A DNA stretch of 64,000 nt, taken from a virus. This document shows, piece by piece, positions 1 through 64,000 of the stretch. The stretch's first letter is position 1; each line of letters begins with the position of its first letter. The notes under the pieces were generated by a model. The model did no database searches, was not told the DNA's origin, and saw only the letters and a program-made list of their open reading frames with translations. The position numbers were made by a program, and so were the translations under genes. The stretch lies in the IMG/VR virus record IMGVR_UViG_3300034095_001343, positions 50,930 to 114,929 of that record, one strand, 5' to 3'.

Positions 1-223
1 CCCTAAAGAAGTTATTATACAAGCTGCTGCAAGACAAAAGTTTATTGATCAATCACAGTCATTAAATATAATGATTCATCCATCAGTACCAGCTAAAGAT
101 ATTAACCAGCTTTATTTATTTGCACATGAGACGGGAGTTAAAACTCTTTACTATCAATTTAGTCAAAGTTCAGCACAAGCATTCTCAAGAAATATATTAG
201 AATGCGCAAGCTGTGAAGCATAA
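1..223 (+). CDS. nrdA: Ribonucleotide reductase large subunit, C-terminal fragment (5' end outside window)
   Basis: The first 223 bases read open in one frame (codons from base 2) and encode 73 residues before a TAA. The fragment contains FIDQSQSLN, the segment KDINQLYLFAHETGVKTLYY and a tail ending ECASCEA. These match the C-terminal end of class I ribonucleotide reductase alpha subunits: the DQSQSLN loop, the final helix followed by GxKTxYY, and a terminal CxxC that relays electrons from thioredoxin or glutaredoxin to the active site. The enzyme reduces ribonucleotides to deoxyribonucleotides for phage DNA synthesis. It is the only gene here on the plus strand and converges on the virion block, which fits the two opposed gene blocks of crAss-like genomes. 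The start and the catalytic barrel lie outside the window, so class Ia versus a relative cannot be settled. Confidence 0.88.
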   Translation, partial: PKEVIIQAAARQKFIDQSQSLNIMIHPSVPAKDINQLYLFAHETGVKTLYYQFSQSSAQAFSRNILECASCEA

Positions 224-280
224 TTTTAAGGGGGAAGATATAAACCATGTAGGTTGAAAATCTGAACCCCTTATAATTTC
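224..280. terminator. Possible weak bidirectional terminator between convergent genes
   Basis: This 57-base gap separates two convergent genes. AAGGGG (229-234) can pair with CCCCTT (267-272) across a long loop; a competing small hairpin GGTT/AACC sits inside. No strong T-run follows on either strand, so a terminator role is mainly inferred from the convergent context. Confidence 0.25.
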
Positions 281-3200
281 TTATTTAATATAGAAGTTGG
301 TCAGATTTAAGAATTCATTGTATTTCTTAATTGAATATAATATAGGCACTACATCTGCCCAGTTTTTATAAAGTTTTATTTCTCTCTTTCTAGTTCCTCT
401 TTGATAAACATAATCTGAATCTAAGTAGAAATCTTCTTTACCTTCAACCAGATAAGCAAGCGGTGTCATTACACTTAAAGATAATGCTTCACCAAACTCA
501 CCCAAGGTTCTTGTTGATGCAATAGGAGATTTAAACATTTGATAGATTTGCTGAGCACCTATAGGAGTAAATAGAATAAGTTCCTTATAAGTTCTATCTG
601 CTTGATATCTCATAAAGTTTTCCATTCTCTTTTCAAACTCAGTATCATCATCATCATCTGAGAACATTGCTGCAAGAATACCATTAAGAGCAACTGTCAC
701 CATGATGATTCCAATTTCTCCTAAAGTTCTATAGGCACCAAACAGTTTGTCTCTGGCTCTTTGATCTCTCTGTGAACCATCTCCAGTATAACCATATTGC
801 TCCATAAAGTTCTCACTATGCTTACCAAATTCAAGTTGAAACGTAGCAAGCTGTTTTGTGCTATAAGCTAAAAATTTCCAGAAGGCTCTATATCTACCTT
901 CCATCCATCCTAAGTTTTCATCAAAGTATTCTCTACGAAATCTTGCTTTAATTGCTGGAGCAACCCACTTGTGAAATTGTGCAGCAAGTCTACCAACAGC
1001 ATATGATTGAATAACCATTCTATCATCCTTAGCATAGTTACCGTGAATTTGTTTATTCACTTCACGGATCTTATTTCTAAGTTGATATCTAAAGTCATTA
1101 GTGTATTTGACTTCTTTAATTACTTTAGGCTTTCCTTCATCATCAACATTCTTTCTATCAAGGGTTACAATTGTATCATAACCATCTTTTAGTTTTGCTT
1201 CTTTTGTTTCTGAATCAAATTCAAAAGCATCATACATAGAGATGATATCTCCAGTTGCTTTATTCATGATCATGGTATCTATAAGGATAGCCATACCAAT
1301 CTTAGTCTGAACATTGTATTCAGCCATATCTTGAAGTACATAACCAAAGTCAGCAGCTTTTCTAAACCAAGACTTGCCAATAGGCTCAGGACCAAATTGA
1401 CTTTCACGTATGTCAGATTTAGCATCCATCATTCTAAATAAATCAACTAAAGCTTCATACTTACTTGAAGGCTCTTCAGGATCATAATCTGATTTATTAA
1501 AAGGTTTCTTTGCAACAGCTCCCAATCTTACTACAAGATCTGGCAAAGCTCTTTTGTTAAATTCAAACTCAGCTCTAGCATATGAAGAACCAGCAAAGAA
1601 TCTTTGACCCAGTGCTTCAATAGTATTGTTAATTCTACCTAAAGCATAGTTATTAAAGTTACCAAATGGGTTAAATGCCACATAAGATAAAGATGAATAT
1701 TCCATCAAACCGTCAGTAACTTTTTCTAAGAAGCCTTTAGTGATTCTATCATTGTCATAGTATACCATTGACATCCACTTCTTAGCTCTCTTAACTACGT
1801 TACTTTCAGCTCCACCTTTTTTACCTTTTGGTATGAACTTACCTTTTACCCACTTTCCTAATGTTACTCCAGGATCTGCAGGTTGGTAACTACGTTGTTC
1901 AAGAACTTTAATGAAAGCTTTAAAGGTGTCTTCAACTGTAGACATCACTTCATAATGTTCAGCCATTGAACTGAATCTCATGAGGGCCGTACCCATATCT
2001 TTATTAATCTCACCTTTAGAAGGTCTTGCTTGAATAGTTGCAAGTCTTCCTTTTAAAATAGGCATTTGATTATCATAGGCATCTCTAGTTACAAAACCTT
2101 TCTTTCTGTTATTTTCTAATGCAGTAATCTCTGCATTAATTGCAGCAAGCTCTTCATCTGTTCTTGCTCTTCCTGTATAGAAGATAGGAAGCTGATCAAT
2201 AAGATTACCTTCTTCATCTAATACAATACCTCTCTGTTCTGCAGTTTCTGATACAAGATTGTTAACACTTCTTGTAGCCTTAGACCAAAGCTTACCTACA
2301 ATATTAGGTTTAGCTTTTATATCTTGGAATAATTTACCTTTTACTACGGGCACATTACCTAACATTTGAGATCTATATCCCATAGGTAATTTGCCAAGTA
2401 ATTGATTTTCATAGTAATTTACAAATGCTAAATAAAACTCTTTTTGAGTTTGACCTAATGCATCTGAAGGATTCATAATTTTTTCATACTTTTCACTTAC
2501 CATTCTCTCACCAGTACGCAGATTATAATCATTTGCAATACGGTTTTGTGGTTTAACAGCATGGAACACAGACTCTCTTACAATTGCTCCAGTAAAATTA
2601 CCATTCTGATCTTTTTTAGCATATGTATATTCAACTTCATTAAAATACTTAGCTAAGTAAACTTGATAAGCTCTGTCAGATACACCAGCCTTTCTTCTCC
2701 ATACAGGTTTGCCATTAACCGGAACATAGTATTGGAACTTAGCTCTTTCAGTTTTAAACTCATCAGTGTATTTATGGAAGTCCCCATCCATAAGTTTATC
2801 ATCTAGACCCACTCTTTCAGCAGCCCAGAATGCAGCATACTCAGACTTAGCCTTAGCAAGTTTAATGTTAAACTCTAAATCTTCTTTTTTAGCAGTTGCT
2901 GCTTCACTTACATCTCTATATTCTAAGGCATTACCATTTTCATCATAGAGTTTATCTCTAAGCTCCTGTTGCTTTTTATAGTATTGTCTACCTAATCTTT
3001 GAACATATCTTCCGTTAAATTCACCATCATCGTCAAACTCAAGCATGAAGTCATACATTTCTTGAGTATTCTTATTAGGAGATAGTTTCTGAAGTCTTGA
3101 TGCTAGACCTGCAATAGTTCTGTTTCTTGTTTCTACATTATCCAAAAGCTCTTGCTTTTTAGTCTTGTAGATTTTATCCATTACTGCAAGAATAGTATCT

Positions 3201-6010
3201 CTTGAAGTTGCTAGATCACCAGTACCCAGTTCCATATAATCTATATCACGGGCATGCTTCATTAAATCATTTAAAACATCATCGGTTAAGTCATCTCTTG
3301 TTGACCAATTCTTAATCTGTGCTTTTACATAATTTGTAATAGCTTCATTGATAAGACCTTCTTGCTTTGAGTTACTAACACCCAAATTATTCAATTGAGT
3401 TTGTAACTGTAAGATTAAAGATTTCTGTGTAGCATTGATACCTTCAAGATCTTTTACAGAATATAATCCTTCAAAAGTTTTAATGAATCTATTGAAGTTA
3501 AGAACGTATGTAATGTATTCTGATTTGTCAAAGTTATCTACATTGTTTACATAGTCTGTAAAGTTTTTAATCTGCTTGAAAGCATCTCTTAATAACTCTG
3601 TAAATAGTGCAGCACGTGCCTTAGGACCTTCAGCCATTGCTAAGCTAATGGCAGATAGAGCATTAAGAATATTTTCTTCAGTTTGCTCTCTAGTTCTATC
3701 AATATAGATAGCACTTTTAATCTGCTCCATTGCTTTAAGCTTTGTTGTCAAAGCCATTCTATAGTTTTCTAAAGCTTGTGTAATAACTTCATACTCAGTA
3801 TATGGATCAGCAAAGTCTGTATCTTCTGGCATCTTTTCAGCATCTGTTAATTCTGAATCCCAGTTAACAGCATTGTCTAATGCATCATCAATGTTTTTCT
3901 CTAAATCTTCTAATGAAATTGAGTCAACATTTTTTGGAACAAGAAGATCAACATATAAACTATTTTGACTTGCAGGATGAGCCACCCATTCATCAGATCT
4001 AAACTCACCAGTGAATTCTTGCTGAGCATCTTTACCTTTGATACCAACTTGAATGTGGAAAGTAGAAGCACCCATTTCACTCATGTCTACTTCATAACCC
4101 ATATTTTCAAGCATCCTTCTATACATGTTTACTTGAATACCCTGTTGAGCTCTTGTAGAAAGACTTTCAATCCCTGCCTTTTTAAGATCACTATTTTCTC
4201 CTAGTTTATATTCTTGGTCATACTTAAGTTTACCTTGAAGTCCTACTTTAGTTTTAGCTTGCTCACTTAACACCATATCTCTTACAGAGTTCTTGCTTGT
4301 CTTAAGATCAACAATTCTAAGTTTACCATCTGGCAAAACAACAAGAATGTCAATTGATCCGGCAGTCTTTGACTTCTGGTCATAAACAACAACTTGAGGA
4401 ACGGCAACACCGCCACCTCTAGTAATCTCTCTAAGATTTTCTTGTAATTGTAAATAAGCTTTCTCAGCTTGTTCTCTATTAAGAACTTTCATTTGAGAAA
4501 AGACTTCATCTAATTGTTTATCTGAAGTTAATCCTTGCAATAACTTATCAAAGTCATTACCCAGATCAATGTTCAGTTTCTTATTAAACATATCTTCTTC
4601 AGAAAGCTTTCCTTTAATTCTTTCTGTAGTAGAACTGAAAGTCTCAGTTGTATCTAATAAGTTATAGTATACATGATTCTCTTCATTAAGAACAACAATT
4701 GGTCCTTCAAATCCGGCAGCCATTGAACCAACTTCTTCTTTTGTAGTTTGTGCTTGATGGAATAGTCTATTGATTATTTCAGCTTGAATTGCATTTGATT
4801 GTCTTGTAGCATAATCTACAGTAGACTGAAGTTCAGGAGTTAAAGAAAATCTAATCTTAGCATCTGCTCTAGCCGCTGCGTTAAACTGAATACCAGAAGT
4901 ATTTAACAACTTAGCAATATCAGATAAAGTAGTTGTAGGTTTAATGTCTTGAAGATTAATTCTCACAACTTCAGAAGGTGTTTGAGATGGTTGAACAACT
5001 TCAGAACTTCTTAAAGAAGATATATTAATACCTGTAATATATTTATGAAGATTGTTTATAATATCAGCAAACCAATCCAAAAACTCTTTTACTCTTTCTT
5101 TAAAGGTCTTGGTTGGATTTTCTTCATATTCTTTTTTGAAGTGTCTTGTCAAAGCTTGTGTAACAAGTTCAAGATCTCTGTGTCTTTGATTAAAACCACG
5201 TTTCTCACTATAAGCATCTTCAATTTGCTGACTTAATACTGGAAACATAGTCTTTGCTTCTGATAGTAATGAATCAAACAAAGCTTTATTATCTACAAAC
5301 AAAGCATCTGTAAATGGGTGAAGTATCTCTTCAATAGCTGTCTCATCTGTAACACGTCCTCTAATTAAAACAACTTTATTTGATAGAGGATTGAAATAAG
5401 AATTTACTTTTTCAAAAGGTACATTAGCTTTTTGAAATTCTGAAAGACTATTATAATAAGCTTGTGCCTCAGCAACTGAAACTAACTCTACTTCAACATT
5501 AGGAAACATTCTCATTAAATGAGTAACAACGTGTCTACTTCTAGTTTGATCCCAACCTCTTGTTGATTGCATCATATCTTTAGAAGTAAATACATTCTCA
5601 TCTACAGTAATTTTAACTAAATTTGCAGTAGGTTGAAAATTAACAGCCTTCTCAGGAATGTTATTAATATCAAGATATCTTTTTACTTTGTTCAGATTAC
5701 TTTGCAAAACTTGAGCATCATAAGCTCTAGTTTGTCTGTTAGAGTTATTTATATAATATAAATTACCAATCTTGATAATTAAGTTCTTCCTAGATAAATT
5801 ACCCAGAATAGCTTCTGCAAAATTTCTTTGCTGAATGTTAAAAGCAATTTTCTTATCCTTTAAGAATTGTTTTGCTTGTCCAACTGTAGGAAAAGCTTCA
5901 CTATTATTTACATTTTGCCAAGACGTAATTATTCCATCAACCTGTATATTGCTACTGAAAGCACCTAATAAGTTTTTATATTCTTGGGTATTTCTATTAA
6001 AACATGCCAT
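281..6010 (-). CDS. Giant virion (cargo-type) protein with degenerate zincin and PD-(D/E)XK nuclease domains, 1909 aa
   Basis: Last gene of the virion block, 3 bases after the polymerase gene. Residues about 195-315 look like a zincin-type domain in which the usual HExxH is replaced by EEILH (227-231) followed by PF, with a later ELVTQAL helix; the first zinc-ligand histidine is missing, so protease activity is doubtful. Residues about 480-640 carry a RecB/Cas4-like PD-(D/E)XK nuclease signature: GNDFD (484-488), GSID with D554, VDLKT with D568 and K570, and QxxxY (Q626, Y630). The remainder is mostly charged helical sequence; a hydrophobic segment near residues 1760-1780 is followed by a run of five Asp. 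In crAss-like phages the large proteins beside the RNA polymerase are virion cargo thought to enter the cell with the DNA; that role is inferred from position. The nuclease call rests on motif order and spacing. Confidence 0.8.
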   Translation of the reverse strand: MACFNRNTQEYKNLLGAFSSNIQVDGIITSWQNVNNSEAFPTVGQAKQFLKDKKIAFNIQQRNFAEAILGNLSRKNLIIKIGNLYYINNSNRQTRAYDAQVLQSNLNKVKRYLDINNIPEKAVNFQPTANLVKITVDENVFTSKDMMQSTRGWDQTRSRHVVTHLMRMFPNVEVELVSVAEAQAYYNSLSEFQKANVPFEKVNSYFNPLSNKVVLIRGRVTDETAIEEILHPFTDALFVDNKALFDSLLSEAKTMFPVLSQQIEDAYSEKRGFNQRHRDLELVTQALTRHFKKEYEENPTKTFKERVKEFLDWFADIINNLHKYITGINISSLRSSEVVQPSQTPSEVVRINLQDIKPTTTLSDIAKLLNTSGIQFNAAARADAKIRFSLTPELQSTVDYATRQSNAIQAEIINRLFHQAQTTKEEVGSMAAGFEGPIVVLNEENHVYYNLLDTTETFSSTTERIKGKLSEEDMFNKKLNIDLGNDFDKLLQGLTSDKQLDEVFSQMKVLNREQAEKAYLQLQENLREITRGGGVAVPQVVVYDQKSKTAGSIDILVVLPDGKLRIVDLKTSKNSVRDMVLSEQAKTKVGLQGKLKYDQEYKLGENSDLKKAGIESLSTRAQQGIQVNMYRRMLENMGYEVDMSEMGASTFHIQVGIKGKDAQQEFTGEFRSDEWVAHPASQNSLYVDLLVPKNVDSISLEDLEKNIDDALDNAVNWDSELTDAEKMPEDTDFADPYTEYEVITQALENYRMALTTKLKAMEQIKSAIYIDRTREQTEENILNALSAISLAMAEGPKARAALFTELLRDAFKQIKNFTDYVNNVDNFDKSEYITYVLNFNRFIKTFEGLYSVKDLEGINATQKSLILQLQTQLNNLGVSNSKQEGLINEAITNYVKAQIKNWSTRDDLTDDVLNDLMKHARDIDYMELGTGDLATSRDTILAVMDKIYKTKKQELLDNVETRNRTIAGLASRLQKLSPNKNTQEMYDFMLEFDDDGEFNGRYVQRLGRQYYKKQQELRDKLYDENGNALEYRDVSEAATAKKEDLEFNIKLAKAKSEYAAFWAAERVGLDDKLMDGDFHKYTDEFKTERAKFQYYVPVNGKPVWRRKAGVSDRAYQVYLAKYFNEVEYTYAKKDQNGNFTGAIVRESVFHAVKPQNRIANDYNLRTGERMVSEKYEKIMNPSDALGQTQKEFYLAFVNYYENQLLGKLPMGYRSQMLGNVPVVKGKLFQDIKAKPNIVGKLWSKATRSVNNLVSETAEQRGIVLDEEGNLIDQLPIFYTGRARTDEELAAINAEITALENNRKKGFVTRDAYDNQMPILKGRLATIQARPSKGEINKDMGTALMRFSSMAEHYEVMSTVEDTFKAFIKVLEQRSYQPADPGVTLGKWVKGKFIPKGKKGGAESNVVKRAKKWMSMVYYDNDRITKGFLEKVTDGLMEYSSLSYVAFNPFGNFNNYALGRINNTIEALGQRFFAGSSYARAEFEFNKRALPDLVVRLGAVAKKPFNKSDYDPEEPSSKYEALVDLFRMMDAKSDIRESQFGPEPIGKSWFRKAADFGYVLQDMAEYNVQTKIGMAILIDTMIMNKATGDIISMYDAFEFDSETKEAKLKDGYDTIVTLDRKNVDDEGKPKVIKEVKYTNDFRYQLRNKIREVNKQIHGNYAKDDRMVIQSYAVGRLAAQFHKWVAPAIKARFRREYFDENLGWMEGRYRAFWKFLAYSTKQLATFQLEFGKHSENFMEQYGYTGDGSQRDQRARDKLFGAYRTLGEIGIIMVTVALNGILAAMFSDDDDDTEFEKRMENFMRYQADRTYKELILFTPIGAQQIYQMFKSPIASTRTLGEFGEALSLSVMTPLAYLVEGKEDFYLDSDYVYQRGTRKREIKLYKNWADVVPILYSIKKYNEFLNLTNFYIK

Positions 6011-6013
6011 ATG

Positions 6014-9000
6014 TCAAAGATAACAATTATTAAAGTGATCTAAAAATTCTTGTTCATTTGTGAACTCACTATTTTCAAACAACTCAATAAAATCTTCAAG
6101 GTCTTGCACCTTAAATTTCATATCTGGATTGTCTCTGTGAGCTTTAAGTTTGTTTCTATTATCTAATGCCGCCTGACTAAATGGATCATCAATATTTGAA
6201 TCCCACCAAGTAGAAAGCTCTGGATATTTATTTTCACCAGCATCATTATCAGCAAGTAGATTATTGAAGAATGAGTTAGCTGAGATATCAATTGCTCCAC
6301 TAAGATCAATTAAATCTTCACCACCAGTTTCATCAACTTCAGGTTCTACAAGATCTTGATTTTCAATTGATTCTGCAGACTCACTTACTTTACTAATATT
6401 CTCACCATTAACTTGGATACCTTTTTCAGTAGCTACTACACTAGAACCTGCTGAAATTTTTACACCTTTTTCCAAATCAATGTTATCTAATACTGAGTCA
6501 ATATCAATTGAATCAAAAGCTGCATCTAAAGGATCTGAAGAGTTTACACTATTTACAAAGCTTCTTAATTTTTTTGTAGTAGGTCTTTCTCCAAACATAA
6601 ATCCAATTGGATTCTGAGCAGTTGAACCTTTTATGTCTACTTCAACGTATTCAGCATAACTACCAACAGCCTTATTATTAAAATTGATTAAATTTTCTGC
6701 TGGGAATAAGCTTTGTGTTTTTGCAAGTACATAGTATCTATACTCAGCTTTATATTCTGATCCAACATTTTGTCTAACAACCATTGGGAATTCTACTTCA
6801 GTGTGATAGTCAGAACCTTTCTTAAGATTGATATTCTTAAAACCCGCCTTAATTAATTCTTCTTTGTTTTTATCAAAAGTATCCGCCAATTGCTTAGTTA
6901 ATTTAGAAACAGGTGGAGTATTTCTTACTGAAGAAACATTGTTTGTTTTATCAAGTCTAGAAATACCAGCATATAAATCTACAACTAATCTTCGTACCAA
7001 GCCTGAAGCATTTACGTGAACAGGAGCTCTTAAGATAGCAGGATCTGCAACTTTTGCAGCTTTCTTTTCTTCTGCAGACTTCTTAGCCTTAGGATCAATG
7101 TTATATTGAAGATCTTGTAAAAGTTTTGCTTTTACATATTCAAATACAACCGGACTATTCTTTTTAAAGTCTGCAAGTTCTGGTGCTGAAATCAAATCTT
7201 TTGCAAAAATAACTTGCTTTCTTTCTGCAATCATATTTGTTAACTGCTCTACTTGCTCATCAAAGATTGTAATAAAGTCTCCTGCTTCAGCATTTGTGTA
7301 GTAAGAAGACTCTATTCTATTCATATCCTTTTTGAAGAACAAGCCAAATGCATTATCCAAACCTCTAACTGAGCTATTACCAACACTACCTTGTTTTGCA
7401 ACGTTATCTCCAAATACATAAATGGCTTCAGGATTAGATGTTGCAAGTGCTTTAGTAAATACTTTAGGCTCAATAGTAATACCTTTTGTTTCTGGAGCAT
7501 AGATTGCAGCTCTTACTTTTTTAATCACATAAGCATTAGGAGCTGAAGTTAGATAACCTTGCATGAAATCAATAACCAAATCATCCAGCTGCATACCAAA
7601 TGTTGACTGAAATACAGTATCATTAGGTCTTTCTATTGCTGCTTGTACAGTATCAATATGAGATAAGTAACCATCAAGAGCAATTGGAGCTACAGATTCT
7701 ACAATAGATTTATAACCATACTGAAGACCATCTTTAACCATCATATAATGAACAAGTGTCTTTGCATCAGATCTTGTTAAAGGATTTGCATACAAAGTCA
7801 TAAAGCCATTTTGGATATCTAGCTTTTGTGAATCATTATATCTTAAGAATGTATTTGCTCCCGCTAAATTTAAACCAGTCTTATTACCTTTCAAATTTGC
7901 TTTCTCTGTGATGATAAAAGACTTTAAGAAATAATTATTAGCACCTTCTTCAGTTGCTCTAAGTCTGTCTAATACTGCGGTTATATTCTCAACACCATCT
8001 TGATTATAAATTAATCCATTAGTAAGAGTAGCTACAGACTGTGCGTTATTAACTAAACCATTATGCATGTAAGCCTTAATAGTTAAGTATGATAAAAAGT
8101 CTCTAGCAATTTTAGTTTTAGTTTTATCTCTTAGTTCATAAGGTAGATTGTTTACAGTACTTTGGTAAACTACTTCATCAGTTACTCTTCTAAATAGAGG
8201 GCTTGCTGAAAGAACCACTTTAGGTAATAAGAAATTAGTAAACTCCTGGAATCTTTCAAGATAACCAGCTTGCCATGTTTCACCTTTAAATATAGGTCTA
8301 GCATCAATCATTGGTCTATTAACACCTAATGCTAAGAACTCTTTGTCAGATAAGTTAAGACCTAACTTTTCTGTTGCTTCATTTCTCTTATCAATTGCTT
8401 CAAGACCTTGACCTAAACCATTGGTAAGATTTATGATGTCTCCCATATATTTTGTAGTGTTAGATAAACTAGCAGCATTTAAGAATTGTTCTAAGATTGA
8501 AATTTCTTCAATCACCTGCATTTTTGTAATCTCACCATTTTCTCTAAGTTCAGCCATATCAGCTTTAGTAGCAGTTGCTTTAATTAAAGGAGTGTCAATT
8601 GCTTCCATCAAAGAATTTTGAGTAACAGAAGTTCTTATCTTTTCTTCTTTCTTCTCAAGAAATGCTGTTTGTAATGCTATAATTCTTTCTTCTACAATAC
8701 TTCTTGCATATACTTTTTTATCTGCAGAAGCATTAGCTTCCATAAAATAAGCTTGTCTAATAACAGGGTGGTTAACCAAAAGAACTGAAGTCTTTACAGG
8801 AACGCCTAAAGCTATTAGATTAGCTACAATAGAAAGAGCATTGATATTAAGACCAAGCTTAGCCAAAAGTCTTTCTTTAGCGTTATCCGTTGCTGCAGTA
8901 ATTAAAGCAGATAAGATATACTGAGTTCTTTGACCTTGACTACCATCTTCATTTAACTCAAATGTATTTCTAAAGTTGCTGAATGTAACTCCTCCAAATT

Positions 9001-12000
9001 CAATTTGAGGCAATACTTCTTCACCGCCAACTTTAGTGCTGGCAATTTTTACATCATACTCTTGAAGAAGATTTAAGTATAGGTTAGGTAATACAACCGC
9101 ACCAATTGATCTAGAACCTTCTTTGTTGTTAGCAAACATTCTAAGCTTGCCGTATAGGTTGTCTACATCAATACCTTCTTCTTCAGACAAAGCGGCCCAT
9201 TCAGGAAGTTCTGTCTTAAGTTCATCCCAAAGATCCTTTAAAACTTCTATATCTGCAGCCTCATAAGAAATTGCCACAGCTGTTCTTTGTTTACCGTTTT
9301 TATCCAACGCAGGCTTACCAGTATTTACAGTAGTTGTTTTACCATTCTTATCTAGGAATAAAGGTTTTCTTTCTGTAACATGGTCATTACCCATAAGAGC
9401 AACTTTGTAATCAAGAATATCATTGTTGATTGCTGCAGCATATGGTTCATGTCCAAATTTTTTCTTATAAGTCTTATATTGAGCTAAAGTAACAGGCATT
9501 CCTAATACTAAAAGAGCATTTATTGAATCTTCTTTTAAACCACGACTTTGAGCAGTTAATAAATCTGAATTTGTAATGCTTATATTCTTACCCGTACCCC
9601 TTCCATTATATTTATATAATGCTTCTCCATATATAGAATCTGAATCTTTTACTTTTTCGTTTACATATCTAACATAATCTAAATATTTATTATCTTCTGT
9701 TTTAGCTTTACCATATTCAAAGAACTCTCCATTCTTTTCATAAAACTCTTTAAACTGCATGTAAACCTTATCAATATCAAAGTCAGCTCCTGATATCTCA
9801 ATAAGTTCTCTTGCAAACACACCAGAAGAACCATAAGCGGCAGGCATAAAGTCTATCCACTTAACGTTATAAGTTGAATGGTTATCTTGTGAAGGAATAC
9901 GTACAGCAAACATTTTACCTACAACATCAGGAATAGATTTTCCTTTAAGTTGTAATTCTTTCATCACTTCTTTGTGATGAGGTGGTAATAACATCTCACC
10001 ATACTTTTGTCCTGTTGCTTTTCCTTTTGAGTCATACTCTTTCATGTTATGTCTCAAACGGTCAATAATAACAACACCGGCACCTTTAGATTTTTTTACT
10101 GCATCTTTAAGACCTGCAATATTTTCATCATTACCAGGATAAGAACCTTCATCAATATTAAATAGAATGTCAGGCTTACTAGCCATAGCTTCATATTGTG
10201 CTTCAGTAATAATCTCATGTTTATCTGGCATACCGTTTTCATCTACAGAAAGAACTCTTCTGTAAACTCTTATACCATAGTCAGAAACCAATGATACTGT
10301 TGCACCAGGTACCTTCTCATTAAATACACTCTTACTAAAATAGCTCATAAATAAATTCAAGAACTTATCATAAGTAAGAGGGTTGTTAAGATTATACTTT
10401 TGATTTCCTGATTCATCAAGTGAGAATAGTTCCATCAAATGACTTGAAGAACCTGTAGATGCAAGACTGGCTTCAGCATATCTTAAGTATGTATAAAGAT
10501 CTGCAGTAATAGCATTTTCTTTAATACTCTTCTGAAGTTCATCCATTGCGTAGTCTACATCAAAAGAGAATACTAAATTTCTCTTGTTGATATAATTCAA
10601 GTTACCTCTATCTCTAGTTGCTTTGTGATAAGCAGCTCTTACCTCACCTAATGTTAATTTCTCACCATTGATGATTACTTCTGTTGAATCATTTTGTTCT
10701 GAAGTAACCAAGGTCTTAACCTGAGTAGGATCTGTTATAACAGTTTTGTTAGATGGGTTGATTACCTGCAATCCTAAATAATTAGCATCAAGAGTAACAG
10801 ATTGATCTTGCCCTAATGGAGTTGTTGTTCCAGTAACACCATGAATGTTAGATACATTCTTTTGCATCATCTTTAAGGCTGATCTTGGAGCAGCTACTGA
10901 AACTGTATCATTTTCTTTTTCAAATGCTTCAAGCTTAACTCTTAAGTTATGTAAAGCAAGTTTGTTAGGTTTAGGAATAGTGTAGTTACCTTCAGAATCT
11001 TTCAATGAAGTAAACTGTGGTAATAATGGGAATGCAGACATCTTAACAAATGTTTTACCATCTGCATATACAAGCTTCTGAGAGTTGAGCATTTCTTGTC
11101 TCTTAGCATATCCTGTAGATTCTTCTGTCCCAAAAATATCCTCAGCACTAATATCCTCACCTCTTTCAATTCTATCAAACAATTCTGCTTGAGCCGGAGT
11201 AAGTTTACCAAAACCATATTGGAAGTTACGGAAAGCTTTAGTAGTCATCCATAACTGAGCATCCGCATTCTTAACTTCACCTACATTGTATGTTGCATTA
11301 ACAATAGGTTCTGTTAATTCAAACAATGAGATTTCTTGTAATGGTTTAAAAATACCATACTCTGGTGCAGCTACTGTACTTGCAGCACTATAGTAAGATG
11401 CAGATTGTGCTTTTGCTCTTTTAATTTCATCAACAGCATCTTTCAAACTATAAGCACTATCACCTAACAAAATCTGATTGATAGCTGTGGTATTAATATA
11501 ATCATTAAAGAAGATCTGCTTTAAGTTGTATTCAGTATCTTCAGGAATAATGTTTAGTAATCTAGCAGATTTTTGGGCATCTCCAGTTACTGCACCACCT
11601 GCTGTCTGAATACCATTGGTTAAGAAAGTTCCTAACCCACCTTGTGAATCAACAACTTTCTTGTTAGTTTTTGAACCAACAAGTTCATCTAGTGTAATAT
11701 TAAACTCTGCAAATTCTTGGTCCATTCTATTTTGCAAGAATGCTTTCAACTCTGATTCCTTTATACCAAGCTTTTGGATAGCTTCAGCAAAAGTTAATCC
11801 TGCAAACTCTGGAGAACGTGCAGCTTCGGTTAGTTTATTTACGTAACCTTCTACTTCAAATCCACCAACAAGACCTGCAACTTGTTCCATTAAATTAGCT
11901 TCTCCAGCTTCCATCAAATCATACATGTACATAGGTTTCTTACCTTGTAAGAAATTTTGCTCATTGCTTGACTCTACATAGAACTTCTTAGTTCCAATAC

Positions 12001-15000
12001 GTACTTCATATTTGAACTGATCATTTTGAATAAGTGAAATAGAACCCTTAAGATCTTCAAAGATTCTTTCTCTATTCTCAGGAGTAACTCTTACCAAACC
12101 TCTACCAATAATTCTCTTTGGTACATTCTTATCTCCATCTTTAGTTTTTACAATAGCATCACGGACAACACCTGTAGATGTAAAACCAATAAACTGTTCT
12201 GCAGCTTTTTTATCATATACAAGAGAAGTCTGATCTCCTTTTTCAATTCTCGCTAACTTGATATCAGAAGTTTGAATTGTAACAATACCTTGACGGCTTT
12301 CTTTCTTCTGACCTAGTGGACTTAAAAGAACACCTGTTTTATGGAAGTTGAAAGCTCTAGCTTTATTTACACTATCACTTGCTACATTGATAGGAATGAT
12401 TTCTTCAGTTCCTGTCTCTGCATTTGGAATTGCGAGTGCGTTATATCCAACATGTAACTCTTGAGTTGCAGTTTCAGGATTAGATTCTCTTTGTATTCTT
12501 GCAAATTCTACAGCAACATTATTCAATATAGCATCAAGAGCTTCTTCTGTTAAAATAGTTTTCCCCCCTTTTTTATCTACAGCTTTAAATACAGGAAGAG
12601 TAATCATGTCACCAGTATTTGATGCTTCAAGTACACGTAAAAGTACTGGAGCTAATGTAGCAACCTCTATAGTTCCATCTTCTTTTGTCCAGGAAACAGT
12701 ATTAACTTTTCCAGTCAAAGGATCTACAGCATATGTGTAAGAGTTAATCAAGTTAAGAATAAACTCTCTTGGAGTTGAATCACCATAGGTTGTGCCTGAT
12801 GACGGAGTTCTACCTGAAGTTTCAGACATCAAACCATTTTCATCTACATCTATATTTCCTGTTTTTGAACCGGCAATTCTTAGAATTCTTAATCTACCTT
12901 CTGCAGAAAGCTGTTTAAAAGCCTCACTGTTTAATAAAAAGTTATTTATAAGATACTCATCTGAATTCTTAAGTTCTTCAATCTTAGAACCTTCACCGGC
13001 AACATCATTCAATGCAGCTATTTGTTTCAGGTGAAATGAAGGTAATTGGTGAGCATATACCAAGTCTCCATTTGGATTCTTAAATACAGATGCTCCAACA
13101 TTCTCATCAAAAGCAGCATTACCTAATGCAATTCTTCTAAGTCTGTTTCTTGCACCATCATCTGTATCACTGAATAGATCTTGATTACCTTCTACAATCT
13201 TTTTAATTTCTACAATATCTTGATAGTTCAAAGCTTTCTCATCTGCATTAGCATTCAATAAAGCTTTTTGATATCTTGTAGGTCTTTCAATATTTTTAGC
13301 AACACTAAATTCAATAAACTTAGGACTCAAGCTGATACCTAAATTCTCTTCAAGAACTTTTGCTGTTTGTTTAGCAAACTCTGCAAGCTTAGTATCAGTT
13401 AATGTCTTAAGACTTTTTTGTGTTATAGAATCACCAGCAACAAACTGAAGTCTGTTTAAAAGCTTATCTAAAGTATTTGCTACTACTTTTCTAGTTCCTT
13501 CATCTGTACGTAGTTTCTTAGACTTTTGCACATAGGCTTGACCCCATCTATCTACTTGAGTATGAGCGTCATCTCTATTAGCTGCAGTATAAGTGTACAC
13601 TTGGTCACCACTACTTCTATGTATAAAGAGGTAGTCAACCTTAGCATTCTCAAAACCTTTTAATACTGCTTGAAGAAGTAAAGGTCTTTTGATACCTTGA
13701 TTTAATTCTTCAACAGTTATTTCAGCACCAGCTTTAAACTTCTCAATTACTTCTGCTGTATACTGAGGAAGTTCTCCGTTTTCAAGTTGATCTTCCCAAG
13801 TAATACCTAAGTCATTGAATAATTTATTTACTACTGCTTCTGTCTGAGGATTGTTAATTCCAAAGAAGTAAAGCTGTTGTAAAATTTGAATAGGATCATT
13901 CAAGTTTTTAACGGCCTTTAAGAAACCATTGTATGCTGTAGCAAAATCTACAGTAATCATTAACTTCTCTCCAGTCCCCGGTACAATCTCTCCATTCTCA
14001 TCTCTTTCAGGAGCAATCAAGTAATCATTACCAAACTGATCCTTTTCTGAGATAGGAGTTGTCCCAATATATTTTCTCAAGAAAGAAGACAAAGAAGAGA
14101 ATCCACCAATGCTGGTTACATCTTTATCATACTGATCTGTAGTTCTAAGTCTATCTCCTACTTGATCATCTGTATCTTCAAGATCTTCTTCAATCTTTCT
14201 TGATTTAATTTCATAATATTTTAACTGATCATAAACAGCTTCTTTGATGAAGTCTGAGAACTCAGAAAAAGATTTTTCAATATCTCTAAGATTTCTCTTT
14301 TGCTCAGGAGTAAGCTCCATATTACGGTAAGCTTCTCTCTTAGTACTGTAAAGAGCTTTGAATCTATTGAAAGAATCATTAACCGCTTTCTTTACATTGA
14401 AATTAGAATCTTTATTTTCTTGCTCAAGCATAATAACTCTTGCAGAAATAGAAGACACTACACTTCTTGCAAAGTCATTATCTAAAGTTCTGTAACCAAA
14501 AGCACCTGTTTCACTTTCAATCATCTCTACAGGAATAATCTTATTGGCATTTAAAGTAATACCTGTTGCAAGACTATCTGTAAATCTGTTATTGATTGGA
14601 GATGCTGATTTAAATTTACCAGAATCAATATCTTTAAACAGTTGTTGTAGTTCATTACGAGTATATCTGTTAAACAAAGATTTAATCCATTCAATAAGTA
14701 TAGTAAAGTAGTTTTTAATTGCCGGATTAGCTTTTGTAGATCTAGGATCCTTCTTGAACTTTTCAAACTCATCAGCCATGTATTCTTCATAGAACTCTTT
14801 CTCAAGAGCTTTTCTGCTCATTGCTTTATATAAGTCCGCAGAGTTTCTAAACTTACCAAGCTCTTCTTCAAACTTATCACCAAGCTTTCTTTTTACTTCT
14901 GCTTCAGCAATCTTGTAAAGTTTATCCTGTCGTGCATTAGAAAGTAAAGATCTAAATACACCATGGAATGCTTCGTGATATTTGTATGGGGATTTTACAC

Positions 15001-18000
15001 CAGTATACAATGTACCTTTTACAGTCATTCCACCAGCAATTTGATTCATTGACAAAACAAAGGCACCTACACGTACACCATTAGTTACAAGGTTATCTCT
15101 AAGATTAGAAATATCCTCAATACTAATAAAGTCCGGTAAATTATCATTAGCCCAAATTACAAACTCATCAATATCAGCCACTTCTTGCTCACTAAGTTTG
15201 TCACTTACAATCTTGTTAGCAAGTAGCTTTCTTTGTATCTCTCTGTTGCGGGCAATTAACTTTTGTCTTTCTGGATTGTCTTCCATGAGTTCACTTGCCT
15301 TAACTATGTCCTTCGGGTTAGCAGTATCAATCTCTGTTTCAATCTCTTTAATTCTTGCTAAGTTCTGTTGCAACTCTTTCTTGAGAGACTGTGTGTCAGA
15401 ATCAACATTGTTATTTCTTTGAATCTTGCCAGCAAGTAATTGAATCACAGGTCCAGAGACAGCATTCTTTACCATTCTTTCCTCACGCGGAGAAAGCTTT
15501 TCACCTTTTGCAATCTTATTTGCAACTTGCTGTTTCATCTCAAGAGGTAACTCTTTGAAATCTGCTTTTGCAAATTCTTCAAATACCTCATCAGACATAT
15601 CAAGAACACTATCATAAGCTTCCTCAGAAGTTTCTAAGTCAGCTACAGGATCTTCAACTACTTCAACTTCTTGTTGTGCAGCTGTTGTTGCAGCAAACAA
15701 TAAAGCTTCTTGGATAGTATTTGAATCTGCAGTTAATCTGAGCTTATAATTAGTTCTTACATTTTCATTAAGAGTTGTTACAGTGTTATCAAGAACTGTA
15801 TCAATGCTTGCATCTTCAGCAAAACTTGCTCTTACATTATAAATTGCAGAATTTTCTTTACTAAAAAGTTTTAACTCAGTCCATTCAGGAATTTCTACAG
15901 AAGAATCTTTTTTCTTCTTTGCTTTAAATTCCTCAGCAGCTTTATCAATACCTTTCTTTTGAAGATTATCTAAAAGTCTTTCAATGATATCTGGTTTCTC
16001 AGCACCTTGATAATCAAGAGTACCTTGTCTACCTTCAGCCAAATATGAACTACCTACAACAGATTTACGTTTCTTATCATAAAGTTCTGCTCTAAATGTA
16101 CCATCAGCGTTAACATTAATTTCAACTGTGTATCCTTCAATATTAGTTGTAATGTAAAGTTTCTTGTTAAAGGCCTGATTAAACTCTACGTTAAAGTTTG
16201 AGTCTTTAATTTTCTTTGTTTCTACAGAACCTTCACCGACTAAGTTTTCATTAATAGTTCTAACACCCTCTTCAACAAGTTCACGGCTTAAAGTAAAAAT
16301 TTCTTCTTTTTCAAGTTGTCTACTTTTTAAAGGGGCACCTGTATAAATACCATTTGGTGTTTTAATTAAAGCAACATATCTCTGTGCTTTTTGTAGGGTT
16401 TCAAATAAACTTGGTTGTGATACAGCCAAATCTTGTTTAAGCTTTTCTATGAAAGCTTCTCTATCATCAATATCTTCAATGTCAGTTAAGATACGTGTTG
16501 ATATAGTGCCATCTTTAAGTTTGTCATTAATCATAACAACTTTAACACCATCAACTGTATTATGCTTAAGTTCTTTTACTGACTTTGGATTAGTTTTTAA
16601 ATCAACACTTGATCCAAGATTAAAACCAAATTCTGCAAAATCACTCATAGGAATAACAGCAGCATCTTTACCTTCCATTTTATCAGCAACCTGATCAACA
16701 AAAGCTTGTTGAATTGCAAAGTTGTTTAGAATAGTATTCACAGCATTAGCCTGCTGTAATGGGTAGATTGTAAAGGTATTCTCAATGATCTCCTTAGTAA
16801 GATTAACAGGATTTACAACCTGATCTTTTTCATTTAAGAATTGTATAGAACCGGTTCTTACAAAAGCAAATATACCATCAGGATGAGAACTAACAGGCAT
16901 CCCTTTTTCAGAAATGATTTGATTAATTCTTGCTGAAGTTTGTTGATTACCAAAAGCAATACCTACAGCAAATGGTTCAGCAACTCTATTGATATAAGGG
17001 TTTGCTTCTTTGAAGTTACCTTCTTTATCTTTTGTTTGATATTTCTTTCCTGTAGTTTTACCACCAGCAGGATTTCTAGTAATAACTAAAGTAAGAGTTG
17101 CCTTTTCTTCTGGAGTTAAATTATCCAGAATAGTCTGAAGTCTGGCATTAGCCATCATGATTCCTTCAGCAGCAGCTGTTCCCATACCATTTTCTAATGC
17201 ATAAACAGCAACAGCTTCATCAACTAAAAGTCTTGAAGCATCTTCAGGAACTTTATTAAAGTTAAATCCTTCTACATTGTACTCTGACTTAAACTCAGGC
17301 TCTGTAACTTTTTTAGACAGCTTATGTCTATCTTGTTTAGATTGACCAGGTTTAATAGAATCAACAGGCAACAAGAATAGCTTCTTGCCTTTTTCTACTT
17401 CTGCCGGAGTACCAATTACCATGTAACGGTTACCTTCTGCATCTGTTACAGTAGATCCATATGATACTTCCTTACCACCAAAAGTGAAAGTTGTTGTATC
17501 AACTGATACATCATCTAATTTCTTAGCGGCAGATCTAGCTTTATTTATATTGTCAAAGGTTGCACCTACAGGTACACCAGCTGCAGAAGTCATATCTTCT
17601 GTAAGTAGTTTACCTTTCTTGTCTCTAACTGAATACAATGTTACAGGTACAGGCATTCCTGTATCTGGATCAACTGTTGAAGTTTTAGTCTCAACAATTT
17701 GTACACTGTTGAAAGTATTATCTACAACTTTACCTACAGCCTTAACGTCTCCAATATCTGCATCTTCAACATCACCAGCTTCAAAGTCTTGTTCAATATC
17801 AATGAAGTCAGAGAAGTTTGTTTCAGTACTACGGAGCACCTTTCTAACAAGGTCATTAGTCTGTTGCTTTTCTAACCATTTATCAAAGCCGTTATCAGCA
17901 TTGAACTTAGCAAGGATTGCTTCAGGTTTATCTTTTGACTTTTGTAAATCTTTGAACCATAATTTTTTCAATGCATCATATGCTGTAATATATTTTGCAG

Positions 18001-21000
18001 CCTCAGCACTATTCACCCAACTGTCCATTGCAATAGGAGCTTTTCCTAAATTAACTTGACGGTTGGCATACTCTTTATATTTTTCTTCAAGCACTTGCTT
18101 GATCATTGGATTATCTGTTTCCTTACCTCCAAAGATTTCCACATCGGGAGTATCCTCAGCTAAGTCAGCTTCTTCCAATATCTCAGCAGTATCTTTCTTT
18201 CTAGTTTGCTTTTCTTTAGAATCAATCTTTTCTTCAGAAGTTTGCTCTGTTACTTGAGGAGTAACTGCAGCTTTATAAATACCAATTAAAGCTTGAATTT
18301 GATTATAGATATCTTTATCAGAGATTTGATTTACTGCACCTTTTTCAGTAAAAAAATCTTGAAGCACATCAATATTACCATTTTCCATAAACTCTTTAAC
18401 CTGTTTTGGATCTGGATAAACTTCAATTTTTGCTAACTCATTTAAAAACTGATTGATTTCAATTTTACCTATATACTTTTTAATTGAGTTTCTAAATACT
18501 TCTATCCTATTTTTGTAAATATTTTTAAAGAAATCATAAGTTCTTTGTGTAATTTCATTAAATCTTTCAGGATTATTCATGTACTCAATAGACTTATTAT
18601 AAGCAATTGCTCTACCTTTTAATTCACGGTAGTCTACAATTTTCTTAAGAGCTTCTCCAACTTTATCTGAATCGGCAAATGTATCATTTGACTTAGCAAG
18701 TTTTTGCACATACTTTTCAAAAGCTGATGTTAGTTTATCAACCTTACGTCTATCAAAGCCACCATCCTTGGTGAGATTCTCTTCTGCATATAACACAGAT
18801 AAGATTCCACTCAGACCTTCAAGCTTTGCAGTCTTAGCTTCAATTATATCTTTAGCTTCTTTAGGATCTAATGTTGCAATTTCACTAACTAAAGTTGCAA
18901 TTTCTTTTTGCAATGAATTTTCATCAAGCAATACGGTAATATCACTTGCTGCCATTTTACCTACAATAGGATCAGCTGCTAATTCATCATATATTGACTG
19001 TGATCTTTCTAAAGCTCTCTTAAAACCATCTTCTGTAAACATGTAAAGATATCTTGCATGTTCAAAAGACATCTGTTTAATCTTTTCTTCATTCCATTCT
19101 CTTGATCCATATTTATAAATATTTGGATCAAATGGATTATTAAACTTAGATTTATTAGTATAATATGATTCTTCAAGTTGATCAACTTTAGTAATCATAT
19201 CTTGCAATCTAGTTCTAATTTTACCTGATTTAATGTCAGCTTTAAATGATGGAAAAGCTTCTATTAATTCAACATCTGTAAGTTTTAAATAATCTTCAAA
19301 CTGCTGTCTAAACTCACCACTTTTGTTATTATTAAGAACTGTATAAATTGCTTGAAACTTAGAAAAGTCTTTAGCATCAACAAAGTCAAAATTTGATTGG
19401 TCAAATGCAGCTTGCAGCATATCTATACTAGCCTGACTTTGTGTTATATGATTTACCTTATTTGTATCAAATATTGATTCCATTGGGTTATTCGCAGTAA
19501 CCTCATAGACATCATTAAGTGAATCAACAAGACCTTTTATAAGTTTTTCTTTGTTTTCCTTGTACTCAACAAGATTAGCTTTTTGTTTTTCTGTACCAAA
19601 ACCTAGTGCGCCATAATTATAAATTGATGGGACACCTTGAAAAAAAAGTTTTTGAGGACCTTGAGCAATACCACCCATTAAGAAACCTGACATAAATGTT
19701 TCAAATCCTTGAGCACTAAATTGAGATCCAACAGCTGATGCAATTGAAGCAGACATTAAGTCATGACCACCTGCAGTAGGATGTTCAATCAATGTCTGAT
19801 GGTAATGTTTAGTTCCTTCAGCAATCGCTTCCTGTGTAATTTCTTGAAGACCTTCAGATAGGTTTGCTGCAAAATATCTCAATGAAGCTTGTCCAGCTAA
19901 CTTTGCACTTCCTTTTATACCAGCTGCTTTTAAAGTTTTTAAATAACCTTTTACACCATCTCCAACATATTCAAAAGGTCTTGTTACAACTTTACCTGCA
20001 GCATCTCTTAAACCTTTTGTTTTTAAAATTCTACCTCCAATACCTTGAATGTTATCTCCAAGCATTCTAGATAAGGTTCTATTATATGCGCCAAATGCAT
20101 TACCTAAAACAAGTTGGTTAGATAGATAAATAGTGGGAGCATTTAATAGGGTTGTATAATATGCAGCTCTTGAAGCTTTTTCTTCAATGTTCTGCATTTG
20201 GTCCGTTGTAATTGGTGAACCATTATTAAGTTGACTCTGTAAAGCATATCCGTTAGCTAATTGTTGAGAGTAAACCGTACCTCCTTCCATCTTAGATTCA
20301 GCAAGTGCTAAGTTTAAAGATCTTACGTCTCTATAAAAACCACCAAATGTCTTAGAAACCTTTGCCATATTAGAAAGGTTTTGTGCTCCATTTGCTGTGC
20401 TGTTTAAAGTTTTAATTGCTTGTACTGTTTCTGGAGCAATAATGTTTCCTAAAAAATTACCACCAGCTTTAACTGTATTATATAAATCCTTTGCACCATC
20501 TACAGAACGCAAACCTCTGTACATATTTCTAGTGGCATTTGCTAATCTAGATAAATCAAATGTATTTAGAATTGTTTTTCCAAGTTTTGCAATATTAAAA
20601 GCCGTTCTTTCTGCAGCAACAACATCAGATACAGGGTTTAAAAAACCTTGTGCGGCAGCAGCACCCCAAAGAGCAAGTTCTTCTGCAGCAATAGATCCAA
20701 TTACACCAGCCGTGTAACCAAACTGAAGTGCCAAGTTATTAGTAAAACCACTTACACCGCCTCTTGTAGAATTACCAATTCTCATTGCATCTGCAAACTC
20801 GCTTGCAGATTCCAAATCTTTCCCTGTAAAATAATCATCACTATCAAATAAATCACCAATAGATCTATATGCAGATAAAAACCCTGTACCTGCAAGATTA
20901 GCAAACTGAACTCTCATTCTACTTGCATCATCCCACCAAGTAGAATTAGCATTGTAGTATTCTTCATTATCAGCATAAGGATGCCATCCTAATTTAGAAA

Positions 21001-21433
21001 ACTCAGGATGCTTATAATATCTATCAAAGTTGTGTGATCTAATACCGGCATAAATCGGATTAGCAATCTTAACTTCTCCAGTGGGTTTTGTAAACTTACC
21101 TGTATTAGAAAGTAATTGAAGTTTACCTTCGGGTGTAGATAAATCTAAACCAACGCTTTGTCTATAAGGATTATAGGTACTAGTTGATAGGGTTGGATTA
21201 GGATCATTCATGTTACCAATAGGTGTTGGTATTGCACTATTGATCTTTTTAGCATGAATATCCAACATAGCCTTGTACTCAGGACTCATCAACTCACTAT
21301 ATTCAGGTAAGTCTGGAGATACTGTAAAATCACTAATAGGTTGAAATTCAAACTTACCACTTGAAGGAACCATTGGATTCAATGTTGGTAATGCACCTTC
21401 CTGTTGAAGCTGTTGATTAATATTATCTGCCAT
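6014..21433 (-). CDS. Giant virion RNA polymerase polyprotein with zincin metalloprotease domain, 5139 aa
   Basis: A single uninterrupted frame of 15.4 kb. RNA polymerase part: the universal DxDxD metal-binding loop is present as GADFDIDK (DFDID at 3884-3888), preceded by AVRIPSQDNHS, comparable to the beta-prime RAPTLHR strand, and followed by a FANNKEGSRSIG segment typical of crAss-like polymerases. An upstream segment with SALKM (3518-3521, candidate Lys 3521) and YLGLQVINP probably forms the beta-like double-psi barrel. Zincin part: HEAFH (2153-2157) gives the two His ligands and catalytic Glu, with EEYMADEF downstream supplying a likely third ligand. Residues about 230-265 are Ala/Gly-rich and hydrophobic. 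Near residue 4670 a segment IYVFGDN...NAFGLFF recalls a small phage domain of unknown function. The crAss-like family polymerase is packaged in the virion and transcribes early genes after ejection; here this is inferred from homologous motifs and position. The zincin may cut the polyprotein or other cargo. Confidence 0.9.
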   Translation of the reverse strand: MADNINQQLQQEGALPTLNPMVPSSGKFEFQPISDFTVSPDLPEYSELMSPEYKAMLDIHAKKINSAIPTPIGNMNDPNPTLSTSTYNPYRQSVGLDLSTPEGKLQLLSNTGKFTKPTGEVKIANPIYAGIRSHNFDRYYKHPEFSKLGWHPYADNEEYYNANSTWWDDASRMRVQFANLAGTGFLSAYRSIGDLFDSDDYFTGKDLESASEFADAMRIGNSTRGGVSGFTNNLALQFGYTAGVIGSIAAEELALWGAAAAQGFLNPVSDVVAAERTAFNIAKLGKTILNTFDLSRLANATRNMYRGLRSVDGAKDLYNTVKAGGNFLGNIIAPETVQAIKTLNSTANGAQNLSNMAKVSKTFGGFYRDVRSLNLALAESKMEGGTVYSQQLANGYALQSQLNNGSPITTDQMQNIEEKASRAAYYTTLLNAPTIYLSNQLVLGNAFGAYNRTLSRMLGDNIQGIGGRILKTKGLRDAAGKVVTRPFEYVGDGVKGYLKTLKAAGIKGSAKLAGQASLRYFAANLSEGLQEITQEAIAEGTKHYHQTLIEHPTAGGHDLMSASIASAVGSQFSAQGFETFMSGFLMGGIAQGPQKLFFQGVPSIYNYGALGFGTEKQKANLVEYKENKEKLIKGLVDSLNDVYEVTANNPMESIFDTNKVNHITQSQASIDMLQAAFDQSNFDFVDAKDFSKFQAIYTVLNNNKSGEFRQQFEDYLKLTDVELIEAFPSFKADIKSGKIRTRLQDMITKVDQLEESYYTNKSKFNNPFDPNIYKYGSREWNEEKIKQMSFEHARYLYMFTEDGFKRALERSQSIYDELAADPIVGKMAASDITVLLDENSLQKEIATLVSEIATLDPKEAKDIIEAKTAKLEGLSGILSVLYAEENLTKDGGFDRRKVDKLTSAFEKYVQKLAKSNDTFADSDKVGEALKKIVDYRELKGRAIAYNKSIEYMNNPERFNEITQRTYDFFKNIYKNRIEVFRNSIKKYIGKIEINQFLNELAKIEVYPDPKQVKEFMENGNIDVLQDFFTEKGAVNQISDKDIYNQIQALIGIYKAAVTPQVTEQTSEEKIDSKEKQTRKKDTAEILEEADLAEDTPDVEIFGGKETDNPMIKQVLEEKYKEYANRQVNLGKAPIAMDSWVNSAEAAKYITAYDALKKLWFKDLQKSKDKPEAILAKFNADNGFDKWLEKQQTNDLVRKVLRSTETNFSDFIDIEQDFEAGDVEDADIGDVKAVGKVVDNTFNSVQIVETKTSTVDPDTGMPVPVTLYSVRDKKGKLLTEDMTSAAGVPVGATFDNINKARSAAKKLDDVSVDTTTFTFGGKEVSYGSTVTDAEGNRYMVIGTPAEVEKGKKLFLLPVDSIKPGQSKQDRHKLSKKVTEPEFKSEYNVEGFNFNKVPEDASRLLVDEAVAVYALENGMGTAAAEGIMMANARLQTILDNLTPEEKATLTLVITRNPAGGKTTGKKYQTKDKEGNFKEANPYINRVAEPFAVGIAFGNQQTSARINQIISEKGMPVSSHPDGIFAFVRTGSIQFLNEKDQVVNPVNLTKEIIENTFTIYPLQQANAVNTILNNFAIQQAFVDQVADKMEGKDAAVIPMSDFAEFGFNLGSSVDLKTNPKSVKELKHNTVDGVKVVMINDKLKDGTISTRILTDIEDIDDREAFIEKLKQDLAVSQPSLFETLQKAQRYVALIKTPNGIYTGAPLKSRQLEKEEIFTLSRELVEEGVRTINENLVGEGSVETKKIKDSNFNVEFNQAFNKKLYITTNIEGYTVEINVNADGTFRAELYDKKRKSVVGSSYLAEGRQGTLDYQGAEKPDIIERLLDNLQKKGIDKAAEEFKAKKKKDSSVEIPEWTELKLFSKENSAIYNVRASFAEDASIDTVLDNTVTTLNENVRTNYKLRLTADSNTIQEALLFAATTAAQQEVEVVEDPVADLETSEEAYDSVLDMSDEVFEEFAKADFKELPLEMKQQVANKIAKGEKLSPREERMVKNAVSGPVIQLLAGKIQRNNNVDSDTQSLKKELQQNLARIKEIETEIDTANPKDIVKASELMEDNPERQKLIARNREIQRKLLANKIVSDKLSEQEVADIDEFVIWANDNLPDFISIEDISNLRDNLVTNGVRVGAFVLSMNQIAGGMTVKGTLYTGVKSPYKYHEAFHGVFRSLLSNARQDKLYKIAEAEVKRKLGDKFEEELGKFRNSADLYKAMSRKALEKEFYEEYMADEFEKFKKDPRSTKANPAIKNYFTILIEWIKSLFNRYTRNELQQLFKDIDSGKFKSASPINNRFTDSLATGITLNANKIIPVEMIESETGAFGYRTLDNDFARSVVSSISARVIMLEQENKDSNFNVKKAVNDSFNRFKALYSTKREAYRNMELTPEQKRNLRDIEKSFSEFSDFIKEAVYDQLKYYEIKSRKIEEDLEDTDDQVGDRLRTTDQYDKDVTSIGGFSSLSSFLRKYIGTTPISEKDQFGNDYLIAPERDENGEIVPGTGEKLMITVDFATAYNGFLKAVKNLNDPIQILQQLYFFGINNPQTEAVVNKLFNDLGITWEDQLENGELPQYTAEVIEKFKAGAEITVEELNQGIKRPLLLQAVLKGFENAKVDYLFIHRSSGDQVYTYTAANRDDAHTQVDRWGQAYVQKSKKLRTDEGTRKVVANTLDKLLNRLQFVAGDSITQKSLKTLTDTKLAEFAKQTAKVLEENLGISLSPKFIEFSVAKNIERPTRYQKALLNANADEKALNYQDIVEIKKIVEGNQDLFSDTDDGARNRLRRIALGNAAFDENVGASVFKNPNGDLVYAHQLPSFHLKQIAALNDVAGEGSKIEELKNSDEYLINNFLLNSEAFKQLSAEGRLRILRIAGSKTGNIDVDENGLMSETSGRTPSSGTTYGDSTPREFILNLINSYTYAVDPLTGKVNTVSWTKEDGTIEVATLAPVLLRVLEASNTGDMITLPVFKAVDKKGGKTILTEEALDAILNNVAVEFARIQRESNPETATQELHVGYNALAIPNAETGTEEIIPINVASDSVNKARAFNFHKTGVLLSPLGQKKESRQGIVTIQTSDIKLARIEKGDQTSLVYDKKAAEQFIGFTSTGVVRDAIVKTKDGDKNVPKRIIGRGLVRVTPENRERIFEDLKGSISLIQNDQFKYEVRIGTKKFYVESSNEQNFLQGKKPMYMYDLMEAGEANLMEQVAGLVGGFEVEGYVNKLTEAARSPEFAGLTFAEAIQKLGIKESELKAFLQNRMDQEFAEFNITLDELVGSKTNKKVVDSQGGLGTFLTNGIQTAGGAVTGDAQKSARLLNIIPEDTEYNLKQIFFNDYINTTAINQILLGDSAYSLKDAVDEIKRAKAQSASYYSAASTVAAPEYGIFKPLQEISLFELTEPIVNATYNVGEVKNADAQLWMTTKAFRNFQYGFGKLTPAQAELFDRIERGEDISAEDIFGTEESTGYAKRQEMLNSQKLVYADGKTFVKMSAFPLLPQFTSLKDSEGNYTIPKPNKLALHNLRVKLEAFEKENDTVSVAAPRSALKMMQKNVSNIHGVTGTTTPLGQDQSVTLDANYLGLQVINPSNKTVITDPTQVKTLVTSEQNDSTEVIINGEKLTLGEVRAAYHKATRDRGNLNYINKRNLVFSFDVDYAMDELQKSIKENAITADLYTYLRYAEASLASTGSSSHLMELFSLDESGNQKYNLNNPLTYDKFLNLFMSYFSKSVFNEKVPGATVSLVSDYGIRVYRRVLSVDENGMPDKHEIITEAQYEAMASKPDILFNIDEGSYPGNDENIAGLKDAVKKSKGAGVVIIDRLRHNMKEYDSKGKATGQKYGEMLLPPHHKEVMKELQLKGKSIPDVVGKMFAVRIPSQDNHSTYNVKWIDFMPAAYGSSGVFARELIEISGADFDIDKVYMQFKEFYEKNGEFFEYGKAKTEDNKYLDYVRYVNEKVKDSDSIYGEALYKYNGRGTGKNISITNSDLLTAQSRGLKEDSINALLVLGMPVTLAQYKTYKKKFGHEPYAAAINNDILDYKVALMGNDHVTERKPLFLDKNGKTTTVNTGKPALDKNGKQRTAVAISYEAADIEVLKDLWDELKTELPEWAALSEEEGIDVDNLYGKLRMFANNKEGSRSIGAVVLPNLYLNLLQEYDVKIASTKVGGEEVLPQIEFGGVTFSNFRNTFELNEDGSQGQRTQYILSALITAATDNAKERLLAKLGLNINALSIVANLIALGVPVKTSVLLVNHPVIRQAYFMEANASADKKVYARSIVEERIIALQTAFLEKKEEKIRTSVTQNSLMEAIDTPLIKATATKADMAELRENGEITKMQVIEEISILEQFLNAASLSNTTKYMGDIINLTNGLGQGLEAIDKRNEATEKLGLNLSDKEFLALGVNRPMIDARPIFKGETWQAGYLERFQEFTNFLLPKVVLSASPLFRRVTDEVVYQSTVNNLPYELRDKTKTKIARDFLSYLTIKAYMHNGLVNNAQSVATLTNGLIYNQDGVENITAVLDRLRATEEGANNYFLKSFIITEKANLKGNKTGLNLAGANTFLRYNDSQKLDIQNGFMTLYANPLTRSDAKTLVHYMMVKDGLQYGYKSIVESVAPIALDGYLSHIDTVQAAIERPNDTVFQSTFGMQLDDLVIDFMQGYLTSAPNAYVIKKVRAAIYAPETKGITIEPKVFTKALATSNPEAIYVFGDNVAKQGSVGNSSVRGLDNAFGLFFKKDMNRIESSYYTNAEAGDFITIFDEQVEQLTNMIAERKQVIFAKDLISAPELADFKKNSPVVFEYVKAKLLQDLQYNIDPKAKKSAEEKKAAKVADPAILRAPVHVNASGLVRRLVVDLYAGISRLDKTNNVSSVRNTPPVSKLTKQLADTFDKNKEELIKAGFKNINLKKGSDYHTEVEFPMVVRQNVGSEYKAEYRYYVLAKTQSLFPAENLINFNNKAVGSYAEYVEVDIKGSTAQNPIGFMFGERPTTKKLRSFVNSVNSSDPLDAAFDSIDIDSVLDNIDLEKGVKISAGSSVVATEKGIQVNGENISKVSESAESIENQDLVEPEVDETGGEDLIDLSGAIDISANSFFNNLLADNDAGENKYPELSTWWDSNIDDPFSQAALDNRNKLKAHRDNPDMKFKVQDLEDFIELFENSEFTNEQEFLDHFNNCYL

Positions 21434-21442
21434 TATACAATA

Positions 21443-24400
21443 TTACTTTTTTAATTTAGTTTTTTTATTATTGTTCTGATCAAAGTTATTTTGCTGTGCA
21501 ATACTATACATCTTACTCAATTCTTCTTGATATATTTTATCATAAAATCCAATTGTTTCACCTCTTTCATTTTGCATTTGAGTAATGTTCATTCTTATAG
21601 GAGACATTGGATCAAAACCAGCTGTTTGTTTATTAAACTGCAAAGGTGTAGTTTCCATAATAATGTTACTATTAGCATCTTGATAAAATCTAATTTTACC
21701 ACCTGCATCAATAGATTGAACATATTGTTTTTGAGGACTACTAACCATATTACTATAAACAGCAGAAAAATTATATTGACCTACTCTTCTAGGATTGATG
21801 TCTTTAGTTTGAGGAAAAGAAATTGTAATAGTTGTATAATCATTGAATTCATTTGCATCAATAATACCAGGTTTATTAGTAGTACTTTGAAGAGTCCTTA
21901 ACCACTCTGGTGAAAATGAAATAACATAAGCCGCTTTATCTTTACCAAGTGTTTTTTTTCCTGTTGGCCCATAAACTGGAGCATATCCAATTGTTGCATT
22001 TGGTAGATTTTGTGTACTAGCTTTTGGATCCTGAAATTTAGATACATCTTGAATCCATAAATTATAAATCTGTCTAGCTTTTGGATCTGAATCAGCAGTC
22101 TCATCTGTACCTATATCACGTTTATAAAATATAAGTTCCGAACTAGGTGTTCCTCTTACTTGATTCATAACTTCCGCCAATGCTGTAATCTGTCCTGGAT
22201 TTTTTCTCATCATAGTAGGATTAAATTCAATACTATAATATGGAGATTTTAATGCATCTCCTACCTCCATTTGTTCCATACTTATTCCTCTCATATATGC
22301 GTTTGGATCCCAAGGTTGAAACATTCGCACTTGAGCATCTGTCTTTTTATCCTCTTGTTCAGCAATAGTTTCAAGTGAACCATTAAGTGTACTATTAACT
22401 ATTTTCTTTTGATTTGCATATGATTCTTTAGCTAATTTAATAGCTTTATCCTTTGCAAATTCTGTAACTGTTCTTTGAGTATAACGTACAGCAGGATCAT
22501 CATAAACAGGAATACGCTTAGTACGGGTTACGATAAACTCTTGACCTGCAATCTGACCTTGTTTCGCCTTTGCTACATACGCATTTATAAACTCATCTTC
22601 TGTCATAAAATCAACAGAACCTGTTGTTTTATCTTCGGTAAAAATATTTGGTCCTGAGCGTAATTCTTCCTTAACCTTATTAATTTCTTTTGATAAGTCT
22701 GTTTGAAGGGCCTTTGTAAAGTTTTGAAGCATGACGGCATTACCAGTTGTAATCATATTATCAAACTGAAGTCTTTTTGCAGTTACGTCATTAAAATTTT
22801 CAACCATTTCGTGATACTTAACACCTCCATCTCTTTTTACAAATGATGGATATTTTGCGAAAAGCTGGGCAGAATCTCTAAACCGATTAGCCATCTCTTT
22901 ATACTTAGTATCTACTATATCTTCATTCTCCGGTTTTAATAATTTTGTTTTAATAGTAGTAAGGTCACCTTTAATATTTTCATTTACCTTATAAGAGTTA
23001 TTAGAATTATTCTCAAGCATTTCCAACGCTTTAAGATATAAATCAACCTGTTCACTTGTAACATTTTCTCTAAGTTGTTCAATCTTTGTATTATTAATTC
23101 CAACATAATCGGCTGTTGTAGGATCAACTGCTTGACCTGTTGCAGGATCAATTAAAACAGCCTCAGTTCCTTGTTTGGTATAATCACCTTCAAGATTGCT
23201 AAAAAGTCCACTTATAGCTGAAGCATAAGGATTTTCAAGTTCATATTTATATTTCTCAAGATCTTTTCTATTATCTTGTTTAATACCTTCTAATTCTTTT
23301 TGATTTTTAGATTGCTGTGCTATTTCAGCCATGTCATACTTAAAGTCTAATTTCTGCTTTTGATATTCATTAACTTTAAGTTCTCTACTTCTATTAATGT
23401 TTGAATATGAAATAGCAGCAGCAGATAAATCACTTTGTAAGTTATAACCCATTAATAGATTATATGCTCTATTTAAAAGACCTTGTGTACTTTGATCAGG
23501 ACTACCTTGTGAACTTTTTAATACTTGCTCTGTTGCATTTAACCCTTGCAGTGCCGCATCCAATGAACCTTTTTGAGCAATAAATATTTTTTCTTCATCT
23601 GACCCAGGAATGATACCTTGTTCTTTTGAATACTGTTCCCAATTAATATTAACATTTTTAAGTTCATTTACCTTTTCCTGTTGTTGAATAGATCTAGCAG
23701 CTAATTGTGATTCAAAAGCACTAATAGTTTCCTTAGCCCAAATAGCTTGACCTTCATCAACAGAAGAAAATTGACCAACTTTAATACCTTCTTCGGCAAA
23801 ATCTCTTGATCTTACATAGGCATCTGCATAATAAGCCTGTTGAACTATAGGATCATCCGACAAAGCTCTTTGAGCCATTTGAAATGCTTGCTCTGTAATA
23901 AGATTTCCATTTCTATCTTTTACTATCCAAAATCCTGTTTCATCTACATATTCCTGTGTAACATCTAATCCTGAAGTTTTTAAAAAGTCAATAGATTTCT
24001 GATATAAATCAGCATCACCAATATATCTTGGTGTACCCATGCTCAAGGCTTTATCTTGAGATGCGTTTTTAAAATCTTGCATCTGATACTCTAATGCTTT
24101 AACACCAGTTTGCCAATACATTTCTCTCTGATCTTTGTTAGGAGAGTTCATTAACATATTAGCATATTGCATTTCATTTTGATACTGCTTCGTAAATACA
24201 AGATCTTTTACAACAAGATCCTCCTCATAAAAAGGTTTAAATAGTTGTTGAGCGGAATCAATATTTTGTGCTACCGATAAATCCATACCAGAAATAAGCT
24301 GTAGTTGCTTACCCAAATTTTCAGCATATTGATTTCTAATATCCTGAGTATCTGCTCTAGAAAGATCTGAATATACAACCTTGCTATAAAGATCATTAAG

Positions 24401-24526
24401 AGCTTTATAGTTTGTATTATACCTATTAGTCTTTACATCTAATACATCAGACAAAAATTTATAATCTGGAGTAAAAGGTTGCCAATTCGGCATATATGGT
24501 TGTGATCCTTGTGTGTATGTTGCCAT
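21443..24526 (-). CDS. crAss-like virion cargo protein, 1027 aa
   Basis: Located between two other giant cargo-type genes, ending 9 bases before the polymerase start. The N-terminus (SQPYMPNWQPFTPDYKFL) followed by repeated helix-forming segments resembles large virion proteins that precede the polymerase in crAss-like phages. Residues about 60-600 are mainly amphipathic helix rich in Gln, Asn, Lys and Tyr; the C-terminal third is more beta-like. The final residues are Lys/Asn-rich (QNNNKKTKLKK). No enzyme motif, signal peptide or membrane segment is apparent. It is probably packaged in the capsid or tail and ejected with the DNA, but this is based on gene order and composition only. Confidence 0.7.
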   Translation of the reverse strand: MATYTQGSQPYMPNWQPFTPDYKFLSDVLDVKTNRYNTNYKALNDLYSKVVYSDLSRADTQDIRNQYAENLGKQLQLISGMDLSVAQNIDSAQQLFKPFYEEDLVVKDLVFTKQYQNEMQYANMLMNSPNKDQREMYWQTGVKALEYQMQDFKNASQDKALSMGTPRYIGDADLYQKSIDFLKTSGLDVTQEYVDETGFWIVKDRNGNLITEQAFQMAQRALSDDPIVQQAYYADAYVRSRDFAEEGIKVGQFSSVDEGQAIWAKETISAFESQLAARSIQQQEKVNELKNVNINWEQYSKEQGIIPGSDEEKIFIAQKGSLDAALQGLNATEQVLKSSQGSPDQSTQGLLNRAYNLLMGYNLQSDLSAAAISYSNINRSRELKVNEYQKQKLDFKYDMAEIAQQSKNQKELEGIKQDNRKDLEKYKYELENPYASAISGLFSNLEGDYTKQGTEAVLIDPATGQAVDPTTADYVGINNTKIEQLRENVTSEQVDLYLKALEMLENNSNNSYKVNENIKGDLTTIKTKLLKPENEDIVDTKYKEMANRFRDSAQLFAKYPSFVKRDGGVKYHEMVENFNDVTAKRLQFDNMITTGNAVMLQNFTKALQTDLSKEINKVKEELRSGPNIFTEDKTTGSVDFMTEDEFINAYVAKAKQGQIAGQEFIVTRTKRIPVYDDPAVRYTQRTVTEFAKDKAIKLAKESYANQKKIVNSTLNGSLETIAEQEDKKTDAQVRMFQPWDPNAYMRGISMEQMEVGDALKSPYYSIEFNPTMMRKNPGQITALAEVMNQVRGTPSSELIFYKRDIGTDETADSDPKARQIYNLWIQDVSKFQDPKASTQNLPNATIGYAPVYGPTGKKTLGKDKAAYVISFSPEWLRTLQSTTNKPGIIDANEFNDYTTITISFPQTKDINPRRVGQYNFSAVYSNMVSSPQKQYVQSIDAGGKIRFYQDANSNIIMETTPLQFNKQTAGFDPMSPIRMNITQMQNERGETIGFYDKIYQEELSKMYSIAQQNNFDQNNNKKTKLKK

Positions 24527-24584
24527 ATTTTTAAGTTAATAAAATTTTTTAGGTTTTAAAGATTTATTAATAAACTTTTATAGT

Positions 24585-27080
24585 TTATTTGCCAATTTGT
24601 CCAATATAAAAAGGAAAAATTGTTTCTTTTATTTCTGTACCTTTTCTTGATTTAGATTGTTGAGCTTTTCCTGGATTATAAGAATAACCATATCCTTGCG
24701 GCATATTAGTATACTCTTTTTGTATATTAGTCTCTTGAGGTACAGCAACAGATTGAGTGATTATACCTTGAATCAATTCTGCTGTTGGTTCAATACCAGC
24801 TGCTTTTAACATTCTTGCAGTTTCTGCATACTGCTTAATTTTTGACATTGGATCTGGTAAAGGTGCAGGTTCAAATGCTTTACCGCTAAACTGACCAATC
24901 ATACCGCCAGTAGTGGGATCAATTTGATAATAATCTTGAATAGAATTTAAGTTGTAAGTATTAGCCCTATTAGTAATAGCATTAGACATTAACTGAGCAT
25001 ACTGTTCTCTATCAAAGTTCTTTTCGTCCATATAGTTTTGTAAAACAGCTTGTGTATCATCATACTCTCTTACAACTCTATCTCGTCTTTCTCTTTGAGT
25101 TGCTGCATCCATTTGAGCTTGCATAGCCAAACCTTGATTTATGGTACTTACATTCCTTTGATTTACTCTACCCACTTCATTAGCAATTGCTTGAGCGGCT
25201 TGACCTTGAGCTTGCGCAGTTCTAGCAGCTAAAGCTTGAGGACCACCAAAAGCCCCAGCACCCATAGTCTGAATACCTAATTGTTCATTAATAGCAGCAA
25301 TACCTCTAGTGGGTTCTTCCAATACATATCCTAAATCAATATTATTTACTGCAGGTTGAAAAGGAAAAAACATATCTCGTTCCCTAGCGGCAACAGCATT
25401 TAACTGAAGCAAGTCTTGTAACCACCATTCTGCATTTGGTCTTCTTGCCGACTTTGGTGTTTCAAATTGTTTTATACTTTTTTTAGGGCAGCAATTTTGT
25501 GAATATGTACCATCTTCACATGGACAACCTTCTGCTGGTGGTAAGAATGATTTTTTAACATCATATTTTAATGGTCTTCTAGATGAAGTAAATGTACCAT
25601 ACTTACCATCAAAGTCTTTACCAGTTCCTGCACCAAAACCAAAGTCATTTCTTAAATCTGTTGTAAGATCAAGTTTTTGTTGTTCAGTAAGTTCATTATA
25701 ACCAGCTGCTTTTAACTTAGCATTAATATCATTTACTGACTGAGGAATATATTCATTGTTAACCCAAGCTTGAAATTTTAAAACTTCAGGATTTTTATAT
25801 TTTTCATCTGCTGCAGGTTGATATGTTTCTAATGATGCAATTAGATCAGATGCATTTGGATATATTTGTCCCCAATCTTTTAACCAGCCTTGTTCATTTA
25901 AAGAAGCATCACCATATCTACCAGGTAATTGCTTTTGATTTTTTACTTCAGAACGTTGAACATCAGAATAAGTTCTTTCACCCACATTTTTAAAATCAAT
26001 TGCAATATTACGATCCTCATATTTCTTTATGATATTAGGATCTACAGCAATATTTCCTTTTGACTGTGTTTTTTTAGCAGGTGTATTATCAGGTTGCTTT
26101 GTTCTAGTTTCTACTGGAGGTTGTTCAAATGTCGTTGGAACATTAGTTGTTTCAACTGGTTTACCTATAAGTCTTCCTGGTAAATAATAGTTATTAGGTT
26201 CTTCTTCCTCATATGTTGATTCATCTGCATCTTGTGCTTTTCTTAATTCTTTACCATACCTACCCATTTCCATTTCTTCAGGAGATGGTTGTTGAGCCAT
26301 CTGTTGTTCAGAAGCTTGTGCTTGTTGCATCATTTGCTGAAGCATCATTAATTTTTGTTGTTGTTCTGGAGGAAGAGATGCAATGGCTTTTTGTTGAGCT
26401 TTTTCTTGAGAAATTCTCTCAACCTTTGCTGTAAAATCAATTGGATCAATTCCTTGTGAAGCTAAATAAGGATATGCCGTAACTGGTACACCCTCTTCAA
26501 AATCTTTCTTTGATTCTTGAACAAATGCAAGTTTAGATAAAGCTTTCTTATTCTTATCCATCATTAACTCTGCACTCTTTACTTGAATATCATCAGCATA
26601 CTCATCTTTAATAGAACCATAGTAAGTATTAAGGTCATACTTTTTAGATATGGTAGCCGGTGTCATTTTTTTTCTAGAATTAATACCAAAAGCTTTTAAA
26701 TCTGAACCACCTAACTTCATATCTTTAGTATCAGAAAATACAAAAGATTGTTCAGGAAGATTTAAAGGTACACCACCACTAGAATGTCTAGGTCCTTTAA
26801 TATCATAAAGACCAAACAAACCATCATTATCTAAATCTGTAAGTACAGTTTCTCCACCTTCAGCTTCAATATTAGCTTGTGTTCTTGGTACAGCATTTAA
26901 CGTATGTCTTACATTTATATCTCTAGTTTGATTTTTTTTATTGGGATCTTTAACATTTGTAACTAATCCAAAATCAAACTGGTCTCCTGTAGTCATTCCA
27001 CCTTGCTGCATCATACTGACAATCTTACCATTCTTTATAGTAAGACCAGGAGGTAAGCTATTAATTTTTACTTTTGCCAT
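24585..27080 (-). CDS. crAss-like virion cargo protein with GPRHSSGG motif, 831 aa
   Basis: Residues about 70-115 hold a conserved block, EAEGGETVL then IKGPRHSSGGVPLNLP and SFVFSD, which I recognise from large virion proteins of crAss-like and other Bacteroidota phages; its function is unknown. Around residues 235-265 there is a Gln/Met-rich helix (QQQKLMMLQQMMQQAQ), and near residues 525-540 a Cys cluster (CPCEDGTYSQNCCPKK) that could bind metal or form disulphides. Residues 600-690 are Ala/Gln-rich helix. The gene follows the next cargo gene by 2 bases, implying coupled translation. It begins with MAKVKINSLPPG and soon has a QQGG element shared with its neighbours. Cargo/ejection role inferred from context. 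Confidence 0.7.
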   Translation of the reverse strand: MAKVKINSLPPGLTIKNGKIVSMMQQGGMTTGDQFDFGLVTNVKDPNKKNQTRDINVRHTLNAVPRTQANIEAEGGETVLTDLDNDGLFGLYDIKGPRHSSGGVPLNLPEQSFVFSDTKDMKLGGSDLKAFGINSRKKMTPATISKKYDLNTYYGSIKDEYADDIQVKSAELMMDKNKKALSKLAFVQESKKDFEEGVPVTAYPYLASQGIDPIDFTAKVERISQEKAQQKAIASLPPEQQQKLMMLQQMMQQAQASEQQMAQQPSPEEMEMGRYGKELRKAQDADESTYEEEEPNNYYLPGRLIGKPVETTNVPTTFEQPPVETRTKQPDNTPAKKTQSKGNIAVDPNIIKKYEDRNIAIDFKNVGERTYSDVQRSEVKNQKQLPGRYGDASLNEQGWLKDWGQIYPNASDLIASLETYQPAADEKYKNPEVLKFQAWVNNEYIPQSVNDINAKLKAAGYNELTEQQKLDLTTDLRNDFGFGAGTGKDFDGKYGTFTSSRRPLKYDVKKSFLPPAEGCPCEDGTYSQNCCPKKSIKQFETPKSARRPNAEWWLQDLLQLNAVAARERDMFFPFQPAVNNIDLGYVLEEPTRGIAAINEQLGIQTMGAGAFGGPQALAARTAQAQGQAAQAIANEVGRVNQRNVSTINQGLAMQAQMDAATQRERRDRVVREYDDTQAVLQNYMDEKNFDREQYAQLMSNAITNRANTYNLNSIQDYYQIDPTTGGMIGQFSGKAFEPAPLPDPMSKIKQYAETARMLKAAGIEPTAELIQGIITQSVAVPQETNIQKEYTNMPQGYGYSYNPGKAQQSKSRKGTEIKETIFPFYIGQIGK

Positions 27081-27082
27081 TA

Positions 27083-28972
27083 TTATAATATTTGAATGTT
27101 AGCACCTGCTGCAATTAATTGAGCAATTGTGTCAGGATCTAAATCTATTTCATTTGAAAACTCGTCATCTACAGTTTCACCACCAAACTGTCTCATGTAC
27201 TCAACTCTATTATCTTGTTCAGCCAATCCTGTATTAACATCCCAAGTACCTTGTTTATTTAAAGGATCTTCATAATAACCAAACATGTTATCAGCTTGTG
27301 TCATTTCATACAACCTTCCTTCCGCTTCTCTTGCTTTTTTGTTTTGATACATTTCATTTGCAAATCCAGCACCTTGTACTGCAAGATTACCAATTTTTCC
27401 ATAACCTTGCATAAATCTAGAATCCATAAATCTATTTAAATTACCAGCAAGTTTATTAGTAATATCTACTTTTGGTGCAGAAGGTTCGTTTGTTTGTGAA
27501 GGTAAAGAAGAAAGATAGTTTTCATATTCTTGATAATCTTGAAGTTCTTGACCTATCATACCTCTTCCTGTAGATTTTAACCATTCATCATAAGATAATT
27601 GTTGTTTTTCAATACCGTTTTCTGCAATTAAAAGATCACCACCATATTTCATAGAAGTTTGTTGTCTTACATAATCATTATATAACTGACTTGCATTTGC
27701 ACCACCTCTTATTATTGGATCTTCTATTATAAATTCTTGAAGCGTTTTTATCTTAGATGGTTGATCAACTAAATTAGTAGTATTAACAACAGGTGATTGG
27801 GTATTTCTAAAATTTGTTTGATTATATGTAGCTAATGGAAAATTAGATTGAACACCAAGATATAAAGGATTTGATGTATTACTTGTATTACCCGTAAGTG
27901 TATTTAATCCCATCATTGTTTCATACAAATATGGATTTTCTTGAGCACTTTTATATGATGATGCTTCACCACTTGGATTAATACCTAATGAACCCATTCC
28001 TTCTTTTTGTGATCCAATCAACATATTTAAAGTTTTAGGATCAAATCTAGATTCCAAATCCCCTAATGATGTACTATTTTGAAGAAATTTTTCTAAATCT
28101 TTTTTTTGATTTTTTGAATATATAGAAGAACCTGGATCAATCTTTCTACTAGAAAATTGTCCAACATATTGATTTTTATCTTTATCAAAATCAAATTGGG
28201 AAAATCTATTTACATCATCTTTATATTGTTGTTCAGTTCTTAGCTGATCTTTATTTCTTGCAGCATTATATAAATCAGTGGGATCTCCAGCGTAAGTGTT
28301 TTCATCTCCAGGCGCAGTAGTAACTTTATAATTATAATAGGAAGGTCTTGCTTCTTTAGCTCTAGCTCTCTTAGCTTTAATATCTCTATAAAAACCCTTT
28401 TTCAATCCTGTATTTGGATCTTCTTTACCACCAAATAAATCACCAGCTGCTTCTGCTAAAAAAAATCCAGCACCTGCAACATCACCTCTAGTACCAAGAT
28501 CCATTGGTAAATAATTTGCCATTGGATTCCTAGAATAACCATTTTTTTCTTGTTGTAAAGCAAAGTATTGATTAGCGGTTAAAGGAAACATTGACTCAAA
28601 ACCTGTTTGTGCTTCTGGTAATGCATTACCAAACATACCAAAGTTTACATCTTCAGCTTCATCATATTCTTCCTCATAATTTGCTTCTTGATTATTTTCT
28701 AATGCTTCTTCTGATTCTTCTTCTGATTCTTCTTCTGGTTCAAAAAACTCATCTAACTCACTTGATGAAATACCAGAATCCATTAAGATTTCTCTAACAG
28801 TAGTTTCATCATAACCCTGATTAATAAGTTCTTGTGCTATTTGTTGAAAAGAAGCTCCCGAATCTAATAAACTTTGAATCTGCTGAGTAATGGATTGTTG
28901 TCCACTTTCCATATCCTCACCACCTTCCTGCATATAAGATAAACTTTTTTTATTTAAATTTTTGTTGCTCAT
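27083..28972 (-). CDS. crAss-like virion cargo protein, acidic and Gln-rich, 629 aa
   Basis: The N-terminus has QEGGEDMESG, then two short helical repeats (QIQSLLDSGASFQQIAQELI and QGYDETTVREILMDSGIS) resembling the small helical-hairpin repeats common in phage virion proteins. A very acidic stretch (EPEEESEEESEEALE, about residues 77-91) is encoded by a 12-base near-repeat at 28704-28736. YGGD and FGGE elements appear near residues 443 and 605. The C-terminal half is Asn/Gln/Tyr-rich with no enzymatic motif. It lies between two other cargo-type genes and ends 2 bases before the next. The leader has GTATATTAG about 20 bases before the ATG. Function unknown; virion cargo is the best guess from position. 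Confidence 0.65.
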   Translation of the reverse strand: MSNKNLNKKSLSYMQEGGEDMESGQQSITQQIQSLLDSGASFQQIAQELINQGYDETTVREILMDSGISSSELDEFFEPEEESEEESEEALENNQEANYEEEYDEAEDVNFGMFGNALPEAQTGFESMFPLTANQYFALQQEKNGYSRNPMANYLPMDLGTRGDVAGAGFFLAEAAGDLFGGKEDPNTGLKKGFYRDIKAKRARAKEARPSYYNYKVTTAPGDENTYAGDPTDLYNAARNKDQLRTEQQYKDDVNRFSQFDFDKDKNQYVGQFSSRKIDPGSSIYSKNQKKDLEKFLQNSTSLGDLESRFDPKTLNMLIGSQKEGMGSLGINPSGEASSYKSAQENPYLYETMMGLNTLTGNTSNTSNPLYLGVQSNFPLATYNQTNFRNTQSPVVNTTNLVDQPSKIKTLQEFIIEDPIIRGGANASQLYNDYVRQQTSMKYGGDLLIAENGIEKQQLSYDEWLKSTGRGMIGQELQDYQEYENYLSSLPSQTNEPSAPKVDITNKLAGNLNRFMDSRFMQGYGKIGNLAVQGAGFANEMYQNKKAREAEGRLYEMTQADNMFGYYEDPLNKQGTWDVNTGLAEQDNRVEYMRQFGGETVDDEFSNEIDLDPDTIAQLIAAGANIQIL

Positions 28973-29016
28973 ATTATACTACTAATATACGAATAAATAA
29001 AACATTTTACTAATTA

Positions 29017-32000
29017 TTATAGAGTTACTACATTTGTCATTATATAATTTGGAACAGACATACCTGAACTTTTAGCATCTTTATAATATATTCTATTTAG
29101 TCTATCATAAGTTTTTTTAGCTTTACCTTCTTCAAGCGTTCCAATATAGTCACCGTTAATATATTTTTTGTATATATCAAATGCAATTTCATTACCTGTC
29201 TGATATTTTGGTTGGTTTATATCACCACCATATTGTTTTATTACCATATTATAACCAGGATTACCTTTTCTTTTAAAATCTTGTTCATAATAATTTTTAA
29301 AATCTTGTTCCGTTAATCCTTCAGGATTAATACCATAATATTCATATCTACCATTATCTAAATGAATATATTGAGCATCTTTATTTTTCTTTAAAAAATT
29401 ATTTACTTTATTAACACCACTTTTTCCTGTATTAATATATGTAAACTCTGCTTTTCCTGTTGATGGGGAATAAAGAATAAACTTTCCAGTATTAGGTGTA
29501 TTTTGATAAATTGGATTTCCTTGTTTATCCAATAATCTCATTTCTTCACCATTTAATGTAGCTTTATCAATATTAATAGCACCGAATCTTCTTGGTACTA
29601 TTTCTGTTTCAGCATTAAATTCATCAGCCTTTCCTACTTTAAATTTACCATCTTCTATACCATAAAAAGATTGAATATCTTTTGAGGAATATTTTTTATC
29701 AGAATACGTATCACTTGCTACTAACCAATCTTTTGCTTTTCTGACTGTGTTATTTACATCTTCTATAAATTCTCCACCTATAATAATATCACCATCTGTC
29801 GTTTGATTAACTTTAGCAAAACTCATTGGTCTATTAGTTATATCAATAGTAGTATCTTGTGAACTAAGTCCACCAGGCACACCTTGAATTCCTAAACTTT
29901 TTAAAGCTTTACTTCTTATTGCAGGGGGTGCCCACACTAAACTGTGTAGTCCTAATACACCAGGAAATGCAGTTCCAACCAATCCTGCAGTTACATAGTC
30001 AGAAGTTCTCCAATTTCTACCTCCATATAAAATAGGATTTATTTTACTTCTATTTCCTGTAACAAAAGCTTCTAAAAGATTTTCTTCTGCATAATTAGGT
30101 AAAGTCCAAGAATCACCATATTTATTTTTTGCATCTAAATGATCTTTTGTATTTTGTTTATAATAATCAGAGTTTTTATATGCCTCTATTTCTTCTTGAG
30201 TCAATTTACCTTTAGGGTATTTTTGTAAAGCTCCTTTAGTATCAAAAAATCCCGCTTGTTGTATGTTAGGAGATCCTGGTAGTTGAGTAGGTGTGTTTAC
30301 TTGTTTATATCCTCTTAACCAATCTTCTTTTAATAATCTAGCTTGATCTAAAGGAATTTGATTTCTTGTAGTAGAGACAAGTTCGTTAATATTACGTACA
30401 TCAGATAAACTGGATTTTGGTATTTCTGCAATATAACTTGTTCTATCTACTGGAGAAAAAACTTGTTTAATTTCAGAAGGTTTACCTGGAATTGTTGATT
30501 CAACTTCTTGCCACGTCCATGTTGGTTTATTTCTACTATAGTCTTTAGCAATATTAATATCTGGTGACATATACATGTCATTATAAAAAGATCCTTCAGG
30601 TGTTCTTATTAATCTAGATTCTAAAGCATCATCTAATCCAGTCCTTCCTATACCTCTATAATAAGCTTCGGGATTAGGTTTAAATGCCCAAGGATTAATT
30701 TTATAAGCATTTTTTAAAGGAGTTTGTGTTGTCAAAAACTGACCAGTACCTGCCAAAGGATTAACAAGATTATTTACAAATTGTCCTGTTGTTTTAGCAC
30801 CTAAACCTGCAAATGCTCCTATTGCTAAAGGTAAACCTATACTTAAAGCTGCTTCTCCATAATTGCCTTGTTGAAGGTTTAAAGGTACCCTTCCTATTCC
30901 TGATGCAAAGTCTCCAAACCATACTCCAGGATTTATTGCATCTGGTATGTAATCTGATTGTAATTTATCTCCTATTGCTTGAGTTTCTCTTGCAATAACT
31001 TCTGGAAAGTTTTGTAAAGTATATGGTATTTTCTTAGCTGCTTCTGCATCAGCTATTCTTGCTCTTCTTTCGTCTTCTTGTATTTTTCTTAACCGTTGTG
31101 CTTCTTGAACACTTTTAGCTACTTGTTGTTTAGATACACTTAGTGTTGCAGTTGATACTGGTTTTTTAAGTTCTCTTGAGTTATAAGTTCTTGATGTTGA
31201 TTCTGATGCTGTTTGTCCATAATTAAAATCTGAAAAATTAGGTGGTATATATTTTCCTTTTTGAGCCATTAGTAATCCACCTAGTGCTTTTTTGTCTAAA
31301 TCTAAAAGTTCTTTATTCCCTTTCAAATATAGTTTATTACCATTCCATCCTGATGTCAATTCATTATTTCTTGAAACACCATAATTACCATTATTACCTT
31401 CTACTTTTATTCCGTTATCTTGAAATAATTTAAAGTATTGTTCTTTTTCTTCTTTAGAATGATATGGTATATTTTTTCCTTGAACGTTTATGTTTCCTAA
31501 AACTTGTTTTGGTATCGGTTCTTTATAAATAATAGGTTGAATAGGAGAATCGTACTCTGGTCTAATTTCCTGTTGTTTTTTACCGTTTTTAGTTACTATA
31601 CTTGGATAAACAACAACTTTATTAGGTTTTTGTAATAACTCTTTATCTGTTTCTTTATAAAACGTATTTATTAAAGAATTGTCAATATATGGTTTTTGTT
31701 TAGTTTTAATATAATCAAAAGATAAAGCATTTTTCCAATCTTCACCATATTGATAGTTATTTAAACTATCATTATAAGCCTTAAATCTTGGGTCATTCTT
31801 ATCATCTACATATATAGGTGTATTCTTTTTAGTTTCTTTTCCTATCTGAGCCATTGGTAGTTCAAACACTTGGTCACCGGGGAATTGATAATCAAATCCA
31901 GGCTGCATTAATTCTCTATTTCCAAGATTGTCTATACCTAAAATAGGTCCTTTTTTTAAAGGTTCTCCGTTTTTTTCTCTCATAGAAATATTCCCAGATG

Positions 32001-32142
32001 GAATAACGTTGTGGATATTATTTACATCTGGTGAATCATATCTATAACCATCCGTGGAAAAAACACCCGTTACATAAGTAAACTGCTCATTAGGTCCTCC
32101 GGGTAAACCTCTTCTTTCAATATGATTAAACTTATCTTTCAT
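29017..32142 (-). CDS. crAss-like virion cargo protein with possible ADP-ribosyltransferase-like segment, 1041 aa
   Basis: The first 95 residues form a block typical of crAss-like cargo proteins: VTGVFSTDGYRYDSPD, IPSGNISM, ILGIDNLGN and PGFDYQFPGD, followed by ELPMAQIG. Around residues 490-600 lies YYRGIGRTGLDDALES followed by MYMSPDINIAKDYSR; the conserved Arg near the start and the serine-containing strand resemble an ADP-ribosyltransferase-like fold, but I cannot confirm the catalytic Glu, so this is tentative. Hydrophobic Gly/Ala segments near 430-450 could insert in membranes. The C-terminus has QYGGD and YQTG elements shared with neighbouring cargo proteins. The start codon overlaps the muzzle stop as TAATG, which supports the chosen start and translational coupling. 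Confidence 0.68.
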   Translation of the reverse strand: MKDKFNHIERRGLPGGPNEQFTYVTGVFSTDGYRYDSPDVNNIHNVIPSGNISMREKNGEPLKKGPILGIDNLGNRELMQPGFDYQFPGDQVFELPMAQIGKETKKNTPIYVDDKNDPRFKAYNDSLNNYQYGEDWKNALSFDYIKTKQKPYIDNSLINTFYKETDKELLQKPNKVVVYPSIVTKNGKKQQEIRPEYDSPIQPIIYKEPIPKQVLGNINVQGKNIPYHSKEEKEQYFKLFQDNGIKVEGNNGNYGVSRNNELTSGWNGNKLYLKGNKELLDLDKKALGGLLMAQKGKYIPPNFSDFNYGQTASESTSRTYNSRELKKPVSTATLSVSKQQVAKSVQEAQRLRKIQEDERRARIADAEAAKKIPYTLQNFPEVIARETQAIGDKLQSDYIPDAINPGVWFGDFASGIGRVPLNLQQGNYGEAALSIGLPLAIGAFAGLGAKTTGQFVNNLVNPLAGTGQFLTTQTPLKNAYKINPWAFKPNPEAYYRGIGRTGLDDALESRLIRTPEGSFYNDMYMSPDINIAKDYSRNKPTWTWQEVESTIPGKPSEIKQVFSPVDRTSYIAEIPKSSLSDVRNINELVSTTRNQIPLDQARLLKEDWLRGYKQVNTPTQLPGSPNIQQAGFFDTKGALQKYPKGKLTQEEIEAYKNSDYYKQNTKDHLDAKNKYGDSWTLPNYAEENLLEAFVTGNRSKINPILYGGRNWRTSDYVTAGLVGTAFPGVLGLHSLVWAPPAIRSKALKSLGIQGVPGGLSSQDTTIDITNRPMSFAKVNQTTDGDIIIGGEFIEDVNNTVRKAKDWLVASDTYSDKKYSSKDIQSFYGIEDGKFKVGKADEFNAETEIVPRRFGAINIDKATLNGEEMRLLDKQGNPIYQNTPNTGKFILYSPSTGKAEFTYINTGKSGVNKVNNFLKKNKDAQYIHLDNGRYEYYGINPEGLTEQDFKNYYEQDFKRKGNPGYNMVIKQYGGDINQPKYQTGNEIAFDIYKKYINGDYIGTLEEGKAKKTYDRLNRIYYKDAKSSGMSVPNYIMTNVVTL

Positions 32143-35100
32143 TATCTAAGAGATAAAAGTAATTTAGTGTTATTTAACTTAAGAAGCATTTTCCTATTTC
32201 CAGAATTTTTTCTTCTTAAAATTAACTTGTTATAATAGTGTCTAAGTTTTTTTCTTTGTTCTTCGGGTTTTTGATAGTTTAAATTATTTGCATTAAGATC
32301 TCTAATGTAACCATTTAATCTTGTTATAAAGATTTCTTGCTCGCTGTTTGTAAACTCACCTCTATCATTTGTAATATCCCAAAACTGATTGAATCTATAC
32401 TTTTGTTCTTCTTTTGAATAAAGTATTCTTATATCACTTGTTCCAATAATAGGATATTGAAGTATATTATAAGGATCTTCTTTAGGATTAAGTTCTAATC
32501 TTAAAAGTCCAGATACTTGTTCTGTATTATAAAGAATCGCTTCATCAAAGTTAAAATCAAGATCATGCCATCTATCATCACCACAGCCATGATATAGATC
32601 CCCTTTATAAACATAAGACTCTAATTGATATTCAACACTTCTTACAGTGTTTACTATTTGTCCAGTGTTCTCAATTAGTTCTACTTCCCAAGGATAATCA
32701 TCACCATAGTAATTTGCATAAAGATCACAACGATAATTGTGTCTCCAGATTGAACCAACTCTAAAACTTGGAGGAGTTGTTTCTAAACTAAAGTAATTAC
32801 ATATTAACGGATTCATATTTATATAATCAGGATCCCCATTAGGACCTGTCAAATATAAATTATCACACTGACCTGTAGTGGTTGTTTGAGCCCAAGGAAC
32901 AGGTGGTGGAGGACAATTACATGTTACCTTTCTACAAATAGGTGCGTAAGTACCTTGCCCATTTGGAAAACATTCACCGTTTGCTAATGTCCAACGAATA
33001 GGTGGAGTTGCTGTACTAGGATAAACTAATGTATATCCAGGAGGACAATTACATTCATAATTTTCACCACAAGTTTTTTCTATAACAGCTTCTGCTACAA
33101 CGGCAATACCAGGTAAATCAACCCCTGAAACAGCAAACTGAAGCTGCGGTTGATCACAGGTGATTTCTTCTAGATATCCAGCTGTTGGTATTGGTGGATT
33201 ATTTGGACTAGCATATACAGCCATTACAAATTGTTTAGCTGGACCAACACATGAACCACCTAGTGTAGATGATTGATATCCGCAACCTACATCTAAACCC
33301 GGATATGTATTTGTATCTGTAACAAGAATAATATATTGTCTAAAGTTTGGTAAAGAACTTCTATCTCCTAATTGTGAACTAACCTTTGCATTTAATCTAT
33401 TTTCAGCAAAAGCAAGTGCAGGAGGAATTTCTGTTCCCCCCATTTGCCAGTTAGCTGTAAGCCATGTATTAACTTGTGTAGCCGTTAATGTATTACTCAT
33501 TGAAAATCCATTTGGATTCATGCTAACATTATTAAGAACAGGAGGTACAACGTTTGACCATGATGTAATACCTATCTGAATAAAACCCCCTATTAACCCA
33601 GATTGAATATTAGAATTATTTATAAACTCTGTAACAAAAGTTAATTCAGCTTGACCAATTGGATTCGTGGGTCCTCCTGGTCCTCCTGTACTTCCAGATG
33701 TATCTACGGCAATAATAACATCAATAAGACATTCCTGCGGACCACCTGTTATTAAAGCTTCAATTTGATCAACTGTAACTACAGCTGGTGCAGATTCATC
33801 AATTAATTTTTCACAGTCTCCTGTACTCGGATTATAGGCATATCCTGGAGGACAGTATGGTTCTTCAGAATTAATTGTCTTAGTTGTTAAAAAATGATTA
33901 ATGCTTGGAATAGTAAGTTCTGGGCACCAGTCATGAAATGAAATCCATGCTTTAGATTTTGGATCATATGATACTGTCCAACAAGCATCATCAAAATAAA
34001 ATGGATCTCCTAATTCAATTGAAATTTCTAAACCAGAAGGATATGTATATATAAATCTGTAACTTACAGGATCAAACCGCATACCACTCTTGTATTGAGG
34101 TTTAACACTATAATCCTTTTTACAGAAATAAACAATATCATCATTAATATCATATACAGCTTGACAACCAACCCCAATTACAGTATTATCAGCCAAAGGT
34201 GTTTCCTCTAATTCAGGAAACTCTCTTATAAGAACTGATGGTAAATATTTATTAAACCACCACTTCATACCTCTATTTGCAATATTCTCTAAACCATCTG
34301 CATATTGAAAAACTTTACCTTGAGCTTGTGATAAATAAAATAAACCAAGAGGTGTATTAATTATAGTTCTTGCACTTTCACAAGATCCATATTCATTAGG
34401 TAAATCTGAATTTGCAACATTTTGAAAAGGTTGCTCAAATAATCCACCATCACCTATAGTAATCTTAGTTCCAAGATCTGTTTGTAATGTATCAACTCCT
34501 TGAAACATCTGCGGAGACTGATAAGGAAAAAATATAATTGCTCCATTTTTATTTATAGGTTTAATTACACTAACCTTATCTTTAAAATCTTTATAGTTAT
34601 TTGGTAAAAAAACTCTCCAAAAATCTTTTTTTGCTTCTTCCTGTGCTTGCAAAGAATATATAAGTCTCTTAGGGTAATAATCAAAACAAGTCTCTGCAAT
34701 TTGAGGATTATAATCTCTTGTTTGTATTTCTCCAAATGATGTTAAGTTTGTAACAAATCTGCTTGCACTTAAAGAATAATCATACTTATAAAAATTATCT
34801 TCTTTAATAATTTCAGCATCAAATAAATCATCTACATTATTATATTCATAAGAATCATAATGTCTATCTTTTTTTCTATCTTCCCAATCTCTCTGTACTA
34901 AATTAATTTCAGATTCTGTAAAGAAATCTAATACACCATTACAATGAGTATACATATAAGCATATCTCATTGCAAATTTGGGATTTGGATCATTACCACT
35001 AAATAATGTAGCAAATACATTACAGCTATTTCCTCTATCCAAATAATACAAATCATTTGGTAAAAGACCATCTGCACTTCCAGTATTCAGTGCGGAAGAT

Positions 35101-38100
35101 ATACCAAGCGTCATTATTGCATCAGCAAGTTTGGTAGTATCAAACTTCTGAGTATTCATCCAAAATCTTGGATAAGGAATATTTACTCTTTTTAAATAGT
35201 TGTATGTATAACCATCAGGTTGACCAAATAAGAAATCAGAAAATATAGGCATTATCACCTTTTCTGTATATCTACCCACATAAGTATCTCCTGAAAAAAA
35301 TATTTCAGATCTGTATTTAAAGATATCAGGTTTGGTTGGATCTAAAAAATTAATACAGCCTCTCATAGGCACCTGTTTAATTCCTTCTATTTGACCATAT
35401 TGATTTTGAAAATTAAACTTAAGTGCTCCATATAACATGGAAACATCAGTAAGTCTACTAACACCCGGAGTCTCTAAAAAATTATTAGATGGTACAATGC
35501 TAGTAGCTGTTGCATTATATCCTCCTCCAATTACATATCTTGAAACATCAGTGACTGTCGGATCATTAAATGTATTAGCAATTGATATTGCAACTGTTTT
35601 TGGTCTAAATAAATTATTAATTTTATATTGACTATCAAAAATTTGAAACGCTGATCCAATATAATTTTGTTCTTTTATTCTTGATCTATATCTATTTCCA
35701 AAAATTGTTGATGCATAATTAAATATATCAGCATGTGAATTATGTTTAAAAGCAAAATCAGATGGTTGAACAAAATTATACATAAGATCAATAATTTCTT
35801 GAGCACCTTCTGCAATTTTTTGTCTAGCTGTATAAGCTCCTAGTAAACCTTGAATAAGACTAGGAAGTCCTCCTGTATTACTATCTAAATTAAATTCTTT
35901 TTCAAGACTACCACCTCTTATTAATGGTGATAAACCAAGAAGACTTTGAACAGTAGCTTGTTGAGTATTTGCAAGTTGTCTAACACCTGTTCCCGCTAAA
36001 AGGGCTCCAACGGCAAAAGCACTATCTGTAAGAATTTCTCCTGGGTTACCTAAAGTATTTATAGCTGTAATAATTGGTGTGGCAAGGAGTACGTTTGCTG
36101 TTTGCTGAGGTAAAGTAAGGCCAGCACCTGCAGGGCCTGCAAAAGTCCAACTTGATGCATTTCCTGCTTCCCAAGTTGGAAATGCATAATTAATTTTATC
36201 TTTTCTAACACCCTGTATTGCATTAATTGCATAACCAATACCAATAATTCCAGATAGTATTGCAGCTACATTTCTAAGTAATTTATATTGAGGATGTTGT
36301 TCAGATGCAATAAAATATCCTTCAGATTGACCGCTTAACTGACCATATATTCTAGCTTCATATGCATTTAAGAATGGTCTCTTAAACATCAACTCAGGTG
36401 AATGAAATGTAAAAACACTTTGTGAGTAACCAGTAATTGGTAAAAAACTAGCAACAGAGTTTGTTAAATCATCACAACCATCAGTTCTTTTTGCAGGACC
36501 AACACCACTTGCACCATCATGAAAATAAATATCAGGTCTTAAATCATTGTAAGGATAGTTTGGATATAACCCTTGAATATTATTCTGTCCTTGAGGAATT
36601 GTATATTCCCGCATATTCCTAAACACACCCTTAGCTAAAATAGACTTAGCTCCTTCTCTTGATCCTCTTAAAATTTCATAACCAACAACATTAGGAATAT
36701 ATGTTCCATCATTAAATTTAGGTCTTCCTATATTTCTAAAGTCAACACCAAGAATTCTTATAGAATCAGAAGATTGATTATATAACCCCAACACTGGACT
36801 TTTTTCTTCAGTGGGCATTTTATGATGTCTAATTGGTTTACCACACAAATCAAATTGTTGATTTGTTGTACCGCCAATGTTTACACCTGTATTAGGATCT
36901 ACATATGTAGAGTTCCAAATTTCAGGTTTACTAGCTGGATATATTTCAGTTGATTGCCAGTATGCTAAGTCTCCTCGACCAACTATAATACCACCATCTG
37001 GTAAAGTCTGTGTAGCAAGAGATATTATAGTGGCTGTATTAAATATTTCAAAATTGTAATTAGGACCATCAATAGTATTAATACCACCAGATAAACCTAT
37101 CTCATTAACAACATTACCATATTGATCTTCTCCAGCTAATCTAGGAGGTCTACCTGGTATATGATAAGACTTGCTTTTTTCACCAGTATTATAAATCCAT
37201 CTAATAAAAAATGAATAAACTTCATCTCTCAAAAAAGATGTTTTGTTACCACCTTTATAATAATAAGACTGAGGATATTCAGCAACAACCCATTGAACTT
37301 GAATTTGATTTGCAATAGGTTGGTAGTTAAAGTCAAACTGTTCAGTTGGACCTTGTCTTATCAAATAATCATTTACAACATACATTGCATCTGATTTTTC
37401 ATATGCAGGTTTTCTTGTAAATAAAACTGTAAAGTCAACACTTACAGTTGCTGGATCTATATAGTCTAAACTAATAACAGATTGCTCTGTGCTATAAGTA
37501 CCAATAACTTTAGCAACAATATTCTGCTGATTATTACTTAGTATTACAAGTTGATAATAGAAATAGTCTTTATCAAGATTAGTTATTTCAATATTTAATG
37601 AACCAGCATTATTATCATGATTAAAAAGACTTTGTAAATTTGATATTCCAATATAATCAGTTACAACTTGATCATTTTCCACATAAGCTAAAAATGCTTG
37701 ATATGTACCGTTTCTTAATAAACCACCATCTTGAGCTCTTGTTAGTTTAATACAAGGTGTATCTACAACTGGAGCCAATCTTAATCTTTCACAATCTAAA
37801 ACATCTGTATCAGCATAAATTACACAATCAGCTCCAGGAGGACTTACCACTTGCTGTACCCACGGTATATCATCTGCATTTAATGTTCTTGATGGATTGT
37901 TGGAATCATCCCAATAAATTTGCCAAGTACAATCATAATTTTCTTTTGAGGCACCTATAATTAAATATTTCCTATTAAAATTTAAACATGGATTATTTAC
38001 AATAGTTGTATAACTACAAGTACTTTCATCATAAAATCCAATTTCAGAATTTGTATCATCAGTGGAAAATACATACCATTGATCAGCTCTTTTATGAATA

Positions 38101-38312
38101 AATCCAATTATAGTATATGGTACAATACCACACTGAAGATTTGCGGGTTCATTACCTATAACTCCAGTATCCCCATCAACTGAATTATTATATGCATTTC
38201 TTGCATGTGACCAATTTTCTTTTGGTTGAAATGAAGCAAATAAATCCTTCACCATACCTTTTATAAAGCTATTAGTATCTATAGATGATGAATTTGAATA
38301 TTGTTTAGCCAT
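32142..38312 (-). CDS. Giant tail muzzle-type protein with inserted VWA domain, 2056 aa
   Basis: The N-terminus (NSFIKGMVKDLFASFQPKEN, then an SVDGDTGVIGNEPAN element) and its place immediately after the ring/hub genes match the large muzzle/stabilisation protein that closes the short tail of crAss-like podoviruses. Most of the first 1450 residues look like beta-rich virion structure with one Ala/Gly-rich hydrophobic part near 670-800. Residues about 1530-1740 form a von Willebrand factor A domain: DTSGS (1537-1541) supplies the DxSxS metal site, GGTEI the distal Thr, and LVTDTNTY the Asp strand. The domain is bracketed by two Cys-containing CPPGY elements, followed by CNCPPPPVPW. The last 200 residues return to a conserved tail-protein pattern and end basic. 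VWA domains bind ligands through a metal ion, so a receptor-contact role is plausible but inferred. Confidence 0.82.
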   Translation of the reverse strand: MAKQYSNSSSIDTNSFIKGMVKDLFASFQPKENWSHARNAYNNSVDGDTGVIGNEPANLQCGIVPYTIIGFIHKRADQWYVFSTDDTNSEIGFYDESTCSYTTIVNNPCLNFNRKYLIIGASKENYDCTWQIYWDDSNNPSRTLNADDIPWVQQVVSPPGADCVIYADTDVLDCERLRLAPVVDTPCIKLTRAQDGGLLRNGTYQAFLAYVENDQVVTDYIGISNLQSLFNHDNNAGSLNIEITNLDKDYFYYQLVILSNNQQNIVAKVIGTYSTEQSVISLDYIDPATVSVDFTVLFTRKPAYEKSDAMYVVNDYLIRQGPTEQFDFNYQPIANQIQVQWVVAEYPQSYYYKGGNKTSFLRDEVYSFFIRWIYNTGEKSKSYHIPGRPPRLAGEDQYGNVVNEIGLSGGINTIDGPNYNFEIFNTATIISLATQTLPDGGIIVGRGDLAYWQSTEIYPASKPEIWNSTYVDPNTGVNIGGTTNQQFDLCGKPIRHHKMPTEEKSPVLGLYNQSSDSIRILGVDFRNIGRPKFNDGTYIPNVVGYEILRGSREGAKSILAKGVFRNMREYTIPQGQNNIQGLYPNYPYNDLRPDIYFHDGASGVGPAKRTDGCDDLTNSVASFLPITGYSQSVFTFHSPELMFKRPFLNAYEARIYGQLSGQSEGYFIASEQHPQYKLLRNVAAILSGIIGIGYAINAIQGVRKDKINYAFPTWEAGNASSWTFAGPAGAGLTLPQQTANVLLATPIITAINTLGNPGEILTDSAFAVGALLAGTGVRQLANTQQATVQSLLGLSPLIRGGSLEKEFNLDSNTGGLPSLIQGLLGAYTARQKIAEGAQEIIDLMYNFVQPSDFAFKHNSHADIFNYASTIFGNRYRSRIKEQNYIGSAFQIFDSQYKINNLFRPKTVAISIANTFNDPTVTDVSRYVIGGGYNATATSIVPSNNFLETPGVSRLTDVSMLYGALKFNFQNQYGQIEGIKQVPMRGCINFLDPTKPDIFKYRSEIFFSGDTYVGRYTEKVIMPIFSDFLFGQPDGYTYNYLKRVNIPYPRFWMNTQKFDTTKLADAIMTLGISSALNTGSADGLLPNDLYYLDRGNSCNVFATLFSGNDPNPKFAMRYAYMYTHCNGVLDFFTESEINLVQRDWEDRKKDRHYDSYEYNNVDDLFDAEIIKEDNFYKYDYSLSASRFVTNLTSFGEIQTRDYNPQIAETCFDYYPKRLIYSLQAQEEAKKDFWRVFLPNNYKDFKDKVSVIKPINKNGAIIFFPYQSPQMFQGVDTLQTDLGTKITIGDGGLFEQPFQNVANSDLPNEYGSCESARTIINTPLGLFYLSQAQGKVFQYADGLENIANRGMKWWFNKYLPSVLIREFPELEETPLADNTVIGVGCQAVYDINDDIVYFCKKDYSVKPQYKSGMRFDPVSYRFIYTYPSGLEISIELGDPFYFDDACWTVSYDPKSKAWISFHDWCPELTIPSINHFLTTKTINSEEPYCPPGYAYNPSTGDCEKLIDESAPAVVTVDQIEALITGGPQECLIDVIIAVDTSGSTGGPGGPTNPIGQAELTFVTEFINNSNIQSGLIGGFIQIGITSWSNVVPPVLNNVSMNPNGFSMSNTLTATQVNTWLTANWQMGGTEIPPALAFAENRLNAKVSSQLGDRSSLPNFRQYIILVTDTNTYPGLDVGCGYQSSTLGGSCVGPAKQFVMAVYASPNNPPIPTAGYLEEITCDQPQLQFAVSGVDLPGIAVVAEAVIEKTCGENYECNCPPGYTLVYPSTATPPIRWTLANGECFPNGQGTYAPICRKVTCNCPPPPVPWAQTTTTGQCDNLYLTGPNGDPDYINMNPLICNYFSLETTPPSFRVGSIWRHNYRCDLYANYYGDDYPWEVELIENTGQIVNTVRSVEYQLESYVYKGDLYHGCGDDRWHDLDFNFDEAILYNTEQVSGLLRLELNPKEDPYNILQYPIIGTSDIRILYSKEEQKYRFNQFWDITNDRGEFTNSEQEIFITRLNGYIRDLNANNLNYQKPEEQRKKLRHYYNKLILRRKNSGNRKMLLKLNNTKLLLSLR

Positions 38313-38320
38313 AATAAATA

Positions 38321-39205
38321 TTATCCAATAACAGGGTAACTCTTAAACATGTTATAATAGTTATGATATTGAGCTCTTCTATTCATCCACCATACTTCAT
38401 ATAATTCTCTAAAATCAGGTGTATTCACAAAACTTAAAGCATTATTTCTAGATGCTCTAAGTCTTTGCTCAATCAGTGTCATTTGATTACTAACATTTTC
38501 TCCAGCAAAAAGCATATTTTCAAGAATACGTTGTTTTAAAGCATATTCATAATATTCATTACAGTAAGGCTGATCTAATACCAACAAATTACCGTCATTA
38601 TCTTCCATAGCTCCTTGATAGCTGATATAAACCTTTCCTGTTGTAAAAGATGTAAGAATAAAACCATCTTTAATTTCAGCAATATCAGAAGCTTGTTCAT
38701 TTACATTTGGACAATCGCATGTGTATTTATTGACTGTTCTTATTCTTAAAGGTACAAACGCTGTAAAGGTTCTCCATGTATGCTCACCAATTCTTTGAAT
38801 TAATTGATACGCATTTTTGTCATTACATGTCTTTATAACACAAACATCTCTACATTCAGGATCTTCACATGGTCCTGACTCACCTGGAGCTGGTACATAA
38901 GGTACATCGTTGAATGTTTCAATATGAGTACCACTAGGCATTCTATCCGCAATGCTATAACTACCACATCTAAATGCATAGTTTAAGAAAGCAAAATCAT
39001 AAGGAAGTCTAGCTTTACCATGTTCAATATCTAAAACAACTTCTTTGGTTCTATGTATTCTCAAGCCAAGATCATAGTTAACCCTTGTTGCTACTTTAAT
39101 AAGTTGCCCCGGATCTATAAAGCCTTCAATATTATATGTAGCAAAATCAACAACTACATCATTATAAAGCTGATCAAAAGTTCTATATTTATGTGATATA
39201 CTCAT
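38321..39205 (-). CDS. crAss-like tail hub/ring candidate, 294 aa
   Basis: The sequence starts MSISHKYRTFDQLYNDVVVD and has a central Cys-rich patch (CEDPECRDVCVIKTC and CDCPN, about residues 117-165). The order muzzle - this protein - next ring protein is conserved in crAss-like phages, where the corresponding proteins build the neck ring or tail hub between portal and muzzle. No enzymatic motif is visible. The last residues are aromatic-rich (WWMNRRAQYHNYYNMF). Its ATG overlaps the stop of the upstream gene as TAATG, so the two are probably made in fixed ratio. I assign a structural tail role with good confidence but not the exact ring. Confidence 0.7.
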   Translation of the reverse strand: MSISHKYRTFDQLYNDVVVDFATYNIEGFIDPGQLIKVATRVNYDLGLRIHRTKEVVLDIEHGKARLPYDFAFLNYAFRCGSYSIADRMPSGTHIETFNDVPYVPAPGESGPCEDPECRDVCVIKTCNDKNAYQLIQRIGEHTWRTFTAFVPLRIRTVNKYTCDCPNVNEQASDIAEIKDGFILTSFTTGKVYISYQGAMEDNDGNLLVLDQPYCNEYYEYALKQRILENMLFAGENVSNQMTLIEQRLRASRNNALSFVNTPDFRELYEVWWMNRRAQYHNYYNMFKSYPVIG

Positions 39206-39870
39206 TATCTATGTGGATTAATTTTATTATCAGAATCTTCTGAAGGTATTCTTAATGTATTAGTCATAATACTTAAAACTTGACCTTCTATTTCCGCAAG
39301 TAAAGATTCTGGAATATTTACGTCTTGCATATAGTGGGGTATACAGTTATCGTCACACTGCCAATTAGATATATCTGAATCAAACACTGCTTCAATTCTT
39401 ACAGCATCCCATTCTAAATTTGGAAAATATAAATAATGATCTATGAACCAAAAGTATTTTGATTTATTATATCTAAATGAAGTTGTTTTAGACATTGCAA
39501 GATAAGTTGAAGGTTGGATAGGTTGCAATTCTTCAGAACCATCAATTGATGATACAATTCTAATCAGAGGACCCCAATAACCTTCAATCATATCAGGTAA
39601 TTTTTCTTTAGTTCTCATAAAAGTACAACCACTTTTAATACCTGAACATTGTGCTTCTACTCTATCTACTTCTATTAATTCAACATAAGGTAAAGATTTC
39701 CATATTGAATTAAACTTCATTAGCTTATTTAAGCTGTCTTGTCTTCTCATTAAGACTTGAGCAAATTTTTGAACAAGACTATAAATGTATCTATCAGTTG
39801 TAAAAGCATCTTGACTTTCAGCTTTTACCTGACCTCTAACTCTTGATATTACATCCGCAATTGTTGCCAT
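39205..39870 (-). CDS. crAss-like tail/neck ring protein candidate, 221 aa
   Basis: Begins MATIADVISRVRGQVKAESQDAF, a helical opening with a following YIYSLVQKFAQVLMRRQ helix, then mixed beta structure containing two Cys pairs (CSGIKSGC and CDDNC). The C-terminal helix (SLLAEIEGQVLSIMTNTLRI) is of the type that packs in ring oligomers of podoviral connectors. It is encoded directly before the tail-hub candidate with a TAATG overlap. I recognise the pattern from crAss-like virion gene clusters but cannot name its ring position. It has no catalytic motif. Confidence 0.68.
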   Translation of the reverse strand: MATIADVISRVRGQVKAESQDAFTTDRYIYSLVQKFAQVLMRRQDSLNKLMKFNSIWKSLPYVELIEVDRVEAQCSGIKSGCTFMRTKEKLPDMIEGYWGPLIRIVSSIDGSEELQPIQPSTYLAMSKTTSFRYNKSKYFWFIDHYLYFPNLEWDAVRIEAVFDSDISNWQCDDNCIPHYMQDVNIPESLLAEIEGQVLSIMTNTLRIPSEDSDNKINPHR

Positions 39871-39898
39871 ATTTTTAATTATTAATGTGCCAAAACTA

Positions 39899-40429
39899 TT
39901 ATTTTTCAGGAGTTTTGGCGGAATATAAATGAGCCACTCTATACTTATTCTTCATAAAAATATACTTAGTCCAGTTTTCAGGATATTCTTTAGCAACACT
40001 TCTTTTAAAATCTCTTAGTGCTTCAAATCTCCATAGCTCACGATTTTTAAACTTATATTTGGTAGACCAATTTGTATAGAAAATCTTTCCTATATTACCA
40101 TCGGTATCCCAGTTTTTATTTTGCAATACTTTTCCGTACTGCTTAGAAAGAGAATAATTAGTATTTACAGACTTACTAGGTTTACATGTTCCAATAAACA
40201 AATAACCTAATGAATCCGGTAATTCTACACCATCTCTATATTTAATTACACCCTGCCACACTTTTTTATTGAATATTCTAATTATACTTTTAAGTTTATC
40301 ATTATCAATATTTTCATACATGGGATATTTATCTTTAAAATCCTTTATTGTTTTACTGTTTAATAGCCCTAATCTTTTTTCTCTATATCTTGGAGCATTT
40401 AAATCTGGGTTTTTAAAGTTATTTATCAT
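39899..40429 (-). CDS. Conserved crAss-like protein of unknown function, 176 aa
   Basis: Basic and aromatic-rich, with recognisable elements FNKKVWQGVIKYRDGVELPD, GYLFIGTC, KIFYTNW and DFKRSVAKEYPENW. Similar short proteins occur in crAss-like genomes, where the function is not established; I do not recognise an enzyme fold. It lies between the metallophosphoesterase and the ring genes with gaps of 48 and 28 bases, so is likely cotranscribed with the ring genes downstream of the terminator at 41701. High Lys/Tyr content might indicate nucleic-acid contact, but that is speculation. Confidence 0.6.
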   Translation of the reverse strand: MINNFKNPDLNAPRYREKRLGLLNSKTIKDFKDKYPMYENIDNDKLKSIIRIFNKKVWQGVIKYRDGVELPDSLGYLFIGTCKPSKSVNTNYSLSKQYGKVLQNKNWDTDGNIGKIFYTNWSTKYKFKNRELWRFEALRDFKRSVAKEYPENWTKYIFMKNKYRVAHLYSAKTPEK

Positions 40430-40477
40430 ATAGTTGTTATTTATAATTTACAAAAAATTAAACACTTAAAAAAATCT

Positions 40478-41656
40478 TTATATTGAATAAACTAGTTCGC
40501 ATATAGTTCCTTTTGTAAATGACTGAAGTTCAAGAACTGCAGATCTTCTATTTCCTACATATTTATTATGATAATGATAATAATCTGTCTTGCATAAACT
40601 AGGTAAAGTTTTATGAATAAAACCAACTTCTTCGGATGTTGTTATATACTCAACTTTTCTATTTTGATGATAATGACCTGTAAATAAAGTTCTAAACCTT
40701 GTATAACCCCACATCTGAGAAAACTCTGTAGCATAAACAAGCGGTGTACTTTTAGATTTTACATCACCATGTTCAAACGCATTAAAGTTTTCTCCCCATA
40801 TGTAAGCTTTTCTTTCAGAATATTCTACATCCCATTCAACATTATCTGCTTCAATTGATTTTGATAAAGCATGTGCCAAATGAAAAGAAGAAAGTCTATC
40901 ATGATTTCCAGGCATATAGACTACAACTAATTTGTCACAAAAATTAGCTAAATTTGTTACAGCCCAATGCATAGAATCAAACGCTTGAATATAGGCATCC
41001 GTTGCTTTCATTGAGTTTTCAAGCTGTGTTCCAGAAGTTGTAGTTCCTGAAAAAGTATCCATATTTATAAGATCTCCTCCAATAACAAAATACAATACTT
41101 CAATATGATGAGATGAAGATGCTCTTACAATAAGATCTTCTAAAGCTTGTTCAAAATCTATATCAATTGTTTTGTTACCTTCTTTTCCAAAATGAATATC
41201 TTGTAATGACATTATTCCGCAGACAGTAGGTAACTTATTAGTTACATTTAAACTGCTTGTAATATAATTTTTTCTGGGTTTCCAATTCTTAAGAAGCTCT
41301 TTAAAAAGACGTCCTTCATCATTTTCTTTAATCTTTGTAACAAGAGCTGAAACTCTCCAACCATTTTGAACCTGTTTGTTCCAATATGAAGAAAGCTTCC
41401 AATCATTTATATTAATGTTTAAAAGCTTTATAATTTCTTCAGGTGATTTTGGTTCATGATTAATAAAAGTTTCAAACTTTATTTCACCTTTATCAAGATC
41501 AAAATGTTTAGAAGTTTTTTTATTAATACTTTTAGATTTAAGTTTTTTCTTAATGGATTTGTATAAATCTATTGATATACCCAATCTGTTTGCACAATAC
41601 TCAGGACTTTTTTTCCACATTAATGATTGTGAAATACGTTTTTCTAAAACAGTCAT
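40478..41656 (-). CDS. Calcineurin-like metallophosphoesterase with N-terminal HTH-like region, 392 aa
   Basis: All metal-binding motifs of the calcineurin-like phosphoesterase superfamily appear in order: DIH (D153, H155), GGDLIN (D195), GNHD (251-253), EHGD (H296) and GHYH (H328, H330). The family hydrolyses phosphomono- or diesters, often nucleic acids or cyclic nucleotides, with two metal ions. The first 45 residues form two or three helices (CANRLGISIDLYKSIKKKL) that resemble a helix-turn-helix, so the protein may bind DNA. Its substrate cannot be read from sequence. It is the first gene after the terminator at 41701-41730 and probably starts its own transcript with the tail genes. The placement of an enzyme inside a structural cluster is notable. 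Confidence 0.88.
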   Translation of the reverse strand: MTVLEKRISQSLMWKKSPEYCANRLGISIDLYKSIKKKLKSKSINKKTSKHFDLDKGEIKFETFINHEPKSPEEIIKLLNININDWKLSSYWNKQVQNGWRVSALVTKIKENDEGRLFKELLKNWKPRKNYITSSLNVTNKLPTVCGIMSLQDIHFGKEGNKTIDIDFEQALEDLIVRASSSHHIEVLYFVIGGDLINMDTFSGTTTSGTQLENSMKATDAYIQAFDSMHWAVTNLANFCDKLVVVYMPGNHDRLSSFHLAHALSKSIEADNVEWDVEYSERKAYIWGENFNAFEHGDVKSKSTPLVYATEFSQMWGYTRFRTLFTGHYHQNRKVEYITTSEEVGFIHKTLPSLCKTDYYHYHNKYVGNRRSAVLELQSFTKGTICELVYSI

Positions 41657-41700
41657 TTTTATTATTTTAGATTTGTTTGTAAATATAATATATATTTATT

Positions 41701-41730
41701 AAAAAAAAGAGGTCCCATTACTAGGACCTC
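41701..41730 (-). terminator. Intrinsic terminator between the fibronectin-like gene and the phosphoesterase
   Basis: GAGGTCC (41709-41715) pairs perfectly with GGACCTC (41724-41730) around an 8-base loop. Read on the minus strand the hairpin is followed by eight T, the classic intrinsic terminator layout. It lies 50 bases downstream of the fibronectin-like gene stop and about 45 bases upstream of the next ATG. Confidence 0.88.
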
Positions 41731-41780
41731 CCCCAACGAGTGTGATAGAAAACCAACAAACTACCACTTTAGTTGCATCT

Positions 41781-42344
41781 TTAAAGAAGTGTAGTGATTA
41801 AAATTTCTACACTTTCACATACTAAAACTCCATACGAGGACACAAGTTTAATTTTATATTGAGTTGCAGGAGTAAGATTTGCTAATTGATAAGTTAAAAC
41901 TGTAGGAGCTATAGGAATGGCATTTGCCAGTACCCAACCTGATGGTGATGCTACTGTATCATAATAAACACTAATACCTGTTGTTAAAGAGGATTCATCA
42001 TTCCACAACACCGTTACCTTAGTATTTGTGATATTTGTTGCATATACATTATAAGGAGCATGATGAACATTATCTGCGTTGCAAGCACCAAATCCATTTA
42101 TAACAATTAATGAAAGTTTTTGAAGAATCATATCTAGTCTATCTCCTTCATTAATTTGAAAGATATTAGTTCCATCTACAATTCTAAAACTAGTACCGCA
42201 GTAACTAACACACTCAGCACACTGAATATCATCACATCTTTCACTACCTATGCTACAATCAGTGTAAGAGCATGGTGTATGAAGTGCTGAATCTGCACAA
42301 CCACAAGGTTTATTTGGATTACATTTACTACAATTACAAGACAT
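41781..42344 (-). CDS. Cys-rich virion protein with fibronectin type III domain, 187 aa
   Basis: The first 55 residues contain more than a dozen Cys (MSCNCSKCNPNKPCGC, then CSYTDC, CDDIQCAEC). A middle helix (EGDRLDMILQKLSLIVING) may oligomerise. Residues about 98-187 form a fibronectin type III domain: APYNVYATNITNTKVTVLW, a GISVYYDT strand and LTPATQYKIKLVSS, a typical final-strand pattern. Such domains decorate phage capsids and tails and are thought to bind carbohydrate or cell-surface material. It is the last gene of the fibre cluster, 22 bases from the larger fibre gene and just before the terminator. The Cys cluster may bind metal or form disulphides after release; this is not shown by sequence. 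Confidence 0.75.
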   Translation of the reverse strand: MSCNCSKCNPNKPCGCADSALHTPCSYTDCSIGSERCDDIQCAECVSYCGTSFRIVDGTNIFQINEGDRLDMILQKLSLIVINGFGACNADNVHHAPYNVYATNITNTKVTVLWNDESSLTTGISVYYDTVASPSGWVLANAIPIAPTVLTYQLANLTPATQYKIKLVSSYGVLVCESVEILITTLL

Positions 42345-42366
42345 AATTTTTTTTATTTATTTAAAA

Positions 42367-45300
42367 TTAAAAACCGCAATCTCCACATCCTGTTATCAAT
42401 GCTGGTGAAGAAACAGGTGCTGTATAATCTACACTTGAAAAAATTTCTTTTTCAGAAATAATTTCACCACAAGTCAATCCAGCAATAGGATCAGTAAAGC
42501 TCCAAAACTCTCCAATCACAGGTAAAGAACTAGCTAACCAATCAACCCTAATAATAGCACCAGTATTACAATCAAGCATTCTATAACCATCTAAAGTAAG
42601 CAGTGTACTAGGATATGTACCAGTACAATCTTGAATAGCTAATGTAAGTTGATTATTAAATTGTTCATCTTGATTACTACTAATATGAGTATACGTTAAA
42701 GCTTTTTCTATGTTGTTTAAATAAACCAACCAACCATACTGATATAAACCAAAAATTGTATTCCCGCCAGTAGTTACAAAACCACTGTATGGATTTGAAG
42801 CAGATGGAACTAAACCTTGCATTAAGTATCCTGTAACATCAACTACAGTTTCAATACCATATTCAGCAGGAGGAATCATTTCTCCAGTGTATGCAGCTAA
42901 TGCATGCAAAATCATTGCAGCATCTGCACTTGTACTACCTTTAACTGTAAAAGGATTTAATACAGCACTAAATCCATCAGGATATTGATCTACAGTAATA
43001 TTTAATGCTTGAGCCCAAGTACTTGTTTGAGTACCTGTAATTGCATCTATAAAAGCATCATAATCATCTTCATATAGTGAGGATGGTTGACCGGTAAATC
43101 CAGAAGCTAATGTTGTAGCATGATAATCTACAGCAGCTATATTAACAAAATTAATAAGAAAAGCACCATCTTTATACTGTGGCCCAGATCCTGTCCACAA
43201 AGGAGGTAAATTTTGTAAAGCTACCCAAGCTGGATCTGTATCTAATGTTGCACTAGCACCATCATCTACAATAGATTTCTGATAACCTAAATACTTACTA
43301 TCGGCAACAGGAATAAAATATATATCTCCTACATATCCAAATAGTGTATTCCATTCTGCGGCAAGATTAGTTAATCCAACTTGAATTTCTTGACCTTCTG
43401 TAGCACTATAACTTCCTGTATCAATAAAAGCATAAATAGGTTGATTCTCCCATAAAAGAGATACTTCACAAGGAATTATTTGAATTTGAATTGTTGCAGT
43501 AGCCTGTTCACATACACCAAGTACTGAAGGTACAAGAGTTACTCCAAAAGTATCTCCATATTGACCAGGAACAGTATTTGTATAAGTAAACTCATTTGAA
43601 ACAGAACTACTTTGAGTAAGAAGTCCATTAACAGGAATCGCACTAATTGTCATATTAGGAGATCCCTCACCTAACAAATAGGGTACTCTAAAAGTTGTTG
43701 ATCCGCTTTCATTGCAGAATATTTGAATAGTATCTGTTGAAATAAAAGCAGGACAAACACAACATTCTACTACAGAACTTGCTGCAGTTCCTGGAGTAAA
43801 TGTATCCTTCCAACCGGCATAAATATAAACTGTATTTCCGGATCTTATATATTTGCCTACATAATACCATTTGCTGTTAACACCTCCTCCAAATACATTA
43901 TAATTTGTTCCATCACAAGAAAGCACTTGAGTTGCAACTTCAACACCTGTAGGACATGTTCCTGGAATTGAACCATTATCACATTGTGTAACAGATGGAT
44001 TAGCTAAAAGTGTCCAATAGTCTGTTGCAAAATCATATCTATAAATTAAATATTCTGTGCTACCTACAGTACATTGAGTTTTTGCTCTAAAGTAAACAGA
44101 ACCTGATGTTGCACCTGTTGCAATATTTCTTGTACCAGGACCTGCAGTCAAATTAGGACTCCAAGAAATACCATCAAGACTATAGTTTGTTGTAATTGCG
44201 GTACCACCAATTGAGTAATTAAGATCAACCGTAATAACGCCAGATATACTAATACTTAAGTTTGTAGCAAGAGGAGCATCACAAGTAACAGTACCTGAAG
44301 TTCCTACAACAATTTGTTGAGTAATTGGATTGTACCAATAAGGAGTTTTTACATCACCACCAGGTGCCTCATGCCCCAAATAAATATCACTTACTCCATT
44401 TACACTACTAGTGCTAGCAGTAAAATAATTTACACAAGTTGAACCAGGTACAGCTACAGCTATAGGAGTACATGTTCTAACAGAGGCTCCTTGAGAAACT
44501 GTAACAATAATATTATATGTTCTACCAGGTATTGCTCCACCAAATGTATGGGCTACTGTAGTAGAAGGACTTGTTATTGTAGTGCTTCCCAAACTTGCTC
44601 CAGTAGTTGTATCAATTGCAACAATTGTATATGTTACACCTGTTCCTAATGCATTTGTAAAAGTTACATTAATATCAGTAAGAATAGGTGTAGCAGAAAT
44701 AGAAGTTGGACAAGGAATATTTAAAGGAACAATAGTTGTTTGTAAATTAGAGCACTGACTTGTTCCATCGGTAACACAAAATGGTACACTTAAAACTAAT
44801 GATGCAAGTGTGTTTAAACTAGCTACACTTACAGTAACACCAAGAGGATCGTTGGATAATGCTGTTACATTTAAAGATTGTGTTATAGATGAGCCGTTTG
44901 AATCTGTAATAGTAATTATAGTATTTCCACCACAATCATTAAATCCTGATGGAATATTTGAGCTTGTAAAATTCAAATTTAAAGCTTCTACAACACCATC
45001 TCCGTTTGAATCAATTGTTGTATAAGAAACACTAAATATTACACCATCACAACCAACATCGCAACAGTTGTTTTGAATATCGGATACTGCTGCATATAAA
45101 TCACATATTGCAAGCCATTGGTTAACATTACTTTGTGCTAATGTACTTGGAGAATTAACCCAACCGCTAAGAGCAGAATATGTACCTGGACCACTTAATC
45201 TTGGTGTAGTTCCAAAAAGACACTGAGCAGAAATAGCTTGATTAATTAAAGATACTGAACCTACAGCATTTCTAAATTCGCAAAATTGTGATTCAAGTCC

Positions 45301-45891
45301 TTGAACAAGTTGTGAAATAGGAACTAATACACCGGCAAATAAACAATCAGATATAATATCAAAATCACCACCAGAAGCTGGTATAGTGCCACAAGGTAAA
45401 ACACAGTTTTCAAGAACAGTTACTCTTATCTGAAGATCATAAACAGCAAGTTGTAAACTACTGATATCTGAAAGAATATCGCAAATTTTGTTACCAATTA
45501 AAGTTGCAAATTGATCTAAAGGTAATTGTAAAACAGGATTACCTAAAGGATCATCATATTGCAAACAACCTGGAAGAGTTATATTTGGTAATGTGCCAGG
45601 ACCTCCTGGATTTAAATTACATAAATAATCTATAATAGCTTGAAGAACAGATTCTAACTCTAAAGGAGTTTCTTCAGGTAAACAACTTAATGTTAAACCT
45701 GAAATATCAGGATTACATTGGCAAGCTGTATCTATAAGAGTACAAAGTTCTTCTGCTAACTTACCTATTACATCACTAATAGTATCACCATTACAAAGGT
45801 TAATACAAGGAATATCAGGACCTTGCCAAATAACACAATTGGATGATATTGGAGAACAAGGTGAAGTTTTACCGTTACTTACTGGTATCAT
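42367..45891 (-). CDS. Large fibre/adhesin-type virion protein with Ig-like and VWA-like regions, 1174 aa
   Basis: The N-terminus (SNCVIWQGPDIPCINLCNGD, then a LAEELCTLID helix) is an anchor seen in Bacteroidota phage fibre proteins. Two short helical segments to residue 220 are followed by Ser/Thr-rich beta domains; residues about 393-483 resemble a fibronectin/Ig module (ITSPSTTVAHTF, PGRTYNIIVTVS). Around 815-1070 the pattern FIDTGSYSATEG, a long helix (IQVGLTNLAAEWNTLFGYVG), strand IYFIPVADSKYL and a later LINFVN strand suggests a diverged VWA-like fold; this is uncertain because the metal motif is imperfect. The C-terminus ends CGDCGF. It has its own upstream regulatory region (45892-46069). 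Likely a head or tail fibre that contacts the host surface. Confidence 0.7.
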   Translation of the reverse strand: MIPVSNGKTSPCSPISSNCVIWQGPDIPCINLCNGDTISDVIGKLAEELCTLIDTACQCNPDISGLTLSCLPEETPLELESVLQAIIDYLCNLNPGGPGTLPNITLPGCLQYDDPLGNPVLQLPLDQFATLIGNKICDILSDISSLQLAVYDLQIRVTVLENCVLPCGTIPASGGDFDIISDCLFAGVLVPISQLVQGLESQFCEFRNAVGSVSLINQAISAQCLFGTTPRLSGPGTYSALSGWVNSPSTLAQSNVNQWLAICDLYAAVSDIQNNCCDVGCDGVIFSVSYTTIDSNGDGVVEALNLNFTSSNIPSGFNDCGGNTIITITDSNGSSITQSLNVTALSNDPLGVTVSVASLNTLASLVLSVPFCVTDGTSQCSNLQTTIVPLNIPCPTSISATPILTDINVTFTNALGTGVTYTIVAIDTTTGASLGSTTITSPSTTVAHTFGGAIPGRTYNIIVTVSQGASVRTCTPIAVAVPGSTCVNYFTASTSSVNGVSDIYLGHEAPGGDVKTPYWYNPITQQIVVGTSGTVTCDAPLATNLSISISGVITVDLNYSIGGTAITTNYSLDGISWSPNLTAGPGTRNIATGATSGSVYFRAKTQCTVGSTEYLIYRYDFATDYWTLLANPSVTQCDNGSIPGTCPTGVEVATQVLSCDGTNYNVFGGGVNSKWYYVGKYIRSGNTVYIYAGWKDTFTPGTAASSVVECCVCPAFISTDTIQIFCNESGSTTFRVPYLLGEGSPNMTISAIPVNGLLTQSSSVSNEFTYTNTVPGQYGDTFGVTLVPSVLGVCEQATATIQIQIIPCEVSLLWENQPIYAFIDTGSYSATEGQEIQVGLTNLAAEWNTLFGYVGDIYFIPVADSKYLGYQKSIVDDGASATLDTDPAWVALQNLPPLWTGSGPQYKDGAFLINFVNIAAVDYHATTLASGFTGQPSSLYEDDYDAFIDAITGTQTSTWAQALNITVDQYPDGFSAVLNPFTVKGSTSADAAMILHALAAYTGEMIPPAEYGIETVVDVTGYLMQGLVPSASNPYSGFVTTGGNTIFGLYQYGWLVYLNNIEKALTYTHISSNQDEQFNNQLTLAIQDCTGTYPSTLLTLDGYRMLDCNTGAIIRVDWLASSLPVIGEFWSFTDPIAGLTCGEIISEKEIFSSVDYTAPVSSPALITGCGDCGF

Positions 45892-45912
45892 AAATATTTA
45901 TTTTACAAAGTA

Positions 45913-45943
45913 CAAACATCTAGTACATACTATAATATACAAA
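45913..45943 (-). promoter_or_regulatory. Candidate Bacteroidota-type promoter for the large fibre gene
   Basis: On the minus strand TTTG (45940-45943) is followed after 19 bases by GATGTTTG (45913-45920), one mismatch from the Bacteroidota TAnnTTTG element at the canonical spacing. The 9-mer GTATATTAT (45932-45940) and TTTGTAAAA (45901-45909) are also shared with two other leaders. The 178-base gap 45892-46069 contains no supported gene. Confidence 0.45.
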
Positions 45944-46069
45944 AGTTTTTGTAATCAAACAACCAGTTAATTATAAAAAGTTTACAAAATATTCAATATT
46001 AGTTTAATCCTGTATACCGTTAAGTTTTTAACTGATAGTTTTTGTTTGATTTAAAATATAATTAAATTT

Positions 46070-46366
46070 TTAAACTGTTTTATCTACAATATAAATATCG
46101 TTATAATCACATGTAACTTGATAATTAGCCTGATTGCATGAACAAGAACAATTATTAACACAAGCACTATGACAATCATCACCGCATTCTAAAATTGGTT
46201 GATAATTCAAAAGTTCTTGCCAATCACAAATTGCCTTCTTTATTTTCATATCAATAAGATTAGTATAACAACAAGACGCAATACCAAATCTAATTTCTCT
46301 AAACTCTCTATAAACAGCTTCAGCAAATTTGGACTCAATCTCAATCTTTTTAATTAGCTCGTTCAT
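46070..46366 (-). CDS. Small Cys-rich protein of unknown function, 98 aa
   Basis: The first half is helical (LIKKIEIESKFAEAVYREFR, then KIKKAICDWQELLNY); the second half has a dense Cys cluster (CGDDCHSACVNNCSCSCNQ) ending in a short beta segment. I do not recognise a family. It directly abuts the next small Cys-rich gene (stop at 46367, start at 46366), so the two are translationally linked. Its position between the conserved virion protein and the fibre gene suggests a small virion or assembly factor; metal binding by the cysteines is possible. Confidence 0.6.
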   Translation of the reverse strand: MNELIKKIEIESKFAEAVYREFREIRFGIASCCYTNLIDMKIKKAICDWQELLNYQPILECGDDCHSACVNNCSCSCNQANYQVTCDYNDIYIVDKTV

Positions 46367-46552
46367 TTATTTCTTTGTGATATTTGAATATGCGTTTTTA
46401 ATGTTTTCTGTTAGTAAATCTGTTTTAGAAGAAACTCCAGATATCTTAGTCTGATATCCTGTTAAACAACTTTTATGTACAACAGAACCATCGTTTGCCG
46501 TTGTTTTTTGACAACCGCATGTAAATCCTTTATTACATTGTTTACAAATCAT
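46367..46552 (-). CDS. Small zinc-ribbon-like protein, 61 aa
   Basis: Two Cys pairs at the N-terminus (MICKQCNKGFTCGCQK) resemble half of a zinc ribbon; a further Cys follows at about residue 29. The rest is Ser/Thr/Lys-rich. Tight packing between two other genes (12-base gap upstream, direct abutment downstream) supports it as a real gene despite its size. No function can be named. Confidence 0.55.
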   Translation of the reverse strand: MICKQCNKGFTCGCQKTTANDGSVVHKSCLTGYQTKISGVSSKTDLLTENIKNAYSNITKK

Positions 46553-46564
46553 ATTATATTAGTT

Positions 46565-47119
46565 TTAATGACATCCTATAGTTTTACAAACTATTTTTTC
46601 TAATCTACTTAGAGCATAGTTATACATTTCCATACCTAAAGATGGACTACTGCAATACTCAACTTTAGCAATTGCACCATCAATCAAAGTTCTGATAAAC
46701 TGCATTTCTTGAATTAAAGACTGCTTTTCACTAAAAGGTTCGCAAGTTTGTAAGTCTATATCACAAAGTGTTTTGTAATATAAATTTAAAATTTTTGTAA
46801 CCCTTAAATGATTATATTCTACATAGACTTTATCATTTGGAGCTACACTATATTTAATAATGTAAACACCATCAGGAAGATCTGATCTATGTTCACTACA
46901 ATTTTCTTTTTGAATTCCAAGATCACATGCTGTAATATCTAAAAAAAATCCTTCAACAACTTTTATAAGAGCACCTGCGTTAAATCCTGGTACAGTAATT
47001 AATAATTCTTCACAATCAATTGCTAACAAATTAGAATACTGACTAGTATCCCTTATAGAAAGAATTTCACAGTTTGCTACGGTAGGTACTTCTAAGCTTA
47101 AAATATGTTTACTAGCCAT
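46565..47119 (-). CDS. Conserved virion-associated protein, 184 aa
   Basis: N-terminal half is beta-rich with regularly spaced Cys (ISIRDTSQ-type strand, LLAIDCEELLITVPGF, FFLDITACDLG); the C-terminal half is a long helix pair (SLIQEMQFIRTLIDGAIAKV and MYNYALSRLEKIVC). The pattern is familiar from fibre- or decoration-associated proteins in Bacteroidota phages, but I cannot name it. It begins a short group of three small genes after the terminator at 47174-47212 and has a leader with a promoter-like sequence, so it likely begins a transcript. Confidence 0.6.
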   Translation of the reverse strand: MASKHILSLEVPTVANCEILSIRDTSQYSNLLAIDCEELLITVPGFNAGALIKVVEGFFLDITACDLGIQKENCSEHRSDLPDGVYIIKYSVAPNDKVYVEYNHLRVTKILNLYYKTLCDIDLQTCEPFSEKQSLIQEMQFIRTLIDGAIAKVEYCSSPSLGMEMYNYALSRLEKIVCKTIGCH

Positions 47120-47133
47120 AATAAAGTCTTTTA

Positions 47134-47164
47134 CAAATATACGTTATATACATAATATACTAAA
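47134..47164 (-). promoter_or_regulatory. Candidate Bacteroidota-type promoter before the 184-aa protein
   Basis: On the minus strand TATATTTG (47134-47141) matches TAnnTTTG exactly; 19 bases upstream lies TTTA (47161-47164), one mismatch from TTTG. GTATATTAT (47152-47160) and TTTGTAAAA (47129-47137) are the same two 9-mers seen in two neighbouring leaders. It sits just after a terminator. Confidence 0.5.
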
Positions 47165-47173
47165 AAAACCAAA

Positions 47174-47212
47174 GATAAAAAAGAAGGTGGGACATTTCTA
47201 CCCCACCTTCTT
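47174..47212 (-). terminator. Strong intrinsic terminator after the 486-aa structural gene
   Basis: AAGAAGGTGGG (47181-47191) pairs with CCCACCTTCTT (47202-47212), an 11-base perfect stem with a 10-base loop. On the minus strand it runs into a T-rich tract. It starts about 20 bases after the stop of the upstream gene; a plus-strand function is also possible because T residues flank that side. Confidence 0.88.
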
Positions 47213-47231
47213 TAATAATTATGACTATTTC

Positions 47232-48692
47232 TTAGTCAATATTAGATTCAAATGTAATTGGATTACCAGATGCACCAGCAACAGTAACAATCTCATCTAT
47301 CAATGTTTCCATCAAAGCTTGTTCTGCTGTATCGTCACACTTGATGTAAATCTTATAAACATATTGATCATTATCAAATGTTCCTGTAGGATTATTCAAT
47401 CTTGGGATACTATGTTGAATGTAATAAGTCTTATACAGAGCATTACGATCAATAGCAGATAAAATATCACTAGATCCTTCAATCTCACGAATACGTGATG
47501 AATCAGGGTTTCCTTGGTTATAAGGAGACTGCATATAAGCCTCAGTTAACAAAATGTCTCTCAACACTGTTTCACCTGAAGTTTGTTGCATAGTACCAGG
47601 AGTTGTAGTTACAACACCACAGTCATTACATGGATCACCAGTTTCATTAAGAACAGAACCAATCAATTGTACAGGCTCTTTTTCGTAATGATCACGTGTA
47701 TCAAATGAACAATTTCCAAACTTAGTATCTACATAAGCACCTTCAAAACTAACACAAGCTGTTACTTCATCAGTAACAGGATCAGTGCTAGCAGCATAAC
47801 CGCCTGTTAATACTTCCTGAATTGTATAAACAGCAGTGTCAACAATAGTGGCAACAACTACTGTACCAGTACCACCAACGGCAGTAACTATATTAGCAGC
47901 AGTATAACCATTACCAGGACATACTATAGAAGCAGCTGTAATTGCACCACCTGCACTAGTAGTGATTGACAAAGTCAAACCAGTACCAGAACCACCTGTA
48001 GTAGCTACAGTGTAAGTACTACTAGGTGTATAACCTGCACCACCAACAATTGCACCCAAAGTACCAGCAGCATTTAAATTAGGATAAGAAATCTCAATTC
48101 CACCACCAGTCTTTTCTTTTGCAAATGGTTTAATAATAGGATCTTGCAATAACATATCAGATGCTTTAGCCAAAGCTACAGCTGGATCTAAATAAGTTTG
48201 TCCTTCTATGCAGCAGTTGCCAGGAAAACTATTAGTGTTTGCATTACCTGAACTGTCACCAATTGCATAAGCATTATGGTTTAAGAAACGAAGAGCAGGA
48301 GATCCTTTAACATCCAAACGAAGGAATAGGTTAGATCCGCAAGGAGCGCAACTTGAACCTACACAAATTTTTACAGTTGCAGCTTCAGAAGTTTGACATT
48401 CAGAAGACCACAATCTAGAAATAAATCTAGCATTAATACCTTTCGATTTTACAGACTCACTGTAACCACCATGACCTGGGTTATTACCAATGTTGTCTTG
48501 AGTGTGAAAGCTACCTTGCACAAGATAAAAAAGTTCACCAGCAGTGATAGGGTTACCAGCTGAAGCTTGAACTGAAGCCCAACTTTGAACTACTTCAAAC
48601 TGACCGGGAGTAAATGCGGAAGTCTTAGTTGCCGCAGCAGCAAAGCTATCTACTACAAATGCTTTGCTAAACGCATGATTAAAATAAGCCAT
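47232..48692 (-). CDS. Abundant structural/decoration protein with inserted Gly-Thr beta repeats, 486 aa
   Basis: N-terminus MAYFNHAFSKAFVVDSFA and later blocks (YIQHSIPRLN, YKIYIKCDD) mark it as a virion structural protein of the type encoded near the capsid in crAss-like phages. Residues about 210-290 are different: a low-complexity Gly/Thr/Ala module with GGAGYTPSSTYTVATTGGSG and a second GNGYTAANIVTAVGGTG repeat, the pattern of short beta-repeat modules that occur in phage tail and capsid appendages. The module appears inserted between two more ordinary halves. Several Cys pairs (CVGSSCAPC, CNDC) are present. The gene stands alone between a palindrome-bearing leader and a strong terminator, which suggests high independent expression. 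Auxiliary capsid or fibre-anchor identity is inferred. Confidence 0.72.
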   Translation of the reverse strand: MAYFNHAFSKAFVVDSFAAAATKTSAFTPGQFEVVQSWASVQASAGNPITAGELFYLVQGSFHTQDNIGNNPGHGGYSESVKSKGINARFISRLWSSECQTSEAATVKICVGSSCAPCGSNLFLRLDVKGSPALRFLNHNAYAIGDSSGNANTNSFPGNCCIEGQTYLDPAVALAKASDMLLQDPIIKPFAKEKTGGGIEISYPNLNAAGTLGAIVGGAGYTPSSTYTVATTGGSGTGLTLSITTSAGGAITAASIVCPGNGYTAANIVTAVGGTGTVVVATIVDTAVYTIQEVLTGGYAASTDPVTDEVTACVSFEGAYVDTKFGNCSFDTRDHYEKEPVQLIGSVLNETGDPCNDCGVVTTTPGTMQQTSGETVLRDILLTEAYMQSPYNQGNPDSSRIREIEGSSDILSAIDRNALYKTYYIQHSIPRLNNPTGTFDNDQYVYKIYIKCDDTAEQALMETLIDEIVTVAGASGNPITFESNID

Positions 48693-48726
48693 TTTTTTTA
48701 AGTTTTAAGTTTTACAAATAAACATT

Positions 48727-48743
48727 ATGTGCACCGTGCACAT
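48727..48743. promoter_or_regulatory. 17-base palindrome in the leader of the 486-aa structural gene
   Basis: ATGTGCAC-C-GTGCACAT is a perfect interrupted palindrome 35 bases upstream of the ATG at 48692. It lies between GTATATTAT (48746-48754) and TTTGTAAAA (48710-48718), where a dimeric regulator could act on a promoter. A regulatory role is inferred. Confidence 0.45.
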
Positions 48744-48776
48744 ATATAATATACAAAAAAAATTTAAAATTCCAAA

Positions 48777-49274
48777 TTATGCTAGAAAAATTAATTTATA
48801 TTTTGCAAAATTTATTGCATCTTTTACAGTATCTAAAAGATTTACAATTTCACTGTGTGGCATTACAGATTGAAGTTCATCTACTTGTTCTTTCATCTGA
48901 CGCAAATATTCAATAGCACTCTCAACACTTTCAAGAACAACTGATCCTTGACCTTCATATTTTAAAATTACTTCACATGCTCCTTGATAACCTTCTGCAA
49001 TTGAATCAGATAAATCAGGCAATGCATCATAAATTTCATTTAATGCTTTATGAGCAGCAAAGGAACCAGGTCCTGTTACTTGCAAATGTAACTTATGAAA
49101 ACTTGTTGCAGCATTCATTAATTCCTGTACTAAAGCACCTGTCATTGCATCAACTTTTTGCATTTCTGGAGATCTTCCAGATTGAACTCTTTTTAGAGTG
49201 GAAGTTTTATTTTTTTCCATCATGCTTTCATCTGTACTTGACTTTGTTTTTAAAGTTCTTTTTGTATAATCCAT
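48777..49274 (-). CDS. Dps/ferritin-like protein, 165 aa
   Basis: Residues 60-100 reproduce the Dps signature: H63, H75, D90 and E94 have the same spacing (12, 15 and 4) as the ferroxidase ligands H51, H63, D78 and E82 of E. coli Dps, in the context FHKLHLQVTGPGSFAAHKAL and SDSIAEGYQGA. The overall length fits the family. The first 34 residues are Lys/Arg/Ser/Thr-rich, like the DNA-binding N-terminal tail of some Dps proteins. Dps forms dodecamers that oxidise iron and protect or compact DNA. The ORF ends 2 bases before the next gene and lies among connector and decoration genes, so it may be a virion component or protect phage DNA; that role is inferred. One usual ligand (Asp four residues after the second His) is Asn here. 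Confidence 0.8.
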   Translation of the reverse strand: MDYTKRTLKTKSSTDESMMEKNKTSTLKRVQSGRSPEMQKVDAMTGALVQELMNAATSFHKLHLQVTGPGSFAAHKALNEIYDALPDLSDSIAEGYQGACEVILKYEGQGSVVLESVESAIEYLRQMKEQVDELQSVMPHSEIVNLLDTVKDAINFAKYKLIFLA

Positions 49275-49276
49275 AA

Positions 49277-49981
49277 TTAATTATTTCTTTCTGCAGATTG
49301 TTGTTCTCTCTGCATTTGATTAAAGTTTTCTATATCTCCCGCAATTAATGCAGCAGTATCATCTAAAATTAATTCAACAATATCATCCTTAAATTCAGAA
49401 GTAACATCTACTGTAGACACAATTCCCGTATAGGGATTAATAACACCTGCAAACTCAATATTAATAGGTTTTCTATAATAAGTAAGTGTGGGATCTGAAA
49501 GAGTAAATTCTCTTATATAAATTCTAATAGTGTTATTAATCATTGTTAAAAATGTTTCCCCCCAGTCAAAATCTGGTCTTTTAAGAGTATCTCTAAGGTA
49601 TAAATCAACATTAGCTTCTTCTCCTAAATACACAGTCATTGACCGAGGTTTAGGGCAACATTCTGTAATAGCATTAGTACTAACTCTTTTATATTCTAAA
49701 TAGTTAGTAGGTGGAAAATTTGTTGTTTCAAAATACTTCTCATTGAAAACCCCAACTAAAGGTAATTCTGTAAGAAGTATTTGTAAATCATCAATTCTTC
49801 TTTTAGATAACTCATCTCCTTCTTTATAAAGATTATTGCCATGTAGCATTCTTCTTACCCATTCAATTTGAGCTTTATTAAATGCTTCAATAATCTGCCA
49901 ATTTTCTAGATTATCATAATCATTACTTGACAGTTTATTTAATCTTTGCTTTAACTTTAATCGAAGAATTTGATTATTCAT
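49277..49981 (-). CDS. crAss-like connector/ring (head-tail) protein candidate, 234 aa
   Basis: Starts with a helical N-terminus (LRLKLKQRLNKLSSNDYDNL, then WQIIEAFNKAQIEWVRRM), a pattern seen in podoviral head-tail adaptors, followed by beta strands and a final helix DDTAALIAGDIENFNQMQRE. It lies between the 338-aa virion protein and the Dps-like gene, in the connector part of the block. A comparable gene is present near the capsid in crAss-like phages. No enzyme motif is visible. Adaptor function is inferred from helical layout and gene order. Confidence 0.65.
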   Translation of the reverse strand: MNNQILRLKLKQRLNKLSSNDYDNLENWQIIEAFNKAQIEWVRRMLHGNNLYKEGDELSKRRIDDLQILLTELPLVGVFNEKYFETTNFPPTNYLEYKRVSTNAITECCPKPRSMTVYLGEEANVDLYLRDTLKRPDFDWGETFLTMINNTIRIYIREFTLSDPTLTYYRKPINIEFAGVINPYTGIVSTVDVTSEFKDDIVELILDDTAALIAGDIENFNQMQREQQSAERNN

Positions 49982-50007
49982 CTTTTATATTATAAAGTTC
50001 CGTTATA

Positions 50008-51024
50008 TTAAGTGGTCCAATAAGGTTCTACTTTATTAAGGAGATTTGTAAGAACTTCTTCATTAATAGGATCTTTTAAAAAATCAACAACTTCTGAAGG
50101 TTTCTTACCCAATCTTGCATTACCATCTAATGTTTCAATCCAACCATTAGATTTAGGAAGAATAAATCTATAAAACATAGCATCTTTTACAAGTGATCTA
50201 ATTTTAAGATCTTCCATACTTGCATTCGCAGCTTCAACAAATGATTGAGCAGCTCTTGTTTTATTTGATTCAGTACTATTACCATTAATAAATGCATCCA
50301 TATTTTCATATAAAATGTCATTTGGTGTAGACTTTGTATATTGTGTACTATCACCATCTACAACTTTTGCCACATACATTAACTTATTAGTATTTTTATC
50401 ATAAAGTTTTTGCAGTTCTGCAATAGCTTTATTCCTAAGTTTTGTAGTTTCTGTTCTTGTTGTAACAGTTTCCTGAAGTTGATCTAAATAAAACTTAGGA
50501 GGATTAACCGCTTTTCTGGCATCTTTAAGAGATTTAGCAACAATAGAAAATCCGCCAGAATTAATAGCATACAATTTAACTAAATCATATGGATCTGAAT
50601 CTGGATCTAAAAAAACAGGATCATTCCCACATCTCAAACTAATTCTTGACCAAAATTTATCATTATCAGGTTTTAATAATGATACTTTATTCCAAAAATC
50701 TTTGTCTTCTGGATCAATTACATTAGCAGCTAACTCCGCTTCAAGCTGAGCTACAACTTTTCTAATTTCCTTAATCTTAACTTCTCTTTCACCAGGAGGT
50801 AGTCTTTTTACATCAGGGGCAAACTCATTTAATCCAGTAACATATCTTTTAACTCCATTAAGTTCAAGACATGCTAAAGATTCTTCGTGCCATACTCCAT
50901 CATAAAGTGCCATGCCGTAGTTTTCAAGTCCCATGTTTTGTTTGTTTGGATCAAAATAAGGTCTAACTGCAACAGCTCTGTTTTTGTTTTGTTGATACTT
51001 TTCTACAATTGTGTAATCATTCAT
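50008..51024 (-). CDS. crAss-like conserved virion protein, 338 aa
   Basis: Recognisable features are the N-terminal RPYFDPNKQNMGLENYGMAL, a long charged helix (PPGEREVKIKEIRKVVAQLE), GFSIVAKSLKDARKA, and a C-terminal segment FYRFILPKSNGWIETLDGNA. Proteins of this kind follow the major capsid gene in crAss-like phages and are found in virions; the molecular role is not known to me. It is the first gene after the leader with palindrome 51056-51071 and runs on to the connector genes. It contains no Cys-rich segment or membrane segment. Confidence 0.68.
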   Translation of the reverse strand: MNDYTIVEKYQQNKNRAVAVRPYFDPNKQNMGLENYGMALYDGVWHEESLACLELNGVKRYVTGLNEFAPDVKRLPPGEREVKIKEIRKVVAQLEAELAANVIDPEDKDFWNKVSLLKPDNDKFWSRISLRCGNDPVFLDPDSDPYDLVKLYAINSGGFSIVAKSLKDARKAVNPPKFYLDQLQETVTTRTETTKLRNKAIAELQKLYDKNTNKLMYVAKVVDGDSTQYTKSTPNDILYENMDAFINGNSTESNKTRAAQSFVEAANASMEDLKIRSLVKDAMFYRFILPKSNGWIETLDGNARLGKKPSEVVDFLKDPINEEVLTNLLNKVEPYWTT

Positions 51025-51055
51025 AATTATTTGGTTTTTAAATTATAACTCAAAA

Positions 51056-51071
51056 GTACATAATTATGTAC
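51056..51071. promoter_or_regulatory. Perfect 16-base palindrome before the 338-aa virion gene
   Basis: GTACATAATTATGTAC is exactly self-complementary and is flanked by A-run and T-run, so it can form a hairpin or a dimeric protein site. It lies 32 bases upstream of the ATG at 51024 on the minus strand. Because T follows on the plus side and A on the minus side, operator or transcript-end roles cannot be separated. Confidence 0.4.
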
Positions 51072-51087
51072 ATTTTTTATAATCTAA

Positions 51088-51103
51088 TGCCGGTTTCCCG
51101 GCA
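51088..51103. other. GC-rich hairpin in the gap before the 338-aa gene
   Basis: TGCCGG (51088-51093) pairs with CCGGCA (51098-51103) over a TTTC loop. It is unusually GC-rich for this genome. It lies 18 bases after the stop of the 71-aa gene. A minus-strand T-run is lacking, so it may be an RNA processing or stabilising hairpin rather than a true terminator. Confidence 0.5.
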
Positions 51104-51120
51104 AAAGTTTTTTGAGTTTA

Positions 51121-51336
51121 TTAAACTACCACAGTAATACTGTCTGTTGTTGTGTTAATATATAACTGTCCAACTTTAAGTCCAGCCGCTACTGCAGCTG
51201 CATTATTTACATATGCTCTCTTAGCCAAAGATCCCTCTAAAGCTTCAAGAAATGCCGGCTTTGCAAACAACTTCTCAATAGTAGAGTTTGTAAATTCACT
51301 GACATGTTTGAAAGGTGCTTTTTTATAAATTGACAT
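51121..51336 (-). CDS. Small head-fibre/decoration-type protein, 71 aa
   Basis: N-terminal half is helical (KHVSEFTNSTIEKLFAKPAF, LEALEGSLAKRAY); the C-terminus NNAAAVAAGLKVGQLYINTT ending in a short beta segment resembles a widespread phage motif in which a short helix is followed by GQLY and a beta hairpin, found in head fibres and capsid decoration proteins. It lies directly after the capsid gene terminator, so it is likely produced at lower level by read-through or from a leader start. Identity is inferred from motif and location. Confidence 0.62.
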   Translation of the reverse strand: MSIYKKAPFKHVSEFTNSTIEKLFAKPAFLEALEGSLAKRAYVNNAAAVAAGLKVGQLYINTTTDSITVVV

Positions 51337-51363
51337 AATTTTTTTCTTTTATTTAGTTTAAGA

Positions 51364-51403
51364 TAAAAAAAGGGAGGAGGTATGACCAATCCTCCCCTTT
51401 TTA
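51364..51403 (-). terminator. Intrinsic terminator after the major capsid gene
   Basis: On the minus strand GGAGG/CCTCC forms the stem around TATGACCAAT (51376-51395), extendable with one mismatch through G/C pairs and flanking A/T runs; seven T follow. It begins about 15 bases after the capsid stop codon. Confidence 0.82.
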
Positions 51404-51418
51404 ATTTTATCAATTTGA

Positions 51419-53038
51419 TTAGAATGATCCACCAGTTACAGGATTTCTCATTACAATCTTAAGAACTTTAGTTGGATCTTTTACCCAAATAGCTGGCATT
51501 GTTTGTGACATATACACACGGTAACCGTTAAACTGTCCAGAACTTGCAAAACCTTGAGTACGTCCCATATAATCCATAGTACCATTCTGATAGAACCACT
51601 TCAATTGGTTATCCCAGTTAAGCTTCAACAAGTAGATATTATCATTTCCGTTATCAGTAACATCAAAAATAATATAACTATAAGAACTCAAAGGACGACC
51701 ATCAATCAAAGGATTTTCAATGTCATTAGTATGAAGGTTATCAAACGCAGGGTTTAATACAAACTTCACATTAGCCAAGAAAGGAATAGTAAAGCTAGTA
51801 TATGCAAAACCAAAGTCAAGATCCATACCTTTTCCGGTTACAGCACCGATATCAGTAGCATTTTGAACTAAACCAGATCCGTATACCTCATTGGCAATTG
51901 CTCTGTTAATAAGTTGCATACCACCAATACCTGTTTGTACTACAAGCTTACGTTGAGGATCTGGACCTTTAAATTCAACTTTACCTTGATAGAAATTGTA
52001 AAGTTCAGATTTGAACATATCAAGATTAAAAGAAGATTTGTTGTAAACACGCTTGAATGAGTTATCAAGCTGACTCCACAAACCTACAGACAATCTGATA
52101 TCATCTGGACCATCTTGCTTAATTCTACCACCTTTACCCCACATTAAGTAAGTCTCAATGTCATTAGCAATTTTGCTCAAGTGAGCTGCTTCTAAATTAG
52201 TAAGAAATGTACGTGACAATTGACCACTTTCAAATGCTTGACGTGCACCTGCTTTACCCATAGATGCAACAAGTTGCTCAATAGAAGAAACTGAAGGATT
52301 ATTTACATCCTGATTAAAGTTTCTCCAAATCTCAGTAACGGGAACAGTACCGTCAGCATTCAAACCGCCTTTGATCATCAAATCAGCACGGCTAGAAATA
52401 GAATAGTGAACGTGAGCTTCAGCACCACCTACAAAGTTGTAAAATTCACGGAAGCCAGAACCAGTTTCCATATCAGAAAATCTTTCACCGTATTCACCAC
52501 GGGCAGAACCTTTACGGAAGAACTTAGTTCCAGGAGCAAGATACTTGTTATCAAGACTTGCAGCATTGTTGTTGTTCACTAGTTGCACAGTGTAAATGAA
52601 ACCATCACCAGCAGGAATAATATCAGCTGCTGTAACGTATAATTCCAAACCATTGTACTTGTCATAAGTGATAATATCACCATGACCGAAGGACCTCTTA
52701 GACAATTTAATTGAAAAGGTGGTACCGTCAATACCTTTTTCAGTATTAGTTGAATCTAAATCCAATACTATAAAAGGAAGGTCTTGAGCAATAGGCGTTT
52801 GCCATTTGTACTCACCTCTTGCATTGTCTACCATGATGGTATTTTTACCACCAAAGGAAGCCATTTGATACAGGGGCATTTCAACCTTTTGAGTCATTGC
52901 CCATAAATCTACCGGGCCCATATCCATAGGCTCGGCACTACCCAACATTTGAGTCAGGTGATAAGAATCTACATGAGAGCTAGCTTTGTAGTTAGTGTCT
53001 CTCAAAAAAATCCCATTGTTTAAAACTGGAGTTGCCAT
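51419..53038 (-). CDS. Major capsid protein, HK97-fold crAss type, 539 aa
   Basis: Placed after portal and scaffold-like genes and before a terminator, the normal location of the major capsid gene. The N-terminus MATPVLNNGIFLRDTNYKAS, then SYHLTQMLGSAEPMDMGP, MASFGGKNTIMV and later segments such as FGHGDIITYDKY and VQTGIGGMQLINRA are characteristic of crAss-like capsid proteins as I know them. Length of 539 residues is within the range for this family. The leader TTTAGTTGTTG... shows no Shine-Dalgarno site, in line with the rest of the genome. It self-assembles into the icosahedral head with HK97 fold; N-terminal processing is not evident. Confidence 0.85.
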   Translation of the reverse strand: MATPVLNNGIFLRDTNYKASSHVDSYHLTQMLGSAEPMDMGPVDLWAMTQKVEMPLYQMASFGGKNTIMVDNARGEYKWQTPIAQDLPFIVLDLDSTNTEKGIDGTTFSIKLSKRSFGHGDIITYDKYNGLELYVTAADIIPAGDGFIYTVQLVNNNNAASLDNKYLAPGTKFFRKGSARGEYGERFSDMETGSGFREFYNFVGGAEAHVHYSISSRADLMIKGGLNADGTVPVTEIWRNFNQDVNNPSVSSIEQLVASMGKAGARQAFESGQLSRTFLTNLEAAHLSKIANDIETYLMWGKGGRIKQDGPDDIRLSVGLWSQLDNSFKRVYNKSSFNLDMFKSELYNFYQGKVEFKGPDPQRKLVVQTGIGGMQLINRAIANEVYGSGLVQNATDIGAVTGKGMDLDFGFAYTSFTIPFLANVKFVLNPAFDNLHTNDIENPLIDGRPLSSYSYIIFDVTDNGNDNIYLLKLNWDNQLKWFYQNGTMDYMGRTQGFASSGQFNGYRVYMSQTMPAIWVKDPTKVLKIVMRNPVTGGSF

Positions 53039-53060
53039 AATTTATTGTGTTTAGTTGTTG

Positions 53061-54335
53061 TTAAAAGCGTTTAAATATATTGTTAGGTCTTTGCATTTTT
53101 CTTTTGTTAATATTTCTTTCAGTTTCCTCGGTTCTATCTACACCAAGTGAACTTCCTCCACTATTAGCTTGTTCAGTTTTTAGTTTTCTAACTGTAGCCT
53201 CAACAGATTTTTGAGATCCCTTTTCCATAATTCTTGATTTATATCCTTCAGGATCAGAAAGTAACCATAAAGCTTCTGAAATCAATGTATAATTAGGTTC
53301 TACAAACTGATACTTTTCTAATAAATGTCCAAGTAAGTTTGTATTTCTACCACTTACCGAAGGATAATTAGGCTGCACAAGACCATTATAAAGCATGTTC
53401 TGTGTTTTTTTATCAATTTTAAAATCACCTAATGCGCCATCTTTAAGTGTATCATATACATTTTGCATATATTGGTGTGATGCCTGCTCTTGTTGCTTTC
53501 TTCTCATTTCTTGTTCTTCCAGCTTTCTAGCAACAACAGATTCTTGCATCTTATCCAATTTTGGTTTAAACTTGTTTGCTTGTTGTTCAAGCTTTCCAAG
53601 GTCTTTCCAAACTTCAATTTCTTCTTCAATTTCTTCTATACTTCCGTAACCTGTAGCTCTCAAGTAATCACGAATAATTAATTCTTGATCTCTTTCATCT
53701 GTAACATCAAGATCTCTTGTTTCTTCAACTTGTGCTAAAGTTGAAAAAAGACTTTTTAAATCTGTACCACCATTAGCCACATAACGAGCAGCAATTTGAA
53801 GTTCTTGAGGCAATGAATCAAAAAATTGCTTAGGAGTCTCTCTTCGTACCTGATTAGCTTTTTCTTCTAAATTTGCTTCAATCAGTTCTTCCCAATCTTT
53901 AAGTGTATATTCTTCTAATGATTTATCATCTTCAAAAGGTACAATCTTATCTTCCTTAATAAGTTTTTGAAATACATCAGCAATACCGTCAATTTTTTTC
54001 CTACCTCTTGTCTCAATCTTTTCATCATCGTCTTCATTATCATTTGTATTAGACAATAAATTAAGAATATCATTTGATTCTTCAATTGTTAAATTCTTAT
54101 TTTGAGATTCTCCTTTAATTTCAGAATCTTCATCTTCATCTTTTGATGTTAAATCAGCAAATGAAAAATCTACATTTTTTTCTTTTGAAAAAATATTAAC
54201 TTTTTTAGAGTCTCCTGTTTTTTCATTAGAATTAGTTGGAATAGTAACGCTAGATGCTGAAACTGCTCCATCAAACAATTCATCCAGGTTAATATCCACC
54301 TGTTCTACTTTTGTTTCTACTGACTGTGTGTTCAT
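53061..54335 (-). CDS. Putative scaffolding protein, 424 aa
   Basis: A strongly charged protein directly upstream of the capsid gene. Residues 1-110 are acidic and low-complexity (DEDEDSEIKGES, NDNEDDDEKIE), with an RGRKK basic patch near residue 116. Residues 140-320 are helical with coiled-coil potential (SIEEIEEEIEVWKDLGKL, ARKLEEQEMRRKQQEQA). The C-terminus is basic (NINKRKMQRPNNIFKRF), similar to scaffold tails that touch capsid subunits. No protease motif is apparent. Scaffolding function is inferred from this layout and from position between portal and capsid. The upstream gap 54336-54470 has no gene but an AT-rich stretch (TTATATTGTATATATAG) that may drive capsid transcription. Confidence 0.65.
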   Translation of the reverse strand: MNTQSVETKVEQVDINLDELFDGAVSASSVTIPTNSNEKTGDSKKVNIFSKEKNVDFSFADLTSKDEDEDSEIKGESQNKNLTIEESNDILNLLSNTNDNEDDDEKIETRGRKKIDGIADVFQKLIKEDKIVPFEDDKSLEEYTLKDWEELIEANLEEKANQVRRETPKQFFDSLPQELQIAARYVANGGTDLKSLFSTLAQVEETRDLDVTDERDQELIIRDYLRATGYGSIEEIEEEIEVWKDLGKLEQQANKFKPKLDKMQESVVARKLEEQEMRRKQQEQASHQYMQNVYDTLKDGALGDFKIDKKTQNMLYNGLVQPNYPSVSGRNTNLLGHLLEKYQFVEPNYTLISEALWLLSDPEGYKSRIMEKGSQKSVEATVRKLKTEQANSGGSSLGVDRTEETERNINKRKMQRPNNIFKRF

Positions 54336-54470
54336 ATATTATTTTTTGTTGGTTTCTATATATACAATATAAAAAAATTATTTTACCTAAACCTATTATA
54401 TTTTAATAAACAACTACATTTTATGCAGTATATAGCTATTATAAAAATATTTTACTAGTTCAATCTAAAA

Positions 54471-57227
54471 TTATTTTTCTTTACTATTAGATTTTGCTTT
54501 AATGTCGTATTTATTTTTATTTTCTCTAGCAATTTCAAGTTGAGTATTAGCAACATCTCTTTGAGTTGTTAACCTATCTCTTTCAACATCTAACTTCTTT
54601 TGAACCATACTATTATTTATAGCTGATTGCTCTCTTTTAAAGTTTATTTGTTCTTGATATTGAGTTGACTCTTTAATATCTTTCATTGCATCTCTATAGT
54701 CAGACATCATGTTTTTATCAATATCTTGTGTTGCACCATAACCAGCTGCTCTAATTTCAGCTATAAGAAGTTCGTTTTGTCTATCCTTATTATTCTGATC
54801 TGCTTGAAATTGAAGTTTCATTTGTTCTTCTTGAGCTTTAGCTTGAAGAGCTTGTTCTTGCATTTGTCTTTGATTTTGAATTTCTTGTTCTCTTATAGCA
54901 TTTTGCTTTTGCTCTGAGCCTTTAAGAATAGTAGATACTTCAGCAATAGAATCTGCTTTAATAATACTACCAAGATCAAATATTGAAGATCCCATAGTAT
55001 TATTAGTAAGTGCTAATTGCTTTAACTGATCAAGAATAGCTCTATGATTAGTTTTAGTTGTAGCATAAATATTAAAATCTCTAAGTAAAAGTTCTGTTCC
55101 ATTAATGGTAAAATTTACTTTTTCTGCTTCAGATGTAATATAACTTAATCTTACACTTGGATTTCTGCTATGATAAAACTGCGATAAATCTGTTCTCATT
55201 TGATGAACTCTAGGCATTAAATGATCTGAATGCTGATTAAAATATATTTCAGTTTGTGCATAAGACTGATTCAAAGCTTGAGTAACACCGGTTGCTGTTT
55301 CTTGCGCTATAGGTGCTCCAAGTCTTTGTGGATTAATACCAATTGCATCAAAAGCTTGCTGTTTAAAATAATTAGAAAGTTGAATTCTTGACATCAATCT
55401 ATTAGTCTGTTCCATATTAAGAACTTGATAATGATTGAAATTAGTGGCGTTTTCAGTGTTTGTAATACTTGTATCTAAAGGTAACATCTGAAAATCTTTC
55501 ATTGCTACATATGCTTTTGCATAATTACCTTTACCCCAATCTTCACCCATTGAATGTCTCGGTAATGCATTTTGGTCAAACATAATTACTGTACCAAGTT
55601 CGTCTATAAGAATATCAGCAATCTGATTATTAACCATATTATAACCAACCTGATATGCTTTCATTAAGTCAACTAATGAAGTAGACCTTGTATTTCTATC
55701 AGAAAACACTCTTCCCTCTACAGGAAGTTTACAACCATATAAAGTCTGAGATCCTTTAAATTGAAATGGAATTCTTCCAGGTTTTGTTCTATTAATTCCT
55801 ATATAAATTGGATTAATATTATTACTAATATTTGATCTCCAAAAAGCAGGTAAGTTTGGGCCAACCTTAACTCCTCCCCATACTTCATTAATCCAAATCC
55901 AATCAATGTGTTCACCCTCAAGAAGTGTTTCTTTAGTTTTGTTTTTAAAAATAGATGTGTCATAAAGTGGTTTTTCTGTTATTTTAAATGTTTCATCTAC
56001 AATTTGCTGAATAATTTCCCCATCACTAGTAATCTTTACAAGATGCCCCACCTTTCTTTGTGTCTTCCAGTAAACTGTACAAACTCTCATTAGATAACTT
56101 TCACCCCAATTATGTACATCATCACTTTCATTGAGAATAGCACTAACAATATCACCACCTCTAGCAGGATCATTTGACCAATTGCTAACATATTGCCTAT
56201 ATGCTAAACCTGGCATATTAGTATTCCATTCATGAGATCTGCTTGGATCGTAATAAGAACCATCATTCTGATACCCGTTAACTTGATATAAAGCTGATTT
56301 AGCAGGATATATATTCTGTAAAGAATGAAGCTGTTCCTCATTCATTAAATAACCATATTTATCAATAACGTCAGCAACAGTCATAAGATCCAACTTACCT
56401 ACAAAATTACTTTCTGAGATATAGCGTGAATCTGGTGATTTGTGATAAAAAGTAAGAAGAGGATTCCATAATTCTACTTCATAATCATCTTCCATCATTC
56501 TAAAATGCCAAAACTCACGATCTGTGATAAGCATATCACGGAAAGCTCTTTCCTCTAGTTCTGCCATTTTAAATCTTTCTTCATCTACATTATACTGATG
56601 AGATGCCCATTCTTCTACTAAGGATCTATAATCCTTTCTAAAGAAGTCTTCAATTTCAGGTAATGATTTAATGTTTTCTGGAGCTAGTTGTTCCTGTGCT
56701 TCTGGACTATTTGGGTCCATACCCATTTCAATCATTCTAGCAATAAGTTTTGCTTCAGCGTCTGCAAGTAAATTTTGTTCTACTTGAATTCTTTTTTGCT
56801 CAAGCATTTCATTATATGATAAATCATCTACAGCTCTAAATTGAACTTTATTATATCTTTTTGAAAACTCACCACAAAGTACATTAATAACATTAGGAAC
56901 AATTGGATAAAACTTAAGCTCTAAAGCTGAGTTATCTTCTTTTGTTAAAATTTCAATAAGTTCTCTTTGATCATTATCATCAACGGCTATATAATCAGAT
57001 TTATCAATAATACCTTTTGCGAGTTTATAATTCTTAAGAAGTCTTCTAGCATTAAGTCTAAGAAACTCCATACCCTGAAGTTCTAACCAATCAATATTCC
57101 AACCACTCCAATCATCATCTTTTTCTTTTGATGAAAGAAACTGTATAGGTTGTGTTAGGCTTGAAGTAGTAGGATAACCTTCTCCTTTTGCACCTTTTTT
57201 TAAATCTAACGCATTATATACTTTCAT
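54471..57227 (-). CDS. Portal protein, crAss-like, 918 aa
   Basis: The gene follows TerL and is longer than typical portals, as is usual in crAss-like phages. The N-terminal part contains the portal pattern NARRLLKNYKLAKGIIDKSD, FYPIVPNVINVLCGEFSKR and a long helix. The central part contains wing/stem-like segments (AYQVGYNMVNNQIADILIDE) and a conserved MPRVHQMRTDLSQFYHSRN element. Residues about 780-918 are a Gln/Arg-rich coiled coil (QNQRQMQEQALQAKAQEEQM) that may form the barrel. Portal dodecamers sit at one capsid vertex and conduct DNA. The ATG overlaps the TerL stop as TAATG. Confidence 0.82.
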   Translation of the reverse strand: MKVYNALDLKKGAKGEGYPTTSSLTQPIQFLSSKEKDDDWSGWNIDWLELQGMEFLRLNARRLLKNYKLAKGIIDKSDYIAVDDNDQRELIEILTKEDNSALELKFYPIVPNVINVLCGEFSKRYNKVQFRAVDDLSYNEMLEQKRIQVEQNLLADAEAKLIARMIEMGMDPNSPEAQEQLAPENIKSLPEIEDFFRKDYRSLVEEWASHQYNVDEERFKMAELEERAFRDMLITDREFWHFRMMEDDYEVELWNPLLTFYHKSPDSRYISESNFVGKLDLMTVADVIDKYGYLMNEEQLHSLQNIYPAKSALYQVNGYQNDGSYYDPSRSHEWNTNMPGLAYRQYVSNWSNDPARGGDIVSAILNESDDVHNWGESYLMRVCTVYWKTQRKVGHLVKITSDGEIIQQIVDETFKITEKPLYDTSIFKNKTKETLLEGEHIDWIWINEVWGGVKVGPNLPAFWRSNISNNINPIYIGINRTKPGRIPFQFKGSQTLYGCKLPVEGRVFSDRNTRSTSLVDLMKAYQVGYNMVNNQIADILIDELGTVIMFDQNALPRHSMGEDWGKGNYAKAYVAMKDFQMLPLDTSITNTENATNFNHYQVLNMEQTNRLMSRIQLSNYFKQQAFDAIGINPQRLGAPIAQETATGVTQALNQSYAQTEIYFNQHSDHLMPRVHQMRTDLSQFYHSRNPSVRLSYITSEAEKVNFTINGTELLLRDFNIYATTKTNHRAILDQLKQLALTNNTMGSSIFDLGSIIKADSIAEVSTILKGSEQKQNAIREQEIQNQRQMQEQALQAKAQEEQMKLQFQADQNNKDRQNELLIAEIRAAGYGATQDIDKNMMSDYRDAMKDIKESTQYQEQINFKREQSAINNSMVQKKLDVERDRLTTQRDVANTQLEIARENKNKYDIKAKSNSKEK

Positions 57228-59413
57228 TATCTAAAGTTTTTAAAAGCTGATCTTCCAGATTTACTTGAAGTCATAGCTTTATTACGTTCCAAGTTTTTAA
57301 ACGGACTATACTTTAATTTATACAAATTATTTTGATTTTGCAAATTCTTTGTTTCATCTTCCTCTTTTCTTTTACTAAAACCTCTATTTGACTGCTGAAT
57401 TTTAGCAAATGCAACCAAAGCTGAAAAAGCTACTAAACGGTCAACGTTAACTCCCGGTTGATAAGCTAACATTTCTTTTAATAACATTGGATCTGGAATT
57501 CTTTCTATACCTAATGTAGTGCTCATAATATTACCATGCTTGTCTAAGTCTGTGTCAATTTCTTCTCTTAAAAATTCAATAGCATAAGAAATCAAATGAT
57601 TTTTAAATAAAACACCTGTATTTTTCCAACCATATTCTTGGTACACTGATGCATTAGATCCTAAATCTTTTAAAAATAAAATCTGCTGCTTTGGTACAAG
57701 ATATCTTTGTTTTCTTTTAGATATCATATATTGAATAAATAAAGAAATATTATTCTCAACAACCGTCCAAGCATTATACCATTCAATAATTTTTTCTAAT
57801 TGCTCATGAGTCTTGTTGACATCATCATGTCTACCACACCAGGCAGCAACTATTTTATCTTTTTCTATAAAAATCTCATAGCCATCTGGAGTTTCTCTTG
57901 TTACTTCAGTAGCCGTCTTATAAACAAAAATACTACACAATGAATCAGAGGTAGTTGTTTTACCCTCTGAAACAGGGTCCACAGATGCATAGTACATTCC
58001 AAAGGATGGTTTCTTAACAGGTCTTTCCCATACAACAAGTACACCTGATTTATCTTGCATCTTCTTATCTACAGGAAATTGCAAAATAGGAAGTTTATTA
58101 CTTCTCTTTGCATCAACACCATCTGTTGTTCTATCCAATTCAATATGCTCAAAAGAATATTCTTTATCTTCAATTCTTTTAAGCTGCTTAGAAATAATAC
58201 CTTGAGGAAATATAGATTCCTTTCTATAAGCAAATGCTTCTGCTATATTAGTTGGTTTCTGAGAAATTCTAAGTTGATACTGCTCCGGATTTAATTCAGA
58301 TTTCCATTTTTCTCTTTCTTTATAAATTGCTTGTAAAGCATCTTCAACCAGAGAATTACCATATTCATCAATATACGGTGGCATTGACCATTGCTCAGGT
58401 ATAAATAAACTAGCAAATGCTATTGTACCATCTGGATCAATAAGATTTGTTTCCACTGCATATATATCATTATTGTTAGGATTAAGAACCATTTCCTTTA
58501 AAGGATTGCATTGTTCCAAATCACCAACAGATCCTGCAGCAATAAACATACCTGTAGTAACCATACCTGAAGACATAGCAGGTCTAAGATATTCATAAGT
58601 CTCCATCATCTTAGGAGCAATACCAGCTTCTTCATGAAAAAAATAAGTTGTTGGACCACCAACACCTGTTGTAGAACTTTTTTCAAATGAAGCACCTTGA
58701 ATCTTAGATTTTAAACCTTTAGCTGTTTTTCTATTACCTACTCTAACTTCAATCTGCTGTTGCCATAATAATACTTTTTCAGGATTACTTGGTCTATACC
58801 ATGCTGTATACTCATTTAAAAAATCTTTGTATTCGTCAAGAAATTTCCAAGATCCTTTGTCATTAATATAATCTTTTAGTGATGCTCCAATTTTACAAAC
58901 ACTACCTTCTTCAAACCAATAAGTATTTATCAACTTACCCATATGAAAATAAGAACTTGCAATCTGACGTTTTTTTAAAATAGCAGCATGCTTATAATTT
59001 AATTCAGCTAAAATTTCATAAAGTGCCATATGATATTGAGCATCTCTAACTTTAGCAAAACCATATTTCTTTTCTTCTTTATCATAGATAGGTAAGAAGT
59101 TAAGCCACATGTAGTAATCTCTAGTTAAATACCAAGTGTTGTTTTTATTTTTAAAAATTACACCTACTCTACATTTATTCTTCTGATCATTCCAGTATTC
59201 ATTAAAATCTTTTGATCTAAAAGGTGCAGAACAATAAAAACCATTTTGATTAAAATTTTTAGCCTGCTCATTAAAAATAAAAGCAGTTTCATCAAAATTA
59301 TATTGACCGGGTTCTTTAAATATGCTTAATAAAAAAGCAACAAACTCATCTTTTGAAATAAATTCGGTTGTAGTCCATTGACCATTTTCATATGTTGGTA
59401 TAATTCTACTCAT
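57227..59413 (-). CDS. terL: Terminase large subunit, 728 aa
   Basis: N-terminal ATPase: KKRQIASSY (147-155) stands in the Walker A position as a divergent loop, and YFFHEEAG (257-264) is the Walker B with Glu pair. C-terminal RNase H-like nuclease: YASVDPVSEG supplies the first metal-binding Asp (D479), followed by conserved strands NNISLFIQYMISKRKQRY. The long insertion around residues 55-130 (SKDFNEYWNDQKNKCRVGVI, LTRDYYMWLNFLP) is typical of crAss-like terminases. The enzyme packages and cuts the phage genome with the portal. It overlaps the co-chaperonin gene by 8 bases and the portal gene by 1. Confidence 0.92.
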   Translation of the reverse strand: MSRIIPTYENGQWTTTEFISKDEFVAFLLSIFKEPGQYNFDETAFIFNEQAKNFNQNGFYCSAPFRSKDFNEYWNDQKNKCRVGVIFKNKNNTWYLTRDYYMWLNFLPIYDKEEKKYGFAKVRDAQYHMALYEILAELNYKHAAILKKRQIASSYFHMGKLINTYWFEEGSVCKIGASLKDYINDKGSWKFLDEYKDFLNEYTAWYRPSNPEKVLLWQQQIEVRVGNRKTAKGLKSKIQGASFEKSSTTGVGGPTTYFFHEEAGIAPKMMETYEYLRPAMSSGMVTTGMFIAAGSVGDLEQCNPLKEMVLNPNNNDIYAVETNLIDPDGTIAFASLFIPEQWSMPPYIDEYGNSLVEDALQAIYKEREKWKSELNPEQYQLRISQKPTNIAEAFAYRKESIFPQGIISKQLKRIEDKEYSFEHIELDRTTDGVDAKRSNKLPILQFPVDKKMQDKSGVLVVWERPVKKPSFGMYYASVDPVSEGKTTTSDSLCSIFVYKTATEVTRETPDGYEIFIEKDKIVAAWCGRHDDVNKTHEQLEKIIEWYNAWTVVENNISLFIQYMISKRKQRYLVPKQQILFLKDLGSNASVYQEYGWKNTGVLFKNHLISYAIEFLREEIDTDLDKHGNIMSTTLGIERIPDPMLLKEMLAYQPGVNVDRLVAFSALVAFAKIQQSNRGFSKRKEEDETKNLQNQNNLYKLKYSPFKNLERNKAMTSSKSGRSAFKNFR

Positions 59414-59684
59414 TAATTATAGCAAGAATATCTCCTTGAGCAATAAGCAAATGCTTTTCACCATTATGTATCATTTCAACAGGAGTTGCATAATCAACAT
59501 ATTGAATTAAATCACCTACTTTTACTTCAGTAACTTCTTTACCAATACCTATAACATGTCCTTGATAAGCTTTACCTCTTAATGTTTCAGGAATTATAAT
59601 ACTAGTCCCTGGATAAAACTGATCCAAACTCTTCTCCAGTATCAGAACTCTTTTCCCCACTGGTGTAATCTTCAAATTTTTCAT
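59406..59684 (-). CDS. GroES-like co-chaperonin, 92 aa
   Basis: The complete Cpn10 profile is visible: PVGKRVLILEKS, a mobile-loop region with short GTSIIIPE, a GxVIGIGK strand, VKVGDLIQYVDYA and the closing HLLIAQGDILAIINE. GroES-type proteins cap GroEL and allow folding of large substrates; phage versions, such as gp31 of T4, adapt the host chaperonin for the capsid protein. The gene overlaps TerL by 8 bases, consistent with head assembly. The mobile loop looks shorter than in bacterial GroES. Confidence 0.88.
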   Translation of the reverse strand: MKNLKITPVGKRVLILEKSLDQFYPGTSIIIPETLRGKAYQGHVIGIGKEVTEVKVGDLIQYVDYATPVEMIHNGEKHLLIAQGDILAIINE

Positions 59685-59778
59685 TTTGTATATTTTTATA
59701 TTTATGTTTATTTATCTCATTAATCCATAAGCAATCATCCCAATAGCAAAATATCCACTCATTTTTTTTATCTTCCAT
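59602..59778 (-). CDS. Possible 58-aa protein overlapping the co-chaperonin start
   Basis: An ATG lies 2 bases after the stop of the upstream gene (TAA-TT-ATG) and reads MEDKKNEWIFCYWDDCLWIN, continuing to a TAG at 59602-59604; the last part overlaps the GroES-like gene in another frame. The N-terminal half is aromatic-rich with two Cys and fills what would otherwise be a 96-base gap. Tight coupling favours a real gene, but the overlapping half and lack of a known family leave doubt. Confidence 0.35.
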   Translation of the reverse strand: MEDKKNEWIFCYWDDCLWINEINKHKYKNIQNEKFEDYTSGEKSSDTGEEFGSVLSRD

Positions 59779-59780
59779 AA

Positions 59781-60299
59781 TTATATTTGATCATAAGCCA
59801 AACCTTGTCCACCTCTAACATGACTTTCTTGTTCTTGTTTCATGTCATTAAAAGCACCTTTGTATGATTGTCTAATTTGTTCAAATTTAGCAGCAGCATT
59901 TACCATAGAATTTATGTTTCCATCTCTACCATGTTCAATAGCAGTTACTTCCATATATCTAGCTAATCTATCAAGCATTGATTTAATTCCTTTGTAAGCT
60001 CTGTAAGCAGGAGTTTCGTAAAGTCTATTGCATGTTTCAATAGCTTTAATAATCACTTCATCTTCAGGTGATTCTTGTAAACTTACTTCTTCAATAATTA
60101 AATCTTCTTTGTCTGATTCAGAAACATTAAAAAAAGGATTCATATCTGGATTAGGACAAGTCATATAAAAAATATACTGATATACAGACATATAAGTATC
60201 AGGATAATTATCCATTATTGCTTTTAATGAATACAATGAATAACAATGTTCTGTAGGTATAACTTTACCGTTTTGAATATCAAATAATCTTACTATCAT
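59781..60299 (-). CDS. Conserved protein upstream of the terminase, possible small terminase, 172 aa
   Basis: Helical protein with a long C-terminal helix (INSMVNAAAKFEQIRQSYKG) and an end RGGQGLAYDQI that recurs in proteins encoded before TerL in crAss-like phages. Its size, location two genes before TerL and helical layout are compatible with a small terminase subunit, but no DNA-binding helix-turn-helix is clear. Its ATG overlaps the preceding nuclease stop as ATGA, supporting the start. Confidence 0.55.
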   Translation of the reverse strand: MIVRLFDIQNGKVIPTEHCYSLYSLKAIMDNYPDTYMSVYQYIFYMTCPNPDMNPFFNVSESDKEDLIIEEVSLQESPEDEVIIKAIETCNRLYETPAYRAYKGIKSMLDRLARYMEVTAIEHGRDGNINSMVNAAAKFEQIRQSYKGAFNDMKQEQESHVRGGQGLAYDQI

Positions 60300-61108
60300 T
60301 TTTTATTATCTTTTAACCACATTATTGTACTAATCACTTCATCATGTAAATACGGTACTTCATAAAATGTAATGTCTTCAATTACAGGTTCACCGTTTAC
60401 ATGTTCATTGATAGGATAACCATTTTCATCAACACCCAGTTGTACAAACTTTACATGTTGAATAACAAGCTTTCCGATCTTTAATCTAGGATTATGTTTT
60501 TTAATAATATACGCATAAATACTCAATTGTAAATTATAATGGTTTAAATTACAATCATCTAAATGCGAAACTGGGTGATACATCTTTTGAGTTATACCTT
60601 CCCAGTTTGTAAATCCTTTATCTTTAATTTCTTTATTGGTCTTGTAATCTGTAATGTTTAAAGTATTATTTACAACCTCTACTAAATCAGCTTGACCACA
60701 CAAACCAGCAGACTTTAAATATACTAAATGTTCTGGATAAATACCATCAGATAATCTTTGATCTGGTGCTAATTTTAAATCACCGTCAATAATAGGTCTA
60801 ATAATAGGTAGTTGTGAACCATCTCTTTCAATTGTTTCACACTCAAGCAAATCTGTTTCTCTTTGACCATGATACCAATTACCTAACTTGATAGCTCTAT
60901 CTGACTCTGATTCCCAAGCTTCAATAATTTGAACCGGAGTCATACCATACCACTTAGATTTTTTATTTTTTGATGCTTTTTTTGCAGTTTCTTTAGAATC
61001 AAACTTAGGTTTAAACATTCCAATAAAGGAAGTTACACTTAACCAATCTATTTTCTCATCACCTAAACTCTTGTATAAATGACCATCTTCTTTAAAATAT
61101 ATACTCAT
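60296..61108 (-). CDS. PD-(D/E)XK nuclease (RecB/Cas4-like), 270 aa
   Basis: All core motifs of this nuclease superfamily occur in order: KLGNWYHGQRE (H80, E84), CGQADLV (D141), ITDYKTNK (D154, K156) and NLQLSIYAYI (Q194, Y198). The N-terminus YFKEDGHLYKSLGD is typical of phage members. The absence of four conserved Cys argues against a Cas4 iron-sulphur version. Such enzymes process DNA ends in recombination or packaging; encoded two genes before TerL, it may act in genome maturation. It overlaps the small gene upstream by an ATGA junction and the gene downstream by another. Confidence 0.82.
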   Translation of the reverse strand: MSIYFKEDGHLYKSLGDEKIDWLSVTSFIGMFKPKFDSKETAKKASKNKKSKWYGMTPVQIIEAWESESDRAIKLGNWYHGQRETDLLECETIERDGSQLPIIRPIIDGDLKLAPDQRLSDGIYPEHLVYLKSAGLCGQADLVEVVNNTLNITDYKTNKEIKDKGFTNWEGITQKMYHPVSHLDDCNLNHYNLQLSIYAYIIKKHNPRLKIGKLVIQHVKFVQLGVDENGYPINEHVNGEPVIEDITFYEVPYLHDEVISTIMWLKDNKK

Positions 61109-61242
61109 ATGTATTTAAAGTTAATATTTTCATATGTTGTTGTAATCCAAAACATTAATAAATTTTCCGTTACAGTTACATTTTGTAAATACCCAACTTT
61201 CTCGTTCAAGGCTTTATCTTTGTTTTTATCTTCAATCTTCAT
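61105..61242 (-). CDS. Small 45-aa protein between Zn-ribbon and nuclease genes
   Basis: The ATG (61242) overlaps the last codons of the Zn-ribbon gene and the TGA (61107-61105) overlaps the nuclease ATG as ATGA, so the ORF fills the 123-base gap exactly. The product begins MKIEDKNKDKALNEKVGYLQ and is charged, then hydrophobic (LLMFWITTTYENI). No family recognised. Gene junctions of this form are strong evidence of translation here. Confidence 0.68.
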   Translation of the reverse strand: MKIEDKNKDKALNEKVGYLQNVTVTENLLMFWITTTYENINFKYI

Positions 61243-61552
61243 AGTTAATATTTTTTTTGAGTTGATGTTCAGTTTCTTCATCCATAATAGCGTTCCATTT
61301 TCCTAATGGACATTCTGATGATAAAGATCTTGTTTTAAATCCTAAGCTACAACCGCATTCACTACAGCATGGTTGGGTTCCCGGTGCAAAACACTTACTG
61401 CCTTCTTTATCCAAAAATAAACATTCTTTACATATAGACCATCTTAATGCTGCTTCTGCTTCAACATGTTCTTTTTTAAATACACTATTCTTAATACCTT
61501 CAAGAATTTGTGGTGTATTTTTAAATGCACCTAAAAATTTTTCTAATCCCAT
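61232..61552 (-). CDS. Zinc-ribbon-like phage protein, 106 aa
   Basis: Residues about 36-80 have the pattern CKECLFLDKEGSKC, CCSECGCSLGFKTRSLSSEC, followed by PLGKW, matching a small phage Cys-rich domain with GCSLxxKTR and CPLGKW. Four to six Cys likely bind zinc. The N-terminus MGLEKFLGAFKNTPQILEGI is helical. It is encoded after the HU-like gene, with the 45-aa gene downstream. The role is unknown; an interaction with nucleic acid or host protein is possible. Confidence 0.65.
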   Translation of the reverse strand: MGLEKFLGAFKNTPQILEGIKNSVFKKEHVEAEAALRWSICKECLFLDKEGSKCFAPGTQPCCSECGCSLGFKTRSLSSECPLGKWNAIMDEETEHQLKKNINYED

Positions 61553-61675
61553 CTTTTTTATTTAATTATAAATGAAATATCCCATTTCAAAAAACATAGA
61601 CTAATTGATCTATAACCAGACCAACTAATATCATTACAATAACTAATAGAAGGTAATAAATAAAAACAATCCAAA

Positions 61676-62050
61676 TTATGAAGTTCTATTTTCATTCTTC
61701 TTGTTTTTAAATTCTTTCTTTTGTTCTATCATTTCATTCTGCATCTTACGGGCTTGTTCTAGTTTTTCAAGCTTTTCTTTTACACCCATTGTCTTTTCAT
61801 AACCCGCATAAGTTTGTTTACCTAAATTCCCAAGAATATCTTTGTTTCTTTTAATAGTCTTTTCAAGTTTCTGCTTTCTTAAAACAAACGTACCTAAACC
61901 ATCAACAAAAATTCTTGGGTAAGTTAAATTACTCAGATTCTTTCTAAGGTGACTATAGTAAAATGTTATAAAGTCTTCCACTACATTTTCGTGTACACCA
62001 ACCTCTTCTGCAATATTCTCTTTAAAATTTTTATATTTTTTAGGATTCAT
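61676..62050 (-). CDS. HU/IHF-like DNA-binding protein, 124 aa
   Basis: Helical N-terminus NIAEEVGVHENVVEDFITFY followed by the hallmark beta strand FVDGLGTFVLRK, comparable to the GFGTF segment of HU and IHF. The long C-terminal extension is Lys/Gln-rich helix (KLEKLEQARKMQNEMIEQKK). crAss-like phages encode an IHF-like protein near the structural genes, which fits. Such proteins bend and compact DNA. The ORF overlaps the upstream gene by 11 bases. The beta-arm is shorter than in bacterial HU, so it is a divergent member. Confidence 0.75.
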   Translation of the reverse strand: MNPKKYKNFKENIAEEVGVHENVVEDFITFYYSHLRKNLSNLTYPRIFVDGLGTFVLRKQKLEKTIKRNKDILGNLGKQTYAGYEKTMGVKEKLEKLEQARKMQNEMIEQKKEFKNKKNENRTS

Positions 62051-62402
62051 TCCCTAATATTTTAAAATCTAAAAATATTGTACCATTTTCTTGAATTTCC
62101 ATTTTATCATTCAATCTAATAGTCTTTTTATTTTTTCCAGTTTTGGAAATTAAAAACTTTTTAGACGCTTTGGAAATTGAGTTCCTTGCAGATTGTGAAC
62201 TTTTAAAAATTTGTTTTTCTGTAATCAAATCACAAAATTTAGTGAGTTCAATATCTTTATTAAAAGCAAGTTCGGTTAAGCAATCTAAATCAGATAAACT
62301 TATCTGAACATCATTAAAAAAACAATAAGTGAGAATCTGATACTTAATTACACTTTCTCTATTAGTTTTTATTTTTTTTTCAACTTTATTTACTAATGCC
62401 AT
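62040..62402 (-). CDS. Conserved crAss-like protein beside the IHF-like gene, 120 aa
   Basis: Small helical protein with a conserved-looking core IFKSSQSARNSISKASKKFL followed by the beta segment LISKTGKNKKTIRLND and a C-terminal strand GTIFLDFKIL. The same pairing with an IHF-like gene is familiar in crAss-like genomes. The SQSARNS helix and basic Lys segment could bind nucleic acid (winged-helix-like), but the function is unknown. It follows the amidase by 1 base. Confidence 0.6.
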   Translation of the reverse strand: MALVNKVEKKIKTNRESVIKYQILTYCFFNDVQISLSDLDCLTELAFNKDIELTKFCDLITEKQIFKSSQSARNSISKASKKFLISKTGKNKKTIRLNDKMEIQENGTIFLDFKILGNES

Positions 62403-62403
62403 A

Positions 62404-63321
62404 TTATAAACTTATAATTACATCAATCAATCTAGGATCGGGATAAACATCCATCTTATCACGTCTGACGTTAGTGTGAGATAATAAACCTTTTACTTTT
62501 CCATAATAGGCATCTTCCTGAAAACCAAATGCTTTAGTGGCACCTTGTTTTTTAATCCATTGTTGTAAACCAATTCTTAAGTCAATACCATCTCTTTCTC
62601 CGATGTATCTTAACCATTTCTCCACCTCTTCAATTTGCTTATCAGAATACTTATGCCAATATACAAATCCTCTAAATGCCTCATTAAGTGTGATCACCTG
62701 ACTACTGTGAGTTTTGGTTTTGACATAAGTTTTCATATCCTTATCAAGATAACCCATAGCGCATATCTCTAAACCTACAGTTCTTCGATTCATATAACCA
62801 GAACCAGAGTCACCAATATGCCATCCAAGATTACCTTCAGGAAAAGCTTGCACCATTACACCATCATACTTACTTTTCCCATTACTATGATCTTGACCAC
62901 CAAGTACAAACTCAGTAGCAATCTTACCTCTTGTATCTTTACCCCACATATCTATACAAGCATAAGGATTAGCCCCACCAGCTGTGTGATGTAACATTAC
63001 ATACTCATTATCAAGTTTCTCATGTACATACTCAGTCTTAGGTAAAAAATACTTATGAATTGTTTGGTTATACTTAGTTACATAATACTGACTAGATAAA
63101 TCTGTGTCTTGGTCAATAGCTTCTGTAAACCCACCTTTAGATAAAAGCAATGTCCACATTTCATTACCTACAACACCATCTGGTTGAAGTTCATGATGCA
63201 TTTGATATTTAATAACAGCAGCTTTAGTCTTGTCACCAAACTGCCCATCTGGTTTAACACCCAAGATCTGTTGAATCTTTCTTACATCTTCACCCGTATC
63301 TCCTTTTTTTAGCATTTTCAT
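62404..63321 (-). CDS. N-acetylmuramoyl-L-alanine amidase with peptidoglycan-binding domain (endolysin), 305 aa
   Basis: Residues 1-60 are a peptidoglycan-binding domain type 1 repeat: KKGDTGEDVRKIQQILG, PDGQFGDKTKAAVIKYQ, PDGVVGNEMW. Residues about 105-295 are an amidase_2 domain: MLHHTAGG (H111/H112), LGWHIGDS (H168), GLEICAMG (E185) and SHTNVRRDKMD (H282) supply zinc and catalytic positions. It cleaves the bond between MurNAc and the peptide stem, releasing progeny or helping entry. No signal peptide is visible, so a holin is expected elsewhere; I see none in this window. ATG start is 1 base after the preceding stop. Confidence 0.9.
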   Translation of the reverse strand: MKMLKKGDTGEDVRKIQQILGVKPDGQFGDKTKAAVIKYQMHHELQPDGVVGNEMWTLLLSKGGFTEAIDQDTDLSSQYYVTKYNQTIHKYFLPKTEYVHEKLDNEYVMLHHTAGGANPYACIDMWGKDTRGKIATEFVLGGQDHSNGKSKYDGVMVQAFPEGNLGWHIGDSGSGYMNRRTVGLEICAMGYLDKDMKTYVKTKTHSSQVITLNEAFRGFVYWHKYSDKQIEEVEKWLRYIGERDGIDLRIGLQQWIKKQGATKAFGFQEDAYYGKVKGLLSHTNVRRDKMDVYPDPRLIDVIISL

Positions 63322-63322
63322 A

Positions 63323-63628
63323 TCAGCTACGTCTTAGAGTTCTACGAGAAGATTCCCCTTCTTCCGATTCTTCCATAGCCTTGTTAAAATCTTGTGCTGC
63401 TTCTTCAACAGAAGGATCTTTATCTGCGGCAAAGGCTTGTGCTAAAAACATCTGAGCTTGTACCCGCTTTGCTCTAAACTCTTCAATTTCAGTTAAGAGT
63501 TGTTCATATTCCTTCTGAGCTTTTAAATGAGGAATGTTAGACTTGTAGAATTCAGTGATTTCTTTTCTACGTTGTGTTAATTGTTCCTTAGACAATTGCA
63601 CTTGTTCTTCTGTGAAATTTTCTTCCAT
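63323..63628 (-). CDS. Small coiled-coil protein of unknown function, 101 aa
   Basis: Almost entirely helical and charged: EEQVQLSKEQLTQRRKEITE and KEYEQLLTEIEEFRAKRVQA form a coiled coil, followed by a short acidic part and a basic SSRRTLRRS tail. It precedes the amidase and ends 1 base before it, so it may assist lysis or be an unrelated virion protein. I do not recognise a family. The leader has a TACATTTG promoter-like element. Confidence 0.55.
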   Translation of the reverse strand: MEENFTEEQVQLSKEQLTQRRKEITEFYKSNIPHLKAQKEYEQLLTEIEEFRAKRVQAQMFLAQAFAADKDPSVEEAAQDFNKAMEESEEGESSRRTLRRS

Positions 63629-63653
63629 AACTTTGGTTTTATTTATTTATTTA

Positions 63654-63684
63654 CAAATGTACCAAAGAACTTTAAATAAAAAAA
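63654..63684 (-). promoter_or_regulatory. Candidate Bacteroidota-type promoter for the amidase group
   Basis: On the minus strand TACATTTG (63654-63661) matches TAnnTTTG, followed by TAAAT as in other leaders; TTTT (63681-63684) lies at the 19-base spacing where TTTG would be expected. It is 26 bases upstream of the ATG at 63628. Confidence 0.45.
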
Positions 63685-63686
63685 GT

Positions 63687-63947
63687 TTACAGATTATTTT
63701 TTTTGTCTAGTTCTGTTTTTAATTCTGCACAAAGCTCATACTCTTCCGTCTCTACAAAGTAATCTATAAGTTCATTAATAACATTTTGGGTAACCTCCCC
63801 GTAAGGATTATGCACTAGGAGAGTATGATTACCTTTATCATGATCCTCATCTAATAAATCTTCAAAGCTAACCTTATTAGTAACTATCCTATAAGAACTA
63901 TAATAAGCTCTTTCAAAATCTATATCTTCTTTAATCTCTTCTTTCAT
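63687..63947 (-). CDS. Small acidic protein of unknown function, 86 aa (start revised)
   Basis: The longer frame to 63977 would begin with TTG, whereas an ATG at 63947 follows the motif GTATATTAGAAGT also seen before another gene, so I choose it. The product begins MKEEIKEDIDFERAYYSSYR, carries DLLDEDHDKGNHTLLVHNP and a C-terminal helix (NELIDYFVETEEYELCAELK). It is acidic and helical with no family I can name. It is the rightmost gene and may be the first of the block, or cotranscribed with genes beyond the window. Confidence 0.55.
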   Translation of the reverse strand: MKEEIKEDIDFERAYYSSYRIVTNKVSFEDLLDEDHDKGNHTLLVHNPYGEVTQNVINELIDYFVETEEYELCAELKTELDKKNNL

Positions 63948-64000
63948 ACTTCTAATATACCAAATTTTTAAATCCAAATCAAATACCCCCCCTTAAATTA

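Follow-up and report, generated by a model that had tools for sequence, protein, structure and literature searches.

A zincin and a crAss-type RNA polymerase in one predicted 5139-residue chain: a candidate virion polyprotein of a crAss-like phage

The window analysed here, a 64,000-nucleotide stretch of a 114,929-bp virus record, carries one giant open frame that joins a conserved N-terminal module, a zincin-type metallopeptidase and a crAss-type RNA polymerase (Table 1). The explanation that best fits the data as a whole, the mechanism proposed below included, is that its product is the virion RNA polymerase polyprotein of a crAss-like phage, and we put the probability of this reading at about 0.75. 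As judged from the alignments, three modules (N-terminal, zincin and two-barrel polymerase) that are separate or otherwise combined in other Crassvirales form one chain here. By the same comparison this kind of protein is already known, since named gut phages carry the fusion and so do hundreds of environmental contigs. What is new here is the comparative pattern of zincin state versus fusion state. In the literature searched, which did not include Yutin 2018, Drobysheva 2021 or figures, we found no description or test of a zincin-RNAP fusion in Suoliviridae. Both crAss-like and N4-like phages pose the question of how a narrow tail lets out a polymerase of more than 5000 residues, and the family comparison makes one answer testable.

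Table 1. Position of the giant frame, its modules and motifs, and neighbouring genes in the window.
Feature	Position	Strand	Basis
Giant ORF: N-terminal module, zincin, crAss-type RNA polymerase, optional C-terminal domains	6014..21433	-	same frame in L001, L002, L003, L005
Conserved N-terminal module, residues 150-1050	18284..20986	-	alignment, hhalign, hmmsearch
Fast-evolving region between N-terminal module and zincin, residues 1051-2094	15152..18283	-	alignment
Zincin-family metallopeptidase domain, residues 2095-2300	14534..15151	-	alignment, hmmsearch, hhalign, dN/dS
HEAFH, residues 2153-2157, two zinc ligands and catalytic Glu	14963..14977	-	conserved motif
E2216-E2217, EE pair (E-E-Y-[LM]-A-D), likely third zinc ligand	14783..14788	-	invariant 31/31; EE 72/72
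N-terminal half of polymerase module by fold, residues 2301-3000	12434..14533	-	AF2 model covering 2095-3130
Variable junction, partly missing from most relatives, residues 3001-3289	11567..12433	-	alignment
crAss-type RNA polymerase catalytic core, residues 3290-4340	8414..11566	-	AF2 and Foldseek, hhalign
DFDID, residues 3884-3888, metal-binding catalytic motif	9770..9784	-	conserved motif
Conserved C-terminal part of polymerase protein, residues 4341-4650	7484..8413	-	alignment, dN/dS
DUF7831 domain, optional in family, residues 4657-4769	7127..7465	-	Pfam PF25176 E 1.9e-16
Portal protein, places phage among crAss-like phages	54471..57227	-	sequence match
1909-aa neighbour, gp65-like RNA-polymerase-associated protein	281..6010	-	hhalign phi14:2 gp65 Prob 98.6, E 6.5e-16
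1027-aa gene next upstream, weak similarity to JY46 XAI97383; located like the cargo protein genes of crAss phages	21443..24526	-	phmmer 3.3e-4

The phage, its giant frame and the spread of the fusion

Portal, terminase and head genes match those of crAss-like phages, and these matches point to a crAss-like phage, which belongs to an environmental clade of this group. The best match of the portal among phage records is Leptolyngbya phage Lbo-JY46 with 30% identity; csAssE-Sib and phi17:2 follow among the matches listed. The gene order is that of phi14:2, with the gp65-like gene, the polymerase and then the structural genes. The gp65-like neighbour also matches the C-terminus of Intestiviridae gp44 (hhalign Prob 99.8, E 5e-29), and window proteins of 294, 221 and 176 aa show weak matches to gp72, gp74 and gp73 of phi14:2. 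Elsewhere in the genome, the ribonucleotide reductase small chain carries a probable intein (G000:C1:47501-49522, equal to L100:7501-9522; Intein_splicing E 1.5e-4, below the cut-off), and LAGLIDADG and HNH endonuclease genes lie in the left arm (G000:C1:22235-24061, equal to L099:2235-4061, and L099:12240-12869).

The giant frame runs from ATG to stop with zero interruptions over 5139 codons, as the first-pass annotation had it. HEAFH is the only HExxH of the protein and DFDID occurs once, inside residues 3500-4300, both at the places reported before. A shuffled sequence of this length is expected to contain 0.022 HExxH, a low value because His is rare (40/5139), and 1.37 D-x-D-x-D, so that the DxDxD motif by itself says little. 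In our sequence comparison the weight for both motifs comes from conservation across relatives, rather than from their presence. Long uncharacterised regions had also been noted; this is right for Pfam and PHROGs, since the DUF7831 domain alone scored above threshold, and this domain is present in some relatives only.

We considered whether the frame is an assembly artefact or a chance fusion. The contigs L031, L040 and L051 (see below) show that single contigs may differ in frame or content. Against this, four other IMG/VR contigs carry the same frame with 5112-5156 aa from the first Met, and codon comparison with three of these four gave dN/dS values of 0.08-0.63, below 1 in every segment; the frame is therefore no joining artefact. 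Since the fusion is also common to independent contigs and named Suoliviridae and purifying selection acts on all segments, the comparison of sequences already refutes this explanation, to which we give practically no credence.

The polymerase core has relatives in at least 483 IMG/VR stretches. Of the 74 environmental loci that could be evaluated, 71 have HExFH and DFDID in one frame. Two of the exceptions, L040 and L051, have a break between these motifs, and L041, which equals L040 in length and gene layout, is intact. The third, L031, has an unrelated N-terminal part: in L031:3752-13633 the polymerase part is 78% identical to L032, and the first 1713 residues are unrelated and contain DUF7831 (1.3e-35) and HEYQH. 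This may be due to recombination, that is, a real swap, or to chimeric assembly, and L031 was left out as evidence. Among named phages, the fusion was found in all eight Suoliviridae genomes tested (cr50_1, cr118_1, cr109_1, cr60_1, cr10_1, cr1_1, cr130_1 and cr272_1), in frames of 4328-6386 codons (the longest reach 5801 and 6386) with HEA[FWY]H located 1444-1619 residues upstream of DFD[IV]D. Four of the eight genes contain 37-74 in-frame stops under table 11, and reassigned stop codons therefore appear to be used, as reported for the group (PMC7886860). The earlier view that a protein of this kind is rare did not hold: the fusion is standard in the Suoliviridae tested.

Public records (L010, L110, L111, L112) call giant polymerase frames DNA helicase, DprA-like or nuclear-pore-like. 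These names look like misannotations, and our findings bear on naming, since Suoliviridae giant frames carry them. In L011 and L012 (cr116_1 and bajarodcaudo virus 1) a break in the polymerase gene falls at DFDxD or directly after it, and the rest of the core follows in a later ORF, beyond an intervening ORF that is annotated as endonuclease in L012; this arrangement is as expected for an intron.

Polymerase, zincin and N-terminal modules

The AlphaFold (AF2) model of residues 3290-4340 (pLDDT 80.4, pTM 0.80, 31 sequences) matched the crystal structure of the phi14:2 virion RNA polymerase, 6vr4 (Foldseek E 2.6e-23, prob 1.00, TMq 0.56). This was the sole match below 0.001, and QDE-1 came next. 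CrAss RNA polymerases have two double-psi barrels in one chain (PMC7886860) and reach sizes of up to about 6000 aa (PMC10136315). From the match of the model to 6vr4 we infer two double-psi barrels in the core of the window protein; modelling in windows, which had been proposed as a check, thus found the structural match whose absence would have spoken against a polymerase. The model of residues 2095-3130 (pLDDT 73, pTM 0.60) also matched 6vr4 in the PDB (E 2.8e-10), and in BFVD it matched the giant proteins of cr118_1 (E 2.7e-16) and cr50_1 (E 9.8e-15). The polymerase module therefore probably spans about residues 2300 to 4650; the core placed previously at about 3500-4300 does include DFDID and has the 6vr4 fold, and the module as a whole is larger.

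A profile built from the window's own clade gave no polymerase match in an hmmsearch of PDB sequences, and fold and profile-profile comparison were therefore needed. In hhalign the clade profile aligned with phi14:2 gp66 (Prob 99, E 5e-18, 736 columns) and with the Intestiviridae gp44 family (E 1e-22, 747 columns), both being single-pair E-values. A profile with crAss sequences included found gp66 (6vr4) at E 4e-22, and tblastn linked the protein to known crAss-like RNAP members at 3e-6. G(A/S)DFDxD and RIP(S/T) are common to the giant protein and the crAss RNAPs, and D-F-D-I-D is invariant in the 31-sequence alignment. Together the fold match and the profile matches to gp66 and gp44 support the RNA polymerase core of the first-pass annotation. 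The fold is of the 6vr4/QDE-1 type and not that of the T7-like single-subunit polymerase of N4. A search with PF00940 gave no information either way, as its control remained silent.

The three HEAFH ligand and catalytic positions (H, E, H) and the EE pair 63-64 residues past the first H are invariant in 31/31 aligned relatives, and HE[AG]FH with the downstream EE occurs in all 72 related frames containing the zincin domain. This domain has the lowest dN/dS of the giant protein (0.078-0.089). Its region aligned with that of cr50_1 (hhalign Prob 89, E 2e-6), and the best hmmsearch match of its profile in the PDB was the Pro-Pro endopeptidase 6fpc, a weak one (E=0.006). Pfam returned only weak, unrelated matches for the 31 zincin members. 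The domain looks like a genuine, gluzincin-type metallopeptidase, and the intact zincin proposed before is thus supported by its conserved ligands; the assignment rests on sequence, since the Foldseek PDB search with the 2095-3130 model returned no zincin and the part before HEAFH was modelled at pLDDT <50.

The N-terminal module has homologues that are encoded separately: the Lbo-JY46 protein XAI97382 (hhalign Prob 97, E 3.7e-11, 520 columns; hmmsearch 6.7e-10) and a 2002-aa ORF in Spirosoma terrae (hmmsearch 1.3e-29). A profile search of the PDB with this module gave mitofusin as the best match (E 0.017), followed by bacterial beta' subunits (about 0.2) over a short stretch; we took these as chance. 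One relative (L024:5222-8896) has an insert of about 1090 residues, containing a second HExxH (HEYAH), between zincin and core and near the equivalent of the variable junction. This insert, including the stretch MTYAGIGSR, had no Pfam match; we presume that MTYAGIGSR resembles SLOG/DprA-like proteins.

Virion role and fate of the chain

That the protein acts in the virion, as suggested earlier, is supported by synteny with virion proteins of phi14:2 and crAss001, and for the window protein this is support by homology only. In phi14:2, gp65-gp67 carry MS/MS-based annotation and have the same order as the window genes. In crAss001, gp47, gp49 and gp50 were found in virions by MS, and partial unfolding was proposed for ejection through constrictions of <50 angstroms (PMC10172136). 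By analogy, the giant chain would be packaged in the virion and threaded partly unfolded through portal and tail, and its polymerase would transcribe the early phage genes with no need for the host polymerase; we consider this part of the mechanism very probable. The zincin would cut its own chain before or after ejection, most probably at a place that separates the N-terminal module from the polymerase, and the cut would let the polymerase refold on its own. For this step we see the odds as even. A 2017 paper proposed that zincins process the packaged giant proteins to which they belong, and it gives opposite cases: P1 DdrB is cut before packaging, and the N4 RNAP is packaged uncut (PMC5512222).

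In favour of self-processing, the zincin is the most constrained part of the protein (dN/dS about 0.08), its ligands are intact throughout, and HExxH is kept in each of the eight Suoliviridae fusions. Against it, Intestiviridae keep an HExxH zincin on a protein that is already separate from the polymerase, and in N4 a virion RNAP that likewise carries a zincin domain goes into the particle uncut (PMC5512222). The proposed search for cleavage sites around the zincin revealed no convincing conserved islands of this kind in the variable linkers, residues 1051-2094 included. The last two points lend weight to another explanation, in which the chain, like the N4 virion RNAP, is packaged and ejected whole and never cut, the role of the zincin being in encapsidation, folding or docking. 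The zincin domain of the N4 RNAP lies in a region needed for encapsidation, yet the protein is packaged unprocessed (PMC5512222), and a 2025 preprint on the N4 structure treats this RNAP as one multi-domain chain that must unfold (PMC12633501). However, neither the catalytic Glu nor the full set of ligands is needed for a purely structural role, yet 72/72 frames keep them invariant, and the domain is under the strongest constraint. We regard an uncut chain as a serious explanation that falls somewhat behind self-cutting. The zincin could also be an effector that enters the cell by injection and cleaves proteins of the host at an early stage of infection, with the fusion serving for delivery only. 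Such a role was proposed for some zincins of polyvalent proteins (PMC5512222), and as in polyvalent proteins, optional domains occur in the same proteins (DUF7831 here, the second HExxH in L024). As to membership of the polyvalent proteins, RNAP and zincin lie in one predicted chain, and no LPD domain scored above the Pfam cut-off. Effector domains usually vary, however, whereas this zincin is the most conserved part of the protein and stands ahead of the polymerase in two lineages alike; we think an effector role improbable.

Self-cutting also agrees with the state of the zincin in differently built genes. HExxH is intact in those chains that have a module ahead of the zincin (window clade, Suoliviridae, Intestiviridae gp45). 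Where the polymerase frame starts near the zincin position, HExxH is absent (Steigviridae phi14:2 gp66 and cr128_1 polymerases) or replaced, with EEAFH in Spirosoma oryzae and EESFH in S. terrae for HEAFH. In S. terrae the N-terminal module is a separate frame of 2002 aa; for S. oryzae (L105) no such module turned up upstream, and its zincin mutation may therefore be decay. The pattern of losses, as read from the sequences, fits a self-processing enzyme, and these losses may be as few as two events. A tentative generalisation, to which we give slightly less than even odds, is that the Crassvirales zincin is a protease whose self-processing depends on the fusion: it persists as long as the N-terminal module stands before it in one chain and decays once the polymerase gene starts at the zincin; the giants would be true polyproteins, with joints shuffled freely among families. 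If self-cutting occurs, one substitution in the active site should be enough to keep the chain whole, and the Spirosoma-borne relatives, with their mutated zincin and, in S. terrae, their separate N-terminal module, are a natural control for self-cutting.

Comparison with named systems

The Spirosoma loci were found in genomes of isolates, S. oryzae DSM 28354 (L105) and S. terrae KCTC 52035 (L108), with crAss-like portal, terminase and polymerase genes on contigs of 229 kb and 574 kb, respectively. Their portals (G001:C9:136558-139167, 32%, E 3.5e-100; G002:C33:529717-532380, 30%, E 7.5e-97) and the other genes mark them as prophage-like relatives. The cyanobacterial phage Lbo-JY46 (PP438436; L006, L007, L101) shares with the window a portal that is 30% identical and homologues of the N-terminal module and the gp65-like neighbour, but a polymerase core was undetected in six frames, so that both flanking modules are kept and the core is undetectable. 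DWDGD of its protein XAI97385 was dropped as a polymerase motif, having no profile match.

The giants of Suoliviridae resemble the window protein in having the zincin upstream of DFD[IV]D in one frame and an acidic third-ligand helix after HEA[FWY]H, and in cr50_1 a gp65-like gene follows the giant gene. They differ in low sequence identity, in undetectable homology of the N-terminal module and in the apparent stop reassignment in 4/8. Phi14:2 gp66 shares the fold, the catalytic motif, the gene order and the profile match, but it is a polymerase alone, of 2180 aa and without HExxH, and the upstream gp67 is a separate gene. Carjivirus communis (crAssphage) has the same kinds of modules, with gp44 annotated as RNAP catalytic subunit and gp45 as RNAP-associated protein fused to a zincin protease; unlike in the window, the zincin is separate from the RNAP and the gp65-like part is fused to it. 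The gp65-like gene is thus separate in the window, cr50_1 and Steigviridae and fused to the polymerase in Intestiviridae gp44. Since the modules are arranged in equal order but separated or fused differently among phages, gene boundaries fall at different places. The virion RNAP of coliphage N4 (gp50) is likewise a giant packaged polymerase fused to a zincin, with similar delivery (PMC5512222, PMC12633501), but its polymerase is of the single-subunit T7 type and its zincin follows the polymerase; this resemblance is convergent and does not reflect kinship.
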